Positions 1 to 64,000 of a stretch of DNA of 64,000 nt are shown here, in pieces (the first letter of the stretch is position 1; each line of letters starts with the position of its first letter). The stretch comes from Hondaea fermentalgiana. Lineage: Eukaryota > Sar > Bigyra > Thraustochytrida > Thraustochytriidae. The DNA lies in assembly GCA_014084085.1 (NCBI GenBank), contig NPFB01000004.1:53595-117594 (forward strand), written 5' to 3'. Below the pieces are notes generated by a model. The model did no database searches. It saw only the letters and a list, made by a program, of their open reading frames with translations, and was not told where the DNA came from. The position numbers and the translations under genes were made by a program.

Positions 1-1392
1 CGTGCCCGCCGCGACCGAGTTGCCTCGCAGCCCGTGGCGCGGAGGGAGGGAGGCGCCGCGAGGACGCGGGCGAGATGGCGCTCGCGCGGGAGGCGCGCAT
101 GCATATGTCCGTTTCACGCAGTTGTGAAGACGTGGGCGGCGCCTAGGGGGTGCTAGAAGGCGAGATTCCGGGCGCGAGCCGAGGCCTGCCCGCTGCCGCC
201 GCTGCTGGCGGCTGCGAGGCTTCGCGATTCTACCCCCGCGCAGCGACCAGCCGCGGGGCTTTTGTCTAAAGTTCCTGGTCGCGCGCTCTGACCCGCGCGC
301 TCTGCCAACGCTGCCGGCAGGGAGTGCAGTGCAGTGCAGTGCAGTGCAGTGCAGTGCAGTGCTGATTGAGCTTGCTGGCTAGTTGCTGGAACCTGTGCGG
401 CAACTTTGCGCCCTGGCTTGGCAACCTGGCTGGCTGGCTGGCTAGCTAGCTATAGCTAGCTAGCTAGCTGTAGCTGCTAACAAGAAGAATGCTGCCGATC
501 AAGCTGGCAAGAACAAGATAAAGAACCTGAATGAAGAGCACGGGACGCGGACCCTGGTCGATGAAAAAGATAAAGGGAATGCGGTGGGCGGAGGGGCCGC
601 GCGGATCAAGAATCACGCCCCCTCCGCGGCACCCACCAGCTTTGTGAACCACGATAGCTGCGAAATGTGCGGTAAACGCGACTGCGGCCCGCCGCATGCC
701 GCTTGCCGCATGCCGGATGCCACATGCCGCGCGCCACATGCCGCACGTCACATGCCGGCCTTTGACTTACTTGCTTGCCTGCTATTCGTGGTCGACATCT
801 TCCAGACCGCTCGCTTGCCTGACCCGTGCTGCCGGCCAGACAGGACCACTCGCTTCCTTCAAGGTCGAACGAACGATCGATCGAACACATCAGCGATCGA
901 TCGTACCATGGAGCGCTCAACGCCTTAGTCACCTAAAAAAAACAATTGGGGCCCCGAGAGAATTATAGGCTAAGCCTACTACTGCCAGCAGGCCTAGGCC
1001 TTGGCCTAGTGTATACGCCTAGGCCTAGTGTACTTTTTTTTCCTTTTTTTTTTTACAGTGAGTCAGTGATGGCGCAAGCCCATCGAGGATCGCAATCATA
1101 CTAGTACATTCATACAGACACACGGACAGACAGACTACGATCATCATCGCCAGCCTGGGAAGCTCGTCGCTGCAGCTAGCTGCCCAGCGAAGGATACGAG
1201 CCGGCGCGCGCGATCGCAAGAGAGAAGGAAGGGGGGAGAGAGGGAGCAAGACGGAAAGCCGCGCACGAAGACAAGACAGAACAGCGCAGCGCTTTGCGCG
1301 CATCAAATCAAGCTCACGCCTCAAGCAACCCGTGCACACCGAGCGAACAGACGCAGAAACGTGTCCAGCCAGCTAGCTATTTTTCGTGAAAA
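1..1392. other. Intergenic, repeat-rich left edge
   Basis: No convincing gene is visible. The stretch holds seven tandem copies of the pentamer GCAGT (326-360), a GGCT/AGCT tetranucleotide tract (about 427-478), an imperfect array of CCGCATG-like units (about 691-757) and clustered AGGCCTA palindromes (about 965-1030). It probably contains the promoter of the reductase starting at 1393. Short open frames on both strands overlap one another and look like chance. Confidence 0.5.
326..360 (+). repeat. GCAGT pentanucleotide tandem repeat
   Basis: Seven perfect consecutive copies of GCAGT, followed by a partial copy. Simple microsatellite in intergenic DNA. Confidence 0.9.
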
Positions 1393-2468
1393 ATGGGCCT
1401 GATGGATACCCTCGCGTACGTGCTGGCCGGCGTTTGGCTGATGGCCTGGCTGTCGTACGCGATCCCGCAGCTCTATCTCAAGTTCATGAAGCCGCAAAAC
1501 CTCAAGGAAAAGTACAATGCGGAGTGTAAGTTCTAGCGTCTGTCTTGCTCGCATGACAAAACCTCGATACAGACTGACTAACATGCTCTTGCTCGCGATC
1601 TTGGCTCACATTATAACTTGACCTGCTTCATTCATTCGTCTCAACAGGGGCGCTCGTCACCGGCGGATCGACGGGCATCGGACGCGCCATCGTGGAGAAG
1701 CTTGCTGCTCAGGATCTCAACATTGTCGTGGTCGCCTTCCCCGACGCTCACTTGGATAAGGCAATCGAGGAGCTCACTGCCAAGTTCCCCAAGTGCAAGT
1801 TCATCAAGGTCGGCCTCAACCTCGCCGACCGCAACTTCATGGAGACCCTGGCCAAGGAGACCAAGGACATCAAGGTGAGCATCCTCATCAACAATGCTGG
1901 CTACATCAAGACTGGCTTCTTCGCCGAGAGCGACTTCAAGGGTCAACTTGCCAACCATGATGTCAACGCCACGGCCGCGATGGAAATCACGCACCACTAC
2001 GTCGAGATCATGCGCGAGAACAAACTGCGCGGATGCGTCACCTTCACCTCTTCCCCTGCCGGTTTCATGGCCACGCCTTACACGGTTCTCTATGGCGCGA
2101 CCAAGGCGTACCTGACGACCTTTGCGCAGAGCCTTGCCCCGGAGATCTACTCGGATGGCATCGACGTTGCCGTTCTGCACCCTTCGCCTGTTGCGTCCAA
2201 CTTTTACGACTCGGCGCATAAGATTGACGCAATTGCCTTTTTCAAGAGCACTGCCACGGGCCCTGAGGTCCTGGCCGATATTCTGCTGGCCTCGGTCGGT
2301 CGCGTTGTCACCATTGACCAGGGTTACTACCCCGTGTGCGTCAAGCTCCTTCTCAAGATCATCGACGGCAACTTTATCGCTGACGCCGCGCGCCTCACGG
2401 CCTCGTACCTTCCCGACTTTAAGAAGATGAAGGCCGACATTGCCGCTGCCAAGGCCAAGGCCAAGTAA
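1393..2468 (+). CDS. Short-chain dehydrogenase/reductase, KCR/HSD17B12-like, two exons
   Basis: Exons 1393-1525 and 1648-2468 (317 aa). The first exon encodes an N-terminal hydrophobic segment, then the splice restores a tryptophan directly before the NADP-binding motif TGGSTGIG (about residues 49-56). Further SDR landmarks follow: NNAG, a serine in TSSPAG, and the catalytic YGATK. A membrane-anchored N-terminus plus WALVTG resembles the very-long-chain 3-oxoacyl-CoA reductase (KCR/HSD17B12) group, which reduces the 3-keto intermediate during ER fatty acid elongation. A lysine-rich tail could aid ER retention. A 3-ketosphinganine reductase or another membrane SDR is possible, so the substrate is inferred. 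The 122-nt intron has a GTAAGT donor and a CAG acceptor. Confidence 0.8.
1526..1647 (+). other. Spliceosomal intron in the SDR gene
   Basis: Donor GTAAGT at 1526 and acceptor CAG ending at 1647. Removal fuses a partial codon T with GG to make the conserved Trp before the Rossmann glycine motif. The upstream exon alone runs into a stop within the intron. Confidence 0.88.
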
Positions 2469-3172
2469 AGAGAACTAAACCTTGTTCAAGCTACTTCCTG
2501 ATCAACTTGCCCTTTTCCTTGTTCCTTTCTGTGTGGGCTTTACGTGTGTGTGCGCGCGCAAAGACAAATGCATCGATCAACAAAGACAGAAACGAGAAAG
2601 GTAGGAACAAAAAAGCGACCTTAAATATCTCTACGACCAACAAAGACATTGTGTGTTCCTGAGCGAGTTGTGATTCGCTTTTCTATGCCCTTTTAGGGTG
2701 GGGGGGGATTGCGAGAGAAAAGGAGAAACTACAAAGCAGAAAGAAGAAAGAAAAGAAGCTCATGCTTCTCGATCATTTTTTTTCCTATCAGTTCTTGTCC
2801 ATGATTTTCTTCAACAAAACCAAAGATTGTGCAGGCCCCATCTTATCCTCTGGACCTTGTCTTTGTCATCTTCTTGCAGCTTGAAAATTCTTTTCGATAT
2901 GGAGTTCGGTCGTCTTTGAAAGCACTCTCTTGCGCACCTTGTCTTTATTTCACGACAGTGATGGTATCAAGCAGCCAATGGACACCTTTACAAAAAAAAT
3001 TACTCACTGACTGCAAAGTGCCATCGAAAACGCGCCACTTGAACTCCTCTATTGCAATACTACTCGAAACATTGGCTCTTTACTACGTAAAAGTAAAAGT
3101 ACACACCGTTTTGGTGAGTACTAAGAATCGATAAGAATACAATCGGTCCATTTATGGTGGGAGCGCGGATCG
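2469..3172. other. Intergenic, 3' UTR and promoter
   Basis: AT-richer than its surroundings, with no supported gene. It should contain the reductase 3' UTR and the promoter of the gene at 3173. Open frames here encode low-complexity peptides without family resemblance. Confidence 0.5.
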
Positions 3173-4657
3173 ATGACCAAGTCCCAGCCGGGACTGCAGG
3201 TCTTGCGAGTAGAAGGAATAGACGCCATGTCGAGCACGAGGCTACGCGAGGAGGCTCGCGCGCTATGCGCCGATGTTGATGCGTCGCTCCTGGCCAAAAA
3301 GTGCGCGACGCAGGAGCGACTTGCAAACGATCGCGCACGCATGGCCGCGGTGCTCGTGCTCGTGAAAAGGGAGAACCAAGAGCTCGCAGACTGGAGCGCA
3401 AGGGAGAAGAGCGGGCCGCTGGGCGCCAACTGCGGAGAGCCTCGCGCGGTAGATGGCCGGTGGACTTCTGCAAGCCTCGAGCATGCAATCGAACATACGA
3501 AAGAAATTGCAATTTCCAAGCCAGTCTCGAAGCAACGAAAACGTTGCCACTGGACCGAGGCGTACACGTATAGCGTTCGAAAGCGCGCACTGCCCGCTGA
3601 GCACTGTGATTTGAGCATCGAGCATCTTCAAAAGGCAATTCGCAAAGACCGCAAAGACGCGTCGCTCTACTATACAGTTGGTTTGCGTCACTGGGACAAT
3701 CTACGATTACAGGACGCAGCGCAATGGTTTATGCGTGCCGTAGCTTGCGCCGAGTCAAATCGGGAGCTAAATAGCCCAGTCGTCATCAACAATAGCCTGC
3801 ACTTGAATTTCGAGGCCCACCTGGCCCTCGGATATGAGCAACGCGAATCACTCGTCAAGTCCTCCAACTTTAGCATCGCAGCACAGGCCATGGAGTCTTG
3901 GCTAGATGTTGGCGCGTGGTCAAAAGAGCAATTGCAAGAAGCTGATGATACCCTGTGCCTTGTCGAGGAGGCCTTGCGTCCCTTTCGTTACGAGGACCAA
4001 GAAGTGATTCTGCGTTCCGGCTCCCTCGGAAGTCTTGGCGATCTTCACGTACGGATTCTGTATCGACGTATTGAGTATGGTGGGTCCGCCACAGACACGT
4101 GTAAACAGCGTCTTGGTGAGCTTCTCGCGGAACGTCGTGAGTTCGCACAGGCCTGTAAAGTTCTTTACGACGCCTCAAGTGCAGATCGCGTTCAGCATCC
4201 TAGACTGCCTGCACAAGCGCTGCGTACATATGAGCCTTGGAATGAGGTGACCTCGTACGCTTATGATCGCTTCGACGCAGTACCAGCACATCGCGAGCGG
4301 CGCCGTCGCAGAGAGAGACACAAGTCGCGATCTCTTTTGTGTGCAGGCCCCGGAGATCGGGATCGACTCAAACAGGAACACAGCAACCGCGAAAGGTATC
4401 GCGCATTTGAGTCGCGTGTGATTGCTCATCACCACAACAACAGAGATACGACGTCACTAGAATCGAAGACCACAAGTGGCGACCTCGGACTCTTTTGTGT
4501 CGCTCGCGAGACCTTGCGCAACGATGACGATACAGCTTGTGCATGTGCGAACGAAGCACAGGGCATGTTCAAGGAGGAGGTGCGCTCGCATGCGTCACGC
4601 GTCGCCTTGGCGAGGGAGCACGAGACGCCAGCACTGGAGTCGTCGACGTTTCCATGA
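3173..4657 (+). CDS. Unrecognised protein with a TPR-like helical segment
   Basis: 494 aa from the ATG at 3173; a second in-frame ATG at 3227 would give a shorter form starting MSSTRLREEA. I do not recognise a family. The central part (about residues 140-190) has the alternating helix pattern of a tetratricopeptide repeat, with motifs such as LYYTVGLRHWDN and DAAQWFMRAV, and more helical sequence follows. Around residues 370-385 there is a basic run rich in Arg (ERRRRRERHKSR). The C-terminal third looks disordered. No signal peptide or membrane segment is seen. It converges with the small ABM gene, stop codons 110 nt apart. A protein-interaction role is inference only. Confidence 0.6.
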   Translation: MTKSQPGLQVLRVEGIDAMSSTRLREEARALCADVDASLLAKKCATQERLANDRARMAAVLVLVKRENQELADWSAREKSGPLGANCGEPRAVDGRWTSASLEHAIEHTKEIAISKPVSKQRKRCHWTEAYTYSVRKRALPAEHCDLSIEHLQKAIRKDRKDASLYYTVGLRHWDNLRLQDAAQWFMRAVACAESNRELNSPVVINNSLHLNFEAHLALGYEQRESLVKSSNFSIAAQAMESWLDVGAWSKEQLQEADDTLCLVEEALRPFRYEDQEVILRSGSLGSLGDLHVRILYRRIEYGGSATDTCKQRLGELLAERREFAQACKVLYDASSADRVQHPRLPAQALRTYEPWNEVTSYAYDRFDAVPAHRERRRRRERHKSRSLLCAGPGDRDRLKQEHSNRERYRAFESRVIAHHHNNRDTTSLESKTTSGDLGLFCVARETLRNDDDTACACANEAQGMFKEEVRSHASRVALAREHETPALESSTFP

Positions 4658-4767
4658 CTTCTGAAAGATGAGGCGACGGACCACCTGAGACCAATTGTAC
4701 AAAGAAAATAAAAAGAATTCGTAAGCTTTTATGCTGTACTTTTGCCTCGAGAAAGTATGTTTCTGCA

Positions 4768-5330
4768 CTACAGCAAGAAGACCTCCTCCTTGGCCTTGCG
4801 CAAAATGCGGTAGCTCGCGGGTTCTTGCAGGGTTTCGTTGAGTTCGCTCATGATGTTCTTGTAGAACGGCGTGTCGAACCACCGATTCAGGTGCTTCATG
4901 CTCTCCCATTCCGTGAGAATCAGATACGAGGACGGCTTGGCCACATCCTTGAGGATCTCGCCCCTGTAGCAATGATAACGCAACCAATTGTGAGTCTCCA
5001 GCTTGGCTTACGGATTTTTTGTATGGGTTTCATGCGACGCGTTTTGTTTGCTTTTGGACTTACTTGACAAAACCAGGCTGATTGCGCACGTTCCGCTCAA
5101 CGTTGAGCATGAGGGTACGGACTGCCTTCTCTGTGTTGCCAGTGGCGCCCGCGTCCCGTCAGTCGTGCTCTTCCTTGCCCGCAGACGCGCTGCCAGTGCT
5201 GGCCCAATTTGGGACCTGTTCACGACGCGGGTCTCTTGCCCTCCCTCTTCTTCGAGGGCTTCGCCGCGGGACACATACCTTTGCCAGGGACCATGAGGCG
5301 CTCGCTGAGCACGCGGACGCGTCCCGCCAT
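4768..5330 (-). CDS. ABM-fold (antibiotic biosynthesis monooxygenase-like) protein, three exons
   Basis: Exons 5330-5279, 5130-5064 and 4963-4768 join in frame to a 104-aa protein. The reconstructed product is the size of one dimeric alpha/beta-barrel ABM domain, with the typical order: an RVRVLSERLMV strand, a helix ending in NQPGFVKGEI, then SYLILTEWESMKHLNRWFD. ABM proteins are small heme or quinone-type monooxygenases or stress proteins; the substrate cannot be told. Donors are GTATGT and GTAAGT, both acceptors CAG. The second exon is only 67 nt and cannot be read through because stops flank it in frame. The start ATG at 5330 is the simplest choice; the frame stays open upstream to an ATG at 5600, so a longer N-terminus is possible. 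Confidence 0.72.
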
Positions 5331-5824
5331 CGTGCCGCTCGCCTCCTCGCTGCTCCGTCCGCGCGTCGGCTGCTCCAGCTCCAAGATCGATAAAGCGGTC
5401 TGCTGCACTGCAAGTCGGCGGGCCTTGCGAGAAGTTTTATTCTTCTCGTCAGCTCCTTCTCGTACTGGTTTTGGGGGCCTTATTGGGGGCCCCGCCCAAA
5501 GGGAGGACACGGACTTTGTGCGCCCGGACGAGTGACCGTGGCCGAAGAGCGAGCAAGCGAGCAGGCGAGAATGGGACGAAGAATGGCCAATGTTCTCCAT
5601 GCGTGTGTTTGTGCGCGTTCCCGCTGCTAGGCCTAGGCCTACACTTCGCCATAGTCTGTCGCCCGAAGCACAGTTCTCGCAATCGATTTCATGGCATTTA
5701 TACCGCCTTCTACTAACACTTTTGTAATAGGGCCTAAGCCTACCATGCTAGTCGAAGCCTGGCATAAAGAACTGGGACTGCAACAACGAGGAGGTGAGCA
5801 AACGTGAACTACAAAGAGGTGACG
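5331..5824. other. Divergent promoter region
   Basis: Lies between the divergently transcribed ABM and ABHD18 genes. The minus strand is open as far as 5600, so part could be an N-terminal extension of the ABM protein. It contains palindromic AGGCCTA-type motifs near 5628-5641 and 5729-5741. Nothing else is supported. Confidence 0.45.
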
Positions 5825-6943
5825 ATGAGCGCGGTCTTCGGGTTCGCTGGCGGGCTGCTAGACCTGGGGTTTGGGCACGTGCACAGCAACAAGCTGCTCG
5901 AGAAAGGATGGGGCGAGGAGATCTTGAGCCTCGAAGCCGACCTCAACGACTTGCTCGTGGGTGAGGGGTCGGTCCCCTTGCGTGACATCAGCGACTTCTC
6001 CTACACAAACGAAGGAGAGCCTGTCCAGGTGGCCAAGTTTTCGTCGCCATGCGCAGAGTGGCTTCCTGAGGAGAGCAAGACAGGCTACGCCGCAGTCGTA
6101 AAACCACCAGCCAACATCCCTCTGCGCGCAGCTATTGTTCTCATCCCCGCGACCGGAGACGTTGGTTTTTCGGCGCGTGTAAAACAGGTTGCCCAGCCCC
6201 TCGCGAGTGTCGGCGTGGCCTCAATCTTACCGCAGGTCCCGTATTATGGACGTCGCAAGCCGCAAGACCAGAAATCTATTTACGTGAGAACCTTTGGGGA
6301 GTTTCTGATGCAGACAACAGCTACAATTGTTGAAGCGGCAAAACTTGCCAAACTCGCTGCAGCACTTTTCCCCGACGTTCCCCTGGGCTTGGCCGGAACC
6401 AGCGCTGGTGGTGGCTATGGTATGGCCGCATATCCTTCATTGCTTCGCGAACTTGAGACCGTCGGCGAGGAGAGACCTATTGCAATTTGTACGCACGTTT
6501 CCACGTCGCGGCACATGCCTATGCTGACAAGCGTCTTTGGCGACCTCTGTGACTTTGATGGACTTGTTGACAAAGACAAACCCGGAGTGGAAACAGTCAC
6601 AGCTGCGAGGGCTCGAGTTCGTTCAGTTCTTGAGCACCGCGGTGTTGAACGCTACTTTCGTGTTCTTGGGTCATCGTTTTCTCCAAAGGATGCTGCCTAC
6701 ACTTGCGTGTTGGCCAAGCACGATCGCTGTGTTGTTCCTGAAGAAGCCATGATTCTCCCTCAGGTTCTCACGCCCTACGTCAATAAAGCTCGCATTGTCG
6801 AAGTCAACGGCGGTCATCTTACCAGCATTATGCGAACGTCCAAGGTCCTACCGAACAATATACTCGAGACTTTTGGTATGCTCAAGGCCGCCCCGAGCTT
6901 TGCAAAGCTTGCCGTGCGGGGACTTCGTCAGTGCCGGCGGTAA
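5825..6943 (+). CDS. ABHD18: ABHD18 (DUF2048) alpha/beta hydrolase homologue
   Basis: 372 aa from the first ATG (5825). Matches the ABHD18 family along its length: an N-terminal region with KGWG, then FSSPC, the block VPYYGRRKPQDQ, which is nearly identical to the family signature, and the nucleophile elbow GTSAGG (Ser193). A late NGGHLTS supplies a candidate catalytic His331, and LAKHDRC a candidate acid. ABHD18 proteins are lipid-type serine hydrolases; animal ABHD18 has been linked to mitochondrial cardiolipin metabolism, but activity here is inferred from homology. No intron is needed. It converges with the ankyrin gene, stops 79 nt apart. Confidence 0.85.
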   Translation: MSAVFGFAGGLLDLGFGHVHSNKLLEKGWGEEILSLEADLNDLLVGEGSVPLRDISDFSYTNEGEPVQVAKFSSPCAEWLPEESKTGYAAVVKPPANIPLRAAIVLIPATGDVGFSARVKQVAQPLASVGVASILPQVPYYGRRKPQDQKSIYVRTFGEFLMQTTATIVEAAKLAKLAAALFPDVPLGLAGTSAGGGYGMAAYPSLLRELETVGEERPIAICTHVSTSRHMPMLTSVFGDLCDFDGLVDKDKPGVETVTAARARVRSVLEHRGVERYFRVLGSSFSPKDAAYTCVLAKHDRCVVPEEAMILPQVLTPYVNKARIVEVNGGHLTSIMRTSKVLPNNILETFGMLKAAPSFAKLAVRGLRQCRR

Positions 6944-7022
6944 GCTTCGTAACGATCGAATGAAGAGGACCAGAGGGTATCGAAATAAGTGAATGAATAA
7001 GAAAATGATTTTCAAGATGACC

Positions 7023-8321
7023 CTATTTGGAGATCGCAGGAAGACTATGCACAGAAGAATGATGCGGCCTCGATGCAGACGCAATGAGGGTAGGAGTCGG
7101 GACTGCACTGCTCTCAATAATTGCAGACTCACGCTCCGCCTCTGCGTCTCGCTTTGGGGAAACAAGTTTATGATGTTGACCATTGTACCGCTTGCGAGGA
7201 GAGACGCTTCGCTGCGGAGCTGCAGAAACACTTGAGCCGCCTATGTTCCCTGTCGGGATGCACACTCTTAGTTTCGCATCGTTACCGTCGGTTGCGCCTA
7301 GCCCTGGGGGCAAATCGTCGTTGCTCTCGTCTTTTCCGTCTCTTCTGTCTTTTCCGTCGTTTCCATGCTTTCCTTCTTGTATTGCAGCTACGCTGGTGTC
7401 ATCGTATTCCTCGCTGCTCTTGCACTCTGGATCGCACTGTACGTCACCTGCAGGGCTCGCGTCTTCGTCTTCAACGTACCGCGCGACTACATCGGCCAAG
7501 CTTTCTTGGAGGTCCGCGCAGATTGAATCCCAAGCCACGGCACTGACACGTTCTGCCGTCTCCCGTGCGCAGTGCGGGCCCGCGTCGAGAATACGGAGCG
7601 CTACGGCCTCAAGACTAACGGCGGCGTCTGATTCATTGCTTTCAACGCAATCGGTGAGCTCGTCGAGCACCTGATCGACAAGAAGATCGCCAGCGGAAGA
7701 TGAAGGAACAAAAAGAAACTCCGTCAGGCCCTTGTCGAGAAGAAGCTCCACTGCATCTAGACTTCCAGTGATGGCCGCAAAGTGAAGGGCGCTCTCATTT
7801 GATGCGGTTTGGCATCGTAAGCAGCAGCCCCGCGAAATGAGAAGCTGCATGGTCGAAACGTCGTTTAGAGAAGCAGCAATAGCAAGAGGAAACTCGCAAC
7901 GCTGATTTGTTTTTCGCACGTTCAAGATGGCCATCGCCTTTTCTGGAAACGCAGCGCAATACTCGTCAAGAACAACGTCTGCTTTGTGCGTGTCGCCGTC
8001 CTCCACAGCACTCATGAGTCGCTCTGCGAGCTCTTTTTCGCGGCCCCAAAGGAGAGCTGGCCATCCCTCAAAAACAGACTCATCCGTCAGCGCCTTGCTT
8101 GCGTCAGGCTCGCCGGACAATTCGTCCATCGCTTGTTTGCAGAGACGCGCGAGGTCATCGTCTGCGTTGGTTTCCGCTGTTTCTTCCTGGCTCGTTGATG
8201 CTGTATTGCTTGAACGCTTGTTTCCAGGATTTGCTTTTTCCATGCACGCGCAGCGTCCTTCTGCGTCCCGCTTGCAGCCTTCGTCGCGCACAGCGAACCC
8301 CGCCTCGTGAGGAGAACTCAT
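7023..8321 (-). CDS. Ankyrin-repeat protein
   Basis: 432 aa starting at the ATG at 8321. Two ankyrin repeats are clear in the middle (about residues 140-205): FPLAIAASLNDVSTMQLLIS followed by SALHFAAITGSLDAVELLLD. The N-terminal about 60 residues and the C-terminal about 150 are acidic, Ser-rich and probably disordered, the latter with DGKDRRDGKDE-type low complexity. No enzyme domain is seen. It is probably a cytosolic adaptor, which the fold suggests but nothing here proves. The 5' end faces the LRRC72-like gene across a 336-bp divergent promoter. Confidence 0.78.
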   Translation of the reverse strand: MSSPHEAGFAVRDEGCKRDAEGRCACMEKANPGNKRSSNTASTSQEETAETNADDDLARLCKQAMDELSGEPDASKALTDESVFEGWPALLWGREKELAERLMSAVEDGDTHKADVVLDEYCAAFPEKAMAILNVRKTNQRCEFPLAIAASLNDVSTMQLLISRGCCLRCQTASNESALHFAAITGSLDAVELLLDKGLTEFLFVPSSSAGDLLVDQVLDELTDCVESNESDAAVSLEAVALRILDAGPHCARETAERVSAVAWDSICADLQESLADVVARYVEDEDASPAGDVQCDPECKSSEEYDDTSVAAIQEGKHGNDGKDRRDGKDESNDDLPPGLGATDGNDAKLRVCIPTGNIGGSSVSAAPQRSVSPRKRYNGQHHKLVSPKRDAEAERESAIIESSAVPTPTLIASASRPHHSSVHSLPAISK

Positions 8322-8657
8322 GACGGCTGCGCTGCACAGGCTCGCCCCGCGGGTCCGGCGTCTGCCGGGCCGCAGCGACGGCGTCTAAAGACTCGAATGT
8401 CCTTGCGTGCTTTGCCCATTGTGATTTATCCGTTCACCATCTGATGGACTTGGGGCCTCTGAGTTACGACGATCTTGTTCTCTTCATAACAGGGCCAATT
8501 GACCTTTTTACTCATTCGGGTGACGGCGCGCTAGAGCGCACGCACGCAACAAGAAACCTGAACTGCCGGCCGCCCAAATTCGCATTTGCTTCTTCAGAGA
8601 GCTTGCTAGCTCGCGCCCAGCGAAAGCGGGAAGCGCAGACGTAGAGCGCGCCGCGCA
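8322..8657. other. Divergent promoter between ankyrin and LRRC72-like genes
   Basis: 336 bp between two start codons on opposite strands. No gene or clear core-promoter motif was recognised. Confidence 0.5.
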
Positions 8658-10268
8658 ATGTCTCGCGAGTCGTCGACCCGGGGAGGGAGCGCCGCGGCGC
8701 ATACCGTCTTCGCAGATCCTGTGGCAGAGCTCGCGGTTAAAAATGCCAAGTACATCAAACTTTGCACAGAACTGTACCTTGCCCGCAAGAGCATTGAGGA
8801 GCTGCGCGGCTTTGAGCGATTTGTAAACCTCGAGGCTCTCTGGGTGAACGACAATGAGATCCAGAGACTCTCGAATTTGGAGAACAACTTTCGTCTGAAG
8901 CATCTCTACGCTCAAAAGAATCAGATCACCTCGGTGGCGCCATGCGCGCGTTTCAAGTTCTTAGAGAGTCTGCACCTCTTTGAGAATAAGCTGAGTAATC
9001 TGGACAAGTGTCTGGGTGTATTGTCGCGGCTCAATCATCTCAAGACGCTTGATCTTTTCGGGAACCCAATTGCACAGGAAGAAAATTATCGCTTGCGCGT
9101 TATTCACGCCATGCCGCCGTCGCTCGAAGTGCTTGATCGACAAAAGATCAAGGCAGAAGAGCGCGCACAAGCGGCCCTCATGTTTGGTAAGACGCTGTCT
9201 ACCGAGGGGAGACTCGAGCTTAGACGACTCACGAGTCTGGGCCGTCAGCGTTCGGCAGCTGAGCTTGTCGGAGAGCTCTCTGGGTGCACTTTGCTTTTGC
9301 TAGCAGAGGTCGATGCGATCTTGCGCAAACGAGAACAATCCTCCGTTGTTCTCGAGGACGAGCGCGACGAGGGCGATGTACAACTGAATCCAGTTGTAGA
9401 GCGCATCAAGCGAATACCTGATCCTAAAGAGGGCGAATTGTACGTGGTCCGCGAGACGCTCTCCGAGTGGGAACGACGCGACTTGGCTGCTATGCTTGAA
9501 AAGGAATTCGAGACAAGCACAGATTCCTGGTCGAGATCCACGGTCGCCAGCGTTGTGTCTCGCTGCGAAAGTTTCCTTGGACGATCACTCACGCTAGATG
9601 TTGAGGCGTTTTTGGAAATTCTGTTGACCTCGCTTCCTGGCGCCCTCGTTCAGAATGGCGATGAGAGCGAGGACAGCGACGAAATTTGTGAGCCATCTTT
9701 TGAGCCCGAAGCTGTGAAGCGACAGCTCCTCCTGGCCAAGTGGAAGTTGTGGAAACCCTCACAGTACGCGCAAGAGTCAAACCAGCTCTTTGATCGAGCC
9801 GAAGCTGGTCGGAAGAAGCTACAGACCATGCATCTGACCTCGAGCGACGCGAACGATCAAGATGCGGACGCCCGGCAAGCCCTTCAGTCACGCATTCTTG
9901 CTGATGCGGCGCGCGCATATCGCTTTGAATCGCTCAAGGCCGCTGCAGTTCAAGGCAGCACTTTTGCAAATACGGCTTTACAGCAGCAGCAGCAGGAGGA
10001 CGCGACGACGACGACGACGACGATGACGAAGTTGGACGAGAGCAAAAGCTCGAATTCACCGAATGATGCGAGATGCGATGTTTTTCGAATGTACTCATAT
10101 GAAGATTTTGCATCCGACAAGAGTGCTACCATGCAAAGACAAATTCCTACTCTTGCAAAAACTAGGTACGGTATCACTGCAGCACGTGCAGCAGGTCTCC
10201 GCGCCTCTATACACGATGATCGAACGGGGAGCAAGCCATCCCTGCGACTATTTTTCCAAAAGCTCTAG
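8658..10268 (+). CDS. LRRC72: LRRC72-like leucine-rich repeat protein
   Basis: 536 aa, single exon. An N-terminal SDS22-type leucine-rich repeat block (about residues 40-150) reads LEALWVNDNEIQRLSNLE, LKHLYAQKNQITSV, LESLHLFENKLSNLDK and LKTLDLFGNPIAQEENYRL. It ends with the LRR cap MPPSLEVLDRQKIKAEER. The order and the cap resemble animal LRRC72. The remaining 370 residues are helical and acidic, with no known domain, and include a short Gln run and a Thr run from GACGAC-type repeats (near 9981-10023). The LRR block resembles proteins of ciliated cells, which fits the dynein and tubulin glutamylase in the same window. It converges on the TMEM222 gene, 116 nt between stops. Confidence 0.75.
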   Translation: MSRESSTRGGSAAAHTVFADPVAELAVKNAKYIKLCTELYLARKSIEELRGFERFVNLEALWVNDNEIQRLSNLENNFRLKHLYAQKNQITSVAPCARFKFLESLHLFENKLSNLDKCLGVLSRLNHLKTLDLFGNPIAQEENYRLRVIHAMPPSLEVLDRQKIKAEERAQAALMFGKTLSTEGRLELRRLTSLGRQRSAAELVGELSGCTLLLLAEVDAILRKREQSSVVLEDERDEGDVQLNPVVERIKRIPDPKEGELYVVRETLSEWERRDLAAMLEKEFETSTDSWSRSTVASVVSRCESFLGRSLTLDVEAFLEILLTSLPGALVQNGDESEDSDEICEPSFEPEAVKRQLLLAKWKLWKPSQYAQESNQLFDRAEAGRKKLQTMHLTSSDANDQDADARQALQSRILADAARAYRFESLKAAAVQGSTFANTALQQQQQEDATTTTTTMTKLDESKSSNSPNDARCDVFRMYSYEDFASDKSATMQRQIPTLAKTRYGITAARAAGLRASIHDDRTGSKPSLRLFFQKL

Positions 10269-10384
10269 ATCAGTGAAATAAAGCAAAAACAAAATTGTTT
10301 TGTCGCTCGCACATCTTGGTAAAAGAAACAGGTACAACCAAAGAAAAAGTGGCCCACGAGGCGGGCGGGCATGGTAAGGATCGC

Positions 10385-10942
10385 TCAGAAAATAAAAAGG
10401 AGCAGGATGCTGTACAAAATGATAGAAGGTAGAAAAGACTTGAAAAAGCCCGCCAGACCAACGAAATGACCAGCAAAAAACATCCAGGCTGCCAGCCAAA
10501 CCATGTTCCATTGTGTTTGGCCTCGGTATCTGATCATATTCAGAGCGTAGGCAACATGGCTGTGGCAGTTGTCACAACAAAGATTGTGCATTCGACCCGA
10601 GTACTCCTGGCATGCAGCGTGCACGGCCTCGTCCCATGCTTGCACGAGACGTTGGTCAGCGGCTTGCGCGGCGTCAAAGCACTGCAAATACCGTGTCGTG
10701 CGCCCAAAGGATAGGGAGTCGACGGTGATTGTGTATGGGCCCGCAAAGTCATACGTCACACCTCGTGAGTCGGCAATACCGAGGTGGCCAACGAATGGGA
10801 GAAGCATTGTAAGGCATGGGATTGGGGTCCACACCAGACAGAATGGGTATCTGTCACGCGCCGGGCTTACCTCGAGGCTTGGCGTGCCGCCCGAGCCCGA
10901 GTTTGCCCCCATAAGGTCGTTCGCCTCCGCGTCCATCATCAT
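10385..10942 (-). CDS. TMEM222: TMEM222/RTE1 (DUF778) family membrane protein
   Basis: 185 aa starting at the first of three consecutive ATGs (10942). The whole conserved DUF778 block is present: PFCLVWTPIPCLTMLLPFVG, IADSRGVTYDFAGPY, FGRTTRYL, then the cysteine/histidine-rich MHNLCCDNCHSHVAYALN and WNMVWLAAWMFFAGHFV. Two to three membrane segments are evident, with a very hydrophobic C-terminus. Family members (TMEM222 in animals, RTE1 in plants) are endomembrane proteins; plant RTE1 promotes ethylene receptor ETR1 function. The role here is unknown. The frame remains open upstream of the ATG but has no other methionine. Confidence 0.88.
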   Translation of the reverse strand: MMMDAEANDLMGANSGSGGTPSLEVSPARDRYPFCLVWTPIPCLTMLLPFVGHLGIADSRGVTYDFAGPYTITVDSLSFGRTTRYLQCFDAAQAADQRLVQAWDEAVHAACQEYSGRMHNLCCDNCHSHVAYALNMIRYRGQTQWNMVWLAAWMFFAGHFVGLAGFFKSFLPSIILYSILLLFIF

Positions 10943-11198
10943 GCCCCAAAAACAGTCTGAAAACAACGACTCTTTCGCAAAGGGAAAGGGTCTCTCTCTC
11001 TCTCTCTTTCTCAAGGAAACGTCGCGTTTGCTCTTGCAAGGCCTCTCGCGCGCCACCTCTCGCCGTCTTGCTGCCGTCGTCCGCGCACGCAAGACCGGCA
11101 GTCTCTTTGTAGATTGTTATTATCAGCTGGTAGTACGTAGCACATTTTACGACACCCAACATGAAAGGAAGTAAAGAAAGACAATACAAAATTCTGTG

Positions 11199-12641
11199 TT
11201 ACTTGCGAGCATAGGAAGCCGCAATGCGTGCGGCGCGCTCCTCGCGTGTCTCGCGCTTGCGTTCGTTTGCTTCTTGGTCACGTTCTTCCTGCTTTTGCTT
11301 TTCCTCTGCCTCGCGCGCTTCTTCTCGTCGCTTTTCCTCTGCGGCTTCTTGACGCTGCTGCTCAGCGCGACGAGCCTTGGCCCGGTCCTGCGCCAAACTG
11401 ATGGCATATTCCACTGTTGGCGCGCGCCCGCCGCTCTCAGCCATTTCTTTGCTGAGATCCTCAAAAATTTGACGCGCCTCGGCCATGACTTCTGGTGAGA
11501 GCGAATCGGCAAATTCCTGGAACTGGAGGTCGTGCGCAGCCTGCGTCTCTTCCTGCTGTTTGCGCTGCTTGACCTGCCTCTCGGCCTGAGCGAGCGCGTC
11601 GTCGACCGAGGGCAAAGCACCACCATCCTTTTCGTATCTCTCTCGCATTTCATCAAAAATGGAAATTGTCTGCATGACAACTTCCTCGGGATGAGATTCG
11701 ACCAGACTTGCAATCTGTACATCAATAATATCCTGGTTCAGAGTCTTGGAGTCGCGATCGAGCTGCGTCGAGAGCTCGAGAGCTCGTGCCAGCGCCTCTT
11801 CATCGACTTGAATATCTGCATCGGATCGCGGGTCCGCCGCACCATCCTTGGCGCCACCCTCTTTCATGGCGTTGTCAGGAGCGCCGTGCGACTCGAGCGA
11901 AGCTCGGATTGCGGCCTCGAGCATGGCAGCCTCGTCATCCTCATCGTTTCCATCGCGATGAAAAGCAGCATCAAAGTCTTGGGCGCTGACATGCCTCGAC
12001 GCGGCGTAGGACTGTTCCAAAAGCCGCTGCATGTGCTCGTCGCTTTCGTCGTTGGAGCCCCAGACATCGTCGAGATCGGCAGCGCGTCGACGCGCATGAA
12101 TTGCTGGCGACGCAGACGGGCCTAAGCCCCCCCCCCCTGCCGTGAGCCACGATGGCTCAGCGGCCAGCAGCGAGTTGAGCACAGAAGACGAAGCTGCGAC
12201 ATGATCCGGATCAAAGCCAGCGAAGCGATTGCGCTGCGTAAAGAGCGGACCTGGCTCTGCGTCTCTTTCGTCGTCACTGTCGCCGTCTGCAGCAAACGCA
12301 GCTGGTCTCGCTCGCGCGGCCGCTCTTGACGCTGTTATAGAATTGCCAAAGATTCGCGCCCGGTGCGCTTCGGCCGCCCTTCGTTGTCTCTCACGCGTTG
12401 CCGAGTTGCGACGAGCTTGAGCCGAAGCACCTCTGCTCTGACCTGCTGCAAACGTCGGTGCGCCTGCCGTCGCTGCAGACGCAGTCGCGGAGGCGCTGCC
12501 TTCGGTTTGCTGGGTTCCCTCGGCTTCTGTTCCTTGGGCGCCGTCGTCAGACTCTCCGCCAAACCCAAGGCCCTGGCCGACGACGGCAAAATCACCTTGC
12601 ACGTGGCCGCGACCTCTGGCTCCTCGTTCGTTCCCGCTCAT
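11199..12641 (-). CDS. Ubiquitin-interacting-motif protein with C-terminal coiled coil
   Basis: 480 aa. Two UIM-like helices are visible: one around residues 237-254 (AAMLEAAIRASLESHG) and one around 278-293 (DEEALARALELSTQLD), each with the acidic lead, central Ala and conserved Ser. An LEQSYAASRHV stretch near 210 may be a weaker third. The C-terminal about 80 residues are a charged Glu/Arg/Lys coiled coil. The N-terminal half is Ala/Gly/Gln-rich and likely disordered. No catalytic domain is present, so it probably acts as a ubiquitin receptor or adaptor; this is inferred from the motifs. No close family was recognised. Confidence 0.72.
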   Translation of the reverse strand: MSGNERGARGRGHVQGDFAVVGQGLGFGGESDDGAQGTEAEGTQQTEGSASATASAATAGAPTFAAGQSRGASAQARRNSATRERQRRAAEAHRARIFGNSITASRAAARARPAAFAADGDSDDERDAEPGPLFTQRNRFAGFDPDHVAASSSVLNSLLAAEPSWLTAGGGGLGPSASPAIHARRRAADLDDVWGSNDESDEHMQRLLEQSYAASRHVSAQDFDAAFHRDGNDEDDEAAMLEAAIRASLESHGAPDNAMKEGGAKDGAADPRSDADIQVDEEALARALELSTQLDRDSKTLNQDIIDVQIASLVESHPEEVVMQTISIFDEMRERYEKDGGALPSVDDALAQAERQVKQRKQQEETQAAHDLQFQEFADSLSPEVMAEARQIFEDLSKEMAESGGRAPTVEYAISLAQDRAKARRAEQQRQEAAEEKRREEAREAEEKQKQEERDQEANERKRETREERAARIAASYARK

Positions 12642-13323
12642 CTTCTCCGCCGCGTGGACACGGCGTCTGCCCGCCGCCGTGAGGCGCCGGGAGCTTCTTC
12701 AACTCGCCGTCGAAGTCGCTCGTCACCCCAGAGACCCTCCTTCCTGGCTGGCCTGCTCGCTCGGCTTGGCTTGGCTGGCTGGCTGGCTTGCGTCTCGCAG
12801 ACGCGGTCTTTGGGCGCGTCGCGCTGCGCAAACGTACGCAGCCGCAGCTCGCGTCCGTCGCGAATGGATTTGAGGTCTGTCTGCTGCTTCGCCGAGAGCG
12901 CTCGCTCGTCCAAGCTCGCTAATCAAGCGTGACGACGATGCGATCTACAACAAAAGTATGCTTTGAGCCGCGGGAAAGGCAACATAGGTGGAGCCAGTTG
13001 AGAGCGCCGCGAGACTCTCAGGTTCGCTCAGGTCGCAGCAAACCACTTTGGAAAATGCCGGCAAGCAGTCAGGCTGGCAGGCAAGTAGGTTGGCAGGCAA
13101 GCAGTCATGCAGGCAGCCAAGGAGGCAAGCAGTTAAGTTGGAAAGCAGACAGAAAGACGTTTCTCAGACTCGACGCTTGCTCATCGCGAAGATAATTAAT
13201 TTCTGCTCGTTGCTCATGGCAATGATTGCATTAGAACAGATAAGATGAAAGGGTGGATGTGAATGAGGATAGTACATGAGTTAGGCGTCAAAAGGGAGGG
13301 AGTCAAAAAGGGTCCGTTAGCTC
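12642..13323. other. Intergenic with GCAGGCAAG-type minisatellite
   Basis: Holds the promoter and 5' UTR of the UIM gene and the 3' end of the gene at 13324. An imperfect GGCAGGCAAGCAG-like minisatellite runs about 13058-13140. GGCTGGCTGGCT tracts occur near 12770-12790. No supported gene. Confidence 0.5.
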
Positions 13324-14436
13324 TTAGATGGAGAAGCGTCGGTAGTTGTACTTTGAGGAGGTGTCTGAAATGCTACCGGAGGCGGCCTCCTCGTACACAT
13401 TTTCGTTGTCGAAATCGTCGTCGAGCAGCTGCACATTCGAAGTACACGCTTGCGTGCTTGCGTCGGGTGGAAAGAACGTTGGGCCCGAAGACTCGCGCAC
13501 ATTCAGCAAAGCGGAAGCTGCGCGTGGGTACATGCGGCGCACTTGCAGAGAATAGGTGGGGTGATTTGATGCAACCGACTCGTACTCGCATTCGACAGTG
13601 AATAGAATGCCTGTCTTGCGCTTTGTGAGCTCGATATTGGTTTGTTCAATGTATGGCACGATCTGGTTCTCAACGAGTTGACGGGTTTTGCTCGGTGGTC
13701 GCAGAATTGGTGGCAAAAGTTTCTTGGCGTAGAGTCTGCGGCAGTCATCAACAATTTTCTTGAAAAGCCCCGCTCCAACGCTCTCGATCGTCTCCTCGCT
13801 GACAGTATTGCGCTGCCGCATGGTGAATTGGCTGATGATAACACGCTCAACGCGATCGGTTCTCCTCTTTGTTCCGTTGGGCCCTCTGCTGTTGCTACCT
13901 CTGCTGGCCTTGCTTGAAGTAGTACTGGCATTTGAGCACTCGTCTTCATTATAACAGCGCCTCGATGAGCAGCGGCGCATCCAGCCCAGAGACATTGGCG
14001 AGCAAGCACTTTCCGTACTTGCGTCGCTTCCTGCTCGAACGTGCGAGGGGACCAGAGCCGATGGTGATCTTTTGTGCGTTTTGCTAGGCTTGGACCGGAC
14101 TTTGCGAGGTCGCTCTTCGGACTGTTTCTGCAACAGATGATGCTGAGGAGGCGTGGGCAGGCCATGCGAGGGGTTTTCAGAGGACGCCGAGGTACTCGCA
14201 GAGTCGTGGGATTCTGATCGTATTCTGTCATCATCATCATCATCATGTGCACTTGGTGCTTTCGTCGTATACGACGTCTCTGGTGTTTTGAGCATGGCAA
14301 AGTCTGCCGAGACCGCCTTGTGTGTCATGAAAAGGTGCGACGTGGCTCTTGTCGCCTTCATTGATGGCGGAGTCATCATCATTGGTGTCGTCGTCGACGG
14401 CTCTTGCTCGTTTTGGTCTTGCTGCGACTGCAGCAT
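13324..14436 (-). CDS. Unrecognised protein with a conserved-looking C-terminal domain
   Basis: 370 aa from the ATG at 14436. The first about 200 residues are Ser/Thr/Pro-rich and disordered, with a run of six Asp encoded by ATC/ATG repeats near 14229-14247. The C-terminal part (about residues 200-320) looks folded: IISQFTMRQRNTVSEETIES, then KKIVDDCRRLYAKKLLPPIL and VECEYESVASNHPTYSLQV. I do not recognise the family. No membrane segment or signal peptide. It is transcribed divergently from the tubulin glutamylase. Confidence 0.6.
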   Translation of the reverse strand: MLQSQQDQNEQEPSTTTPMMMTPPSMKATRATSHLFMTHKAVSADFAMLKTPETSYTTKAPSAHDDDDDDRIRSESHDSASTSASSENPSHGLPTPPQHHLLQKQSEERPRKVRSKPSKTHKRSPSALVPSHVRAGSDASTESACSPMSLGWMRRCSSRRCYNEDECSNASTTSSKASRGSNSRGPNGTKRRTDRVERVIISQFTMRQRNTVSEETIESVGAGLFKKIVDDCRRLYAKKLLPPILRPPSKTRQLVENQIVPYIEQTNIELTKRKTGILFTVECEYESVASNHPTYSLQVRRMYPRAASALLNVRESSGPTFFPPDASTQACTSNVQLLDDDFDNENVYEEAASGSISDTSSKYNYRRFSI

Positions 14437-15981
14437 TCTACCGACCTCGCGCGCCTGGTCCGGGTAGCCTCGCCTTTTCCCTTTAGAAATCTCTCTCTGC
14501 ACTGCACTGCACGGCGACCCGCTGCAGACACGCGTTGCCGGCTGGCCAGTCTACCTGCTGCCAACTGCTAGTCTGTCTGCACGATGTTGGATCGATTGCC
14601 TTGAAGTTGGCGCTTTGCTCGTTCGTGGCCTCGGTATCGTAGCCTCTTTGTTCCTCTGTTTTACCCGTGCAACTCACGCTTGGGAGTTCGTCGCGCTTCC
14701 GGCGCTTGTCCCCAGTGCGCCGCACCTCTGCCCCTCTCTTCCCCGGATCCGTTTATCCACTCAACCTCACTACCATATAAATTCATATTACAAATTTAAT
14801 TTGTATTCCTTTTGCGGGGGACATTATTTAGATGTACAGTGGAAACATTAACTCAGTGCAGAGGAGGTGGGTGATTCCGGAGAATGCGGCCAGTGGCAGT
14901 GGCGGCCGAAACGTCGCCCCAAGAGACGGTGAATCCATTTGCAGCGCGACGAGGCGACGCAGCCGGTAATGCACGCGCCCCCTCGACGCCGGTGGCCACC
15001 CGTGGCCGCTGCGCCGTCCCCGGCCGCGGCTCGGCGCCGAGCTTCGTCCTTTCCCTTGCTTGTCGCCCGCTTTCCCGGCCGGCCAAGCGGGTCTTTCGTG
15101 GCGCACGGGCCGAGGCCGGGGGACACAGAAGCGCGCGGCGTGTGACAGTCAGACACAGCTTCGGCGAAGCCGGCTCTGAGCAGCGCTGGGAAAGTCCTTT
15201 CTCGCGCCGGAGGAGGGTCGCGGAGCAGGCCTCGCCCACGTCGGCGCACGACCTCGCAAGGCACGCGCAGATAAGACAAGCCATGGAAGGCGAAGCGACT
15301 TGAAGTCCAGGCAAGGCAAGACAAGTCAACGTGATGACCAACCAGCGAGAACATTGAACAAGAGAGGAAAACACGCCTTCTTGACTGTGAAGCCAGCTCG
15401 CCAGCCGCCAGCCTTTTGGAGGAGCAGAAGGGAAAAGGAATGGCGCGAGCCGCGCTGTCGCGTGCGTGACCGACCGCCTCGAACGGTCGCTTGGCCGAGC
15501 GCGCTTGCATTGCGTGCGCCGGCGGTCGCGCGGCGCTGCGCGAGATTTCTGAATCGAAGGAAGGCCGCCCATGCAGTGCGTCTCGAAGTCAACTTTGACA
15601 GCTAGCTAGCTGCCATCGCATGTGGTACACACATGTCCGTTGTTGTTTTTGCCAGCCGTCCCGGTCCAATGTGGAGGCTTGGCCAAGCGTGAGACGAATA
15701 ATGTCTTGAGCTGGGACGCGGAGCCTGCCTCTCCGCGCCCAGCTAGACAGACAGACAGGCCGTCCGGTAGCGCCGAGGTCTTTGGGGTGGCACGGCTCGT
15801 CATCTTCCCTTGGAGTCTATGTAGAAAAAAAAAGCCATCTTGGACGTGGTGGGGCGCTCACGCTGTGCGAAAAAACCACGTGGGCAAAAACCGCTACGCG
15901 CCGGGGCGGGCGGGGCGTCGAAGCTCGCGCTTCCGCTCGCACTTGGGGCTGCTGCAGCACACGCTGCAGCAGAGGCAGGCC
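14437..15981. other. Long GC-rich divergent intergenic region
   Basis: About 1.5 kb between two divergent genes. Several long open frames overlap on both strands (14850-15570), as expected from very high GC, and their peptides are Arg/Ala/Pro-rich without domains. GCTAGCTAGC occurs at 15601. The frame of the glutamylase is open upstream to 15622 but without an ATG. An AT-rich stretch lies near 14770-14800. Confidence 0.45.
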
Positions 15982-18114
15982 ATGGCGGCGGAGACGTCGC
16001 GGCCCAGGTCGGCTGCCTCGTCGCGCGCGAGCTCGCGGCCTCGGAAAACGGCTGCGGCGAAGAGGTCAGGCGAGATCGTCGTCGTGAACGTGAGCAACTG
16101 CAGATACGAGGTGGTGCGCAGCGCCGCCAAGAGCGCCGGATGGAGGGTCGAGGAGGACGAGGACGAGTATGACGCGCTTGTAGCCGACGCGACGGCAGGC
16201 ACGGCCGCTGCTGCTCCCGCGACACGCACAGCGCACCAACAGGCTGTCATTCTTCGTCACCACCACGCCTACGCACGAGCGCGCACGCGCGAGCCCTGGA
16301 ATGTGTACTGGACGGACACGAGCGTGAGCTCGCAGCGTGCCATGCGGCTCGAACGTTTTCAGCGCCTCAACCACTTCCCGGGCATGTATCACTTGGCGCG
16401 AAAGGGCGGTCTCGGCAAGCACTTGACACAGTTGGCCAAGCTGTTTCCATCAGACTTTTCTTTTTTTCCTCAGACCTGGGTTCTACCGCAGCAATGGTCC
16501 GAGTTCAAGGAGCGCATTGAGTCTGGCAAAGGAAACCGCACTTTTATTATCAAGCCAGACGCATCGTGCCAAGGTAAAGGTATCTTTCTCACACGAACGC
16601 ACGAAAATGTGAACCCAACCGAGAGCCAGGTGGCACAACGATATCTGCACAAACCACTGCTCATTGATGGCTTCAAGTTCGATATGCGCATCTACGTGAT
16701 CCTCACGAGTGTTGACCCCCTGCGAATCTTTCTTTTCGAAGATGGCCTCGTTCGAATTTGCACGCAAAAGTATGTGGAGCCTCGCGGAAGAAACTTGCAA
16801 AAGAGCCGAATGCATCTCACAAACTATGCCATCAACAAGGAGAGCGAAGACTTTGTTTTCAACGAAGCCACCTCGGACCCCGGCACGGGCAACAAGCGGA
16901 GTCTTCGCTGGTTTTGGGGCTGGCTCGAGGAGCAACATGGCAAAGATGCACGTGATGGATTCGTGGCCGAGACCCACGACATGATCATCAAGTCTATCAT
17001 CTCCGTTCTCCCTCAGCTTCGACACATCTATCGTAGCTGTGTGAAGCACCCTGGTCCATCCAATTGCTTTGAGATTCTCGGATTTGATGTCCTAATGGAT
17101 CGCAAGTTCAAGCCATGGCTCATTGAGGTCAACCACTCGCCAAGTTTCGCCTGCGATACTCCTCTTGACACGGACATTAAGTCGCGACTTATTGCCAAGA
17201 CTATGGCTCTGATTGGCGTGCACGCTTCGGACAAGCGCAAAAGTCGGCAACGGCTGAAGAAAGATGCGCAGTCCCGTCTGTATGGCGCTACGGCCCCTAA
17301 ATCGCGTCGAAGACTCCAATACGATGGGGCCTCGTCGCCCGCGTCGGTGTCGTCGTCGTCGTCGTCCTCTTCGACCGCTGTGCAGGAGTCAAAGGCCCCG
17401 GCTGGCGGAGGCTCGGCCAAGACAACGCTTGCAAGAAAGACCAAGAAAGGGGGCGTTGATGCGCTCTTTCGCAAACGCGAGCGACTTGAAAATCGGCAAT
17501 GCGAGGACGGAGAGCTGACGCGGGTATACCCGCCAGACTCGCAGGAGCGTCTTATGTATTACGATCAGTACATTGCTGCAACTGATCGCCTCTTTGCACG
17601 GGCAAGCGGGGCCACACAGGTGGACCGTCCTCAAGGCGGGTTGTCCTCGTCGCGAGCTCGGCCGCTTTCTGCACGTACCAAGTTGCTTCGAAAGGCACAA
17701 GCATGTGGAGTAAATGTGCGCGATCAGCACCAGCAGCAGTCACAGGATCGCCTGCAAGATGAAGCGCCGCCCAAGCCTCAGCAACAAGGACAAGGTCAGG
17801 TTGGGCAACGCCCGCCAAAATCAAAGCAGCTGCATCAGCAGCAGCAGCTGCAGCCGCAGCAGCCGCAAAGACGTTCATCATTGTCTGGCGGGGAAGTGCG
17901 CGTGGAGGATACCGTTCGCGTGCAAGCTCGGCCTGCACCGTCGTCCCGGGCGCCATCCAAGAGAATTTCTGAGGATTTGGAGCGCTATCGATCGATGGGT
18001 CTTCAGCGCAAGTCGGCTTTTAATGCATACTTGAGACCACCGGGGCGCCAAGTGCTTCCCATTGAGGCTCGCACTCTTTCGGTGGACGCCTCGAGCGTTC
18101 CAATAAAATATTGA
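15982..18114 (+). CDS. TTLL6/13-type tubulin polyglutamylase
   Basis: 710 aa from the first in-frame ATG. The tubulin tyrosine ligase-like ATP-grasp domain spans about residues 110-415. Visible signatures: LNHFPGMYHLARKGGL, FIIKPDASCQGKGIFLTRT (KPD near 191), DGFKFDMRIYVILTS, MHLTNYAINK, CFEILGFDVLMD and WLIEVNHSPSF (EVN near 383). The order and the LNHFPGM entry resemble TTLL6/TTLL13, enzymes that add or extend glutamate chains on axonemal tubulin tails. The C-terminal 300 residues are basic, with Ser and Gln runs (CAG/CAA tracts), consistent with a microtubule-binding extension. An AATAAA lies at 18102, just before the stop. Its neighbours include other flagellar genes. Confidence 0.87.
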   Translation: MAAETSRPRSAASSRASSRPRKTAAAKRSGEIVVVNVSNCRYEVVRSAAKSAGWRVEEDEDEYDALVADATAGTAAAAPATRTAHQQAVILRHHHAYARARTREPWNVYWTDTSVSSQRAMRLERFQRLNHFPGMYHLARKGGLGKHLTQLAKLFPSDFSFFPQTWVLPQQWSEFKERIESGKGNRTFIIKPDASCQGKGIFLTRTHENVNPTESQVAQRYLHKPLLIDGFKFDMRIYVILTSVDPLRIFLFEDGLVRICTQKYVEPRGRNLQKSRMHLTNYAINKESEDFVFNEATSDPGTGNKRSLRWFWGWLEEQHGKDARDGFVAETHDMIIKSIISVLPQLRHIYRSCVKHPGPSNCFEILGFDVLMDRKFKPWLIEVNHSPSFACDTPLDTDIKSRLIAKTMALIGVHASDKRKSRQRLKKDAQSRLYGATAPKSRRRLQYDGASSPASVSSSSSSSSTAVQESKAPAGGGSAKTTLARKTKKGGVDALFRKRERLENRQCEDGELTRVYPPDSQERLMYYDQYIAATDRLFARASGATQVDRPQGGLSSSRARPLSARTKLLRKAQACGVNVRDQHQQQSQDRLQDEAPPKPQQQGQGQVGQRPPKSKQLHQQQQLQPQQPQRRSSLSGGEVRVEDTVRVQARPAPSSRAPSKRISEDLERYRSMGLQRKSAFNAYLRPPGRQVLPIEARTLSVDASSVPIKY

Positions 18115-18144
18115 TGAATGAATGAATGAATGAATGAATGAATG
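18102..18144 (+). repeat. AATAAA followed by (TGAA)n repeat at the glutamylase 3' end
   Basis: A possible polyadenylation hexamer, AATAAA (18102-18107), overlaps the last codons. The stop TGA is followed directly by about 7.5 copies of TGAA (18115-18144). Confidence 0.6.
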
Positions 18145-18263
18145 GGTTCTAGGCCCCAGAACAATAAGAAAAAAGGGAATGAAGGAAATAACCGCGCTGA
18201 CGATCAACGAAGGATGGCTCAAGAGTTTGTATGCCACCATGCAAGTACGTGGTGCTCGCTTTT

Positions 18264-19331
18264 CTACTCCTTGTCGAGCTTGTACATATCCTTGGAGGTG
18301 AATCCGTTGGCAATGAGGCTTTCGTAGGCACTTTCAACCTGCTCCTTGTAGTTGCGATATTGGCCGAGTCCAAGACCACCCTCGCTCGTGGGCTTGAGCG
18401 ACTTTTCTACGTTGTAGCGCGTGCGGTGCGGGGGCGGTGCTCCAGAGCCTGGGGCAGGGAGCTTGGGGTCGAGTTCCGTGGGCAGCTCCTTTTTGTGCTC
18501 GTCATCAACCTTGGACGACTCGCGAAGAACCTGGACGATTTCCTCTGGCATGGGGGCGCCGCCAATGAGCAGAAAACGCTCTCCCCAGCCCTTCCAGTCG
18601 AGATCCTGCTGGGCAGCATTGACATGAGCGAGCGCGACATCGCGCACATCCGTAATGCAGGCGTTGGCCTGCTTGATCTTGGGGGCTCCAAAGTATGCAA
18701 GCACTGAGACGGAGCTGGTGTTGAGCTCGGGGAGGCCGGGAAGCATGGGACCGTAGATGAAGCTTGGGTTGAGCGCGGCAAGCTTGAACGAGCTGGACTT
18801 GGCCATTTCCCAGGCCGTCTTCTCGGCAAGCAGCTTGGAGAGTCCGTAAAAGTTTTTCTTCTCCTCGAGAACCTTTTCGTCGGTCCAGTCTTCCTCGGTG
18901 TAGACATACTCGGGGGGCTTGGCGCCGTACATGATGTAGATGTTAGCGATGGACGCGGTGAGGACAACCTTTTCAACGCCGAGCTTTTCGCAGGACTCGA
19001 GGACGTTGCGCGTGCCTGCGACGGCGGGCTCGACGAGCTTGTCGCGCGCGGATTCATCACTCAAGCGAATAAATGGCGACGCCGAGTGGATCACCGTGCG
19101 GCAGCCTTTGATGGCCTCGTCGAAGCTGCCCTTTTCGAGAAGATCGCAGCCCGTGAACAGCTTGAGCCTCTCCGAGGCGCCCTCGAGCTTGTGCAGGAAC
19201 TCGACCTTTTTCCCGGACCGCGTCGTGCCGTGCACCTCGAAGCCGGCGTCCAGGGCATACTTGACGATCCACGACCCCAGGAAGCCCGTGCATCCTGTCA
19301 CGCATACGCGCTTGGCCTCGGGCACGGACAT
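18264..19331 (-). CDS. NAD(P)-dependent epimerase/reductase, DFR/CCR-like extended SDR
   Basis: 355 aa. Extended short-chain dehydrogenase with the N-terminal nucleotide motif TGCTGFLGSWI, the TTRS segment that often selects NADPH, VIHSASPF, VVLTASIAN and the catalytic YGLSK, then the typical AALNPSFIYGPMLP loop. This is the architecture of dihydroflavonol reductase, cinnamoyl-CoA reductase and yeast GRE2-type carbonyl reductases. The substrate is not predictable. The ATG is taken at 19331, where similarity begins; upstream the frame continues only into a lysine run encoded by a (GAA)n tract. It converges with the glutamylase gene, 149 nt between stops. Confidence 0.85.
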   Translation of the reverse strand: MSVPEAKRVCVTGCTGFLGSWIVKYALDAGFEVHGTTRSGKKVEFLHKLEGASERLKLFTGCDLLEKGSFDEAIKGCRTVIHSASPFIRLSDESARDKLVEPAVAGTRNVLESCEKLGVEKVVLTASIANIYIMYGAKPPEYVYTEEDWTDEKVLEEKKNFYGLSKLLAEKTAWEMAKSSSFKLAALNPSFIYGPMLPGLPELNTSSVSVLAYFGAPKIKQANACITDVRDVALAHVNAAQQDLDWKGWGERFLLIGGAPMPEEIVQVLRESSKVDDEHKKELPTELDPKLPAPGSGAPPPHRTRYNVEKSLKPTSEGGLGLGQYRNYKEQVESAYESLIANGFTSKDMYKLDKE

Positions 19332-19371
19332 CTTCTTCTTCTTCTTCTTCTTCTTCTTCTTCTTCTTCTTC
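19331..19371 (-). repeat. (GAA)n trinucleotide repeat abutting a start codon
   Basis: 41 nt of uninterrupted CTT/TTC on the plus strand, (GAA)n on the coding strand. It runs directly into the initiating ATG of the reductase, so it forms the last part of the 5' leader. Confidence 0.9.
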
Positions 19372-21992
19372 AACCTTTGCTTTGACCTCTGCCTGCGTGC
19401 CTCGTTGCGAGCTTGCGTCAAGCCAACGCTGGCCAACTCGGGTCAACCTGAGAGAGTCCAGACGGAATGAGACGATCTCGAGCGATGGGTTTTGCTTCGC
19501 AGGAAACCTCGGGGGCACCTGGCAGCGGCAGCTTCGAGCCTTCCTTCCGCGCGCGCAGCCTTGGCGGGCCCTGTCCTGCCGCCTCCTTTTTTACCAAAAG
19601 TTTGTCAGATGAGGCCGAGACTTGCGGACCCCCTTCTTTTATCGCTCGATCAATCAATCGATCATTCCATCTCGATTCAATCTATCAATCGACCCTGCGA
19701 TCGCTCTCCGCGATGACGACGCCCCGCTTTGTGGCCCTGCTCGGGTGACGGTATACCGGACCCGGACCGCGACGCTCCTGCACCGGACCAGGGGCTAATC
19801 GAAAAGCGTTGCGCATACTGTCCACGCCTTCGCGTTGCGCAGACCGCGGCGCGTGCATTTTTTTGGGCGCGAGTCCTTTTTTTATTTGTGATGTTATTTT
19901 ATTATGCACCGTGAGGCCCTGACGCGGCGATGCGCGTCGTCCCCGAAGTCGCGCCCGGAGGGGCAGAGACGGCTGTGGCTGGCGGGCAGGCTGGCTCCGA
20001 GTCCGAGTCCGAGTCTGCGTCCGCGTCTGCGCTGCCGCGTGCTTCCTCTTGGGCCGGAAACCGCATTTCATGCGAGCGTCTGCGAGGCTGGCTGGCAGTG
20101 GGGAAGGGAAACCAAGCCGTGTCGCGTGGCATCGTCGCTCGTCTCTGTAGCAGCTTTTAAGAACGCATCGACAGCTCCTGACGCGCCAACCAAACGAAGT
20201 GAAGACCAGCGGCGCGGGCAGCGCCTGAAGGGAGCGCGAGGGCGGGGGTGTCGAAGCGTGGGGCCGACTTGAGTCGTCGTAGATGAAGCGAGTGTTGCGG
20301 TCACCGGTCGCGGCGCCACGAATGCACCAAAAAACGGCGGAGATTGTTTGCGTTCGAGGGCAAGATGCATTGAGGCCTCGTAGCGAGTACGCTAGGTATC
20401 GATAGCTAAGCTAGCTAGCTAGCACTTGATGCAAGTTGCCACGATGGTTTTTCTTCGCCCTCCCCATTGGTGAAGAAGGCGCGACGCACGTAGCATGACG
20501 GCCCGAACAGCCTTTCGCAGCGCCGTTCTAGATCGCCGTGCTGTGCTGGCAAGTGCTGTGCTGTCCGGACGAAACCAATTTACAGGAACAGTCAAGACGT
20601 GGCTTGGATTCGAGCATGGCCATCACAATGGAAAGATGAGCTTACTAATTTTGAGTCGGGAGAGTTCGCGAGTTCCTGGATCGCGTGGCGCACTGCCACC
20701 GTCGGCATCGTCCACCATGGAGTAAAAGAAAGCAAGAACCACTCGCCTCCGTCTCCGTCTCCGTCCCTACCTCTTATGCTATACCGTCAGAATCATCGCT
20801 CGTCACGGGATAAGGACAACTTCCCCCTCAGAAGAAGAAGGAGAAGAAGTCGTTAAACTTTCTTTCGCCTCCCTCCTCCCAATTGGTCAGCTGGGCCGTG
20901 CCGGCGGTACGAACTAGCAAGCACCGCGTGTTTTCTGCGCCTCGATGAGCTCGCAGCCGCCTGGTCGCCTCTCGCCTCACCGTGACCTCACCGCGCACGC
21001 CATGCATTGCAGTCCCGCGCACAGTGTGGCTTCGCATCCTTCCCCTCGCAGTTCTCCGCTGTGGCCCTCGCCAATCTTTCCCTTTCTCCATCCTCATTCA
21101 CTGTCACTCTCTGCCCATCAATCTCTCACAGTGACGGTTCACCACGCCCCCCCCCGCCCAGCCACCTGCACAGGACCCAGAAACACCCTTCGGTCCGCCA
21201 CTCCGCATTCCAGCCGAGTCCGGTGCGCGCTGCGCCGCGTCTCGTCGGTGTCGACATCCGGCCGAAGAGAAGAGACCCGCGCCTGCGGTGCCGCCGAACA
21301 CGACGAGCGCCCACGCGTCGTGGGGCGGCGTCTCCGTCATGCAGCAGCCAGCTGCAGCTGCAGCTGCCTGCGCATAAGCAGCGAGTGATTGCTCATAAGC
21401 AGCTGCAGCAGCACATTGCCGAGGCCGGCGGAAGGGACGAACGAGGCCCAGGCGCTCGTGAAAGCGCATTTCCGAGGCGCGCTCGGCGACGACGCTGTGC
21501 GGCGACGACGGCCCTGCCGGCCGGGCCTGGGTGGACGCGGGACGCGAGGCTTATTAGTAGAAATTGGGGAAGCCGGGCTGAGCGATTGGAGCGGGTTGAG
21601 GACGAGGGAACGACTTGTCTAGGTGCGGCTGAGTCGTCAGAGCCAGCCCGGCGAGAAAGAGACGCCGCCGAGTGCGACGGGGAACGCTGCGCCGAGCTTG
21701 CATCGCATCGCACCGCATCGCACCGCATCGCACCGCATCGCTCCGCATCGCACCGCATCGCACCGCATCGCATCGAGACGCAACGCAGCGAGACGCGACG
21801 CTGGGCCTCCCCGGGAAAAAGAAATTATCTAACCCACAAATCCCGAACGAGACAGAACTCGGCAGCAGAAACGAATCAGGCCTCGCTCGAGCAGCAGCTG
21901 CAGCAGCAGCAGCCCATCGCGAGCAAGGCCTCAGCCAGCAAAACACCAATCAGAGCAAGAGTCGCACGCGAACCTTGACATCCTTTGCCAAC
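19332..21992. other. Long divergent intergenic region between the reductase and the desaturase
   Basis: About 2.7 kb. It carries the (GAA)n tract, GAGTCC-type hexamer repeats (about 19995-20035), a GCTAGCTAGCTAGC stretch (about 20410), a CCGTCT repeat (about 20745-20770) and a 10-bp minisatellite (21701-21780). Open frames near 20495 and 21007 lack domain similarity. Likely promoters and leader sequence. Confidence 0.45.
21701..21780 (+). repeat. 10-bp minisatellite CACCGCATCG in the desaturase leader
   Basis: About eight near-perfect tandem copies of the decamer CACCGCATCG, with single-base variants (CTCCGCATCG, CATCGCATCG), ending about 210 bp before the desaturase ATG. Confidence 0.88.
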
Positions 21993-23282
21993 ATGTGCAA
22001 GGTCGAGACCAAGCAGCACGCTGCGGCCACCGCCGTCCAGGCACCGGAGCAGCAGCAGCAGTCGCACCAGCTGCCGTCCGCAGCGCAAGCCTCGACGGGA
22101 GAGGTCCTGGAAAAGCGACCCACTATCCATGGCAAGCACAATCCAGACCTGCCCACGCTCGGGGAGATTCGTGCCGCGGTACCCAAGCACTGCTTCGAGC
22201 GCTCGCTACTCACCAGTTCGCTGTACCTTGGGCGCGACCTCGTCATGGCAACGATCCTGTTCTGCACGGCGCGGCACTTCCTGCCCGTATACGACATGGG
22301 CGTCTTGGGCGCCATCGGCTGGACAGCCTACGTAATTGTTCAAGGCACGGTCTTTGCTGGACTCTGGGTCCTCGGTCACGAGTGCGGACATCAGGCATTT
22401 TCCAACTACAGAGTAGTCAACGACACGGTCGGCTACCTTGTGCACACTGCATTGCTTGTGCCTTACTTTAGCTGGGCGTACACGCATGGCTTGCACCACG
22501 CCCGTGTCAACCACATGCTCGACGGCGAGTCTCACACTCCCAACCTGCAAAAGAAAGTCATGGCTAGCTTTCAAAAGTTCGCCGACCTCATGGGCGACGA
22601 GGCCTTTGCTGTCTTCCACGTCTTTATCTATCTCCTTCTCGCCTGGCCGCTGTACATCATCAATGGCAGCGGGGCATCCAAGCGCAACCACGAGGGTAAG
22701 CGGTGGTCAAAGGAGATGCTCAAGCGACCTAACCACTTTTTGCCCACCTCGGAGCTCTTCCCGGACAAGATGCGTCTCAGTGTGGCAGGCTCTACGGCCG
22801 GTGTGCTCGTGGTCATTGCTGGATTGTGTTACTGGGGTTCCATCGAGGGTTCGCGGACCGTGCTGCTTCAGTACTTTCTCCCTTACCTTGTTGTGAACGC
22901 CTACCTCATTGGTTTCACATGGATGCAGCATACTCACCCAGATGTCCCGCATCTTGGCGAAGACGAGTGGTCCTGGGTCGCTGGAACCATTCTCACCATC
23001 GATCGCCCTTATCCTGCCTTTATCGACGTACTCACACACCGCATCGGATCCACGCACGTTGCGCATCATCTTTTCTCGAAGATGCCCTGGTATCATGCCC
23101 GCGAAGCCACTGTTCACATCAAGGCTTTGCTCGAGCCCAAGGGGGTCTACAACTATGACCCGACGCCGTTTTACAAGGCGCTGTACAACACCGCCAGATA
23201 CTGTCACTTCATGGAGGGCGTCGAAGGCATTCAGTTCTTCAAACACGTCGACGCTCAATCTACGAAAGCAAAGGTCCTCTAA
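21993..23282 (+). CDS. FAD2-type (delta-12-like) membrane fatty acid desaturase
   Basis: 429 aa. All three histidine boxes of membrane di-iron desaturases are present: HECGHQ (129-134), HGLHH followed by ARVNH (from 165) and HVAHH (355-359). Four or more hydrophobic spans separate them. The first-box context (VLGHECGHQAFSNY) and the third (STHVAHHLFSKMPWYHA) match plant and protist FAD2-type enzymes, which insert a double bond at delta-12 (or omega-3) of acyl lipids in the ER. There is no cytochrome b5 domain. Delta-12 against omega-3 regiospecificity cannot be settled by eye. The ATG at 21993 is chosen because the upstream open frame is mostly minisatellite. Confidence 0.87.
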   Translation: MCKVETKQHAAATAVQAPEQQQQSHQLPSAAQASTGEVLEKRPTIHGKHNPDLPTLGEIRAAVPKHCFERSLLTSSLYLGRDLVMATILFCTARHFLPVYDMGVLGAIGWTAYVIVQGTVFAGLWVLGHECGHQAFSNYRVVNDTVGYLVHTALLVPYFSWAYTHGLHHARVNHMLDGESHTPNLQKKVMASFQKFADLMGDEAFAVFHVFIYLLLAWPLYIINGSGASKRNHEGKRWSKEMLKRPNHFLPTSELFPDKMRLSVAGSTAGVLVVIAGLCYWGSIEGSRTVLLQYFLPYLVVNAYLIGFTWMQHTHPDVPHLGEDEWSWVAGTILTIDRPYPAFIDVLTHRIGSTHVAHHLFSKMPWYHAREATVHIKALLEPKGVYNYDPTPFYKALYNTARYCHFMEGVEGIQFFKHVDAQSTKAKVL

Positions 23283-24511
23283 GTTTCCCTCCTTCTAGGA
23301 CAATCACTTTCATTGCTACCATACAATGTAACTTCATCGCCCCTTCTCGTAACCAATTTGTCTCTCTTTTCACCTTGTGATTGAATCGCCATCACGTAGG
23401 CCTACCTCTTCGTTTCTTTTCTTTAAATTTCTACAAGCCAACTCCTTACCGCGCACGTACGTGAAGCTTTGTCGAAATGAAAGCACCAGGCATCGGAACG
23501 AACTGTTCATCGATTATTTTTTTTTAATGAATCACATCAGAGTTGTGTTTGAGCTACGGATTTACATCAAAAACCCGAAAGACGGCGAGGTGTGGACATG
23601 TAAAAAGCAAAGAAGACGATAATCATATTAATATCGATCCCCCTTCGGTCGACCGAGGCGGCAACTTCTGTTGATGATGTCGGTGTTGAGACTGCCCCTC
23701 GCAAGTGACGGCAAGTCTTCTGCGAAAGGTCGACGCGAAGCTCGAAACTTGAGTCTCAAGAGCGATCGAGAGTTTTGACTCTTATGAGTGCCTGATCTGG
23801 CGCATTTGCGTTGACTTCTAACCCCACTTATTACTTTCTGCTCCCCTTGTCACCACCCCCACGAGGCCCGAATAAGGGGTGACTTTCCGTCTTCGAAGTT
23901 GCGCGGCTCGAAAAGTCCGAGATGTCACGTTTCAGGCCGAGCCGAATCCAGGCGTCCTCGCCGCGATCTGCGAAAGGCAAGTGCCGATTTTCGAGAATGT
24001 CAAATCTTATCGTCCACCACAGACGGTCGCAAAAGAGGCGCTTTAAGATTAAAACCAGACTGCGTCAAGACTGATTTCATATTGTCTGTGCAGTATTACT
24101 TTTGTTCGCCCCAAAGGCACGCGAGCTTTTGCAGCGGAAACTTCCTCTTCGTGCTCGTTTGCATCCTCTCACGAGTGAACACCATGTTGTTGAGCGAGAG
24201 GTGCTTTGAGATGGGCGACGTGGTGCTTATCTCCTCCCGCGAGTGTACGAAGTGAATCGAGACGGAGCGCCTTGTGGCGGGCGTCGACGGCAGGCACCTT
24301 GGACATGCATAGAGTAGCGGCGCAGCCAATAATAATTTCTCACCACTACGTTTCTCGACGCGTGAGGGGCTGCGGTAGAGCAAGAATTGCAAGCAAACAA
24401 TCGACAAAGGTTGTCTTGGCCACATTATGCAAAAATTTACAAAAGAGATGTGAGATGAAATGCAATGGGCGCCACGTAGGTTGAAGATAGGAGATAAAAC
24501 AAGCTCTGGGA
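23283..24511. other. Intergenic between convergent genes
   Basis: 1.2 kb between the stops of the desaturase and a thioesterase-like gene, much longer than at other convergent pairs here. AT-richer, with an AGGCCTA copy near 23397. No gene, RNA or repeat could be supported; an unannotated small gene is possible. Confidence 0.4.
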
Positions 24512-25273
24512 CTACTTCGTTTTGTCATCCTGAACACTTTGCTTGCCTCCAAAGCTCTTCATCAAAACATCTGTCCCTTCGTCCCAGCGAAGAAAGCCAT
24601 CAATGTTTGCGTGCTCGGTGGGCTTGCGCTTCTCAAGATCATCCAAAACATCCGAAGATACACCGATTCTAGTCAAGGCTTCACGCGGTGACATCTTGCG
24701 GCCTCCCTTTGTCGAGATTGTAATGGCGCGGACAAGACCTTGCGCATAAACAACCTTGGGCGTCTCTTCTGCGCTCGCCGTAACGCTCGTAAAGGTCTGT
24801 GTCATGTACATCCATTTGTCGTCAAAGGCATCAATGGTGGTCCAAATCTGATACCTGGAAAAGGGAGGAATCGCGCGCTGCACATTGGAAACCAAGATGG
24901 AAAAGCAAGAGGTCAGTGATATGTCAAGACGTTTTATTGGGGAGGCGCCTGCTGGCGATGAACTTACTCTGTATCGGAAGGCCTGACTGCCGATCATGAA
25001 TGTGTAGCCGTTCAAGAAGATCTCATTGGCAAGGCCGTTCATCCCGCATAGATGCCAGCGGGCGAGCTCCGCTGCATAAGGGTACGAGGCGTTGTTCATG
25101 TGCAGGTTGAAGTCAACGTCCGTAATTGCGGGAAAGCCCGCTCGCGACCGCCAGATGTGCGGCGTGTCCAGTGCAAGCATCGTGAGCGAGTGGAGCTTGC
25201 GCGAGGTCCATCCTCGTTGCGCCAGCCAACGCACAATGGCGCCAACGATGAGGGTGGCAAAGCCGCGGAGCAT
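24512..25273 (-). CDS. THEM6-like hotdog-fold protein, copy A, two exons
   Basis: Exons 25273-24968 and 24877-24512 give 223 aa. A membrane-anchor-like N-terminus is followed by the 4HBT/THEM6 signature DVDFNLHMNNASYPYAAELA, then FRYR joined by splicing to RAIPPFSRYQIWTTIDAFDD and KWMYMTQTF. The 90-nt phase-0 intron has a GTAAGT donor and a CAG acceptor. THEM6-type proteins are thioesterase-superfamily members, probably acting on acyl-CoA or ER lipids; the precise substrate is unknown. The retained Asp in DVDFNLHMNN matches the usual catalytic-site position. A second copy lies 0.8 kb upstream in the same orientation, indicating tandem duplication. Confidence 0.82.
   Translation of the reverse strand: MLRGFATLIVGAIVRWLAQRGWTSRKLHSLTMLALDTPHIWRSRAGFPAITDVDFNLHMNNASYPYAAELARWHLCGMNGLANEIFLNGYTFMIGSQAFRYRVSSSPAGASPIKRLDISLTSCFSILVSNVQRAIPPFSRYQIWTTIDAFDDKWMYMTQTFTSVTASAEETPKVVYAQGLVRAITISTKGGRKMSPREALTRIGVSSDVLDDLEKRKPTEHANIDGFLRWDEGTDVLMKSFGGKQSVQDDKTK
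24878..24967 (-). other. Intron of THEM6-like copy A
   Basis: 90 nt, phase 0, donor GTAAGT and acceptor CAG. It interrupts the coding sequence between FRYR and RAIPPF, exactly as in copy B. Confidence 0.85.
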
Positions 25274-26038
25274 GTTCTTGCTCTACGTCTCCCGCCCAAC
25301 AACGACGCTAGAATGCGAGTGCGAGTGCGAGGCCGAGCTCGAGTGGACGGATGAGTGACTGGCTCTACGGAGCGCGCAGCGAAGGACCGAGACGCGCTGC
25401 CTTGCCTCCGTTTCTGCAGGGCCGCCGCGCAGTTCACGAACTGCTAGTTTAGTTGGTCGCGCGTTGCCCACGCTGGGGAAGCGTCTTGCAGGTGTGGTGT
25501 GACGCGCCCACGCTTAGGCTTTGCCCGGCACACTGTAGGGCCAAGGGGCCCAAGGGTTTCCGTCGTCATCACGGCTGCTGACTGACTGCGCGCGAGTAAG
25601 CCCGGGTTTTCGGAAGACTGGTTCGCCTTGCGCGGCCCGTGGTCCAGCCCGTGGTCCAGCCAGGCAACGCAAGAGAGCCTCCTATGGAGGGAGCGCTACG
25701 CGCGGTATAATCTGGAAGCCACGGCGATTCACATTTCCATCTCATTGCGTGCCATTTCGTTCAGACAGGCGAACGAGACCTTGTCGGACGGCGAGAACGA
25801 AAAAAATGGCGCAGTGTACAGAATTCTCCCGCCCGCCGAATGGGAACCGTATTTAGTAAGATAGGTGTTCCTTGCTTTGTTTATGCAAGCTATGAAATGA
25901 AGGCCGAAAAGGGAACGATACTTTGAGCAAACGGGACGAGACGCAAACTATGAATTTGCAAAAGACTTTGTAATCAATCTATACGCGAAGAAGGCTTATG
26001 ATCTAAAGTCTTCATAGTTCTAAGAAAGAGTAAAAAGG
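25274..26038. other. Spacer between the two THEM6-like copies
   Basis: Contains GAGTGC-type repeats (about 25315-25335) and a direct repeat of CCCGTGGTCCAG (about 25637-25660). It should hold the promoter of copy A and the 3' UTR of copy B. No gene. Confidence 0.45.
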
Positions 26039-26893
26039 TCATTTGGAGGGAAGACCAAAATCTTTCATCTTGCCATCGACAGCATTGTCCCAATGCAGAA
26101 AGCCCTGAATGTGCGCCTGATTGTCAGGCTTACGCTCCTCGAGGCGATCGATCGCCTCGGACGACACACCAATTTCGCTGAGCACGTCGCGAGGAGTCAG
26201 CTGCATGCCGCGCTTTGGAGGCATGATAATGGCGCGGACGAGCCCCTGTGCATATACTACTTTGGGCTTTTCGTCTGCAGAGGCCGTTGGGCTCGTAAAG
26301 GTTTGCGTCATGTACATCCATCTGTCATCGATGGCCTCAATCACCGTCCATACTTGGTACTTGGCAAAGGGAGGAATAGCGCGCTAAAAAGATGCGACCA
26401 ACAAAAGTTTGGAAACGTTGAGCGCGATGTTAGTTCTTTTCTCAAATAGAAACCAAACGACTGGGCTTGGATTCACCCAGTCTTTTCTTCTCATTTGTGC
26501 ACGGTGTTGTCCGCGTGATAGCCTTTTCCTTCCCCCAACGAGAAATCAAAAAGGGCGAGGATCGTCAGATGTGAGAAAACGTACTCTATAACGGAATGCT
26601 TGGCTGCCAAGAATAAAAGCCCATCGGTTCTTGACAACAGCGGAGACGAGGCCTACCTGTCCGGAGAGCTGCCAACGCGCAAGTTCGGCCGCAAAAACAA
26701 AGGAAGCGTTGTTCAGGTGCAAGTTGATGTCAACATCAAAAAGCGCCGGGAAACCTGCGCGCGTGCGATAAATGTGCGGCGTCTCGATGCCCAGCTTTCG
26801 CATGGCTTCAATCTTTTCCGGCACGCCTTCGCGTTGCACCATCCAGCGCTTGCCCAAACCTTGGAACGTCGCCAAGAGTCCACGGAAAACCAT
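26039..26893 (-). CDS. THEM6-like hotdog-fold protein, copy B, two exons
   Basis: Exons 26893-26585 and 26383-26039 give 217 aa. Strongly similar to copy A throughout: TPHIYRTRAGFPALFDVDIN, LHLNNASFVFAAELARWQL, GSQAFRYR, then after splicing RAIPPFAKYQVWTVIEAIDD and RWMYMTQTF. It also shares KVVYAQGLVRAI near the C-terminus. The 201-nt intron has donor GTACGT and acceptor TAG. In the hotdog signature, Asp is kept in DVDINLHLNN. The start at 26893 (MVFRGLL) gives a hydrophobic N-terminus like that of copy A. Divergence between copies is moderate, so the duplication is not recent. Confidence 0.82.
26384..26584 (-). other. Intron of THEM6-like copy B
   Basis: 201 nt, phase 0, donor GTACGT and acceptor TAG after a T-run. 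Same insertion site as in copy A, but unrelated length. It shows that GTACGT is a used donor in this genome. Confidence 0.83.
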
Positions 26894-27355
26894 CGTGCCA
26901 CCTGCTTTGGGTGCGTCGGCAATGTCCTTCGATCCCCAACTCTGCTTGCTGCGTTCTGTACGCACTCCAGGATGGTTTGGTGACTGCACGGCGCTGCGCC
27001 ACGCTACGCTCGGAGGTGCAGTGCAAGCAGCCACGCCAGACGTTCCACGAGTCTTGGGCGGGCCCGCGCACGCGCCCTGGCCAAACCTCGGGCGTAGACC
27101 AAGCTTTGCAATCGCCCCCGAGGCAGGACTGACGCGGTGACGCAAAAGTGAGAATTTATTGCGAAATCGGTTTACCTTTGGTCATGTGCAGCCACAGCAC
27201 GCGGAAGGAGGGAAAAGAACAAAAGAACGAGGAGAAAAGGATGTTGTTTGTACAGAGTTCTAGGGCATGGTTGTGCGGGGACTACTATCGCGATCGCGTG
27301 CTAGAGATGGTGGTGGTGGTGGTGGAACATATATACGTTTCCAGCCTTCTTTTCT
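26894..27355. other. Intergenic
   Basis: Promoter side of THEM6-like copy B and 3' UTR of the glutaredoxin fusion. It contains a (GGT)n run at about 27308-27325. No gene supported. Confidence 0.45.
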
Positions 27356-28279
27356 TTACGCGATGGACTGCGAAGTGCCCATGGCAGCTGCGGCAGCAGC
27401 AGCTGCTGCTGCTGTCGTCGTAGACGAGCTCGCAGATGTAGTCTCGTTTTGTAATGACTTGGCCTGCGAGAGTGGAAGCTGAGCAAGCACAGTCTGTATG
27501 ACGGTGGCATGAGGTTCAAGATCAAGACCAAGTCCCTTGGCCCACTTAAGGAGCGTGACGGCCGGAATCGACTGCGCAGCATTAGCCAAGAGCATTTCGT
27601 TGGCAGCAGCTAAAAGCACGAGCATACCTGCGCGAAGACCAACGTCATCGTGCACAAGCACGGGTCGGCTCATTTCCGAGAGCTTTTCAAGCGCCTTGAG
27701 AAGACTCGGCTCCGTGAGTGCATAAATGGGAAATTCCGCATAGGCAATCCCAGAAGACGTGCAGATTGGCTCCTCCTTTGGCGAGTACGCACCTGCGTCA
27801 GGGCGCAATATATTCAGGACGCTCGCGACACCAAATGACTTGAGGGCCTCGAGCTGACGCGCCGTTGGTTGTGCAGAGAAAGCAAGACCGTCGGTCACCT
27901 TCATGAGAGATGCGTCTGGCGGAGGCGGAAATGCGGGCGTGGGGGACGGTTTCAATGCGAGTTCGAGCAGCTGGTGTCGCAGGACATTGTATCCGCCTTC
28001 GCAGGTTGCGTCGAGCTTCATGAACTTGGTCGCATCTCCGACATACTCTTCATTAAAAAACACATGCGGGACCGTAAAGGTGCCCGTGCGCCGCACGCAA
28101 AAAGCTGCATAGGCGGTCTCTTTGCCGCAGTCTACCGTTTTGATCGTGATCTCGGCGGGCGTGCCCGGGCGTGTGTCGGCGATCTCTTGCAGCACGCACC
28201 CTCGGAACTTTTCCAGCATCGCGAGCACGCGTTTGCAGTACACGCAGTCCTCCTTCTCAAAGATGGTGACCTGCCCCAT
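27356..28279 (-). CDS. Glutaredoxin fused to a DUF442 phosphatase-like domain
   Basis: 307 aa. Residues 1-110 form a glutaredoxin/thioredoxin-fold domain with the dithiol motif CVYC (Cys12, Cys15), cis-proline motif TVPHVFFN (Pro71) and YVGD. Residues about 130-245 match DUF442, the cysteine-phosphatase-like domain of bacterial Blh-type proteins: GLAFSAQPTARQLEALKSFG and SVLNILRPD. The expected active loop HCxxGxR reads HDDVGLR (210-216), so the nucleophilic Cys is Asp while His, Gly and Arg remain. Phosphatase or sulfurtransferase chemistry of that domain is therefore unlikely. A poly-Ala/Thr tail encoded by GCA/GCT repeats precedes the stop. The cellular role is unknown; redox sensing is a guess. 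Confidence 0.78.
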   Translation of the reverse strand: MGQVTIFEKEDCVYCKRVLAMLEKFRGCVLQEIADTRPGTPAEITIKTVDCGKETAYAAFCVRRTGTFTVPHVFFNEEYVGDATKFMKLDATCEGGYNVLRHQLLELALKPSPTPAFPPPPDASLMKVTDGLAFSAQPTARQLEALKSFGVASVLNILRPDAGAYSPKEEPICTSSGIAYAEFPIYALTEPSLLKALEKLSEMSRPVLVHDDVGLRAGMLVLLAAANEMLLANAAQSIPAVTLLKWAKGLGLDLEPHATVIQTVLAQLPLSQAKSLQNETTSASSSTTTAAAAAAAAAAMGTSQSIA

Positions 28280-29067
28280 CCTCGCTCGCTCCCCGGACCT
28301 TCGCCGCCTTCCCTCCTGCACTCGCGGAGCCCGCTCCCTCCGCTCGCCCGCTCGCTCGCTCGCTCGCCCGCACGCGCACACGCACGCACGCAAGCGCTGC
28401 GGCAGCCCGCCTTCGCGCCGGGCTCCGTTCGGTCTTTAGCGATACCGCTTTGCTGCAAAGAGACAGACTCTGACAAACAGCCAGATAGTAGTGCGATAGA
28501 GTGACAGACTGACTCGGAGACCAACCTCCGGGCCGCGACCCGGTCCTCGCGAGCCGGCCGAGACCGCGCTCTTTCCCGACTTCGCGCCCGGGTCTTCGCT
28601 CGCACGCTGCAGCTGCTCGCTGTCGCGCCCCGAGGCAGGTCTGGACTCGCGTGGCACCTCGGACCCGCCCNNNNNNNNNNNNNNNNNNNNNNNNNNNNNN
28701 NNNNNNNNNNNNNNNNNNNNNNNNNNNNNNNNNNNNNNNNNNNNNNNNNNNNNNNNNNNNNNNNNNNNNNCCCCGCCGGCCTGGCGCCCGAGCCGGCGCG
28801 TTGCGCCCGGTCGCGCGCGAGCGGGCGCAGCCGGCGCAGTCGAGCGCGGCCCCGCTCGCTGTCTCTCGCAGTCACCGTCAGGCTGGCCGCACGCTCGTGC
28901 TTCGACAGCGATCAATCGCTCGACCCATCGATCGCTCGATCGCTCGACCCGTCGACGCGGGCCGGCGTCGGGCGGGCGGGGAAGGCAGGAAACCCGCGCT
29001 GCGCTGCGCCGGGCGGAAGGAAAGTCAGCGCCGCCGCTGCCACGCCCCGACCGAGCACTTGCGGAAC
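28280..29067. other. GC-rich divergent promoter containing an assembly gap
   Basis: Divergent intergenic region with (GCTC)n tracts (about 28340-28370), an ATCGATCGCTCGAC-rich patch (about 28908-28950) and 100 N. No gene is supported. Confidence 0.5.
28671..28770. other. Assembly gap (100 N)
   Basis: Exactly 100 undetermined bases flanked by C/G-rich sequence. The round length suggests a placeholder of unknown true size. Confidence 0.99.
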
Positions 29068-30819
29068 ATGGCTGAGGATGACGACGACCCCTTCGACCCC
29101 TTGGCGGTGCTCCAGCGCGTGCGCGCAGAGCTGGGGAGGCCTGTGCAGCGCGCGGGGCCAAAGGGAAATGGGCGCGGCGCGGAGCATGCCGCGGGAACGG
29201 CAGCTCAGTCCTCGTGGCGAGCTCCGGAACTCGGAGACGCGATCGTGAATGGAAAAAACGAGCACGAGGACCAGCTGCAGCTGCACGATGCTAGCTTTAG
29301 TCATAGACTTGAAAAGCTTCCCGAGGATTTGGTAGAGCGCCCCGTGGGCCCAGCCACGCTGCTCTCCATCGCAGAGCTACAGATGCAGCTTGCACATGCG
29401 CACGCACGGCTTGCAGAGCAAGAGGTTCGTATTGCAGACCTTCATGAAGAAAACAGAACGATGCAAACAAAGCTGCATACGCACCTTTCCGAACGCTCGC
29501 GCTGGCGCATCGAGCGGCGCGAGCTCGAAAGTGCGCTCCGCGAAGCGCACGCGCAAGTAAGCGAACTTCGTGTCTCTGCGAGTGCATCGCCGCGCTCCGA
29601 GGCATCGTCGTGCGCAACCTCCGCAGTTCATGCGCGACCCTCGACGCCATTGCGATCGCGTTCACCGTCTCCCTCGCGCTCATCAGCTGCGCCACGCAGT
29701 CATGCGTCTCTGCGACAAGTGACAGTCTATCCTGTTGCACATCAACAGCGGCGGAGACCCTCGACCGCCGGAAGCGGATCGCGCCGGAGGGTCTCCACGC
29801 ACTCTGCCATGACGAGCCCGCTGGATTGGGCTTCTGCAGAGATCAATACTCTGCACTCGAATTCGTACGCGCCCTCGCTACGTCCGCGCAGACGATCTGG
29901 CTTTGCAGCAATGGCTTCATCCTCAAGGACCTTGGTGTCGGGGCCCCGCACGGCGCAAGAGCCTTCTGCGGCCTCCGTAGTGTCGGATAAGTCCATGGGC
30001 GCGTCTGCGTCTTCACATGGGTCCGAGCAATTCTCACAGCACTCACGGACTGCGGATCATTTTTCCATGGAAACCTTTTCGGACCATTTCCGTGCCAACA
30101 CCTTGTCACGCTCTTCCACTCCGTCCCTTTCTCTCGCCGAGGCACGCGAGCTCGCAGCCACGGCCGCCACTGTTCCAGCCCTTGGTCGCATGCCTCCTTT
30201 TAATGGCTTGTCATCAGATACACCATCACCTCCGCCTCCGCCACCGCCACCACCTTCGGCATCACCTTCGCTTTCCCAGACCCAGGTTTCAACGGGGCCA
30301 TCGACTGCTTCCTCAACAAGACGTTCGACCACCCCTGTTGCCCCCCCTGATCAGACGCACGCATCGCACGAGCGCAAGCAGCACACGAGCTCCCGCGACA
30401 TATCGAGCGAGCCTTCCGCGCAACAGTTCAAGGTCAAGCGGCCCTTTATTGGCACCGTTCGGCGCGGCTCCCTGTTTCGAGATTCGGTTTTTCATGTGGA
30501 GAATGATCACAGCGCAAAGCAGCGTAAAGAGGCAGCGCAGCACCGCGAGCGTGAGCAGAGACACACACGGGCTGGCTCACTCTCCTCGTTTGCGTCTGCC
30601 GGTACCTGGCATCGCCGTGGCCTTGGAAACGGAGATGGGACCGAGGGCACGGACCCGTCTTCACAGCAGGTAGCAGCTGCAGACTTGTATGCTTTCCAGG
30701 AAGAGAGCTCCTCTGTCGAAAATGGGGCTCGTCGGCCGCGTACCGCAGAGCGCGGGTCGCGCAAGTCCTCTCATGTGGGCTCTACGAAAAGCAGTGTCCG
30801 GACCTCTGTTGAACTTTAA
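29068..30819 (+). CDS. Coiled-coil, Ser/Pro-rich protein
   Basis: 583 aa starting MAEDDDDPFDP. A coiled coil of about 80 residues (about 105-185) contains IAELQMQLAHAHARLAEQEV and heptad-like spacing to ALREAHAQVSEL. The remainder is Ser/Arg/Thr-rich and disordered, with an eight-proline run near residue 393 and repeated basic motifs (RSRSPSPSRSS). No family recognised. A cytoskeletal or scaffold function would fit but is not shown. The real start is taken at this ATG because upstream sequence runs into the assembly gap. It converges with the next gene, 164 nt between stops. Confidence 0.65.
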   Translation: MAEDDDDPFDPLAVLQRVRAELGRPVQRAGPKGNGRGAEHAAGTAAQSSWRAPELGDAIVNGKNEHEDQLQLHDASFSHRLEKLPEDLVERPVGPATLLSIAELQMQLAHAHARLAEQEVRIADLHEENRTMQTKLHTHLSERSRWRIERRELESALREAHAQVSELRVSASASPRSEASSCATSAVHARPSTPLRSRSPSPSRSSAAPRSHASLRQVTVYPVAHQQRRRPSTAGSGSRRRVSTHSAMTSPLDWASAEINTLHSNSYAPSLRPRRRSGFAAMASSSRTLVSGPRTAQEPSAASVVSDKSMGASASSHGSEQFSQHSRTADHFSMETFSDHFRANTLSRSSTPSLSLAEARELAATAATVPALGRMPPFNGLSSDTPSPPPPPPPPPSASPSLSQTQVSTGPSTASSTRRSTTPVAPPDQTHASHERKQHTSSRDISSEPSAQQFKVKRPFIGTVRRGSLFRDSVFHVENDHSAKQRKEAAQHREREQRHTRAGSLSSFASAGTWHRRGLGNGDGTEGTDPSSQQVAAADLYAFQEESSSVENGARRPRTAERGSRKSSHVGSTKSSVRTSVEL

Positions 30820-30983
30820 AAGTATATCGTTTACCGTCTTCCTTTGGAAATTTTTAAGGACACCTTGCGAGTTTGTTTTGTTCGTTGATCGATCAGCATG
30901 TCTTGAACGAATGCCCTGCATGGGAAGAAGAAAAATCAGTTGCTTTTTGTTAACTTATTTGCCTGCTGCGTCCTCGTTTGTTT

Positions 30984-31733
30984 TCAATGTCCGGCCTTTC
31001 GAAGGGCGTCTATCCGCGCTTGCGTACGTCTTTCCTGTTCTTGGCGCGCGAGCTCGCGCGCCTTCGCTAAAGCGCCGCCGCCACCCGAAGACGATGAAGA
31101 AGTCTGTCTCATGGGGCTGTCTACGCGTCGCGTTGGCTGCGCTACCGTAGGCCGCGCCACACTTGCAGGAGCACGTCTTGGTTTGTTGAAAGCCGCCTTG
31201 GACCCTACTCGTTGGCCCGTCTGCGGAGTGAATGACCGCACCGGAGACTTTGCTGGCGAAGGAGACGGCGATGCTTCGTCATCGCTGCTATCAATGGTGA
31301 GTGGGTCATTTCTCCGAGGTGTTCGCGGACTCCTTGTCGGTGAGCGCCTGCTCCTTGAGATGCTCTTTTGCAACACCTTTTCGTTGTGCGATTCCAGAGA
31401 CTCGACACTCTCGTCACTCGTAAAAAAGAAATAACACAACATCAAGAGCGCACTGATACCAAAAGCGACATGCTCTGCATGAGGTACATCCATGCTAGGT
31501 AGCATGTCGAGACCAAGGGCAACCTGAACCGCCGCAAGCGCAAGAGACCATGGCCACAGTCCCGGAGCGAAGATTTTGTTAAAAACGACCGTCACCAGAC
31601 CTCGCAAAATCACGTTAATGTCATCGAACTCGCCATCAATGGACTCTGTCAATACCAAGAGCACCGGATTGGTCACCGTGAGCGCCGCGTACGTCGCGCC
31701 AAGGACGCCGGCCACGGAAAGCGCCCCACCCAT
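30984..31733 (-). CDS. Unrecognised multi-pass membrane protein
   Basis: 249 aa. The N-terminal about 105 residues contain three to four hydrophobic segments (for example SVAGVLGATYAALTV, WPWSLALAAVQVALGL and VAFGISALLMLCYFFF). The C-terminal half is a basic, Ser/Pro/Arg-rich cytosolic-type tail with SRRSPTRSPRTPRR, ending in a short charged helix (ARELARQEQERRTQARID). No family recognised and no cleavable signal peptide evident. The many SP/TP sites suggest phosphorylation by proline-directed kinases, as inference. Confidence 0.65.
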   Translation of the reverse strand: MGGALSVAGVLGATYAALTVTNPVLLVLTESIDGEFDDINVILRGLVTVVFNKIFAPGLWPWSLALAAVQVALGLDMLPSMDVPHAEHVAFGISALLMLCYFFFTSDESVESLESHNEKVLQKSISRSRRSPTRSPRTPRRNDPLTIDSSDDEASPSPSPAKSPVRSFTPQTGQRVGSKAAFNKPRRAPASVARPTVAQPTRRVDSPMRQTSSSSSGGGGALAKARELARQEQERRTQARIDALRKAGH

Positions 31734-33076
31734 GACGGTCGCTCCTTTCTCAATGCCTTGTGCGTTCCACGCCAGTGCACGCAGCGAGACCCCGAGGCTG
31801 TCCGGAAAAGACGTGAACCAAAGAAGATGAGGGTGCGCAGAGCGAGCTGCCTTGCGCTTTCGACGCGTGGGGATCCGAAGCCGGAGACCGCCAGCTCGGA
31901 ATGTCGGTTTGCTTCTAGTTTTATTCCTCTTTCTGGCGACTTGGGCTTGATGGAACTTCTGGAGCGGAACAGAACTTTTGGAATCGTTTGGAATGGGAGT
32001 CTGTCAATAGTTGACAACTAACCAGTAACGACGTCCTCTGATTGCTGGACTGCCAGCAGCTGCAAAAGATAGAAATAAGCTCTTGCGATATCTTGTTCTG
32101 ATGGGGAAAGAAGTCATTATTTTCCCTCTCCCCCTCCTTGGGGCTAGAGAAGAAAATGGCTCATTGTCCGTCGCAGCAAGCTTTGAACACATGATCAGGT
32201 ATAAATTGTCCCCAACAAGTCGGAGAGCGTGTGAGAACTAATGCTATTTTCTCAATCGCATTCACCACACGTAAAAACCACGCTGGCTGCTTCACATGTT
32301 GGCGAAGGCTTCAGGGCTTAGTTGTTTTCGCTCTTGGGCTGACAAGCCAACAATCGGTCGACTACCACAATAGTTTGATCAAAATCTCACGGTCGTCGAC
32401 GCAGTACCTGTTGTGGTGCGCTCAGCCTTCTCCTACGTCCTACGTAAGGCACTGGGCGCGAGCCCGATCATTCTTTAAACCAGTATTTGAATCGTCTCGG
32501 GTTGCGAATTGCGCAAGCTGAAAGTCATTTTCTCGCAAGCAACGTCGATTTTTGCTGGCAGCCGGCTTACTTCGCGCGCAGGAAAGAGTCTTCCTCCGAA
32601 TTGAAAACGTCGCCTACCTTATGCTTTGTGCCAGGCGAACCAAACTTTCCGACTCCCCCCGACCGTCCATGGCCGGTATTTGGTTGCTGGACGCATGGCT
32701 TCTGCAGTGGTTTGTTCTTCTCCCCTGACCAAAAGGTACGAGCGCAAGACTGTCATGTTCGTCCCTGGGGTCTCTCTAGGCTACTTGTGTGGTTCGCGCA
32801 CTGCCAATGCGATATGGGCTCTTGACTGACTTCCACCGGGCCGCCCGACCACTGCAAAGCCGTTAGACCAGATCGTTCCGGTAGTAGCATTAGTACTCAT
32901 TGGGCCTCTTTGTCAAGTGACGCTGGGAGCGAAGTCGGAGGAGGCCACCCACGTACACGCACACGCACGCGCTTGGCCATTCTGGAATCGACGAGGCCCC
33001 TCGCGCGCGCTTCGCGCACAACACCCAGCTGACGGGCGAGAAAAGGTCTCTTACCCGTCTTCAAAGGCGTGGCCTC
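31734..33076. other. Divergent intergenic region upstream of the dynein gene
   Basis: 1.3 kb. A TATA-like GTATAAATT lies near 32200, far from either start codon. No gene supported; small open frames at 32231 and 32487 lack similarity. Confidence 0.45.
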
Positions 33077-36000
33077 ATGGAGGCCGACCGTGAGCCCAAT
33101 GGCGGCGCACAAGAACCGCGATGGGGCAAGAACAACGCCACCACAACCTCGACCACCAGCAGCAGCAACAAGAACAGCAACAACAACGAAGAGGACGAGG
33201 AAGAGGAAGAGGAAGAGGAGACTATTGAGGGCGTTGCTTTCATGTATGGACACGAAGATGGACTGGAGACTGCGCGAACATCATCTAGTGAGGATGCGCA
33301 CGAAGCAAAAGATGACCAGAGTGAAGAAGATGATGCGGCTGCAGCGGCAAACATGCTAACTTGGCGCAAAGGGTTCGTTGTTGGCGACAAACGTCCGACC
33401 AAACGGTCTGGACACACATTCACAGTTCTCGGCTCAAACGCCTTTCTTTTTGGCGGCTGCGACGCTCAGAGCCCTGCCGGGCCAACCGGTGAGCTTTGGC
33501 AGCTAAAAATGCTGGGCAACTTTGAATGGATTCGCCTCGACGAACAGGTCGACAAGGCTGGAGGACTACCGGTGGCGCGCTGGCTGCACAGTGCTTGCGT
33601 TTTCGATAAAAAGTTCATCATTGTGTTTGGAGGCTTCCACTCGAGCAAACGGCGACTCAACGATCTCTGGATGTTTGATACAATCACGCTTCAATGGTCG
33701 TGCCTCTTTCCCGGCACGAGCACTGCGATCGAGGATAGTGCTGCAAACGGTACAGATGAGGGCAAAACGCTTTGTGTAGCGTCCAAGAACCCAGCTTCCG
33801 ACTTTGCGCCGCCACCCAGGGGAGGGCACTCGGCGTCCATCGTTGAAGACAAAATGTGGGTCTTTGGCGGCTACGGAGGCCAGGGATATGCCCGTCGTGA
33901 CCACAACGATCTCTTCATGCTCAACCTTCCCGACATGACCTGGGAACGCGCTCCACCACTGAAAGGAACTCCGCCGCGACCACGCTCAGGACACACGGCT
34001 TCAGTTATCGACACCAGCATTTATATCTTTGGCGGCTGGAGTGCCATGGAGCAACTCGGAGACCTCTGTATCCTCGACACGCGCCATCTCACGTGGTCGA
34101 TCCTTGACTCCTTTATGGACCCGCGCTGGGGCCACACTGCTTGTAGTGTCGAGGCCATTCCGTATTGGAAAATCTTCTATTTTGGTGGTTGCACGGGCAA
34201 TCTTGCAGAAACAAGACGAGCGCAAGGTGCATTGTCTGCGCGTGTGCTCACACTTGATACTGGGACCTGTGTCTTCGACCGCCCAAAAGTCCGCGGCGAT
34301 ATTCCATGTGGTCGCGCTGACACGACCTTTGGCTATGACGCCAAAGGGAGTCGGCTCGTCATGTTTGGCGGGTGGGCGAACCAATGGCTCGACGATATTT
34401 TCACCCTTGACGTAGGGTGCGTTGTTGGCCCGCCTTATTCGATTCTTGGCGTCTTTCCTCGCCAAGGGCCTCTCACGGGCGGCACAGAGCTCACCATATC
34501 GGGACTAGATTTTGTCCATGACCCAAATGATCCGCGAATAAAAGTGCGCTTCATCGCCAAAGGTGGCTACATCCTTGACGCCCCCGGCAACTTTGTCAAC
34601 GGCGAAACCATCACGTGTATCTCGCCTGACTTTGATTCTCTCTTGCAAGGAGACGTCCACGCTGCACAATTTGAGGTAGACGTCCGCGTCGCTTTCAGGG
34701 ACGATTCATTCACCGTCACCTCGCAAAAGTTCACCTTCATCACCGTCACCGTCGCGGAGGCCTGTCTGGCCTATGGCCCGGGTCTCATCGATGGCGGTTG
34801 CCCAGGTGTTCCGACAATGTTCGTCGTGCACGCGAACGATGTCACGGGCTCACAGCGCGCTACAGGAGGTGATGAATTTGTCGTACGCGTCTCGGGAGAC
34901 GAGGTTGCCGTGCTCGACGCAACGATCGAAGACAACGAGGATGGGTCCTACGCTGTCGAGTACACTGCCCCGCTGGCGGGCGAGTACGTCATCGAAGTCG
35001 AATACACCGGTACGTTTCGTGACGATACGGGGCAAGTCTACGAGACTGGCAAAGCCGGACCGATCCGGGGAAGCCCCTTCACTGTCAATTTTATCGAAGG
35101 CGCAGCAAGAGCCTCGAACAAAATGAATGGCCCTCTACTTCGCGAGACGGTCGACCGTAAATTCCAAGCCACGAAAAAACTCATCTCCGCTACGAGGGTT
35201 CAGCTCCAAAAAGCTATCTCGCCCGGATACGCCGTGGAGCTCGCAGCCGACATCAAGGCTGTTATCGCAGTCAAGGAGAAGCTCTATCTGGTCGAAACGG
35301 AAAGAGCTGTGCTAGAACTCGATCTTGACCTATTCGAGTGCATTGCTCGGCATCTCGCAGAAAGCTACGGCGTCAAATCGGACAAACGATTGCGCGAAAT
35401 TGTCGCCATGCGCGAGGAATGGGCTACCATCACAGAGGGTCAACCCAACCTTCTCGTGCAAGCTACCGCAGCTTTGCGCCCGCACGTGATTGCGCACGGA
35501 GACAAGACACAGGCCCAGCTCCTCGAATACGAGGAGACGGTCCTTGCATACGAAAGGTCGATTAAACACCTTCCATGCTTCAGCTGGAATGCGGGCCCCG
35601 AGGGCGGTATGAATGCGCTAGCAGAAGCTGTCGAGGCCCACGAGGCGCGTCTCGTCACCCACGCAGAAATGCAAAAACTCGCCAAGCTCTTTGAATTCCC
35701 AGCGCTCTGTCATGGTGCCAACACGGCCATGAATCGTGTCGAAAGAACGCTCGAGCATGCCCAGGATCTCTGGGAAGTGGCCGCGGACGCGCTCATATTC
35801 ATGGACGAGTCGAAAGCGACGCTTTGGCGCAACGTGCGCCCTACTCTTCTTGAAGAGGAGGCTAGGAAACGCGCGAAAACAGTCAGCCTTCTCCCGCGCG
35901 ACGTGCACGATACGGATGCCTTCCGGGGACTTGAACGAGACGTAAAGAACTTTCTTCTCACATGCCCGCTCATCTCGCACCTCGGCAGCGAGGCGATGCG

Positions 36001-39000
36001 CGTGCGCCATTGGGACGAGCTTCGCGCAGCTATTGGAAAGTCGTTCACGAGCCCGGCAGAAAATAAGAAGATGAGGCTTGGAGAAGTGGTTGACCTCAAC
36101 CTACACGAGGTCGCAGACCAGGTTGAAGATGTAGCCAATAAGGCCGCCAAGGAGGCCAAGGTCGAGAATGCGCTCACGCGAATCGAACGCATGTGGTCCA
36201 CTTCGCAGTTCCAGGAGGATGATGAACGTTTTGAGGCAGCCGATGCCCCGCCTTACCTATCATTGCCAGAAGAGGAGCTCGCTTCGCTCGATGCAGATCA
36301 AGCGGCGGTCGACGCCATGGCAAATTCGCCGCACGCGCTTCCCTTCATGGATCCTTACGCAACTGCCGAAGGCGTAAAAGGCAAAGGGGTCAAGTACTGG
36401 AAAAACATTCTTGCGAGCGTCGTCAAGATCGTAAATTCGCTTGCATCCATCCAGAGTTCTTGGGCATATCTTGCCACCCTCTTTTTGCAGTCAGACGAGG
36501 TCAAGGAGGCTTTACCCAGTGACGCCAAACGCTTTGCTGCCCTTGACGAGGACGTTCGCAAGCTCTTAGAAGACGCCAAAAGCAACAAGCTCTTGCTCAG
36601 TTTTTGCGCCAAGCCCGGTCGTGCGGATAACATGGACGAGGTCAACGAGCAACTTGCTCTATGTAAGACGAGTCTCGGGAACTTTATTGCTTCTAAACGG
36701 GCATCCTTTCCACGTTTTTACTTTGCGGCAGAGTCCCAGGTGCTCGACATTTTGAGCAATGGATCCAAACCGACCGAGGTCCTCAAACATCTTTCAGCAG
36801 TCTTTCCCGCAATTTCGACACTCCAGACCGAAGGTGTCTACGCCTCCCATTGGTTGTCCCTCGACAAGCAAGAGTGCGGAGCTTTTGACACACCTGTTGT
36901 GCTTAAAGGACAGGTCGAAACGTATTTGCGGGATGTCGATGTTGCATGCCAACAAGCACTCAAAACCTCTCTGTCAAAGAGCCTTACAAGGTACAAGACG
37001 CAGCAGCGGAGGGACTGGATTGTGCACAAGAATGAAAAGGGTTTTGCCCCCGAGGTGCTGCAGATCGCCCTACTTGTTTGCAGAATCAGCGTCACGCAGG
37101 ACATTGAAGCAGCCTTTGCCGCCATCAAATCTGGAAATCGAGACGCCATGCGCGACTACTCGGCCAAATCGAGGCAGCAACTCGCTGACATGGCCAAGGC
37201 TGCGCGCCAGACAACCTTAACTCTCGCGCCTAGCGACCTTATCCGTATTGCCTGCGTTCTGGCTCTCGATGTTCACACGCGGGATCTCGTCGACTCCTTT
37301 GTGCAGCGGCAGATCTCTTCATCTGCCTCGTTTGACTGGCAGCGTCAGCTCAAACAGCGACAAACGGGTGCAACGGAGATGTGTGGCGCAAACTTCACCT
37401 ACGGTTTCGAGTACGTTGGTCATTTTACTCGCATCTCTCCAACGCCAGCCTTCGACCAGGCGCTTCTTGTGACTGCACAGGCTTTGAGGCTTCAAATGGG
37501 TTGCGTCGTTCGAGGTCCAGCCGTATCTGGCAAAACGGAAGTGATTCGCGAGCTCGGTGCAACGCTGGGAAGATATTGTCTCATTTTCAACTGCACGCCG
37601 CAAACGACTCTTCACACTCTCGCGTCCCTCTTTGCGGGACTCGCGGCAACCGGATCGTGGCTCTGCCTCGAAGAGTTTGACCGTCTGCCGCAAAACGTCC
37701 TTGCCGCTTGCGTTGGCCGTGTAAAGCGACTCTTTGATGCGCGTAGTCGTGGACAAACTTCCGTACTTGACGAGTCATCCTTGGATTCAGTCTCGCATCA
37801 TCAGCAACTAGAGCAGCAAACATCAATGAAGGTCGTAGAGATTCCGCTCCGTGTCGACTTTGCTCTTTTTGCAACGCTCGGAAAATCGCAAGGTCGCACG
37901 TCTTTACCCGAAGGACTTGATACGTATCTTCGTCCTGTGACTACCAGCGTACCGGAACGAAGGCCAATTTGTGAGGCTCTGCTGTTCGCGGGAGGCTTCG
38001 AGCAGGCAACTTCGCTGAGCGCCAAAATTTGTAACCTCTTTGCCTCGTGTCACGAGGTTTTGCCTGAGCGTCCTTTTTATGACTGGAGTCTTCGCGCACT
38101 CCGCGCACTCGTCACTCGAGCCGGGCATATGCGTCGGGAGTGGACTCTTGATCCGACTACGCAAGAAGACGAGACAAGTCTACTCCTGCGGGCGCTCTTG
38201 AACTTGCTTCAACCGATCATCGCGCCCGGTGACGTCCAGATTTTTAACGGTCTCGTGATAGATTTCTTCCCGCTTCCCACGTCTACGCCAACAGATCTTC
38301 AAGCTCCCTCGTCTGAAGACGCAAACAATCAAGAGGGCGAGGAATACGAGACTTCGAAAGATGATGTCCAGACTCGGGCGAAAAAGGCTCAGCGCGTCGA
38401 CACGGGCAGCGAGACCGAGCTTGAAATCGCCGTCAAAGAAGCTTCTGCAGCACGTGAGCTGTGGCCAGATCAAGACTTTCTCTCGACGGTCGTCAACCTC
38501 GAAGAGCTCTTGAAAGTTCGTCAAGCAGTCTTTCTTGTTGGCGAGGCTGGTGCTGGCAAGTCCGAGTGTTGGCGTACGCTGCAGCGCTCTCGGCAACTGC
38601 TCAAGCGCAAAACAAGTACAAAGGTTCTTCTTCCACAAGCCCATTCGGCTGATTTCTTTTTCGGTCGCCTCTCACACAGCAATGGAGACTGGGAAGACGG
38701 GCTACTTTGCAAAGCCACGCGTGATTGTGCCACTGCTCCGACACCCGAAGATGGTGGCCCAGAGGAGAACTGGATCGTGCTTGACGGAGAACTTTCTTCC
38801 ATCTGGTTTGACTCTCTCAACACCTTGCTCGATGACAACAAAACCCTTTCTCTTGCATCGGGGGAACGAGTTTCGCTTCCTTGGCACACGCGAGTTCTTT
38901 TTGAGCTGAGCACTCTTGAGCACATGAGTCCTTCTGCAGTCTCGCGAGCGGCAATAATACACCTTTCGAGCGCCGCTGGATCACAATGGAGGGCACTTAT

Positions 39001-42000
39001 CGCTTCATGGATTCAGCGAAAAGAGTGGGACGACCACGCCAAAGAAGCTATTACTACTTTTTTCCACGACTACGTGGCGCTGGCCCTCGCAGAATTCGAC
39101 AAGAGGACTTTTCGCCCTCTTGTGCCTGTCCTACACACAGAAATTATCACAACGCTTCTGAAGATGCTGGATGCAGTTATTGGCGCGGACGAAGAGAGAC
39201 TCGTGGGCACGGCGGAGAATCTCAAGGATGCAACCCAAGCGCTTGAGCCGGCGTTTGTATATTGCATGGTGTGGGCTCTTGGCGCACCACTAACCGAGGA
39301 CGCTGGAGCAGACCAGCGCCGTGAGCTCTCTGGCTGGTGGAAAACGACCTTTAAAAACGTCAAATTTCCTGCGCGTGATACTGTTTTTGACTACTACCTC
39401 GATACGGCCACCGGCAAGTTCGAGCTATGGAAAAACTCGCCGCAATTTACTGCGGCTGCAGCAGCTGCTGCAGCGGACCCGATCAATGGACAAAATGGGC
39501 CTGACGCATCGAGCCTCCATGGTATTTTTGTTCCGACGCCAGAGACTTCGAGCGCAATGTTTTGGCTTGAGCGCATGATTGCACTCGAGTACGGGTTTTT
39601 GCTGATCGGAGGTGCTGGTTCGGGCAAGACGCGGCTCGTTCGAACTGCGCTTCGCGACCTAAATCCCAATGAGCAGGTGTCCGCGTCTATTGCGCTGCAG
39701 TACAATAGCAGTGCTGCTAGTCTTCATCAAGCGTTGATCGTGCACTTGGAGAAGAAAAATGCGCTCGTCTGGGGACCCCCTGGCGACGACAAGCAGCTCG
39801 CCGTCTTTCTTGACGACTTGCATCTTCCTCAGAGAACCACAGCGAGGGGAGAGCACCAGGTGCACGCAAGCCTTCGACAAGTACTAGAGATGGGCCAAGC
39901 CTACGATGGCGCGTCGCTCGGGACAAAGCAAATTCAGAACTGTCATTACGTCGGCAGCGCCACGTGCCGAAAAGGTCAACGTCCACTCTCCAAGCGTCTA
40001 CAAAGGCACTTTGTGACCTTTGGCGTTGCGTTTCCTGGCACGTCGTCTCTGCAAGCGATCTTCGGACCAATTTTGCAATCACATTTACGGCATTTTGAAG
40101 ATGGTGTAAAGGCGCTCGGCAACACCCTCGTGGAGGCAGTAGCCGGCCTGCACATGGACATTATGGTCAAACTTCGTCCTTCGGCGGCAGCTCCTCACTA
40201 CGATTTCAATTTGCGACACATAACGCGTGTTTTCCAGGGCCTTCTCACTGCACAACCAGCAGACTTTAACGACGCGACCACTTTTGTCAAGCTCTGGTGC
40301 CACGAATCAGAGAGAGTTTATGCCGACGGCCTCGTGAGCAGCATCGATCTGATCAAGTTCCGTGACTTGCTCCTTGGCCAGGCTAGGCGCAAGTTTCCAA
40401 CAGCAAATATGACCAAACACTGTGGTGACGACCCTTCCGATCCGCTCATTGTCTGCCACTTTGCCCCACAAGACGGACAAGTTGATGACGATCCTGTTTA
40501 CAGGTTTGTCAACGCCTACGAAGATCTCGTTCCCGCGCTCAACGCTGCATTGGACGACCTCAATACCTTCAAGTTGCCACTTGACCTCGTCTTCTTCGAC
40601 GAGGCCATTTCGCACGTTTGCCGCATTGCGCGCGTCTTACATGCTTCCCGTGGGCATTGCTTGCTCGTTGGTGCAGGAGGGTGCGGCAAATCGTCGCTTG
40701 CGTGGGTTGCCGCTCAGGTCTCTAACCTGTCGCTCTCGTTGCTCCCTGTGCGCGATGCATCAAGTGCGCAAGAGCTCAAAGAGGAACTGCGCAATCTCTG
40801 TACGGCTGTGGGGGTCGGTGGAGAACGTCGTTGCGTGCTTGTACGCGATCGCGATGTGAGACAAGGGGGTCTAGGGCTTCTTGCGTACGCGTCGGACCTC
40901 GCGATGACAGGAGCACGACTTGCAGAGCTTTTCTCCGAGGAAGAGCGCGAGTCAATCGCACAAAGCGTTGCGATCAACGCCAAGGCCGCAGGGTATAAAC
41001 CAGACGTGGCGGGCAGTTTTGCCTACTTTACTGAGAAAGTCCAAAAGGACCTGCACTGGATCTTCTCCTTTGATCCGAAGGCCTGTGACCTCCAGTCGTG
41101 GTTGCGCGCATTCCCAGCGCTGGCTCAGGGTACAGTGGTCAACTGGTTCCACCCTTGGCCAGAAAAAGCGCTTCGCAGCGTGGCCGTAATGCTGCTCGAA
41201 GACCTAGAACTCGAGTCTGACGAAATTCGCCGCGGTGCAGAAACGTTTATGGTCTCTGCGTACACGAGCTCTCAAAAGCTTGCTCAGTCGTTCGCTACAT
41301 CCGCAGATATTACCACGGTACATCCGTTGCGTGCATTTGTGGACTGCCAACGTGCCTTTTGCAAGGACCTCTATTCTCGCCGCGCTGCGAATCGTCAAAA
41401 AAAGAGCCGCCTTGAAAACGTCGCGGAGCGAATGCACGAGGCAGATCGTCTCGTGAACTCGCTCGAAGAGGCGATTCAGGCTCAGGAGGAAGATGCCGAA
41501 GAGAAAACCATGCTTGCAGAGGCACAGGCCGAAGAAGTTGCTCGCGATGCGGCCGTCGTTGCGGAAGAAAGCAAGCTGGTCGTGGTTGAGCAAGCCAAGG
41601 TAGACGAAATTGCTGCCGAAGCACAGGCAATTAAAGATGACGCGCAAGCTGAGTTCGACAAGGCCGAGCCACTGCTGAAAAAGGCCCTCGATGCACTTGA
41701 TCTGCTCACCAAAAAGGACCTTGGCGAGTGCAAGGCCATGGGCTCGCCGCCCAAAGGCGTTGATGACGTCTTTTGTGCCGTGCTCATTCTTTTGGCAGGC
41801 GTTGACCCTCGCATCAAGCTCAACAAGTACGGCAAACCCGAAGATTTATCGTGGGACGCGTGCAAGAAGGACCTCATGGGCAATATCAACGAGTTCCTCA
41901 ATCAGCTCAAGTACTTTAGGGAGGCCGTCGAAGACTTTCGCGTTCCCAAGGTCAACTGGGCCAATGTTCGACCCATTCTTCAGCTTGACCACTTTCAACC

Positions 42001-45000
42001 AGAGACTGTGGAAAGGAAAAACAAGGCAGCCGGGGCCCTAGCTTCCTGGGTCGAGAATATCGTCGTGTACTACGATACAATTCTCTGCGTTGAGCCAAAG
42101 CGACAGCTCTTGCAAGAGGTAGAAGGCCGCTTGGCCAAAGCGACATCTGTGCTCGACAGGGTAAAGGCAAAAGTAGGTGAACTCGAGATCCGTCTCGCCA
42201 AGCTCCGCGAGGATCTTGCAGAAGCAGAAACCCTTCGCGATGAAGCCGTGCAGCTCTTGCAGCTTAGCCAGCTCAAACTCGGTCTCGCGCAGCGCTTGAC
42301 TACCGCGCTCTCGTCTGAGACAGACCGCTGGGCAGCCACGATCGACGAGCTTGACAAAGAATTCGAGGTTCTTTTGGGTGACGCCCTTTTGCGCTCCGTC
42401 TTCTTGGCGTATGCAGGTCCTTTCGACGCAAGCTGCAGGAAGCTTCTTGCGACGAAAGAGTGGCTTCCGTTTCTGACCAAGGCAGCGGCCGGAGAAGCGA
42501 TTCCTGTCAGCGAAAACCTTCTCCCAGCAAGTATTGTGTCGTCGCGTCATGAGAGAACCTCTTGGCAGGTCGAAGGGCTCCCTGCAGATCCTACGTCGTC
42601 GGAAAACGCCGCGCTACTCATGGCATGCAATTCGAAGCGCTGGCCTCTCGTTTTGGACCCGCATTTGCATGCTTTGGCCTGGTTGCGAACAATGTGCAGC
42701 CATCACAGCGAAAGCTGGGTTACACTGCACATCGATTCGCCCGAGCTAGTCAGCAAATTAGGTGTCGCTATCGCCGCCGGCCATACTGTCGTTCTTGAAG
42801 GCATCGAGCCGTCGTTGACCAACTGCACAGATATGATGTCTCTCATGCTGCGCCAAGCCATTAAACGCGGTGCGCGCGACATTGTTACGATAGGGAACGC
42901 GGAAGTCGAGCTCCACGAAAAGTTTAGGCTGATCCTGCACACGAGCTGCTCGCGAGCTCGTTTTCCTGCTGATCTACTCACCGCCTGCTCGCTCATTAAC
43001 TTTTCCGCGTCGCAGGACGGCCTCGAGGATGAACTTCTCGAGCTTGTGGCGAGAAAGGAACATCCCGATCTTTCGTCTCAAATTGATCAGCTGACAAATC
43101 TTCAGAGACGCCTCGTGGTGCAACGGGAAGATCTCGAGGACGCTATTCTCGTCTCGCTAGCAGACGCCGAAGGAGATGTCTGCGCGGACGAGCCGCTCAT
43201 TGGAGAATTGGAAAAGTCAAAGACTCGTCTCGACTCGATCGCTAATCTAGCCGCCGCGACAACCGACAATACCAAGCTTCTCAAAGACTTTATATCAAAG
43301 TATCGACCCGTAGCACGGCGGAGCGCGCTTCTCTTTGGCATCATGTCCCAGATGCACAAACTTCACCCCAGCTACACGTACTCGCTCAATGTATTTGCGA
43401 GTATGCTTGTTCGCGGTATCGCCTTGGTGACCAAGCCGCCGCCAACGAGCGACGAGGCTTCAGGCATGGCGGAACGTCTCCGCGCCAAAGTTCGTAATGT
43501 AGTTATCACGGAGCGATTTGCTTGGGACAAGAGCACCTTGCGAGATGAGGCACTCAATGCTTTGGAGGGCTCTGACGCGAGTTCAGATGTCTCTTCAGGT
43601 GCTCTCGTGGGTGCTCAGGAAACTGTTGAGTCCATTTCAGCAATAAGCGATGCAGAGATCGAAGAGCGGTGCAGCGTACTCAATCGCTCCATTACCAACA
43701 TGGTCTTTACCTTCCTTCGTATTGGACTTCTTGATCGTCACGCGCTCACAGTCGCTTCTCACCTATGCTTTCAAGTTCTCCACGAGGAAGGCGAGCTCGA
43801 GAATGGGGAAGTCGACGCTTTGGTCACATGTCGCCCGGCGGCGAGCACGGGATCGATGGGCCCCTTGTCGACGTGGATGCCGGCAGATGTATGGGCTCGC
43901 ATCAAAGGTCTTGAAAGCGTAGATGGTCTGCAGAGTATTGGCGACGATATCATGTCTGACTCGGATGACTGGAAAGAATGGTATCTGTCAAGCGCGCCAG
44001 AGGAGAAACGCATTCCAGGGGAGCTTGGCGAGCTCAGTGAGCACAAGAGATTGTTGATTATACTCGCAATTCGTCCTGACCGCCTCTGCGAGAAACTCGG
44101 GGGATTTGTGTCCTCGAACATGGGTCCTCTTTTTGTTGACCGTCAAGCGGCCTTTGATATGGATGGCGTCATGCAGGTCACTTCGGCGTCGACACCTATT
44201 ATTGTACTTTCTTCCCGCGCCGTGGACGCTGTTGCCTTGGTGGAAGCATTGGCGCTCCGTTCGGAGAGAGGGCTTGAGCAGCGCCCACCCTCGATGCGTC
44301 CTGCGACGCCTGCCAAGCCTAAGGCAAGAAAGGGTGACCAAGACGAAGCAGACGGCGGCGACGGCAGTGAAGCCGCAACCTCTCGTCTTGTCACGATTTT
44401 CCTCGGCGGGGGCAAGATTGCTTTTGATGCTGTTGAAGAGTCCATTCTGGCGTGCGCAGAAGCAGGACACTGGATCATGCTTCGTGACGTACATCTAGCA
44501 AAGGACTGGCTTCCCCGACTGGAAAATGTCTTGCGTGCCGCAGCAACTGCAGCGCACGACGAGTTTCGGTGCTTCATGTCTGCGCCTGCCGAGAGTTTTC
44601 ATCGAGACGTGCCGCAGGTGCTCTCGCAGAGTGCTGTCAAGGTGGCATGGGATGCCGGACCAGATTTCCGCACCAATCTTGAGGTGGCCTGGGCTAGTTT
44701 TCCTCAGTCGCGCATCGATGCCTGCACCAGCAATCGTTTCGAGTTTCAGCAAACGCTCTTTGCATTATCCGTATTCCACTCGCTGATGCTTGGGCGACGC
44801 AAGTTTGGACACCTCGGCTGGTCGAATTCGTGGGTTTTTTTGGATAGCGATGTACAGCTTGCGGCGGATGCAGCAGAGCGCTACGTCGCTGCTTCAGAAG
44901 TTCAGCCGGGAAGCATTGCATGGAGGGAGCTACGATGTATCGTTGCAGATCTGTTGTACGGCGGACGCATTGACGAATCGCGCGACCTCGAAATTGTGCG

Positions 45001-46501
45001 TGCCCAACTCGCCGCGCTTTGGCAAGCAAAGCTTGTGCGTGAAGACAAGAAAGCATTTGAGCTTACCCCGGGTTTTGCAGCCCCTGAAGCAGGCCTTTCC
45101 CACAAGCAAGTTCAAACGATGCTGCGCAAAAAGTTCCCCAAAGATTGCCCTGAAATGTATGGTGTCAAGAGCTTTGTGGACAGCAAATTTTGGGTAATGC
45201 GGCAAAAGAGTCTCTGCGCAGGTCTTGCGCTGCTTGCGAGCGGCGCAAAGATCGAACAGGTTCCCGCCCCGGATGATCGCGCCGGCAAGCTGCGCGGTAT
45301 CGTCAAGAGCCTGCTCGAGCGGCTGCCAAGCTCGTTTAATCTTGAAGAGGCAGAAGCTTTGGCAAAACCAGCGCTCGAAGACCCTAAAGCTGCCAATGCA
45401 CCGCTCGTGATGGTGGCGTTGCAAGAGGCCAAGCTTATGAATGATTTGCTTGAGCGCGTGCGCATGACACTTGACGAACTGCAAAAGGCACTCGATGGGC
45501 TGCAAGACATGCGCCCTCCGCTAATCGAAGCTGGGGACATGCTCTTGGCACAGCGGGTGCCCGGCGTGACCACGGATCAGAACCGTACAGAGCTCTCTCA
45601 CACCGGCAGCGGTGGTGACGTTGTCGGTGCGGGTACTGCAGCATCAGGTCAACTGGAAGTAACGAATTGCAGTGAGGATGGCGAGAGATTTTCATGGGCA
45701 GAGATTTCGTGGCCTTCGACGAAGCCATTGGATGGCTGGTTCGATGATCTGGTGCAACACGCAGATCAACTTCGGCACTGGATGCAAGACTTTACAATGC
45801 CCAAATCTTTTTGGCTACCGGGATTTCTTCGACCACTCGGTTTACTCTCGGCTGTACGACAGCTTGCAGCGCGCAGGGACAACGTGGCAGTCGAGACACT
45901 TACTTTTGCGACCGAAGTGACGATGCATCGCGACACGAGCACGATTGATGGCCCTCCTGACTGCGGCGGAGCAGGCATCTTTCTTCATGGCTTGAGCATG
46001 GAGGGTGCACGATATTACTTGGGCGATACCGTGGATGACGCTTTAGAGGAGGAGGAATTTTTTGACGACGAGGATGGCGATCGACGCATAGAAGACGAAA
46101 TGGATGAAGACGACGACGAGGAGGAGGACGAGGGAAATCTTAACAACGAAGGCAGCAGCGGGAATGGAAATGGGCCTCGGAAGGGCCATCGTTACACCGT
46201 GGGTAAGACACGATGCGGAGGCTTTATCGTCCAGAGTGGCCTCCGGAACTCTGTTTTCCCAATGCCTGTCATTCTCCTGCGAACCGTTCCCATCGAGCCG
46301 ATATGGGAGCTTGCGCCAGGCGGCTTTCTTCGAAGTGAAGACGACTCTATCTACAGCTGTCCAGTGTACGCAACGTCGATCCGGAGTGATAGCGAGAATG
46401 ACGCCTCAAATGGCCTCTTGTTTTTGGCAACACTTCGCACACGCGTTCCTTGCCAGCAATGGGTGCTCGCAAATCTATCTTTAGTCTTGCGCCCAGGGTA
46501 G
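33077..46501 (+). CDS. Axonemal dynein heavy chain with N-terminal kelch, IPT and filamin domains
   Basis: 4,474 aa in one uninterrupted exon. An acidic leader (about 20-55) precedes a kelch beta-propeller (about 96-453; GGF/GGW and SGHT signatures), an IPT/TIG domain (about 453-556) and a filamin-type Ig repeat (about 562-675). This N-terminal set is that of the Chlamydomonas outer-arm alpha heavy chain, which suggests an outer-arm role. The tail and linker follow, then AAA1 with GPAVSGKT (1480-1487), AAA2 GEAGAGKS (1822), AAA3 GGAGSGKT (2178) and AAA4 GAGGCGKS (2532). The stalk coiled coil and microtubule-binding domain lie at about 2770-3085. The AAA1 Walker B reads LCLEEF (Glu1532 where Asp is usual). 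A very acidic insert occurs at about 4320-4365. It is the main force generator of flagellar beating. Confidence 0.93.
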   Translation: MEADREPNGGAQEPRWGKNNATTTSTTSSSNKNSNNNEEDEEEEEEEETIEGVAFMYGHEDGLETARTSSSEDAHEAKDDQSEEDDAAAAANMLTWRKGFVVGDKRPTKRSGHTFTVLGSNAFLFGGCDAQSPAGPTGELWQLKMLGNFEWIRLDEQVDKAGGLPVARWLHSACVFDKKFIIVFGGFHSSKRRLNDLWMFDTITLQWSCLFPGTSTAIEDSAANGTDEGKTLCVASKNPASDFAPPPRGGHSASIVEDKMWVFGGYGGQGYARRDHNDLFMLNLPDMTWERAPPLKGTPPRPRSGHTASVIDTSIYIFGGWSAMEQLGDLCILDTRHLTWSILDSFMDPRWGHTACSVEAIPYWKIFYFGGCTGNLAETRRAQGALSARVLTLDTGTCVFDRPKVRGDIPCGRADTTFGYDAKGSRLVMFGGWANQWLDDIFTLDVGCVVGPPYSILGVFPRQGPLTGGTELTISGLDFVHDPNDPRIKVRFIAKGGYILDAPGNFVNGETITCISPDFDSLLQGDVHAAQFEVDVRVAFRDDSFTVTSQKFTFITVTVAEACLAYGPGLIDGGCPGVPTMFVVHANDVTGSQRATGGDEFVVRVSGDEVAVLDATIEDNEDGSYAVEYTAPLAGEYVIEVEYTGTFRDDTGQVYETGKAGPIRGSPFTVNFIEGAARASNKMNGPLLRETVDRKFQATKKLISATRVQLQKAISPGYAVELAADIKAVIAVKEKLYLVETERAVLELDLDLFECIARHLAESYGVKSDKRLREIVAMREEWATITEGQPNLLVQATAALRPHVIAHGDKTQAQLLEYEETVLAYERSIKHLPCFSWNAGPEGGMNALAEAVEAHEARLVTHAEMQKLAKLFEFPALCHGANTAMNRVERTLEHAQDLWEVAADALIFMDESKATLWRNVRPTLLEEEARKRAKTVSLLPRDVHDTDAFRGLERDVKNFLLTCPLISHLGSEAMRVRHWDELRAAIGKSFTSPAENKKMRLGEVVDLNLHEVADQVEDVANKAAKEAKVENALTRIERMWSTSQFQEDDERFEAADAPPYLSLPEEELASLDADQAAVDAMANSPHALPFMDPYATAEGVKGKGVKYWKNILASVVKIVNSLASIQSSWAYLATLFLQSDEVKEALPSDAKRFAALDEDVRKLLEDAKSNKLLLSFCAKPGRADNMDEVNEQLALCKTSLGNFIASKRASFPRFYFAAESQVLDILSNGSKPTEVLKHLSAVFPAISTLQTEGVYASHWLSLDKQECGAFDTPVVLKGQVETYLRDVDVACQQALKTSLSKSLTRYKTQQRRDWIVHKNEKGFAPEVLQIALLVCRISVTQDIEAAFAAIKSGNRDAMRDYSAKSRQQLADMAKAARQTTLTLAPSDLIRIACVLALDVHTRDLVDSFVQRQISSSASFDWQRQLKQRQTGATEMCGANFTYGFEYVGHFTRISPTPAFDQALLVTAQALRLQMGCVVRGPAVSGKTEVIRELGATLGRYCLIFNCTPQTTLHTLASLFAGLAATGSWLCLEEFDRLPQNVLAACVGRVKRLFDARSRGQTSVLDESSLDSVSHHQQLEQQTSMKVVEIPLRVDFALFATLGKSQGRTSLPEGLDTYLRPVTTSVPERRPICEALLFAGGFEQATSLSAKICNLFASCHEVLPERPFYDWSLRALRALVTRAGHMRREWTLDPTTQEDETSLLLRALLNLLQPIIAPGDVQIFNGLVIDFFPLPTSTPTDLQAPSSEDANNQEGEEYETSKDDVQTRAKKAQRVDTGSETELEIAVKEASAARELWPDQDFLSTVVNLEELLKVRQAVFLVGEAGAGKSECWRTLQRSRQLLKRKTSTKVLLPQAHSADFFFGRLSHSNGDWEDGLLCKATRDCATAPTPEDGGPEENWIVLDGELSSIWFDSLNTLLDDNKTLSLASGERVSLPWHTRVLFELSTLEHMSPSAVSRAAIIHLSSAAGSQWRALIASWIQRKEWDDHAKEAITTFFHDYVALALAEFDKRTFRPLVPVLHTEIITTLLKMLDAVIGADEERLVGTAENLKDATQALEPAFVYCMVWALGAPLTEDAGADQRRELSGWWKTTFKNVKFPARDTVFDYYLDTATGKFELWKNSPQFTAAAAAAAADPINGQNGPDASSLHGIFVPTPETSSAMFWLERMIALEYGFLLIGGAGSGKTRLVRTALRDLNPNEQVSASIALQYNSSAASLHQALIVHLEKKNALVWGPPGDDKQLAVFLDDLHLPQRTTARGEHQVHASLRQVLEMGQAYDGASLGTKQIQNCHYVGSATCRKGQRPLSKRLQRHFVTFGVAFPGTSSLQAIFGPILQSHLRHFEDGVKALGNTLVEAVAGLHMDIMVKLRPSAAAPHYDFNLRHITRVFQGLLTAQPADFNDATTFVKLWCHESERVYADGLVSSIDLIKFRDLLLGQARRKFPTANMTKHCGDDPSDPLIVCHFAPQDGQVDDDPVYRFVNAYEDLVPALNAALDDLNTFKLPLDLVFFDEAISHVCRIARVLHASRGHCLLVGAGGCGKSSLAWVAAQVSNLSLSLLPVRDASSAQELKEELRNLCTAVGVGGERRCVLVRDRDVRQGGLGLLAYASDLAMTGARLAELFSEEERESIAQSVAINAKAAGYKPDVAGSFAYFTEKVQKDLHWIFSFDPKACDLQSWLRAFPALAQGTVVNWFHPWPEKALRSVAVMLLEDLELESDEIRRGAETFMVSAYTSSQKLAQSFATSADITTVHPLRAFVDCQRAFCKDLYSRRAANRQKKSRLENVAERMHEADRLVNSLEEAIQAQEEDAEEKTMLAEAQAEEVARDAAVVAEESKLVVVEQAKVDEIAAEAQAIKDDAQAEFDKAEPLLKKALDALDLLTKKDLGECKAMGSPPKGVDDVFCAVLILLAGVDPRIKLNKYGKPEDLSWDACKKDLMGNINEFLNQLKYFREAVEDFRVPKVNWANVRPILQLDHFQPETVERKNKAAGALASWVENIVVYYDTILCVEPKRQLLQEVEGRLAKATSVLDRVKAKVGELEIRLAKLREDLAEAETLRDEAVQLLQLSQLKLGLAQRLTTALSSETDRWAATIDELDKEFEVLLGDALLRSVFLAYAGPFDASCRKLLATKEWLPFLTKAAAGEAIPVSENLLPASIVSSRHERTSWQVEGLPADPTSSENAALLMACNSKRWPLVLDPHLHALAWLRTMCSHHSESWVTLHIDSPELVSKLGVAIAAGHTVVLEGIEPSLTNCTDMMSLMLRQAIKRGARDIVTIGNAEVELHEKFRLILHTSCSRARFPADLLTACSLINFSASQDGLEDELLELVARKEHPDLSSQIDQLTNLQRRLVVQREDLEDAILVSLADAEGDVCADEPLIGELEKSKTRLDSIANLAAATTDNTKLLKDFISKYRPVARRSALLFGIMSQMHKLHPSYTYSLNVFASMLVRGIALVTKPPPTSDEASGMAERLRAKVRNVVITERFAWDKSTLRDEALNALEGSDASSDVSSGALVGAQETVESISAISDAEIEERCSVLNRSITNMVFTFLRIGLLDRHALTVASHLCFQVLHEEGELENGEVDALVTCRPAASTGSMGPLSTWMPADVWARIKGLESVDGLQSIGDDIMSDSDDWKEWYLSSAPEEKRIPGELGELSEHKRLLIILAIRPDRLCEKLGGFVSSNMGPLFVDRQAAFDMDGVMQVTSASTPIIVLSSRAVDAVALVEALALRSERGLEQRPPSMRPATPAKPKARKGDQDEADGGDGSEAATSRLVTIFLGGGKIAFDAVEESILACAEAGHWIMLRDVHLAKDWLPRLENVLRAAATAAHDEFRCFMSAPAESFHRDVPQVLSQSAVKVAWDAGPDFRTNLEVAWASFPQSRIDACTSNRFEFQQTLFALSVFHSLMLGRRKFGHLGWSNSWVFLDSDVQLAADAAERYVAASEVQPGSIAWRELRCIVADLLYGGRIDESRDLEIVRAQLAALWQAKLVREDKKAFELTPGFAAPEAGLSHKQVQTMLRKKFPKDCPEMYGVKSFVDSKFWVMRQKSLCAGLALLASGAKIEQVPAPDDRAGKLRGIVKSLLERLPSSFNLEEAEALAKPALEDPKAANAPLVMVALQEAKLMNDLLERVRMTLDELQKALDGLQDMRPPLIEAGDMLLAQRVPGVTTDQNRTELSHTGSGGDVVGAGTAASGQLEVTNCSEDGERFSWAEISWPSTKPLDGWFDDLVQHADQLRHWMQDFTMPKSFWLPGFLRPLGLLSAVRQLAARRDNVAVETLTFATEVTMHRDTSTIDGPPDCGGAGIFLHGLSMEGARYYLGDTVDDALEEEEFFDDEDGDRRIEDEMDEDDDEEEDEGNLNNEGSSGNGNGPRKGHRYTVGKTRCGGFIVQSGLRNSVFPMPVILLRTVPIEPIWELAPGGFLRSEDDSIYSCPVYATSIRSDSENDASNGLLFLATLRTRVPCQQWVLANLSLVLRPG

Positions 46502-46829
46502 ACACGAAAATACCAAAAAGAATAGAAAGAAAAGAGGAAACAACATCCTGCTGTAGTTCTCATCTTGACTCTTTTTGAATAAGCATGTCCTTTCCTTTTC
46601 TGTGCATGGAGATTTCTCGATTTACGCAACGATGTTCTCTGATTCGCAAGCGCCCATCCAAACAAGCATCGCTTTCACTCTCTGCCACGCGGATGTCTTT
46701 GCTCAACGTGTCAACCATGTGGATGCCCACCTGACAAAGGAGACTTTCTGGTGGTGAAATAGGAAAAAGGAGTGGTATTATACATTCAATGCAATCAATG
46801 CAATCAATGCCAGAACTTTGACGACAATC
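46502..46829. other. Intergenic between convergent dynein and kinase genes
   Basis: 328 bp of AT-richer 3' UTR sequence; CAATCAATGCAATCAATGC direct repeats near 46787-46810. Nothing coding. Confidence 0.5.
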
Positions 46830-49055
46830 TTAGGATTCCTCAAGAACAGGTACAGAGCCCTGTCGAATAGCCTTGTGAAAAAGAATGCGATTCAATTCCT
46901 GTTTCATGAATGCATCCGTCGGGAGTGGCTTGGTCCAGAGAAGATCAATCGCAGTCTCGTCGTCGACGACGTCCCCCGAAATAAGGACAACGACGCAGTC
47001 CGTCGTTGCGCGCTCACGAACACGGTGCGTATAGGAGGATTCCATGTCGTCGAGAATGATAATTTGAAAGGAACCGTTGTCGATGGTTTCCAAGGTTTTC
47101 TCAGAGGGGGTGGTAACCTGGATCTTTAGGTCTCGCCCGAGACGTTCAATTGCTCGTGAGATAATGACACCGCTCGTGTGGTGTTTGGCCATGACAAGAA
47201 TTTGAAGCGCGGCGGGCAATGGCAGGACGCTATTAAGAAGCGCCGCGACATCGCTGGGTTTCGCGGGGAGCGGCTTGAGTACAAATCGATCGGCGCCAGC
47301 CTCGAGATGCTCGGTAGACATGTCATTCGCAGAGCAACCGATGATGGCGCCACGAAAACCGCTTTCCCGGAGAGCGCGAATCGTTTCCTCGCCCGTCATG
47401 GCAACACGCATGGGATCGGGCATGTAATGGTCCATGATGACGAGGTCGTATGGCGTAGACGCGGCCATGGAGAGCGCCTCGGGACCGCTCGAGGCTTCGT
47501 GCAGGTCCCAGCCACGCGCCACGCGAGCCAGAACACGTTTCGTCATGGCGCGCACCATTTTGTCATCGTCGACATGAAGTACCTTTGCTCGTGCCCGAAA
47601 AGGCTTAAGATTTGGGTTCTGAGCAGAGGCGGCCGCAGGATCCGGCGATGCCTCTGGAAGCGGAAGCGAGATACGGAAGCGCGAACCAGGGCAACCCGGC
47701 ACGCCAGAGTCATACTCGTCGGTATCAAGATGGAGGAGACCACCCATTTTCTCGGCTAGAAGCTTGGCAAGGGCCAAACCAACACCAGTTCCTTGACGCA
47801 TGGTGTCGAGCGTCTCTTGGTACTTTTGAAAAAGGTACTCACGTTCCGCGGTCGATATGCCGGGCCCCGAATCTTCAACAAAAATGTGAACCCAGCGCTC
47901 GTGCTGAGCGTCACGTTCGGCGCGCACGCGCAAGAAGCCAGAGGTGACGAACCGCACTGCATTCTGCGCCACATTGTTCACAAGCTGAAGAAGCCGAAGC
48001 CGATCAGCTTGCACCCACAGGTCCTCGGAGCACACGACCTCGGCCTCGACGCCTTCGTTCACATTGCGCTTCAAAGCAGCGTGAACGGGCTCGAGTACAT
48101 CCTTGCGCAATGACGTTGGCTCTGTGCGAAGTTCGAGCAAGCCGACGGAAAATCGGTTGAGGTCGAGCATGTTGCGCAGCATTTCATCAATGAAGCGCAA
48201 ACTCACGTCCATGAGCTGGAGGTCATTGAGTATCCCGTTCAGAGGGCTCGTGAGGGGTGTCTGTTTTCTCAGACGTTGGTTTTCTTTGGCGACTGCAGCT
48301 TGCACAAAGACGACCGCCGAACAGCAAACAGAGAGCGGATTTCGGATCTCATGCGCAATGAATTCATTAAGAGCGCGCTCCGCTGTCGTTGCTGCGAGTA
48401 GTGCGGTATAGCGTTCCATGATGGCAGCATTGACGCTCATGGAGTCGCGATTCGCGCGATAGCGCACAATTGTTAGGTACAGAGCGGCGATAAGAACGAG
48501 GCAGACCGCGAAGAGAACGCCGCCGGGAACATGGTTTGCGAATCCGAGACCGAGGCCGCCCGCGAGGCCGGCAACGACGAGGGTGCAAGCGACAGCGAGA
48601 CGTTCCCCGGTGAGCCAGAACCAGGAGCTTCGAGCCTTTGTTGCCTGCGAAGTCGTCTCTGCGTCTTTGTTGCACTCGCGGACGAGAAAGGCTGGTAGGT
48701 CGAGCTCAAAATCTCGGGTGCTTTCTTCGGCGGGAAGATTGCGAACGCTCTTCGAGAAGATACCCGAGGCACCCTCGTAGCCATCGAGGAGGACGCTTTG
48801 ATAGCCGCTGCCGAGATCTCCGCCTTGCGTCCCGCTCTGTATGGTTCGAGGGGTCACGGCGACGCTGCTCAGGTCGAGGCCCTCAAAGTTCGTCACGAGC
48901 TGAATCCCCTTTGGCGCCACCAGCATCGGCGCCGCCAGGTGCGCTGCCGCGCTCGCCGCTGTGCCATCTTCGTCCCTGCTGTCGAGCTCGGAGTCCTCCC
49001 CGCCCGACGACAGCGTCTGCGCCGTGGCCTCGGAGACCTCCGTCCGCGAGCTCAT
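46830..49055 (-). CDS. Membrane hybrid histidine kinase with two receiver domains
   Basis: 741 aa. Two hydrophobic segments (about 150-196) precede a HisKA domain with the phosphorylated histidine in FIAHEIRNPL (His235) and a HATPase domain with the N-box NVAQNAV, DSGPGIS and GTGVGLAL. Receiver 1 follows: LHVDDDKMVRAM, phospho-acceptor Asp542 in LVIMDHYMP, and LKPLPAK. Receiver 2 (about 610-730) keeps IIILDDM (Asp669/670) and TKPLP but has lost the N-terminal acidic pair (LVMAKHH), so its Mg2+ site looks impaired. The N-terminal 145 residues hold no recognisable sensor domain. Eukaryotic hybrid kinases usually pass phosphate to an HPt protein; none is nearby. Confidence 0.87.
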   Translation of the reverse strand: MSSRTEVSEATAQTLSSGGEDSELDSRDEDGTAASAAAHLAAPMLVAPKGIQLVTNFEGLDLSSVAVTPRTIQSGTQGGDLGSGYQSVLLDGYEGASGIFSKSVRNLPAEESTRDFELDLPAFLVRECNKDAETTSQATKARSSWFWLTGERLAVACTLVVAGLAGGLGLGFANHVPGGVLFAVCLVLIAALYLTIVRYRANRDSMSVNAAIMERYTALLAATTAERALNEFIAHEIRNPLSVCCSAVVFVQAAVAKENQRLRKQTPLTSPLNGILNDLQLMDVSLRFIDEMLRNMLDLNRFSVGLLELRTEPTSLRKDVLEPVHAALKRNVNEGVEAEVVCSEDLWVQADRLRLLQLVNNVAQNAVRFVTSGFLRVRAERDAQHERWVHIFVEDSGPGISTAEREYLFQKYQETLDTMRQGTGVGLALAKLLAEKMGGLLHLDTDEYDSGVPGCPGSRFRISLPLPEASPDPAAASAQNPNLKPFRARAKVLHVDDDKMVRAMTKRVLARVARGWDLHEASSGPEALSMAASTPYDLVIMDHYMPDPMRVAMTGEETIRALRESGFRGAIIGCSANDMSTEHLEAGADRFVLKPLPAKPSDVAALLNSVLPLPAALQILVMAKHHTSGVIISRAIERLGRDLKIQVTTPSEKTLETIDNGSFQIIILDDMESSYTHRVRERATTDCVVVLISGDVVDDETAIDLLWTKPLPTDAFMKQELNRILFHKAIRQGSVPVLEES

Positions 49056-49624
49056 GCTTGCTTCTCCTGGGTTTGCTGGCCAGCGGACGCCAGCGGAGGT
49101 GTACTATGTATTATTACACACCGTCGCGGTCACGGTCACGGCCTTTGCTACCCTCGCGAGCTCCCTTTTCGCAAGCGAGCAAGTGCAGAGCGAGAAAGCA
49201 GGCACGCATCCATTACGAGCCAGCAGGGGTCTGTCCACGCTTGGGAGGGCAAGGGCGGTCGCGTTGGATGGTTGCAGCGTAGCGCAGCACTCACGGGCGA
49301 TGCTGGTATGATGCACAATCTCGTGCGGACGAGCTGGCGCGGAATGTGGAGAGAGATCTGTCCCGACCCACGAGCCCACACGTATGGACAAAAGGCAAGG
49401 CGAAGGTCAAGGCTCGATCGGCCGACGTCCAGGAGACTGCTGGCTCGAGTGTACGAGACAAGGCAGGCAGGCAGGCAGGCAGGCAGGCAAAAACATGCCG
49501 TACGCTCAGCATTCTGTCTGTCCATGGTAAAATCTGAATGCAAAGAGACAGAGGGAAGATTGGATAGATTGGAATCTACGTGCACGGCACATCCTGGTCG
49601 TGTTTTGATTATTCTTTTCTTCTT
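49056..49624. other. Intergenic with a (GCAG)n repeat
   Basis: Promoter of the kinase and 3' UTR of the methyltransferase. Contains about seven copies of GCAG/GGCA (49462-49489). No gene supported. Confidence 0.5.
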
Positions 49625-50821
49625 CTAGGGAACCGAAACAGCGGCCTTGTTCGAGACCTTTACGAAGCGGTAGTGCGCGACGAACCACTCGTTGCCCGGT
49701 CCATCGCGACCATTGTCGTACTTGAACAGCTCAGAGCAGGCCATGCAGAAAAGACGCCAGGCTTGGTATTTCTCCGAGGCTTTGTCGCCATAGCCTTCCT
49801 TGAAGAATTTGATGAGGTCGCCCCGGTTCGCATCAAGGTTTTCCAGCCAGTGTTCAAGGGTGCGCGAGTAATGCACGCCATTAATTGCCCATCGGCGATC
49901 CACGCGAAGGTGATCATTGATGAAGAGAAAGAGATCGTACGAGGGCATTGTGCCGCCGGAGAAGAAGTTGTCCGACATCCAGCCGTCTTGAAAGTGATAG
50001 GGGACGTCGCGATGGCAAAAGACGTGGACCATGACCTTGCCATCATCCTTGAGCCATTTTGACATGTTTTTGAAGAGCATCCAGTAGTTTTTGACGTGCT
50101 CGAGCATCTCGATACTGCAGATGCGGTCAAAGGACGCTTCGGGAAGATCGAGATCGTTGACGTCGCAGGTCCTGATCTCGACATTGGAGAGACCGTGTTC
50201 CTTGGCGCGTGCCATGATGAACTCGCGTTGAGAGTTCGAGTGCGAGACACCGATGACCTTGAGGTTGGGAAAGTGCTTTCCAATATACAGGCTGAGCGAG
50301 CCCCATCCGCAGCCCAGGTCCAGAACATCGGCGCCGTCGGGGAGGGCGGCAAGTTCTGCGCGCTCGCAAAAGAGCGCGAGCGCGTGGTCCTCGGCCTCGG
50401 CGAGCGTCGTCTTTGCGTCCGGGTACTGGCAGCACGAGTACTTCATTTGAGGACCCATCTTTTTGATGAAAAAGTCGGCGGGGACCTCGTAGTGCTGCTC
50501 TGCTGAGGCATCGGTTTGCTCGGCAATGCCTCGGGTCTTGAGGTCTTGCACAAAGGCGTCAATGTAGTCTGCCTGCTGCTCCTGGTCTCCGTGGAAAGTG
50601 ACGGTGTTGATGGTCGACGCCAGGAGCTTGCGCATGCCGAGGCGGACGACTCGATCCGGCATGTACCCCTTTTCGATCATGGGAAGGAGCGCCGGCTGCA
50701 CGACATCGTTCACAAGTTTGTCCATGACGGTCTGGTTCCCCTCGCCCTTTTCTCGCAGCGCTGCGGCCTTGCTCACGGACTTGCTCTCCTCGGCCATCGA
50801 GCCTTCTTCGTGCAGCGCCAT
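49625..50821 (-). CDS. CFA-synthase/coclaurine-NMT-like SAM methyltransferase
   Basis: 398 aa. The SAM-binding motif I is VLDLGCGWGSL, with an upstream HYEVP...MKYSCCQYP segment equivalent to the substrate and active-site entry of the cyclopropane-fatty-acid-synthase superfamily. It continues with FDRICSIEMLEHVKNYWMLF and VHVFCHRDVPYHF, ending with WRLFCMACSELF. This arrangement is typical of the eukaryotic coclaurine N-methyltransferase-like branch, found in plants and many protists without alkaloids. The acceptor is unknown: an amine or an unsaturated lipid are both possible. No membrane segment. It is transcribed divergently from the large FAD-CFA fusion gene. Confidence 0.82.
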   Translation of the reverse strand: MALHEEGSMAEESKSVSKAAALREKGEGNQTVMDKLVNDVVQPALLPMIEKGYMPDRVVRLGMRKLLASTINTVTFHGDQEQQADYIDAFVQDLKTRGIAEQTDASAEQHYEVPADFFIKKMGPQMKYSCCQYPDAKTTLAEAEDHALALFCERAELAALPDGADVLDLGCGWGSLSLYIGKHFPNLKVIGVSHSNSQREFIMARAKEHGLSNVEIRTCDVNDLDLPEASFDRICSIEMLEHVKNYWMLFKNMSKWLKDDGKVMVHVFCHRDVPYHFQDGWMSDNFFSGGTMPSYDLFLFINDHLRVDRRWAINGVHYSRTLEHWLENLDANRGDLIKFFKEGYGDKASEKYQAWRLFCMACSELFKYDNGRDGPGNEWFVAHYRFVKVSNKAAVSVP

Positions 50822-51721
50822 GGTTCACGAACGTGCCCCTGCTTTGCTTTTTTGCTTGGCTTTGCTTTGATTCCTCGCTCGCTCCTCGCCCGCCTGCTTT
50901 CTTGTTCGCTCGGCGCGGTCGGCTGATTGATCGTTTGCGAGGTGCCTCTGCTGCTCACGAGGATGACCTTGAAGATGAGAAAGATAGAGAGACGTCTTGT
51001 TGTTGATGTTCTGAGGCCAAAGCGCGAGTAACTAAAAGATGAGAAAAGATCAGTCTTCGCCACGACCGCGAGCGCGGGACGCAGTTTCTTCACTGCATGC
51101 AACGAGCGAGGCCGGCGAGGCCCGGCTGCTTCTTCCCTCCGCGCCTTTCCCGCATCCGCTCCCTCCCTCCGCGGCGTGACGGAGGCTGGATCCAGCGGCA
51201 TCATCATCGCGGAGTCGGCGCGGGAGGAGCAGGGGTTCGTCGCCGGCCGCGCCGACTCGGGGCGAGCCCGGGGAAGCGCGGGAAGGAAGGAGAACTCGAC
51301 AGATAGTTTCAGGGGTCATCAGGCGACGCAAGGGACCCCGGCACGAGAGCGGGGAGCGAGCGAGGCAGCGAAGGAAGGCACGGAGGGAGAGGGAAGGTTG
51401 TTGTATCCTATTTAGGGATGGGCGCGCACGCCAAGGGGGGCTCGGCACGGAGGAAAAGAAAGGCGAGGCGAGGCGAGCCTCTGTCCCGCAGCGGCGGGAG
51501 AAGCGAGTGGGAAGAGCGGCGGCTCCTCCACACACTGCGGCATGATGTGGGCTGCTCGGGCCCTCATAAGTCACAGCGATCAGCAGTTAGTCTGTGGAAC
51601 GCCTCCACGCTGTGTGGACCAGGACCGGTGCGTAGCTGTGGGTAACGGCGGCGTCGCCTCACAAGCCGGCGAGGTTCGTTCGTATTATCGCGCGCCTCGC
51701 GGCCAGTGGGGGTGCCCAGAA

Positions 51722-51759
51722 GCTTCGCGTGTTCGCGAATCCTGCTTTATTCGCGAAGC
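51722..51759. promoter_or_regulatory. Inverted repeat with paired TTCGCGAA boxes
   Basis: GCTTCGCG (51722-51729) is the reverse complement of CGCGAAGC (51752-51759). Inside are two copies of the palindrome TTCGCGAA about 18 bp apart. It could be a dimer-binding site or a hairpin; its role is unproven. Confidence 0.3.
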
Positions 51760-51913
51760 CCGCTTCGACTTTCCGGCCGCACGCGATCCTGATCATGACG
51801 GCCTCGACGCGGGCAGGTAGCCTTTGAGGGAGACGAGGAGCGGAGCGGAGTCGGTTCTGCAGAGTCAGTTGTGTCTGCGCGCGGCGGCGCCGCCCCGCAG
51901 CGCCCTGACACCT

Positions 51914-51933
51914 CCCCCCCCCCCCCCCCCCCC
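51914..51933 (+). repeat. 20-nt cytosine homopolymer
   Basis: Twenty consecutive C, intergenic. Its exact length may be affected by sequencing error. Confidence 0.85.
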
Positions 51934-53075
51934 GCAGTGCAGTGCGGGCTGGTGTGTACCGCTTCCAAACGTGTACGCGATGCGCGCCGCAGTGCCGTGC
52001 CAGGGCCTGATCCTAAAAATATCCAACCTGGCCTACCATGGCCAACTATAAACTAACCTACCCAGCGCGTCCGTGGCTCTGCAGCCGTTCGCTCTCCCTC
52101 CTTTCCTCCCTCAATCCCTCCCTCCCTCGCCCGCCGCGCTCTCCCGGCCGGTCTGGCGTGCCGGGTCTGGTCTGTTCGGCGTCGACGCAGGCGGCCTACG
52201 CCTTCCTTCCTCGCAGGCACGCAAACCAGTCACTCACTCATCTTCCCGTTTCTCCCTTTCCCAGCTTACTTATACTAGCCCAAACACAGGCAGCTCCTCC
52301 GCGACGCCAAGTAGGAGGCAGGATTCTCGCGCAAGATCTTCGCCGCCTCGCGGTCGCGGCAACTCGTGCCAGGTCCGGCGGTCTTCTGCTGCTACTTCGT
52401 CGTCGCGTCGTCGTCTTCTTCTTCTTCTTCTTCGTCGTCGGGATCGGCGTCATCGCGGTCGTCTACCTCGAGCTATGGAGTGAGGGAGGGATCGTGCGTG
52501 AATGGTCGGTCGAGTCCCGTTTCGATCATGGCGTTGAATAACCCCGAAGCGAACAGACGACAACCAGGCTGACGGAGAGACTGACAAAGCAAGCACTCGA
52601 AGCAAACCAACCATCGCGTCCAAACAAACCCCGAACGGCTTTGGGCGCTAGCGACAACAAGCGAGCGAGCGAGCGAGCGAGCGAGGGAGCGAGGGGCCGT
52701 GCCAACTCGACTCGACTCAACTCGACTCGACTCATCGGAGATCAACTTTCACGGGCGTCTGCACTGCCGAGCGAGCGAGGCGCAGCGCGAGGTCGAGCGC
52801 GCCGAGTCCAGCGCTGCACGACGGCGCCGCCGCTCTTCCGGTAGACGGAGCTCGTGCGCCTGGCCGACATCACGCGTCGAACTGCCAATTCCCTCCAGTG
52901 GACTGGGACTGACTTGCACGGTCAGCAGCAAGAGCAATTTTAGCAAGAGCTGAGCATAGATTGCAGAGGAGCTGGCGAGGAGGATAGCAGACGCAGACGC
53001 AGACGCAGACGCAGACCAGAGCAGAACAGAGCAGAGCAAAACAGACCAGCATCGAGCGAGAAAAGGGGACAGATC

Positions 53076-56000
53076 ATGACCTCGGAGCAGGAACAGAGGA
53101 CACAGAATGTGGCCGTCGTGGGCTCCGGCATCGCAGGGCTCGCGAGCGCGCTCTGCCTGGCCCAGCAAGGATGCAAGGTGACTCTCTTTGAGCGCGAAGA
53201 CCGCCTCGGCGGACACTCGCTCACGTTCCCGGGCGAAGGCGACAGGCCGCCCGTGGATCTCGGATTCCAGGTCATGAACAACACAACCTATCCGTACCTG
53301 ACAAGCCTCTTTGACTCGCTCGGCGTTGATACCGAGCCGTCCGACATGTCTTTCGCCTTTAGCGTGGACGACGGACGCGTCGAGTGGAGCTCGGACGCGC
53401 TCTTTGCCCAGCCGGGCAACGCGCGCGACCCGGCATTCCTCTACATGCTGCGAGAGATCTTTCGCTTCGCGAACGCCACCGAGGTTCTTGATGAGAACAA
53501 AAAGGAAGAGTTCGACACGATGACTCTCGGCGAGTACCTTGATTTGCGCGGATACAGCGAGCGTTTCCGCTCAGACTACATTCTCCCCACCACTGCCGCC
53601 ATCTGGAGCGTGCCGAATGGCACAATGGAGCAGCACCCAGTCAAGCCACTTGTTGCGTTCATGGCCAATCATCATCTCCTCGCCCCGCTTGGAGAACGCC
53701 CTCGATGGCGCGTCGTTGCCCAGCGCAGCGAAGCCTACGTCGACGCCATCGCCAAGGAACTTGAGCGCCTCGGTGCTTCGATCCAGCTTGAGGCCGCGGT
53801 CAAGGCCGTGCGTCTCAACAAGAACCATGGAAACGAAGCCAAAAGTGGCGGCTGCCGAATTACCTTCGAGCAAAAGGGCAAAGAGGATGCCGAGGCGAAT
53901 TTTGACCATGTCATCCTCGCCTCGCATTCCGATGTCAGCGCACGCATCCTTGGCGATGGCGACGCAGAGGCACCGTATACCGACCTCGTAAAGCGCGTTC
54001 GCTACCAGCCGAACCGGGTCATCCTGCACTCGGATGTCTCACAAATGCCCCGAGAGCGCGCGGCGTGGGCTTCCTGGAATGTCCTCGACAAGCGCGCGAG
54101 TCCTGATGCAGAGGGATCCCGACCTTCGCAGAACTCACGCGACATTTGCGTCACCTACTGGCTTAACCACCTGCAGAATCTGCCAGAGTCAGCACCGCTT
54201 TTGCTCTGCACACTCAACCCAATCTCCGAGCCTGACGCCGACAAGGTCATTTTCGAGACAACCTTGGACCATCCCGTCTTTGACACCGCGGCGATGGATG
54301 CCCAACGACAAATCAACAAGGCTCAGGCACAAGCCGATGCGGGTTCTCGCTCCCTATGGTTTGCTGGCGCCTGGCTTGGGTCGGGCTTCCACGAGGACGG
54401 CATTCGCTCTGCCCTCGCCGTCTGTAAGGCGCTTGCCGGCTCGGTCCCGCGCTGGGCCGTACAAGTCGGGGCACCCGAGCATCCGGGTCTGCAGCTCATT
54501 CGCGGCCCTAGCCCTAGCAAGTCTGTAAGCCAGCGACTTGGCCTTCAGGTCTTCCAGGCCGTTGCGTCGCGAGGCATCAAGCGTGGCCACCTCGTCATGA
54601 TGCTCCCGGACGGTAATGATCTCCATTTTGGACGTGAATCTGCTGCTGATGCCAAGAGCCGTGGCGAGCCCACCGTGCGGATGCGCATTCAGGATCTCGG
54701 GATGCTCGCCAAATGCGTCGCCGAGTCCGACATTGGCCTTGGCGAGGCCTACATGCATCGCATGTTCGACGTCGACGATCTGCCTTCGCTCTTCGATGTT
54801 CTCATCGTCAACAACCAAACGCTTCGCGAGACCCTTAACCCGCTTGGTCTTTCTGCAAACTCGGGTCTCGCCTCCTTTGCTGGGGCTGTCATGTACTGCA
54901 TCGGCAACATCGTCGAGCACATTCGTCATCTTGGCAACGACAACACCGTCACTGGATCGCGCCGCAACATCGAGGCACACTATGACGCGGGAAACAGCAT
55001 GTACAAGCTCTTTCTCGATGACACACTTACGTATTCGTGTGGTCTCCATAGACGCGAGTACGGCGCAGAAAATGCTGCACCGGGCGAGGAGCTTCCGCTG
55101 TACGAAGCGCAGCTGGCCAAGCTCGACAGCATCATTCGCAAGGCCGACTTGAAGTCTTCGGACCATGTTCTCGAGATCGGCTGCGGCTGGGGGTCGTTCG
55201 CCATCCGCGCAGCGAGCACAGTCGGCTGCAGGGTTACCGGTATCACCATCTCCACCGAGCAGCTCGCCGAGGCCCAGGCACGCGTTCGTGCCGCGGGACT
55301 CGAGGACAAGGTGAATCTCATGATTTTTGATTACCGCAAAATGGGCGTGCCGCAGCGGACCCGAGCGCAAGCTGGCAAAAAGAACACGGGAGGCGAGACT
55401 TTTTACGAGCAAGACCTGGCGCCCGGACACTTTGACAAGATCGTCTCCATTGAAATGCTCGAAGCGGTTGGTCATGACCACTTGCCCGAGTACTTTGAGA
55501 CCGTTGATCGCATGCTCAAGCCCGGAGGCCGCGCTGTGATCCAGGTTATCTCCATCAAGGACGACCGCTACGAAGAGTATCGACGCACCTCGGATTTCAT
55601 TCGGCGATACATTTTCCCTGGAGGCCACATGCCTTGCGAGGCTTCCATTCGCTGGGCATCCGAGGAAACCGACCTCCTCCTTGGCAACGTAGACGACATC
55701 GGACCCGACTACGCTGTTACGCTGCGTATGTGGCGCGAGAACTTTGTCAAGAATCGAGATGCCATCCTCGCTTTGGGCTACCCCGAGACTTTTTTTCGTT
55801 GCTTCGAAATGTACTTTGCGTACTGCGAGGCAGGCTTTGCTCAAAAGTACATTCACAACTACCATCTCACCTTTACAAAGGACGAAAAGGCCAAGTCCGC
55901 AGTGCGGGCAGAGGAACGCGAGGCCGAGAGTGCTGCGCGGTACAACCGGACGGTCATTCCGGCTGTCTTGGCCATCATGGCACTGATTGCGAGCCTTTCG

Positions 56001-57044
56001 CTGACCCTCAACCCGTTAATTCGCGAGGTCATGTCCATTCTGTGCAGTGCCCTGCTCTTCACCTCACTCATTGGCGACTTTTTGCCACGCATCAACCCCG
56101 CCATGGACACAACCTCGCGCCGAGCCACACGTTTTGGAAAGCTCGTCGGGGTTCGTCTTGCGATTTCGCTCTCCATGTGTGTCATTGTGGCCGGTCTCAT
56201 CGCCTTCCATGAGGTCCTGTACACAACACGACTTGCCGGTAGCGATGCCTACATGTCTTTTGATGCCGAAAACGTGAACAGCGAGATCGTCGCCGATGAC
56301 ACGGGCTTTGTCAACAATCTCTCTGAAGGCCCAGCACCTGTCCTTCACTTTTGCAACTGGCAAAGCGCAGAGTCTTCTTGCCAGCGACCTGCAAACGCTG
56401 TCGCTGCTGCAGTGAGCACGGGAGTCGCTGAAGCCACGGGGAAGCTCTATGTGCGAAGCCCGATGCATTTTGTGGTTGGCTGTCTGGCGTTTGCGTCCGT
56501 GTCTCGCTTTTTGCTCGAACGCAATTTGATGAACGCTCTGCACGCACTCGCATTAATGATGCTGAGTGTGCTTTCGCTTTCGTCGAATGCGAAAATGTCC
56601 ACCTCGGCGCTCGGCCTCGCCATTGTTCATGGTGCCAGCGAGCTGCACGCCTCTATTAGCGCTGCGCGTACCTTGCTAGGACTCCGGGGCCTCATGTGGA
56701 ATGATAGTCTTTACCGCCGTGCTTGGAGCATTGACATTTCCAGCATGCTGATCATCCGCTGGGTTCCCGTGCCGGTGCTTTTGTCTCCGGTCATTCTCCG
56801 TGCGCCGTGGCCTGTTTTGCTTGCCATTTGCATGATTGCCGTTCGAGAGACTTCGGTGCTCATCGACACACTTCTCGCTTTGAAAGAGGATTACGAGAAC
56901 CGCCTCAACGCAGCTGACCTCTTGGACCAGGCGCGCAACCGTGACGAGATCGTCAACGCCATGGTCGGTGAGAAAGCACGTCGCAACGAGGCTGCTGCTA
57001 ATGCTGATGCTAATGCTACTGCTTCCGTGGCACTTCGTACGTGA
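53076..57044 (+). CDS. FAD amine-oxidase-like / CFA-synthase methyltransferase / membrane fusion
   Basis: 1,322 aa as read to the first stop. Residues 10-470 form a FAD-dependent amine-oxidase-like domain: GSGIAG (16-21), DRLGGHSLTF, and the C-terminal SLWFAGAWLGSGFHEDGI. Residues about 480-935 are a cyclopropane-fatty-acid-synthase-type methyltransferase: NIEAHYDAGNSMYKLFLDD, SAM motif VLEIGCGWGSF (about 699), and active-site counterparts Cys655, Glu796, Gln823 (His in E. coli Cfa) and Tyr879. Residues about 960-1275 are a polytopic region with about seven hydrophobic spans, weakly TLC-like. The FAD-CFA fusion is known in plant cyclopropane synthases; the membrane tail is extra. The stop lies inside a GTACGT donor, and splicing to 57226 would extend the protein into DUF1365. 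Confidence 0.85.
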   Translation: MTSEQEQRTQNVAVVGSGIAGLASALCLAQQGCKVTLFEREDRLGGHSLTFPGEGDRPPVDLGFQVMNNTTYPYLTSLFDSLGVDTEPSDMSFAFSVDDGRVEWSSDALFAQPGNARDPAFLYMLREIFRFANATEVLDENKKEEFDTMTLGEYLDLRGYSERFRSDYILPTTAAIWSVPNGTMEQHPVKPLVAFMANHHLLAPLGERPRWRVVAQRSEAYVDAIAKELERLGASIQLEAAVKAVRLNKNHGNEAKSGGCRITFEQKGKEDAEANFDHVILASHSDVSARILGDGDAEAPYTDLVKRVRYQPNRVILHSDVSQMPRERAAWASWNVLDKRASPDAEGSRPSQNSRDICVTYWLNHLQNLPESAPLLLCTLNPISEPDADKVIFETTLDHPVFDTAAMDAQRQINKAQAQADAGSRSLWFAGAWLGSGFHEDGIRSALAVCKALAGSVPRWAVQVGAPEHPGLQLIRGPSPSKSVSQRLGLQVFQAVASRGIKRGHLVMMLPDGNDLHFGRESAADAKSRGEPTVRMRIQDLGMLAKCVAESDIGLGEAYMHRMFDVDDLPSLFDVLIVNNQTLRETLNPLGLSANSGLASFAGAVMYCIGNIVEHIRHLGNDNTVTGSRRNIEAHYDAGNSMYKLFLDDTLTYSCGLHRREYGAENAAPGEELPLYEAQLAKLDSIIRKADLKSSDHVLEIGCGWGSFAIRAASTVGCRVTGITISTEQLAEAQARVRAAGLEDKVNLMIFDYRKMGVPQRTRAQAGKKNTGGETFYEQDLAPGHFDKIVSIEMLEAVGHDHLPEYFETVDRMLKPGGRAVIQVISIKDDRYEEYRRTSDFIRRYIFPGGHMPCEASIRWASEETDLLLGNVDDIGPDYAVTLRMWRENFVKNRDAILALGYPETFFRCFEMYFAYCEAGFAQKYIHNYHLTFTKDEKAKSAVRAEEREAESAARYNRTVIPAVLAIMALIASLSLTLNPLIREVMSILCSALLFTSLIGDFLPRINPAMDTTSRRATRFGKLVGVRLAISLSMCVIVAGLIAFHEVLYTTRLAGSDAYMSFDAENVNSEIVADDTGFVNNLSEGPAPVLHFCNWQSAESSCQRPANAVAAAVSTGVAEATGKLYVRSPMHFVVGCLAFASVSRFLLERNLMNALHALALMMLSVLSLSSNAKMSTSALGLAIVHGASELHASISAARTLLGLRGLMWNDSLYRRAWSIDISSMLIIRWVPVPVLLSPVILRAPWPVLLAICMIAVRETSVLIDTLLALKEDYENRLNAADLLDQARNRDEIVNAMVGEKARRNEAAANADANATASVALRT

Positions 57045-57225
57045 TGAATCGACCTCAAGTGCGCACCTCGCACCTCGTTCCCATGTCGCTCGATAGTTCG
57101 CCAAAGAAAACTGCTTGGACAACTAACATTTTTGCTTCTTTTTACCCTTCTCAACATATGGCCGGCCTCCTTGTCTGCCCGCCCTTCATCTGCACGCTCT
57201 GATTTACCTTTCAACTCACTCGCAG
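57037..57225 (+). other. Predicted intron joining the FAD-CFA gene to DUF1365
   Basis: Donor GTACGT at 57037 overlaps the TGA at 57042-57044. The acceptor CAG ends at 57225 after pyrimidine-rich sequence. At 189 nt it is within the size range of the other introns. Splicing gives codon C+GT (Arg) and keeps the frame into SGIYHGTLYHQRN. Copy B of the THEM6-like pair uses the same donor hexamer. Confidence 0.65.
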
Positions 57226-58289
57226 GTTCTGGAATTTACCATGGAACACTCTATCACCAGCGCAACAAGGTTGAAGGCGCTTCCCCAGCTCGGCACGCTT
57301 TCAAGTACAACGTTTGGATGGCCTTGGTGAATCTGGATGAGGTGAAACGAGGCGAAGCCTTTGACGACACGCAATTTATCAGCGCTAATCGTGCGAATAT
57401 CTTTTCGTGGTGCCGCAAGGATCACTTTGTAGGAACCCAAGGAGTTGCTCAGCCACTTGATGAGTGCGTGCGGGATCTCGTCAAGGAGCGGACCGGGCGC
57501 GCCGTTTCCGCCAATGGCTCTGTGCTCCTACTTACCAACATTCGTTGCTTTGGATTTTCTTTCAATCCCGTTTCCGTGTACTACTGTCTCAATGCCTCAG
57601 GGACGGCTCTAGAAGCCGCCGTGCTCGAAGTTTCCAACACGCCTTGGTTACAGAAGCGAATGTACGTCCTTCCCTTCTTCGACGACGACGACGACGACTG
57701 CAAGCACAAAGACGACTTGAATGAAAAGAAACGTGTGTGGCGCTCCAAGTGGAAGAAGGACTTCCACGTGAGTCCCTTTTTCGACGTTTTCTTCAATTAT
57801 GAGTGGGTTCTCAACCTTCCCCGGGAACACATCAACATCCGTGCTCTCAGCACCCGGCGAGATCCGGAGACAGACGGCGCAGACGAAGCTCCTGCGCGCA
57901 AAGACGAGCCGTGGACACAAGTGGTCGGCACGGCCCCAACTGATCTTTTGCAAAAGAGAAACGCTTCAGAGCAAGGTGACGAGGAGTCGGAGTCTCGTAC
58001 ATTTATTGTCAACCTCAACCTGCAGCGAGCTTCGGCTAGCGAGCGATGGCGCCAACTGCTTCACCAGCCGCTCATGACTTTTTCCATCGTCCTGTACATT
58101 CACGTGCACGCCTTTATTGTGATGGTTCGCAAGGGCTGCGCGCAAAAGTTGACGCCGCGAAACGCTCCGGGTCTCGGCCTCGGAGACGCCGCGCGACATT
58201 TACTTATCTTCACAATTGCAGGTCTCGCAGGCATCTGGCGCATTCTAACAGCACCATTTGTCAAGACGCGGGCGCAAGCCCGGGTCTAG
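57226..58289 (+). CDS. DUF1365 domain, probably the last exon of the FAD-CFA fusion
   Basis: 354 codons including the stop. Matches DUF1365 (COG3496) from its very first residues: IYHGTLYHQRN, RHAFKYNVWMALVNLDEV, CFGFSFNPVSVYYCLN, VLEVSNTPWLQKRMYVLPFF and FHVSPFFDVFFNYEW, with a C-terminal hydrophobic segment. The first ATG in this frame falls inside the conserved N-terminal block (WMALV), so the domain cannot start on its own here. Joining to the upstream gene through 57036/57226 gives about 1,674 aa. In bacteria DUF1365 genes often sit next to CFA-synthase and FAD-oxidoreductase genes, which supports a joint role in acyl-chain modification. Its biochemical function is not established. An Asp run (near residue 158) is encoded by GACGAC repeats. 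Confidence 0.8.
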
Positions 58290-58414
58290 CTAAGAAGAGG
58301 ACTCTTTGGTGCAAATTTTCCTTTGGTAAGCTCGATAGCTCAAGCTGTCGACCCTTGCTTGTTTCTTGAATTAGCGAAAAAAAATCCGTCTTTGTTGTTG
58401 CTCTGTTATAATTT

Positions 58415-58777
58415 TCAGATCTCGTCTAGCGAAGGGGCAGCGGAGCCCGTGGCGGGCGGTGGCGGCGTCTGCGCCGTGCCTTCTTGAGCCGATGAGGACT
58501 CTTGAGCGCCTCCGAGCTGGTCAATCTCTGCCTGCTTGGACTGGACGCTTTTAGCCAGTTCGTCAATCTTGGCCTTGTAGCTGGCATAGACTGCGTCGCG
58601 CTTTACTTGGTCATCCCAAAAGGCAAAGACCTCGACGCCGAATTCGTGCTTGAGCTTGGTTTGCTTGCGGCGCAAAAGCTCAATCTCGGCCTTGAGCTTG
58701 GTACGTTGCGCGGTACGCTTAGAGGCATCACGGGCGTCGGCAAGCCCGGATTTTGTGCGCGACCAAAAGTCAGACAT
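58415..58777 (-). CDS. Small coiled-coil protein, unrecognised
   Basis: 120 aa from the ATG at 58777. Helical and charged from residue 10 to about 90 (for example AEIELLRRKQTKLKHEFGVE, then KIDELAKSVQSKQAEIDQL), ending in a Pro/Ala-rich tail with five prolines. The codon pattern and conserved-looking WDDQVKRDAVYASYKAKID suggest a real gene. It converges with the DUF1365 exon, 125 nt between stops, and is divergent from the TPR-TMEM33 gene. Function unknown. Confidence 0.6.
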   Translation of the reverse strand: MSDFWSRTKSGLADARDASKRTAQRTKLKAEIELLRRKQTKLKHEFGVEVFAFWDDQVKRDAVYASYKAKIDELAKSVQSKQAEIDQLGGAQESSSAQEGTAQTPPPPATGSAAPSLDEI

Positions 58778-59133
58778 GGCGCTTTCCAGAGTCTTTCTTC
58801 TCCTCCGGTTTCTTCTGTTTCTTCTTCACTCCTTTCTTTGTCTTGAAGCGTATACGAAGGTTCTTCTGGCTGCTTGGTATGCAAGAGCGAAGTTCTTCGT
58901 TGGTCTCCTTGCTTCGCACGCCGGGTACGCGGGCACGTGGACAAGCGGCACGTCGCTGGGCCTCACTGCTTGGCCAGCGGCGACAGCGGCTGCTGGCTGC
59001 CCTGGGGATCAAACACGACACGCCGAGCTTGCTGCTGCTCGCCCGCTGCTGCGACGGCCCGAAACGATGCGTTCGTGGTGGGCGCGAAGTCGTCGCGGCC
59101 AAGCTTCGCGCGCACGTTCGTTCTCTGTTTGCG

Positions 59134-59185
<52 letters not shown>

Positions 59186-59318
59186 TTCATGCTCGGCTAC
59201 CAGCGAGCGAGCGGTATAGCGCTCGCTGGGCGGCGGCGCGCCGAGCAAGTCCAGAACGGCAACGCAAGGAAAACCGAGAGGGGAAACGCGGCAGAGCAAG
59301 TCGCGGAGGCGGAGCAAG
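58778..59318. other. Divergent promoter with (TTTC)n microsatellite
   Basis: 541 bp between divergent starts, with 13 copies of CTTT (59135-59186). On the plus strand the first part is open but encodes Phe/Leu-rich low complexity. No gene. Confidence 0.55.
59135..59186 (+). repeat. (CTTT)13 microsatellite
   Basis: About 52 nt of uninterrupted CTTT repeats in a divergent promoter, about 130 bp upstream of the TPR-TMEM33 start codon. Confidence 0.9.
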
Positions 59319-60485
59319 ATGGTGGTGGCAGAGGCGGAGCGCGAGAAGGAGCGCGGCAACTCGCTGCTGCGCGAAGGCAAGAAGGACGAGGCCGCGGAAG
59401 CGTACTCGGCGGCGATCGAGCTCGACGGGTCGAACCACGTGTATTTCTCGAACAGAGCCCACGTGTACAACCTGTTGGGCGACTTTCCCAGCGCGCTCGC
59501 CGATGCGAACCGGTGCGTCGAGCTCAAGCCAGACTGGGCAAAGGGCTACAACCGCCTCGCGATGGCCTTTCAAGGCCTTGGCGATCAAAAGAAATACGAG
59601 GATGCACTTGCCAAGTGGCGCGAGCTCGGCGGCGCGCCTGCTGCGACGAGGTCATCGGGGACCTCGGCGGCCTCGGCGACGGCATCGGGCCCCAGCAGCT
59701 TGCCTGACATGCTCTCCAAAGTACAGCTCGGACTTCGCGTCTTTCTCGTACTCAACTTTGCACTCTATGTCTTTCCTCTGACGTCTTCGTATGGAGCCTT
59801 TCAACGCGCGCTCTTCTCTGCGTGCGGAGTCTACATGATTCACCTTTACCGCGTGCACGGGAGACCGGTGCGTACACAAGCGTACGCCCAGCGTATTGTC
59901 ACAGATTATCGTTCCCACTACGCCATGGCGGCAATGCTCTTCGCTTTTAGTGGGTCTGGCCGCTTGATCGCCTTGATGCCGCACCTGCTCAGTGAGATTG
60001 GGTATGTTGCAGACTACGTGCTCACTGCCCAACCGCAGATTGCCGCGCAGCTTGCTCCGCCCCTCAACACTCATGTGTTGCCCCGTTTCACGCAGACTCC
60101 GCCGGAGCAATGGGCCAGTCTTGATCTGCGTTCCAAGTGGCAGCGTTACAACCAGGTCTCGATGCACTACGCAGCAAGTCTCGAAGTGGCGATTGGCCTT
60201 GGTCTCATCGTGGAGCTCGTCACGCCAAGCCGTAGCTTTTTGGTTCTCTTTGCGTACTGGCACTTTTTGCGTATTCGTTACATGGTTTCTGACGACATCA
60301 AGCAAACTTTTCGGGCGCTCGACACCAAGATCGCCAGCTATGCATCTCGAAACGCTACTGCAATGAACCTTTACGGAAAGATCCGCACATTTGCAGGGTC
60401 AATGGTGCAGATGCCTTCCCAGGGTCAGCCAGCGCCGGGCGCAGGGGGGCTCGCTGGTCTCGCCTCGCGATGCACCATTTCTTAG
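59319..60485 (+). CDS. TPR domain fused to a TMEM33/Pom33-like membrane domain
   Basis: 388 aa. Residues 1-105 are an Hop/STI1-type TPR domain (AEREKERGNSLLREGKKDEA, YSAAIELDGSNHVYFSNRAH, ALADANRCVELKPDWAKGY). After a Ser/Ala/Thr linker, residues about 125-340 form a multi-pass region ending in LLVLFAYWHFLRIRYM-like sequence (LVLFAYWHFLRIRYMVSDDI), the signature of TMEM33/Pom33/Per33 proteins. Those reside in the ER and nuclear envelope and help shape reticular ER and nuclear pores. The cytosolic TPR could dock Hsp70 or Hsp90 C-termini. This combination is not one I know from other organisms. A Ser/Cys-ended tail (RCTIS) closes the protein. Confidence 0.78.
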   Translation: MVVAEAEREKERGNSLLREGKKDEAAEAYSAAIELDGSNHVYFSNRAHVYNLLGDFPSALADANRCVELKPDWAKGYNRLAMAFQGLGDQKKYEDALAKWRELGGAPAATRSSGTSAASATASGPSSLPDMLSKVQLGLRVFLVLNFALYVFPLTSSYGAFQRALFSACGVYMIHLYRVHGRPVRTQAYAQRIVTDYRSHYAMAAMLFAFSGSGRLIALMPHLLSEIGYVADYVLTAQPQIAAQLAPPLNTHVLPRFTQTPPEQWASLDLRSKWQRYNQVSMHYAASLEVAIGLGLIVELVTPSRSFLVLFAYWHFLRIRYMVSDDIKQTFRALDTKIASYASRNATAMNLYGKIRTFAGSMVQMPSQGQPAPGAGGLAGLASRCTIS

Positions 60486-61094
60486 GCATTGTGGATCTCC
60501 ACCATTTTTTTCTTTTCTGTTTTAGACTACGGGCAAAGGATTGGAGGTGGTGCGAGGTGGTGAAGAAGAAAGCCCTTGCTGTTAGTTTCAGGAATGCATT
60601 TCATTTTACTTTTTTTTGTGTTCTCTTTAATGTAAACATGAAGCACGCGTACTCGCTTGCATACGCAGGATTTTGCTTGCATTCATTCATTCATTTATTC
60701 ATTCATCCATTCATCCATTCAACCATCTAGAATGAACAAGCTCAGTGTACCTGCAGGACATCGTGTACACAGGACGCATTATTCCTGTGGATTTGGGATG
60801 AAGTGAAAGTTGGTCGACCCCAAGATTTATCTATTACGTGGCATTTGGCTCCGACGAAAAGAGGTGACAGTTTATATGGCCATATGGCCGGGTGTAGGGT
60901 TGCAGGACTCGCACTGCAATGACGGATATCGAACGGAACAAGAGAAAGAGTTCATACAAGCATCATTTTTTTCTTCGGTTTTTGCAACTCTTATGTTTGT
61001 TGGTTGAATGGTCCGGTCCAGACAATCAGGGTGTCCCACGTCAGCACGTCTAGCCAAAAGCTGGATGTCAAAATGACGTTGCAAGATTTGAGAA
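60486..61094. other. Intergenic between convergent genes
   Basis: 3' UTR sequence with an ATTC/ATCC repeat (60681-60720). No gene supported. Confidence 0.5.
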
Positions 61095-63173
61095 TTACTC
61101 GATCGAAAAACCGCGGGAGAAGGAGTATGAGTATGCCTCGGACGGGTCGTGCTGCTCCATAATGATGAGGACCTCTGCGCCGGGTTCGACCGTGAGATCA
61201 GCAGCTGTACCGAATCTTGTACTGATCGACCCGGATGTGCGTACGATGGTGAGATTTCTGAGCTTGAAGTCGACGCTTTCAACGAGCTTGCGGTCGCTCT
61301 TGTTGGTATAAAGCATGCACACGATGCCGTCAAGCGCGGACGCCCAAGTGTACATCTTCATTTCAGGCTGATCAAACTCCATCAAAGTTGAAACCTTGCC
61401 TTCGCGAAGTGTACGAGCGCGATAGTTTGCTGTCATAATGTCGCTCACTGTCTTCCAATTCTCGTGCGTGGGCTGGTTTGCATGTGCACCCGTGTGCATC
61501 GCCTCGATCTGGGTGTCTCCGGGACCATTGACGCTGAGTGTAAACGAGAGCTCAGACCCCACAGGAATGCCGCCACCCACAACAAAGACGTAGTAGCTGC
61601 CTTCCTTGAGACTTGCAGATGGAATGTACACGTCCTTGGCGATTGTAAAGGCGCTGGATTCGATGGTGGAGGCGGCATCGTCGTGACTGACGAGCCACAC
61701 GCGCACCGCTGCAAAGTCGGAATCCGCCGCTCCTTCTTCCGGGTTTCCTGAAGGGTTGATGGCACGGCGCTCGCGCTGATGCACACCAACGGTGTAGGCA
61801 CCGGATTGTGGGACGGTGAGCTGGAAGCAAGCACGGCGCGAAGGGAGCAAGACGTCCTTGATCTCGTGACGCTTGGGTTGCGGGCCAGGGACGCAAAAGA
61901 GCGCAGGCTTGGAGTTCGTGCGGACATCGTCCTTGCGGATACAGCAAATGTGCACGGCGGAAAAGGTCTTGCTAAAGTCTTGCAAGTCGATGAAAAAGAT
62001 GCCGTCATTCTCGTTGGTCCAGCCAACCTCGCTGCGAAGGCTGTCCGTCCACAGCGATGACTTGTCGCTCCAATCGCCGTTCCACTCGAAGCGTCCCCAG
62101 GGGTTACGGATGCGCAAAACCTTGAGGACACGGCCCTTGGCGCGGATCGTATGCACACCGAGAATGGTGTAAGCGTGCATTTCAACGAGGCCTACGGAGG
62201 CTTCCAAGTCACCGGGTTGATCGTAAATGGTGGCCGACATGACAAAGCCTTGGCTCTCCGCGTCCGTCATGGCTTGCCACACCGTTGCAGGATCCTCGGT
62301 GTCGTAGCGCTGCGTGTAGCAGCCCGTGAGCATTTCGAGCGCGTTGCCGGCATCGCCTCCAGCAATTGCAGCATAGCTGCCACAGACCTTGGCCCAGGCC
62401 TTTTCGACGATGCAAGGCCATACGCCGGCGCCACTGTCGCGTTTGGGGTGCGCGAAAGCGAACTCACTCGTCTTTTCATCGTAAGGCGCATGGTCGTCAA
62501 CAAGGATTGTTTGCCAGCTGCCATGAAGACAGAGACGAACGCCAATGCATCCGCTTGGGACCTCGTCAAGAACAAAGAGGCTTCGGATGCGATCCGGATG
62601 CTCGGCAAGACAGCTTAACGAGCTCAAAAGATAGCAATCTCCAAGCGAACCCTGCTGGACGTCGGTCGGGCGAATCTCGTTGTTGTCGCCGTAGAGCTTG
62701 TAGAATTCAAACAGACGCTCCCACGAAAGTCCTTTCCAGGCCTCGACCTCGGGGCTATCGAAGGACTCGCTTAGAGACGAAGCCTCTGGCGGGAACTCCG
62801 TGTCGGTGAATTTACCGTCATCGGCCTTTTCGCGTTGCGCATCCAGGAACTCATTCAGGTCGACGCCCAGCCTTTTCAGACCGTGCATAAGGTCGCGTGC
62901 GAGCGGATCTTCTTCTTTCTTGACGATTTTGGGCATCGGCACCCTTACATCGCTTTCGAGCGTAATGCACTTGCGTTCGACGTCAGTATACTCGCCGGCC
63001 ATGACATGTTGATTCATGCGTGCAACGCGGCTCCTGAGCTCGCGGATCTGGGCACGCGCATTGGGCACACTCGTGACGTCCGAGGCATCGAGAGGCGCCT
63101 CAAGCTGGTGCCAGAAGATCTCCACGTCATGTCGTGCAGGTCCATTGTCGCATGAGCTTGCACCTGAACCCAT
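61095..63173 (-). CDS. Calpain-family cysteine protease with N-terminal acylation motif
   Basis: 692 aa. The C2 calpain catalytic core is complete: Cys180 in QGSLGDCYLLSSLSCL, His333 in GLVEMHAYTILGV and Asn357 in IRNPWGRFEWNGDWSD. Behind it lie two beta-sandwich modules (about 390-530 and 545-692) like calpain domain III/C2L. No penta-EF-hand is present, so this is a non-classical calpain. The start MGSGASSC fits N-myristoylation at Gly2 with palmitoylation at Cys8, predicting membrane or flagellar targeting. Residues about 15-120 are helical, with no known domain. Calpains cut proteins in a limited, usually Ca2+-regulated way; targets here are unknown. Confidence 0.87.
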   Translation of the reverse strand: MGSGASSCDNGPARHDVEIFWHQLEAPLDASDVTSVPNARAQIRELRSRVARMNQHVMAGEYTDVERKCITLESDVRVPMPKIVKKEEDPLARDLMHGLKRLGVDLNEFLDAQREKADDGKFTDTEFPPEASSLSESFDSPEVEAWKGLSWERLFEFYKLYGDNNEIRPTDVQQGSLGDCYLLSSLSCLAEHPDRIRSLFVLDEVPSGCIGVRLCLHGSWQTILVDDHAPYDEKTSEFAFAHPKRDSGAGVWPCIVEKAWAKVCGSYAAIAGGDAGNALEMLTGCYTQRYDTEDPATVWQAMTDAESQGFVMSATIYDQPGDLEASVGLVEMHAYTILGVHTIRAKGRVLKVLRIRNPWGRFEWNGDWSDKSSLWTDSLRSEVGWTNENDGIFFIDLQDFSKTFSAVHICCIRKDDVRTNSKPALFCVPGPQPKRHEIKDVLLPSRRACFQLTVPQSGAYTVGVHQRERRAINPSGNPEEGAADSDFAAVRVWLVSHDDAASTIESSAFTIAKDVYIPSASLKEGSYYVFVVGGGIPVGSELSFTLSVNGPGDTQIEAMHTGAHANQPTHENWKTVSDIMTANYRARTLREGKVSTLMEFDQPEMKMYTWASALDGIVCMLYTNKSDRKLVESVDFKLRNLTIVRTSGSISTRFGTAADLTVEPGAEVLIIMEQHDPSEAYSYSFSRGFSIE

Positions 63174-64000
63174 TGTGCCCAGCAAAGTTCTTCCCTAGGT
63201 CCGCTTCCTATAGCTCTCTCTTTCTTTAGAAACCCAACTTCAGATTTCGCTTTTGCTGCTTGGGCCCTGATGCGTCCGTCACGCGGTTGGTCAATCGCCT
63301 GGCTAGCCGGACGGCGCGGAGGCATGTGTTCATGCACGGATGGACTCGAGGAACTCTAGCGCGGACAGATTTTCTTTTTTTTTCAAACAGAATTTTTGAG
63401 ACCCACTGTGGCGAATCATACTCCACGCTGCGATACTTTACTGGCGCTTGCGGGGCAAGACGGTGTGGGGAACAAAGCAAATGATGCGTTGATGCGCCGG
63501 GCTGTGCAGTCCATTCGAGTCCAAAGATTTGACCCTTGACCCTCCAGTTCCCAGAAGTTCTCAAAAGTGTGTACCCGTAAGTAAATAGTGCGGAAATCCG
63601 TTGAGTACGCATCGAAGTTCGAAGTTTGAAGTTCTGAGTCCGAGTCCGAGTCCGAACGTGCAACTATCGTGACAGTGACTGTGAGAAAACGGGAAAAGTT
63701 TATCGTTTTGCTCTCCTCTCTGACTGATGACATGCCTTGCGATCTCGACGCGAGTCTACAACCCCCCATCCCCCCACCGCGCGCCCCTGCGCGCAGCGCC
63801 GCCGCGCGGCAACAGAAAAGAAGTAGAGGTCCTGGAGGCTTGCCACGGACCAAGAAGGGGGGAAACATGCGATGAATTGGCGGCGTCACCTCACCAGCAC
63901 CTTGGCGCGGAGTCCAGTCTCCATCGGGCGGCTCAGGCAAAGCGCAAGGTGGGGGCCATTGGCCGGAGCACGGACGTGAATCGACCGGATCTTAACGAAC
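63174..64000. other. Right-edge intergenic
   Basis: Upstream of the calpain gene. Holds a GAGTCC hexamer repeat (about 63637-63655) and short GTTCGAAGTTTGAAG-type repeats. No gene supported. Confidence 0.45.

Follow-up and report, generated by a model that had tools for sequence, protein, structure and literature searches.

Does the locus at 53076–58289 of the window (the whole stretch of DNA analysed, 64,000 nucleotides long) encode one multidomain protein of Hondaea fermentalgiana, a thraustochytrid (Labyrinthulomycetes), and what lipid might such a protein make? The sequence-only reading of this stretch had proposed a spliced polypeptide that combines an FAD oxidase, a CFA methylase, a membrane module and a DUF1365 domain, with cyclopropane, methyl-branched or furan fatty acids as candidate products.

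The DUF1365 exon is joined to the upstream reading frame

The forward-strand reading frame at 53076–57044 comprises 1,322 codons and its TGA stop (57042–57044) sits within GTACGTGA. As had been noticed, this stop overlaps a GTACGT donor (57037–57042), and a CAG acceptor (57223–57225) opens the DUF1365 frame in phase. Joining 53076–57036 to 57226–58289 yields a protein of 1,674 residues with zero internal stops, in which the codon split by the intron (C/GT) specifies Arg. The similarity to DUF1365 does begin at the acceptor: position 1 of the Pfam family falls on residue 35 of the 57132 reading frame, which is the third residue encoded past the acceptor (E 8.8e-51). Likewise, no ATG precedes the conserved N-terminus. 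The intron (57037–57225), read in the DUF1365 frame, contains no Met codon, and the first in-frame Met of exon 2 is its residue 31, downstream of the conserved positions G6, H10, R12 and F25. In an alignment of 72 homologues these positions are conserved in 68/68 (G6), 69/69 (H10 and R12) and 70/70 (F25) of the sequences that have a residue there.

In-phase splicing proves nothing by itself, because the 8 donors and 21 acceptors near the junction form 167 GT/AG pairs with a spacing of 60 bp or more, and 69 of them also stay open; since these pairs work too, we rejected matching splice phase as proof of fusion. We accept the fusion because homologues contain the junction. P0006, a 1,586-residue protein from an MMETSP transcriptome, can be aligned to 99% of the 1,674-residue query, junction included, at 44% identity. 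P0007 crosses the junction too: as a single continuous protein it comprises the FAD and CFA domains, the membrane module and the beginning of DUF1365. The other relatives, P0002–P0005, end near the position of the Hondaea intron, and a search with the complete fusion as query gave 28 proteins, of which P0001, P0006 and P0007 alone have DUF1365 listed. Judged from these homologues, the fusion into one polypeptide is very probably real. The proposal that this eukaryote had merged the gene set holds as to the merger, which is not private to Hondaea: relatives share the fusion, and GenBank already contains a fused protein.

The rival reading, in which Hondaea makes two transcripts and the DUF1365 gene begins with a 5′ exon of its own or at a codon other than ATG, draws on the stop that separates the DUF1365 frame from the first frame, and on two relatives, P0150 and P0151, listed as short DUF1365 proteins with a Met just ahead of the domain. 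Against it stand the junction contained in P0006 and P0007, the GenBank model, which is itself fused, and the lack of any in-frame ATG ahead of the conserved DUF1365 start; we regard separate transcripts as very improbable. Two of the relatives that end near the intron are matched by separate DUF1365 proteins with the same longest-contig figure (301,552 bases for P0003 and P0149; 29,142 bases for P0005 and P0153). From these equal figures, each pair probably lies on one contig.

Table 1 Features of the fusion gene and its neighbour, in window coordinates
Feature	Coordinates	Strand	Description
FufM/LIME1/coclaurine-N-methyltransferase-like SAM methylase	49625–50821	-	398 residues; head-to-head with the fusion, transcribed away
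Divergent intergenic region	50822–53075	.	2,254 bp between the two ATGs
UfaD-like domain, residues 1–465	53076–54470	+	FAD amine-oxidase/desaturase family; Pfam Amino_oxidase 3.2e-21, NAD_binding_8 1.4e-14
UfaM-like domain, residues 480–940	54513–55895	+	CFA-type SAM methylase; Pfam CMAS 5.9e-72
TLC-like membrane module, residues 956–1302	55941–56981	+	Six hydropathy-predicted membrane helices; lacks the His-His pair
Intron	57037–57225	+	GT-AG, phase 1, 189 bp; coding junction present in P0006 and P0007
Exon 2, UfaO-like DUF1365 domain, residues 1322–1674	57226–58289	+	Pfam DUF1365 8.8e-51

The existing database model

The same gene is represented in GenBank by P0001 ('Sphingolipid C9-methyltransferase [Hondaea fermentalgiana]', 1,526 residues), which has DUF1365 already joined and is 100% identical to residues 1–1298 and 1446–1674 of our translation. 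It differs by an intron at 56968–57600 that deletes residues 1299–1445, 124 of them encoded by the DUF1365 exon. The aligned part of this dropped stretch is identical at 60 of 116 positions in P0006 and at 44 of 86 in P0007, and the missing DUF1365 part includes positions conserved in nearly all of the 72 homologues. We therefore consider the GenBank intron less likely, and it may represent an alternative isoform. Donor 57037 is preferred over donor 56968, if not proven, because the linker then resembles that of P0006 and P0007 (about 20–26 residues), and because the last residues of P0002 (72% identical) ahead of its stop are likewise RT.

The name of the GenBank entry also looks wrong. A better candidate for the sphingolipid C9-methyltransferase is a separate 466-residue CMAS protein with a hydrophobic N-terminus on another contig (L002, contig C14), which in our tree lies on a long branch outside the clade of the fusion's methylase domain.

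Catalytic domains of the fusion

Pfam matches and the P0006 alignment bear out the single polypeptide of FAD oxidase, CFA methylase, membrane module and DUF1365 (Table 1). By family-level comparison, the catalytic parts match the families of the characterised enzymes UfaD, UfaM and UfaO. In tblastn searches the UfaD-like domain matches FAD genes that adjoin bacterial DUF1365 genes, for example with 40% identity in locus L009. The DUF1365 domain of the fusion is the sole DUF1365 match found in the 36-Mb assembly.

The methylase domain was placed in a tree of 52 rows, from which F_L060 (wrong frame) was left out and in which M_L071 was counted as FufM-like. The tree and the residue counts below draw on 53 UfaM-type and 41 FufM-like bacterial frames of 280–520 residues, not on all 62 and 50 detected. 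The tree unites the domain with further eukaryotic FAD-CFA proteins (support 97/89), and a larger group (98/89) adds the UfaM-type methylases encoded next to bacterial DUF1365 genes. The fusion has Gln823 where the three solved CFA synthases compared have His. At this position Gln occurs in all 26 eukaryotic rows and in 51 of the 53 bacterial UfaM-type ones, whereas 40 of the 41 bacterial FufM-like rows have His, the exceptions being a gap (M_L033), a FufM-like row labelled UfaM (M_L071) and the wrong-frame row F_L060. Glu796 and Tyr879 are retained, and of the 26 eukaryotic rows 14 share Cys655. These positions belong to the bicarbonate site of CFA synthase.

The predicted model of the DUF1365 domain has a pLDDT of 90.6. 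A Foldseek search with this model gave zero matches at E ≤ 0.001, and a search by sequence found no solved structure for DUF1365. Comparison with VIA-align gave middling Z scores for a haemophore (6.8), nitrobindin-type entries (5.5–6.3) and a phycobiliprotein lyase (5.3). A heme- or ligand-binding barrel is thus a lead, no more.

A TLC-like membrane module

The sequence-only reading had a membrane module, which is present; its assignment as TLC-like comes from structure comparison and is new here. In structure comparison the module looks like the TLC (ceramide-synthase) fold. Other FAD-CFA proteins of eukaryotes carry a TLC or TLC-like stretch after their CFA domain, and among them P0016, P0022 and P0024 match PF03798 at 2.4e-18 to 4.3e-15. 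The TLC reading rests on these two lines because Pfam and profile-profile comparison are insufficient alone. No Pfam match for the module appeared among the best 25 families per long protein in the labyrinthulid proteins scanned, and a profile-profile comparison of the labyrinthulid module with TLC was not significant. P0006 and P0007 ranked top on a TLC profile, weakly; the Hondaea module scored no better than its own shuffled copies, and in the search with an algal profile a shuffled copy ranked first. A TLC fold is therefore supported but not proven.

Ceramide synthases carry a His-His pair as a characteristic motif. This pair is present in the P0016-type TLC domains and missing from the labyrinthulid modules, all 7 of which have Ala, Thr or Ser after the His. 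The Hondaea module differs from the TLC domain of ceramide synthases such as Lac1 and CerS6 in having neither the His-His pair nor a Pfam match.

A FufM-like gene lies head-to-head with the fusion

Seven matches emerged when the genome was searched for CMAS domains; two are the halves of the fusion's own domain, and another lies 2,254 bp from the fusion. This divergently transcribed gene (Table 1) had been overlooked in the sequence-only reading, which had the fusion itself right. The best PDB match of its product is a coclaurine N-methyltransferase (7.2e-65), compared with 3.2e-27 for the best CFA synthase; Arabidopsis LIME1/AT4G33110 is of the same coclaurine-N-methyltransferase type. In the 52-row tree, one branch with 100/100 support splits the neighbour and the bacterial FufM-like proteins from the fusion methylase and the bacterial UfaM-type proteins. 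The group of four that contains the neighbour is not a single clade (2 changes), and it stays on the FufM side. Type and tree together mark the neighbour as FufM-like at the family level. With 7,159 of the 8,000 candidates scored reaching E ≤ 0.001, the FufM-like family is too broad for sequence to fix the neighbour's substrate.

The region between the two genes is a possible shared promoter. The FufM-like relative P0031 has a longest contig of 301,552 bases, the same figure as for P0003 (FAD-CFA-TM) and P0149 (DUF1365), which suggests that the pairing of the fusion with a FufM-like gene is old.

Bacterial counterparts

To describe the bacterial arrangement we used 85 DUF1365 loci, namely five annotated plasmid loci and the best 80 of 588 confirmed genome stretches. 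Nearness to a Rhizobium DUF1365 singled out these 80, some of which are closely related to one another and none of whose titles names R. sphaeroides or R. palustris; because of this choice, the counts describe mainly Alphaproteobacteria. In this set, all 85 loci have a UfaD-like gene, 62 have one of UfaM type and 50 have one resembling FufM, in agreement with the earlier statement that the three enzyme genes cluster in bacteria. As in Hondaea, the FufM-like gene is head-to-head with the ufaD-like FAD gene in 49 of the 50 listed loci that hold both, the remaining one having the two on the same strand. The median gap between the matched stretches is 1,118 bp for the 49 head-to-head pairs among the loci listed.

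The bacterial UfaM, UfaD, UfaO and FufM of Rhodobacter/Cereibacter sphaeroides and Rhodopseudomonas palustris belong to the same enzyme families as the Hondaea proteins. In bacteria, however, they are separate proteins, no TLC-like module was seen among them and the usual gene order is D-O-M, whereas Hondaea has one polypeptide in the order D-M-TLC-O. Since the domain order differs from the usual bacterial one, the fusion is not a simple copy of an operon.

A proposed furan fatty acid synthase

In the bacterial pathway, as set out in the available text of Lemke 2020 (PMC7380195), UfaM forms 11Me-12t-18:1, UfaD desaturates this to 11Me-10t,12t-18:2, UfaO with O2 converts the diene to the furan 9M5-FuFA, and FufM adds a second methyl. 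These roles were assigned by mutants, with in vitro assays for UfaD, UfaO and FufM. For Arabidopsis, the accessible part of Omata 2024 (PMC10940516) describes AT3G23510 as similar to both UfaM and UfaD, AT1G30130 as a DUF1365 protein and AT4G33110 as similar to FufM (37.87% identity), and places them on lipid droplets. The plant protein AT3G23510 (AtUFAMD1) and the cotton cyclopropane synthases have the FAD domain ahead of the CFA-type methylase, as in Hondaea, whereas DUF1365 is a separate gene (AT1G30130) in Arabidopsis and is fused in Hondaea.

We propose, with a probability of about 0.6, that the fusion makes monomethyl furan fatty acids as a synthase of a single polypeptide and that the second methyl comes from another enzyme. 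We infer the following scheme for reaction order, substrate, product, location, role of the module and activity of the neighbour. A single membrane protein would carry the domains in the order UfaD, UfaM, TLC-like module and UfaO. The UfaM domain would transfer a methyl from SAM onto an 18:1-type acyl chain of a membrane lipid. Using FAD and O2, the UfaD domain would oxidise this methyl-branched product to a conjugated diene, and the UfaO (DUF1365) domain would insert O2-derived oxygen and close the furan ring. Anchorage in the membrane of the ER or of lipid droplets would fall to the TLC-like module, which may in addition present the acyl chain, and the adjacent FufM-like enzyme would add the second methyl afterwards. 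The fuller proposal, a labyrinthulomycete furan synthase that takes an unsaturated acyl lipid through every step to the monomethyl furan around a lipid-handling core of TLC fold, with the dimethylating enzyme on a shared divergent promoter, is more tentative and falls a little short of an even bet.

The main rival is cyclopropane synthesis, with DUF1365 modifying that product. The fusion's methylase domain belongs to the CFA family, and cotton GhCPS1/2, which share the D-M (FAD-CFA) layout with Hondaea, yield cyclopropane fatty acids in yeast (PMC3132707). In the same study, however, no cyclopropane came from GhCPS3 or from the Agrobacterium oxidase and CPS pair, and what the oxidase part does was left open in the portion available (PMC3132707). 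Cyclopropane synthesis would also leave the UfaD domain, the UfaO domain and the FufM-like neighbour unexplained, and the fusion has Gln in place of the His of the solved CFA synthases, a difference that may bear on the product. We consider this reading quite unlikely. A little less improbable, and still unlikely, are methyl-branched or other oxidised, non-furan acyl chains, with the UfaO domain acting on another lipid. UfaO chemistry is known, as far as the available text goes, from two alphaproteobacterial proteins (PMC7380195), and DUF1365 has no solved structure that a sequence search could find. Set against this is the co-occurrence of all three pathway domains with a FufM-like gene, as in bacteria. 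Of the three products named at the outset, furan synthesis is thus favoured, and cyclopropane or merely methyl-branched products are disfavoured.

The FAD-CFA fusion and a fused database model were already known, and the FAD-CFA-TLC-DUF1365 gene is a variant of a known pathway. In the open-licence literature we recognised no paper on the DUF1365 fusion, on an FAD-CFA-TLC-DUF1365 protein or on the FufM-like pairing. We found no report there of furan fatty acids in thraustochytrids; one paper, in its available part, names Isochrysis and Phaeodactylum. In the literature covered, eukaryotic synthesis of furan fatty acids, which are antioxidant, is only proposed by homology, in plants, while bacteria use separate proteins. 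As three catalytic domains lie in a single gene and a fourth candidate adjoins it, expression of one or two genes is enough to test the proposal. The fusion suggests why eukaryotic FAD-CFA proteins have an oxidase domain, whose role was open in 2011 in the text available (PMC3132707), links a TLC-like module to furan fatty acid chemistry and points to errors in a public gene model and its name, in an organism group used for oils. If true, oil-rich labyrinthulomycetes would be a direct marine source of furan fatty acids.

Regulation of the gene set

Chlamydomonas CFA1, CFA2 and a DUF1365 gene are tabled as requiring SAK1 for induction by singlet oxygen, with CFA2 also listed as CPLD27, a coclaurine N-methyltransferase, in the available part of that study (PMC4067076). 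Their presence in one SAK1 table suggests that the same gene set is co-regulated in a eukaryote. Among the bacterial plasmid loci, four of five contain a sigma factor and an anti-sigma gene, the latter of the ChrR family in three, and two (Pseudoalteromonas and Aeromonas) contain a photolyase gene.

Predicted structure of the DUF1365 domain

The DUF1365 (UfaO) domain of the fusion is predicted to adopt a beta-rich fold. The best structural neighbors of the model are a haemophore and nitrobindin-type proteins, with middling similarity, and two histidine residues (His1331 and His1501 of the 1,674-residue fusion) are conserved within the domain. The domain may be a heme- or ligand-binding barrel.

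Relatives of the fusion and its database name

Four database relatives (P0016, P0017, P0022 and P0024) are FAD-CFA proteins of approximately 1,400-1,600 residues, which contain an algal-type module with a clear TLC domain downstream of it; DUF1365 is not among the domains listed for these four proteins. They represent another fusion layout. Elsewhere, P0150, a short DUF1365 protein that has a methionine of its own, and the FufM-like protein P0037 carry the same longest contig figure, 227,721, in the protein listing, and maybe represent an unfused but linked DUF1365/FufM-like state in one relative.

The Hondaea genome also encodes a separate CMAS protein, which looks more like a sphingolipid C9-methyltransferase than the fusion does. 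The database name "Sphingolipid C9-methyltransferase" on the fusion (P0001) is probably misplaced.

Neighboring genes

The far side of the FufM-like gene is directly adjoined by a eukaryotic hybrid histidine kinase. The other genes in the window include a TPR-TMEM33/POM33 fusion and a dynein heavy chain whose N-terminal side bears kelch repeats and a filamin repeat.

Features in the window and on genome contig C14
Feature	Position	Strand	Remarks
Dynein heavy chain	33077-46501	+	one 4,474-codon reading frame
Hybrid histidine kinase	46830-49055	-	ATPase and receiver domains
FufM/LIME1-like methylase	49625-50821	-	head-to-head with the fusion; part of the main finding
DUF1365 (UfaO) domain	57226-58289	+	
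TPR repeat fused to TMEM33/POM33 membrane domain	59319-60485	+	
CMAS protein, 466 aa	L002 (stretch of contig C14):994-2394	+	N-terminal part hydrophobic
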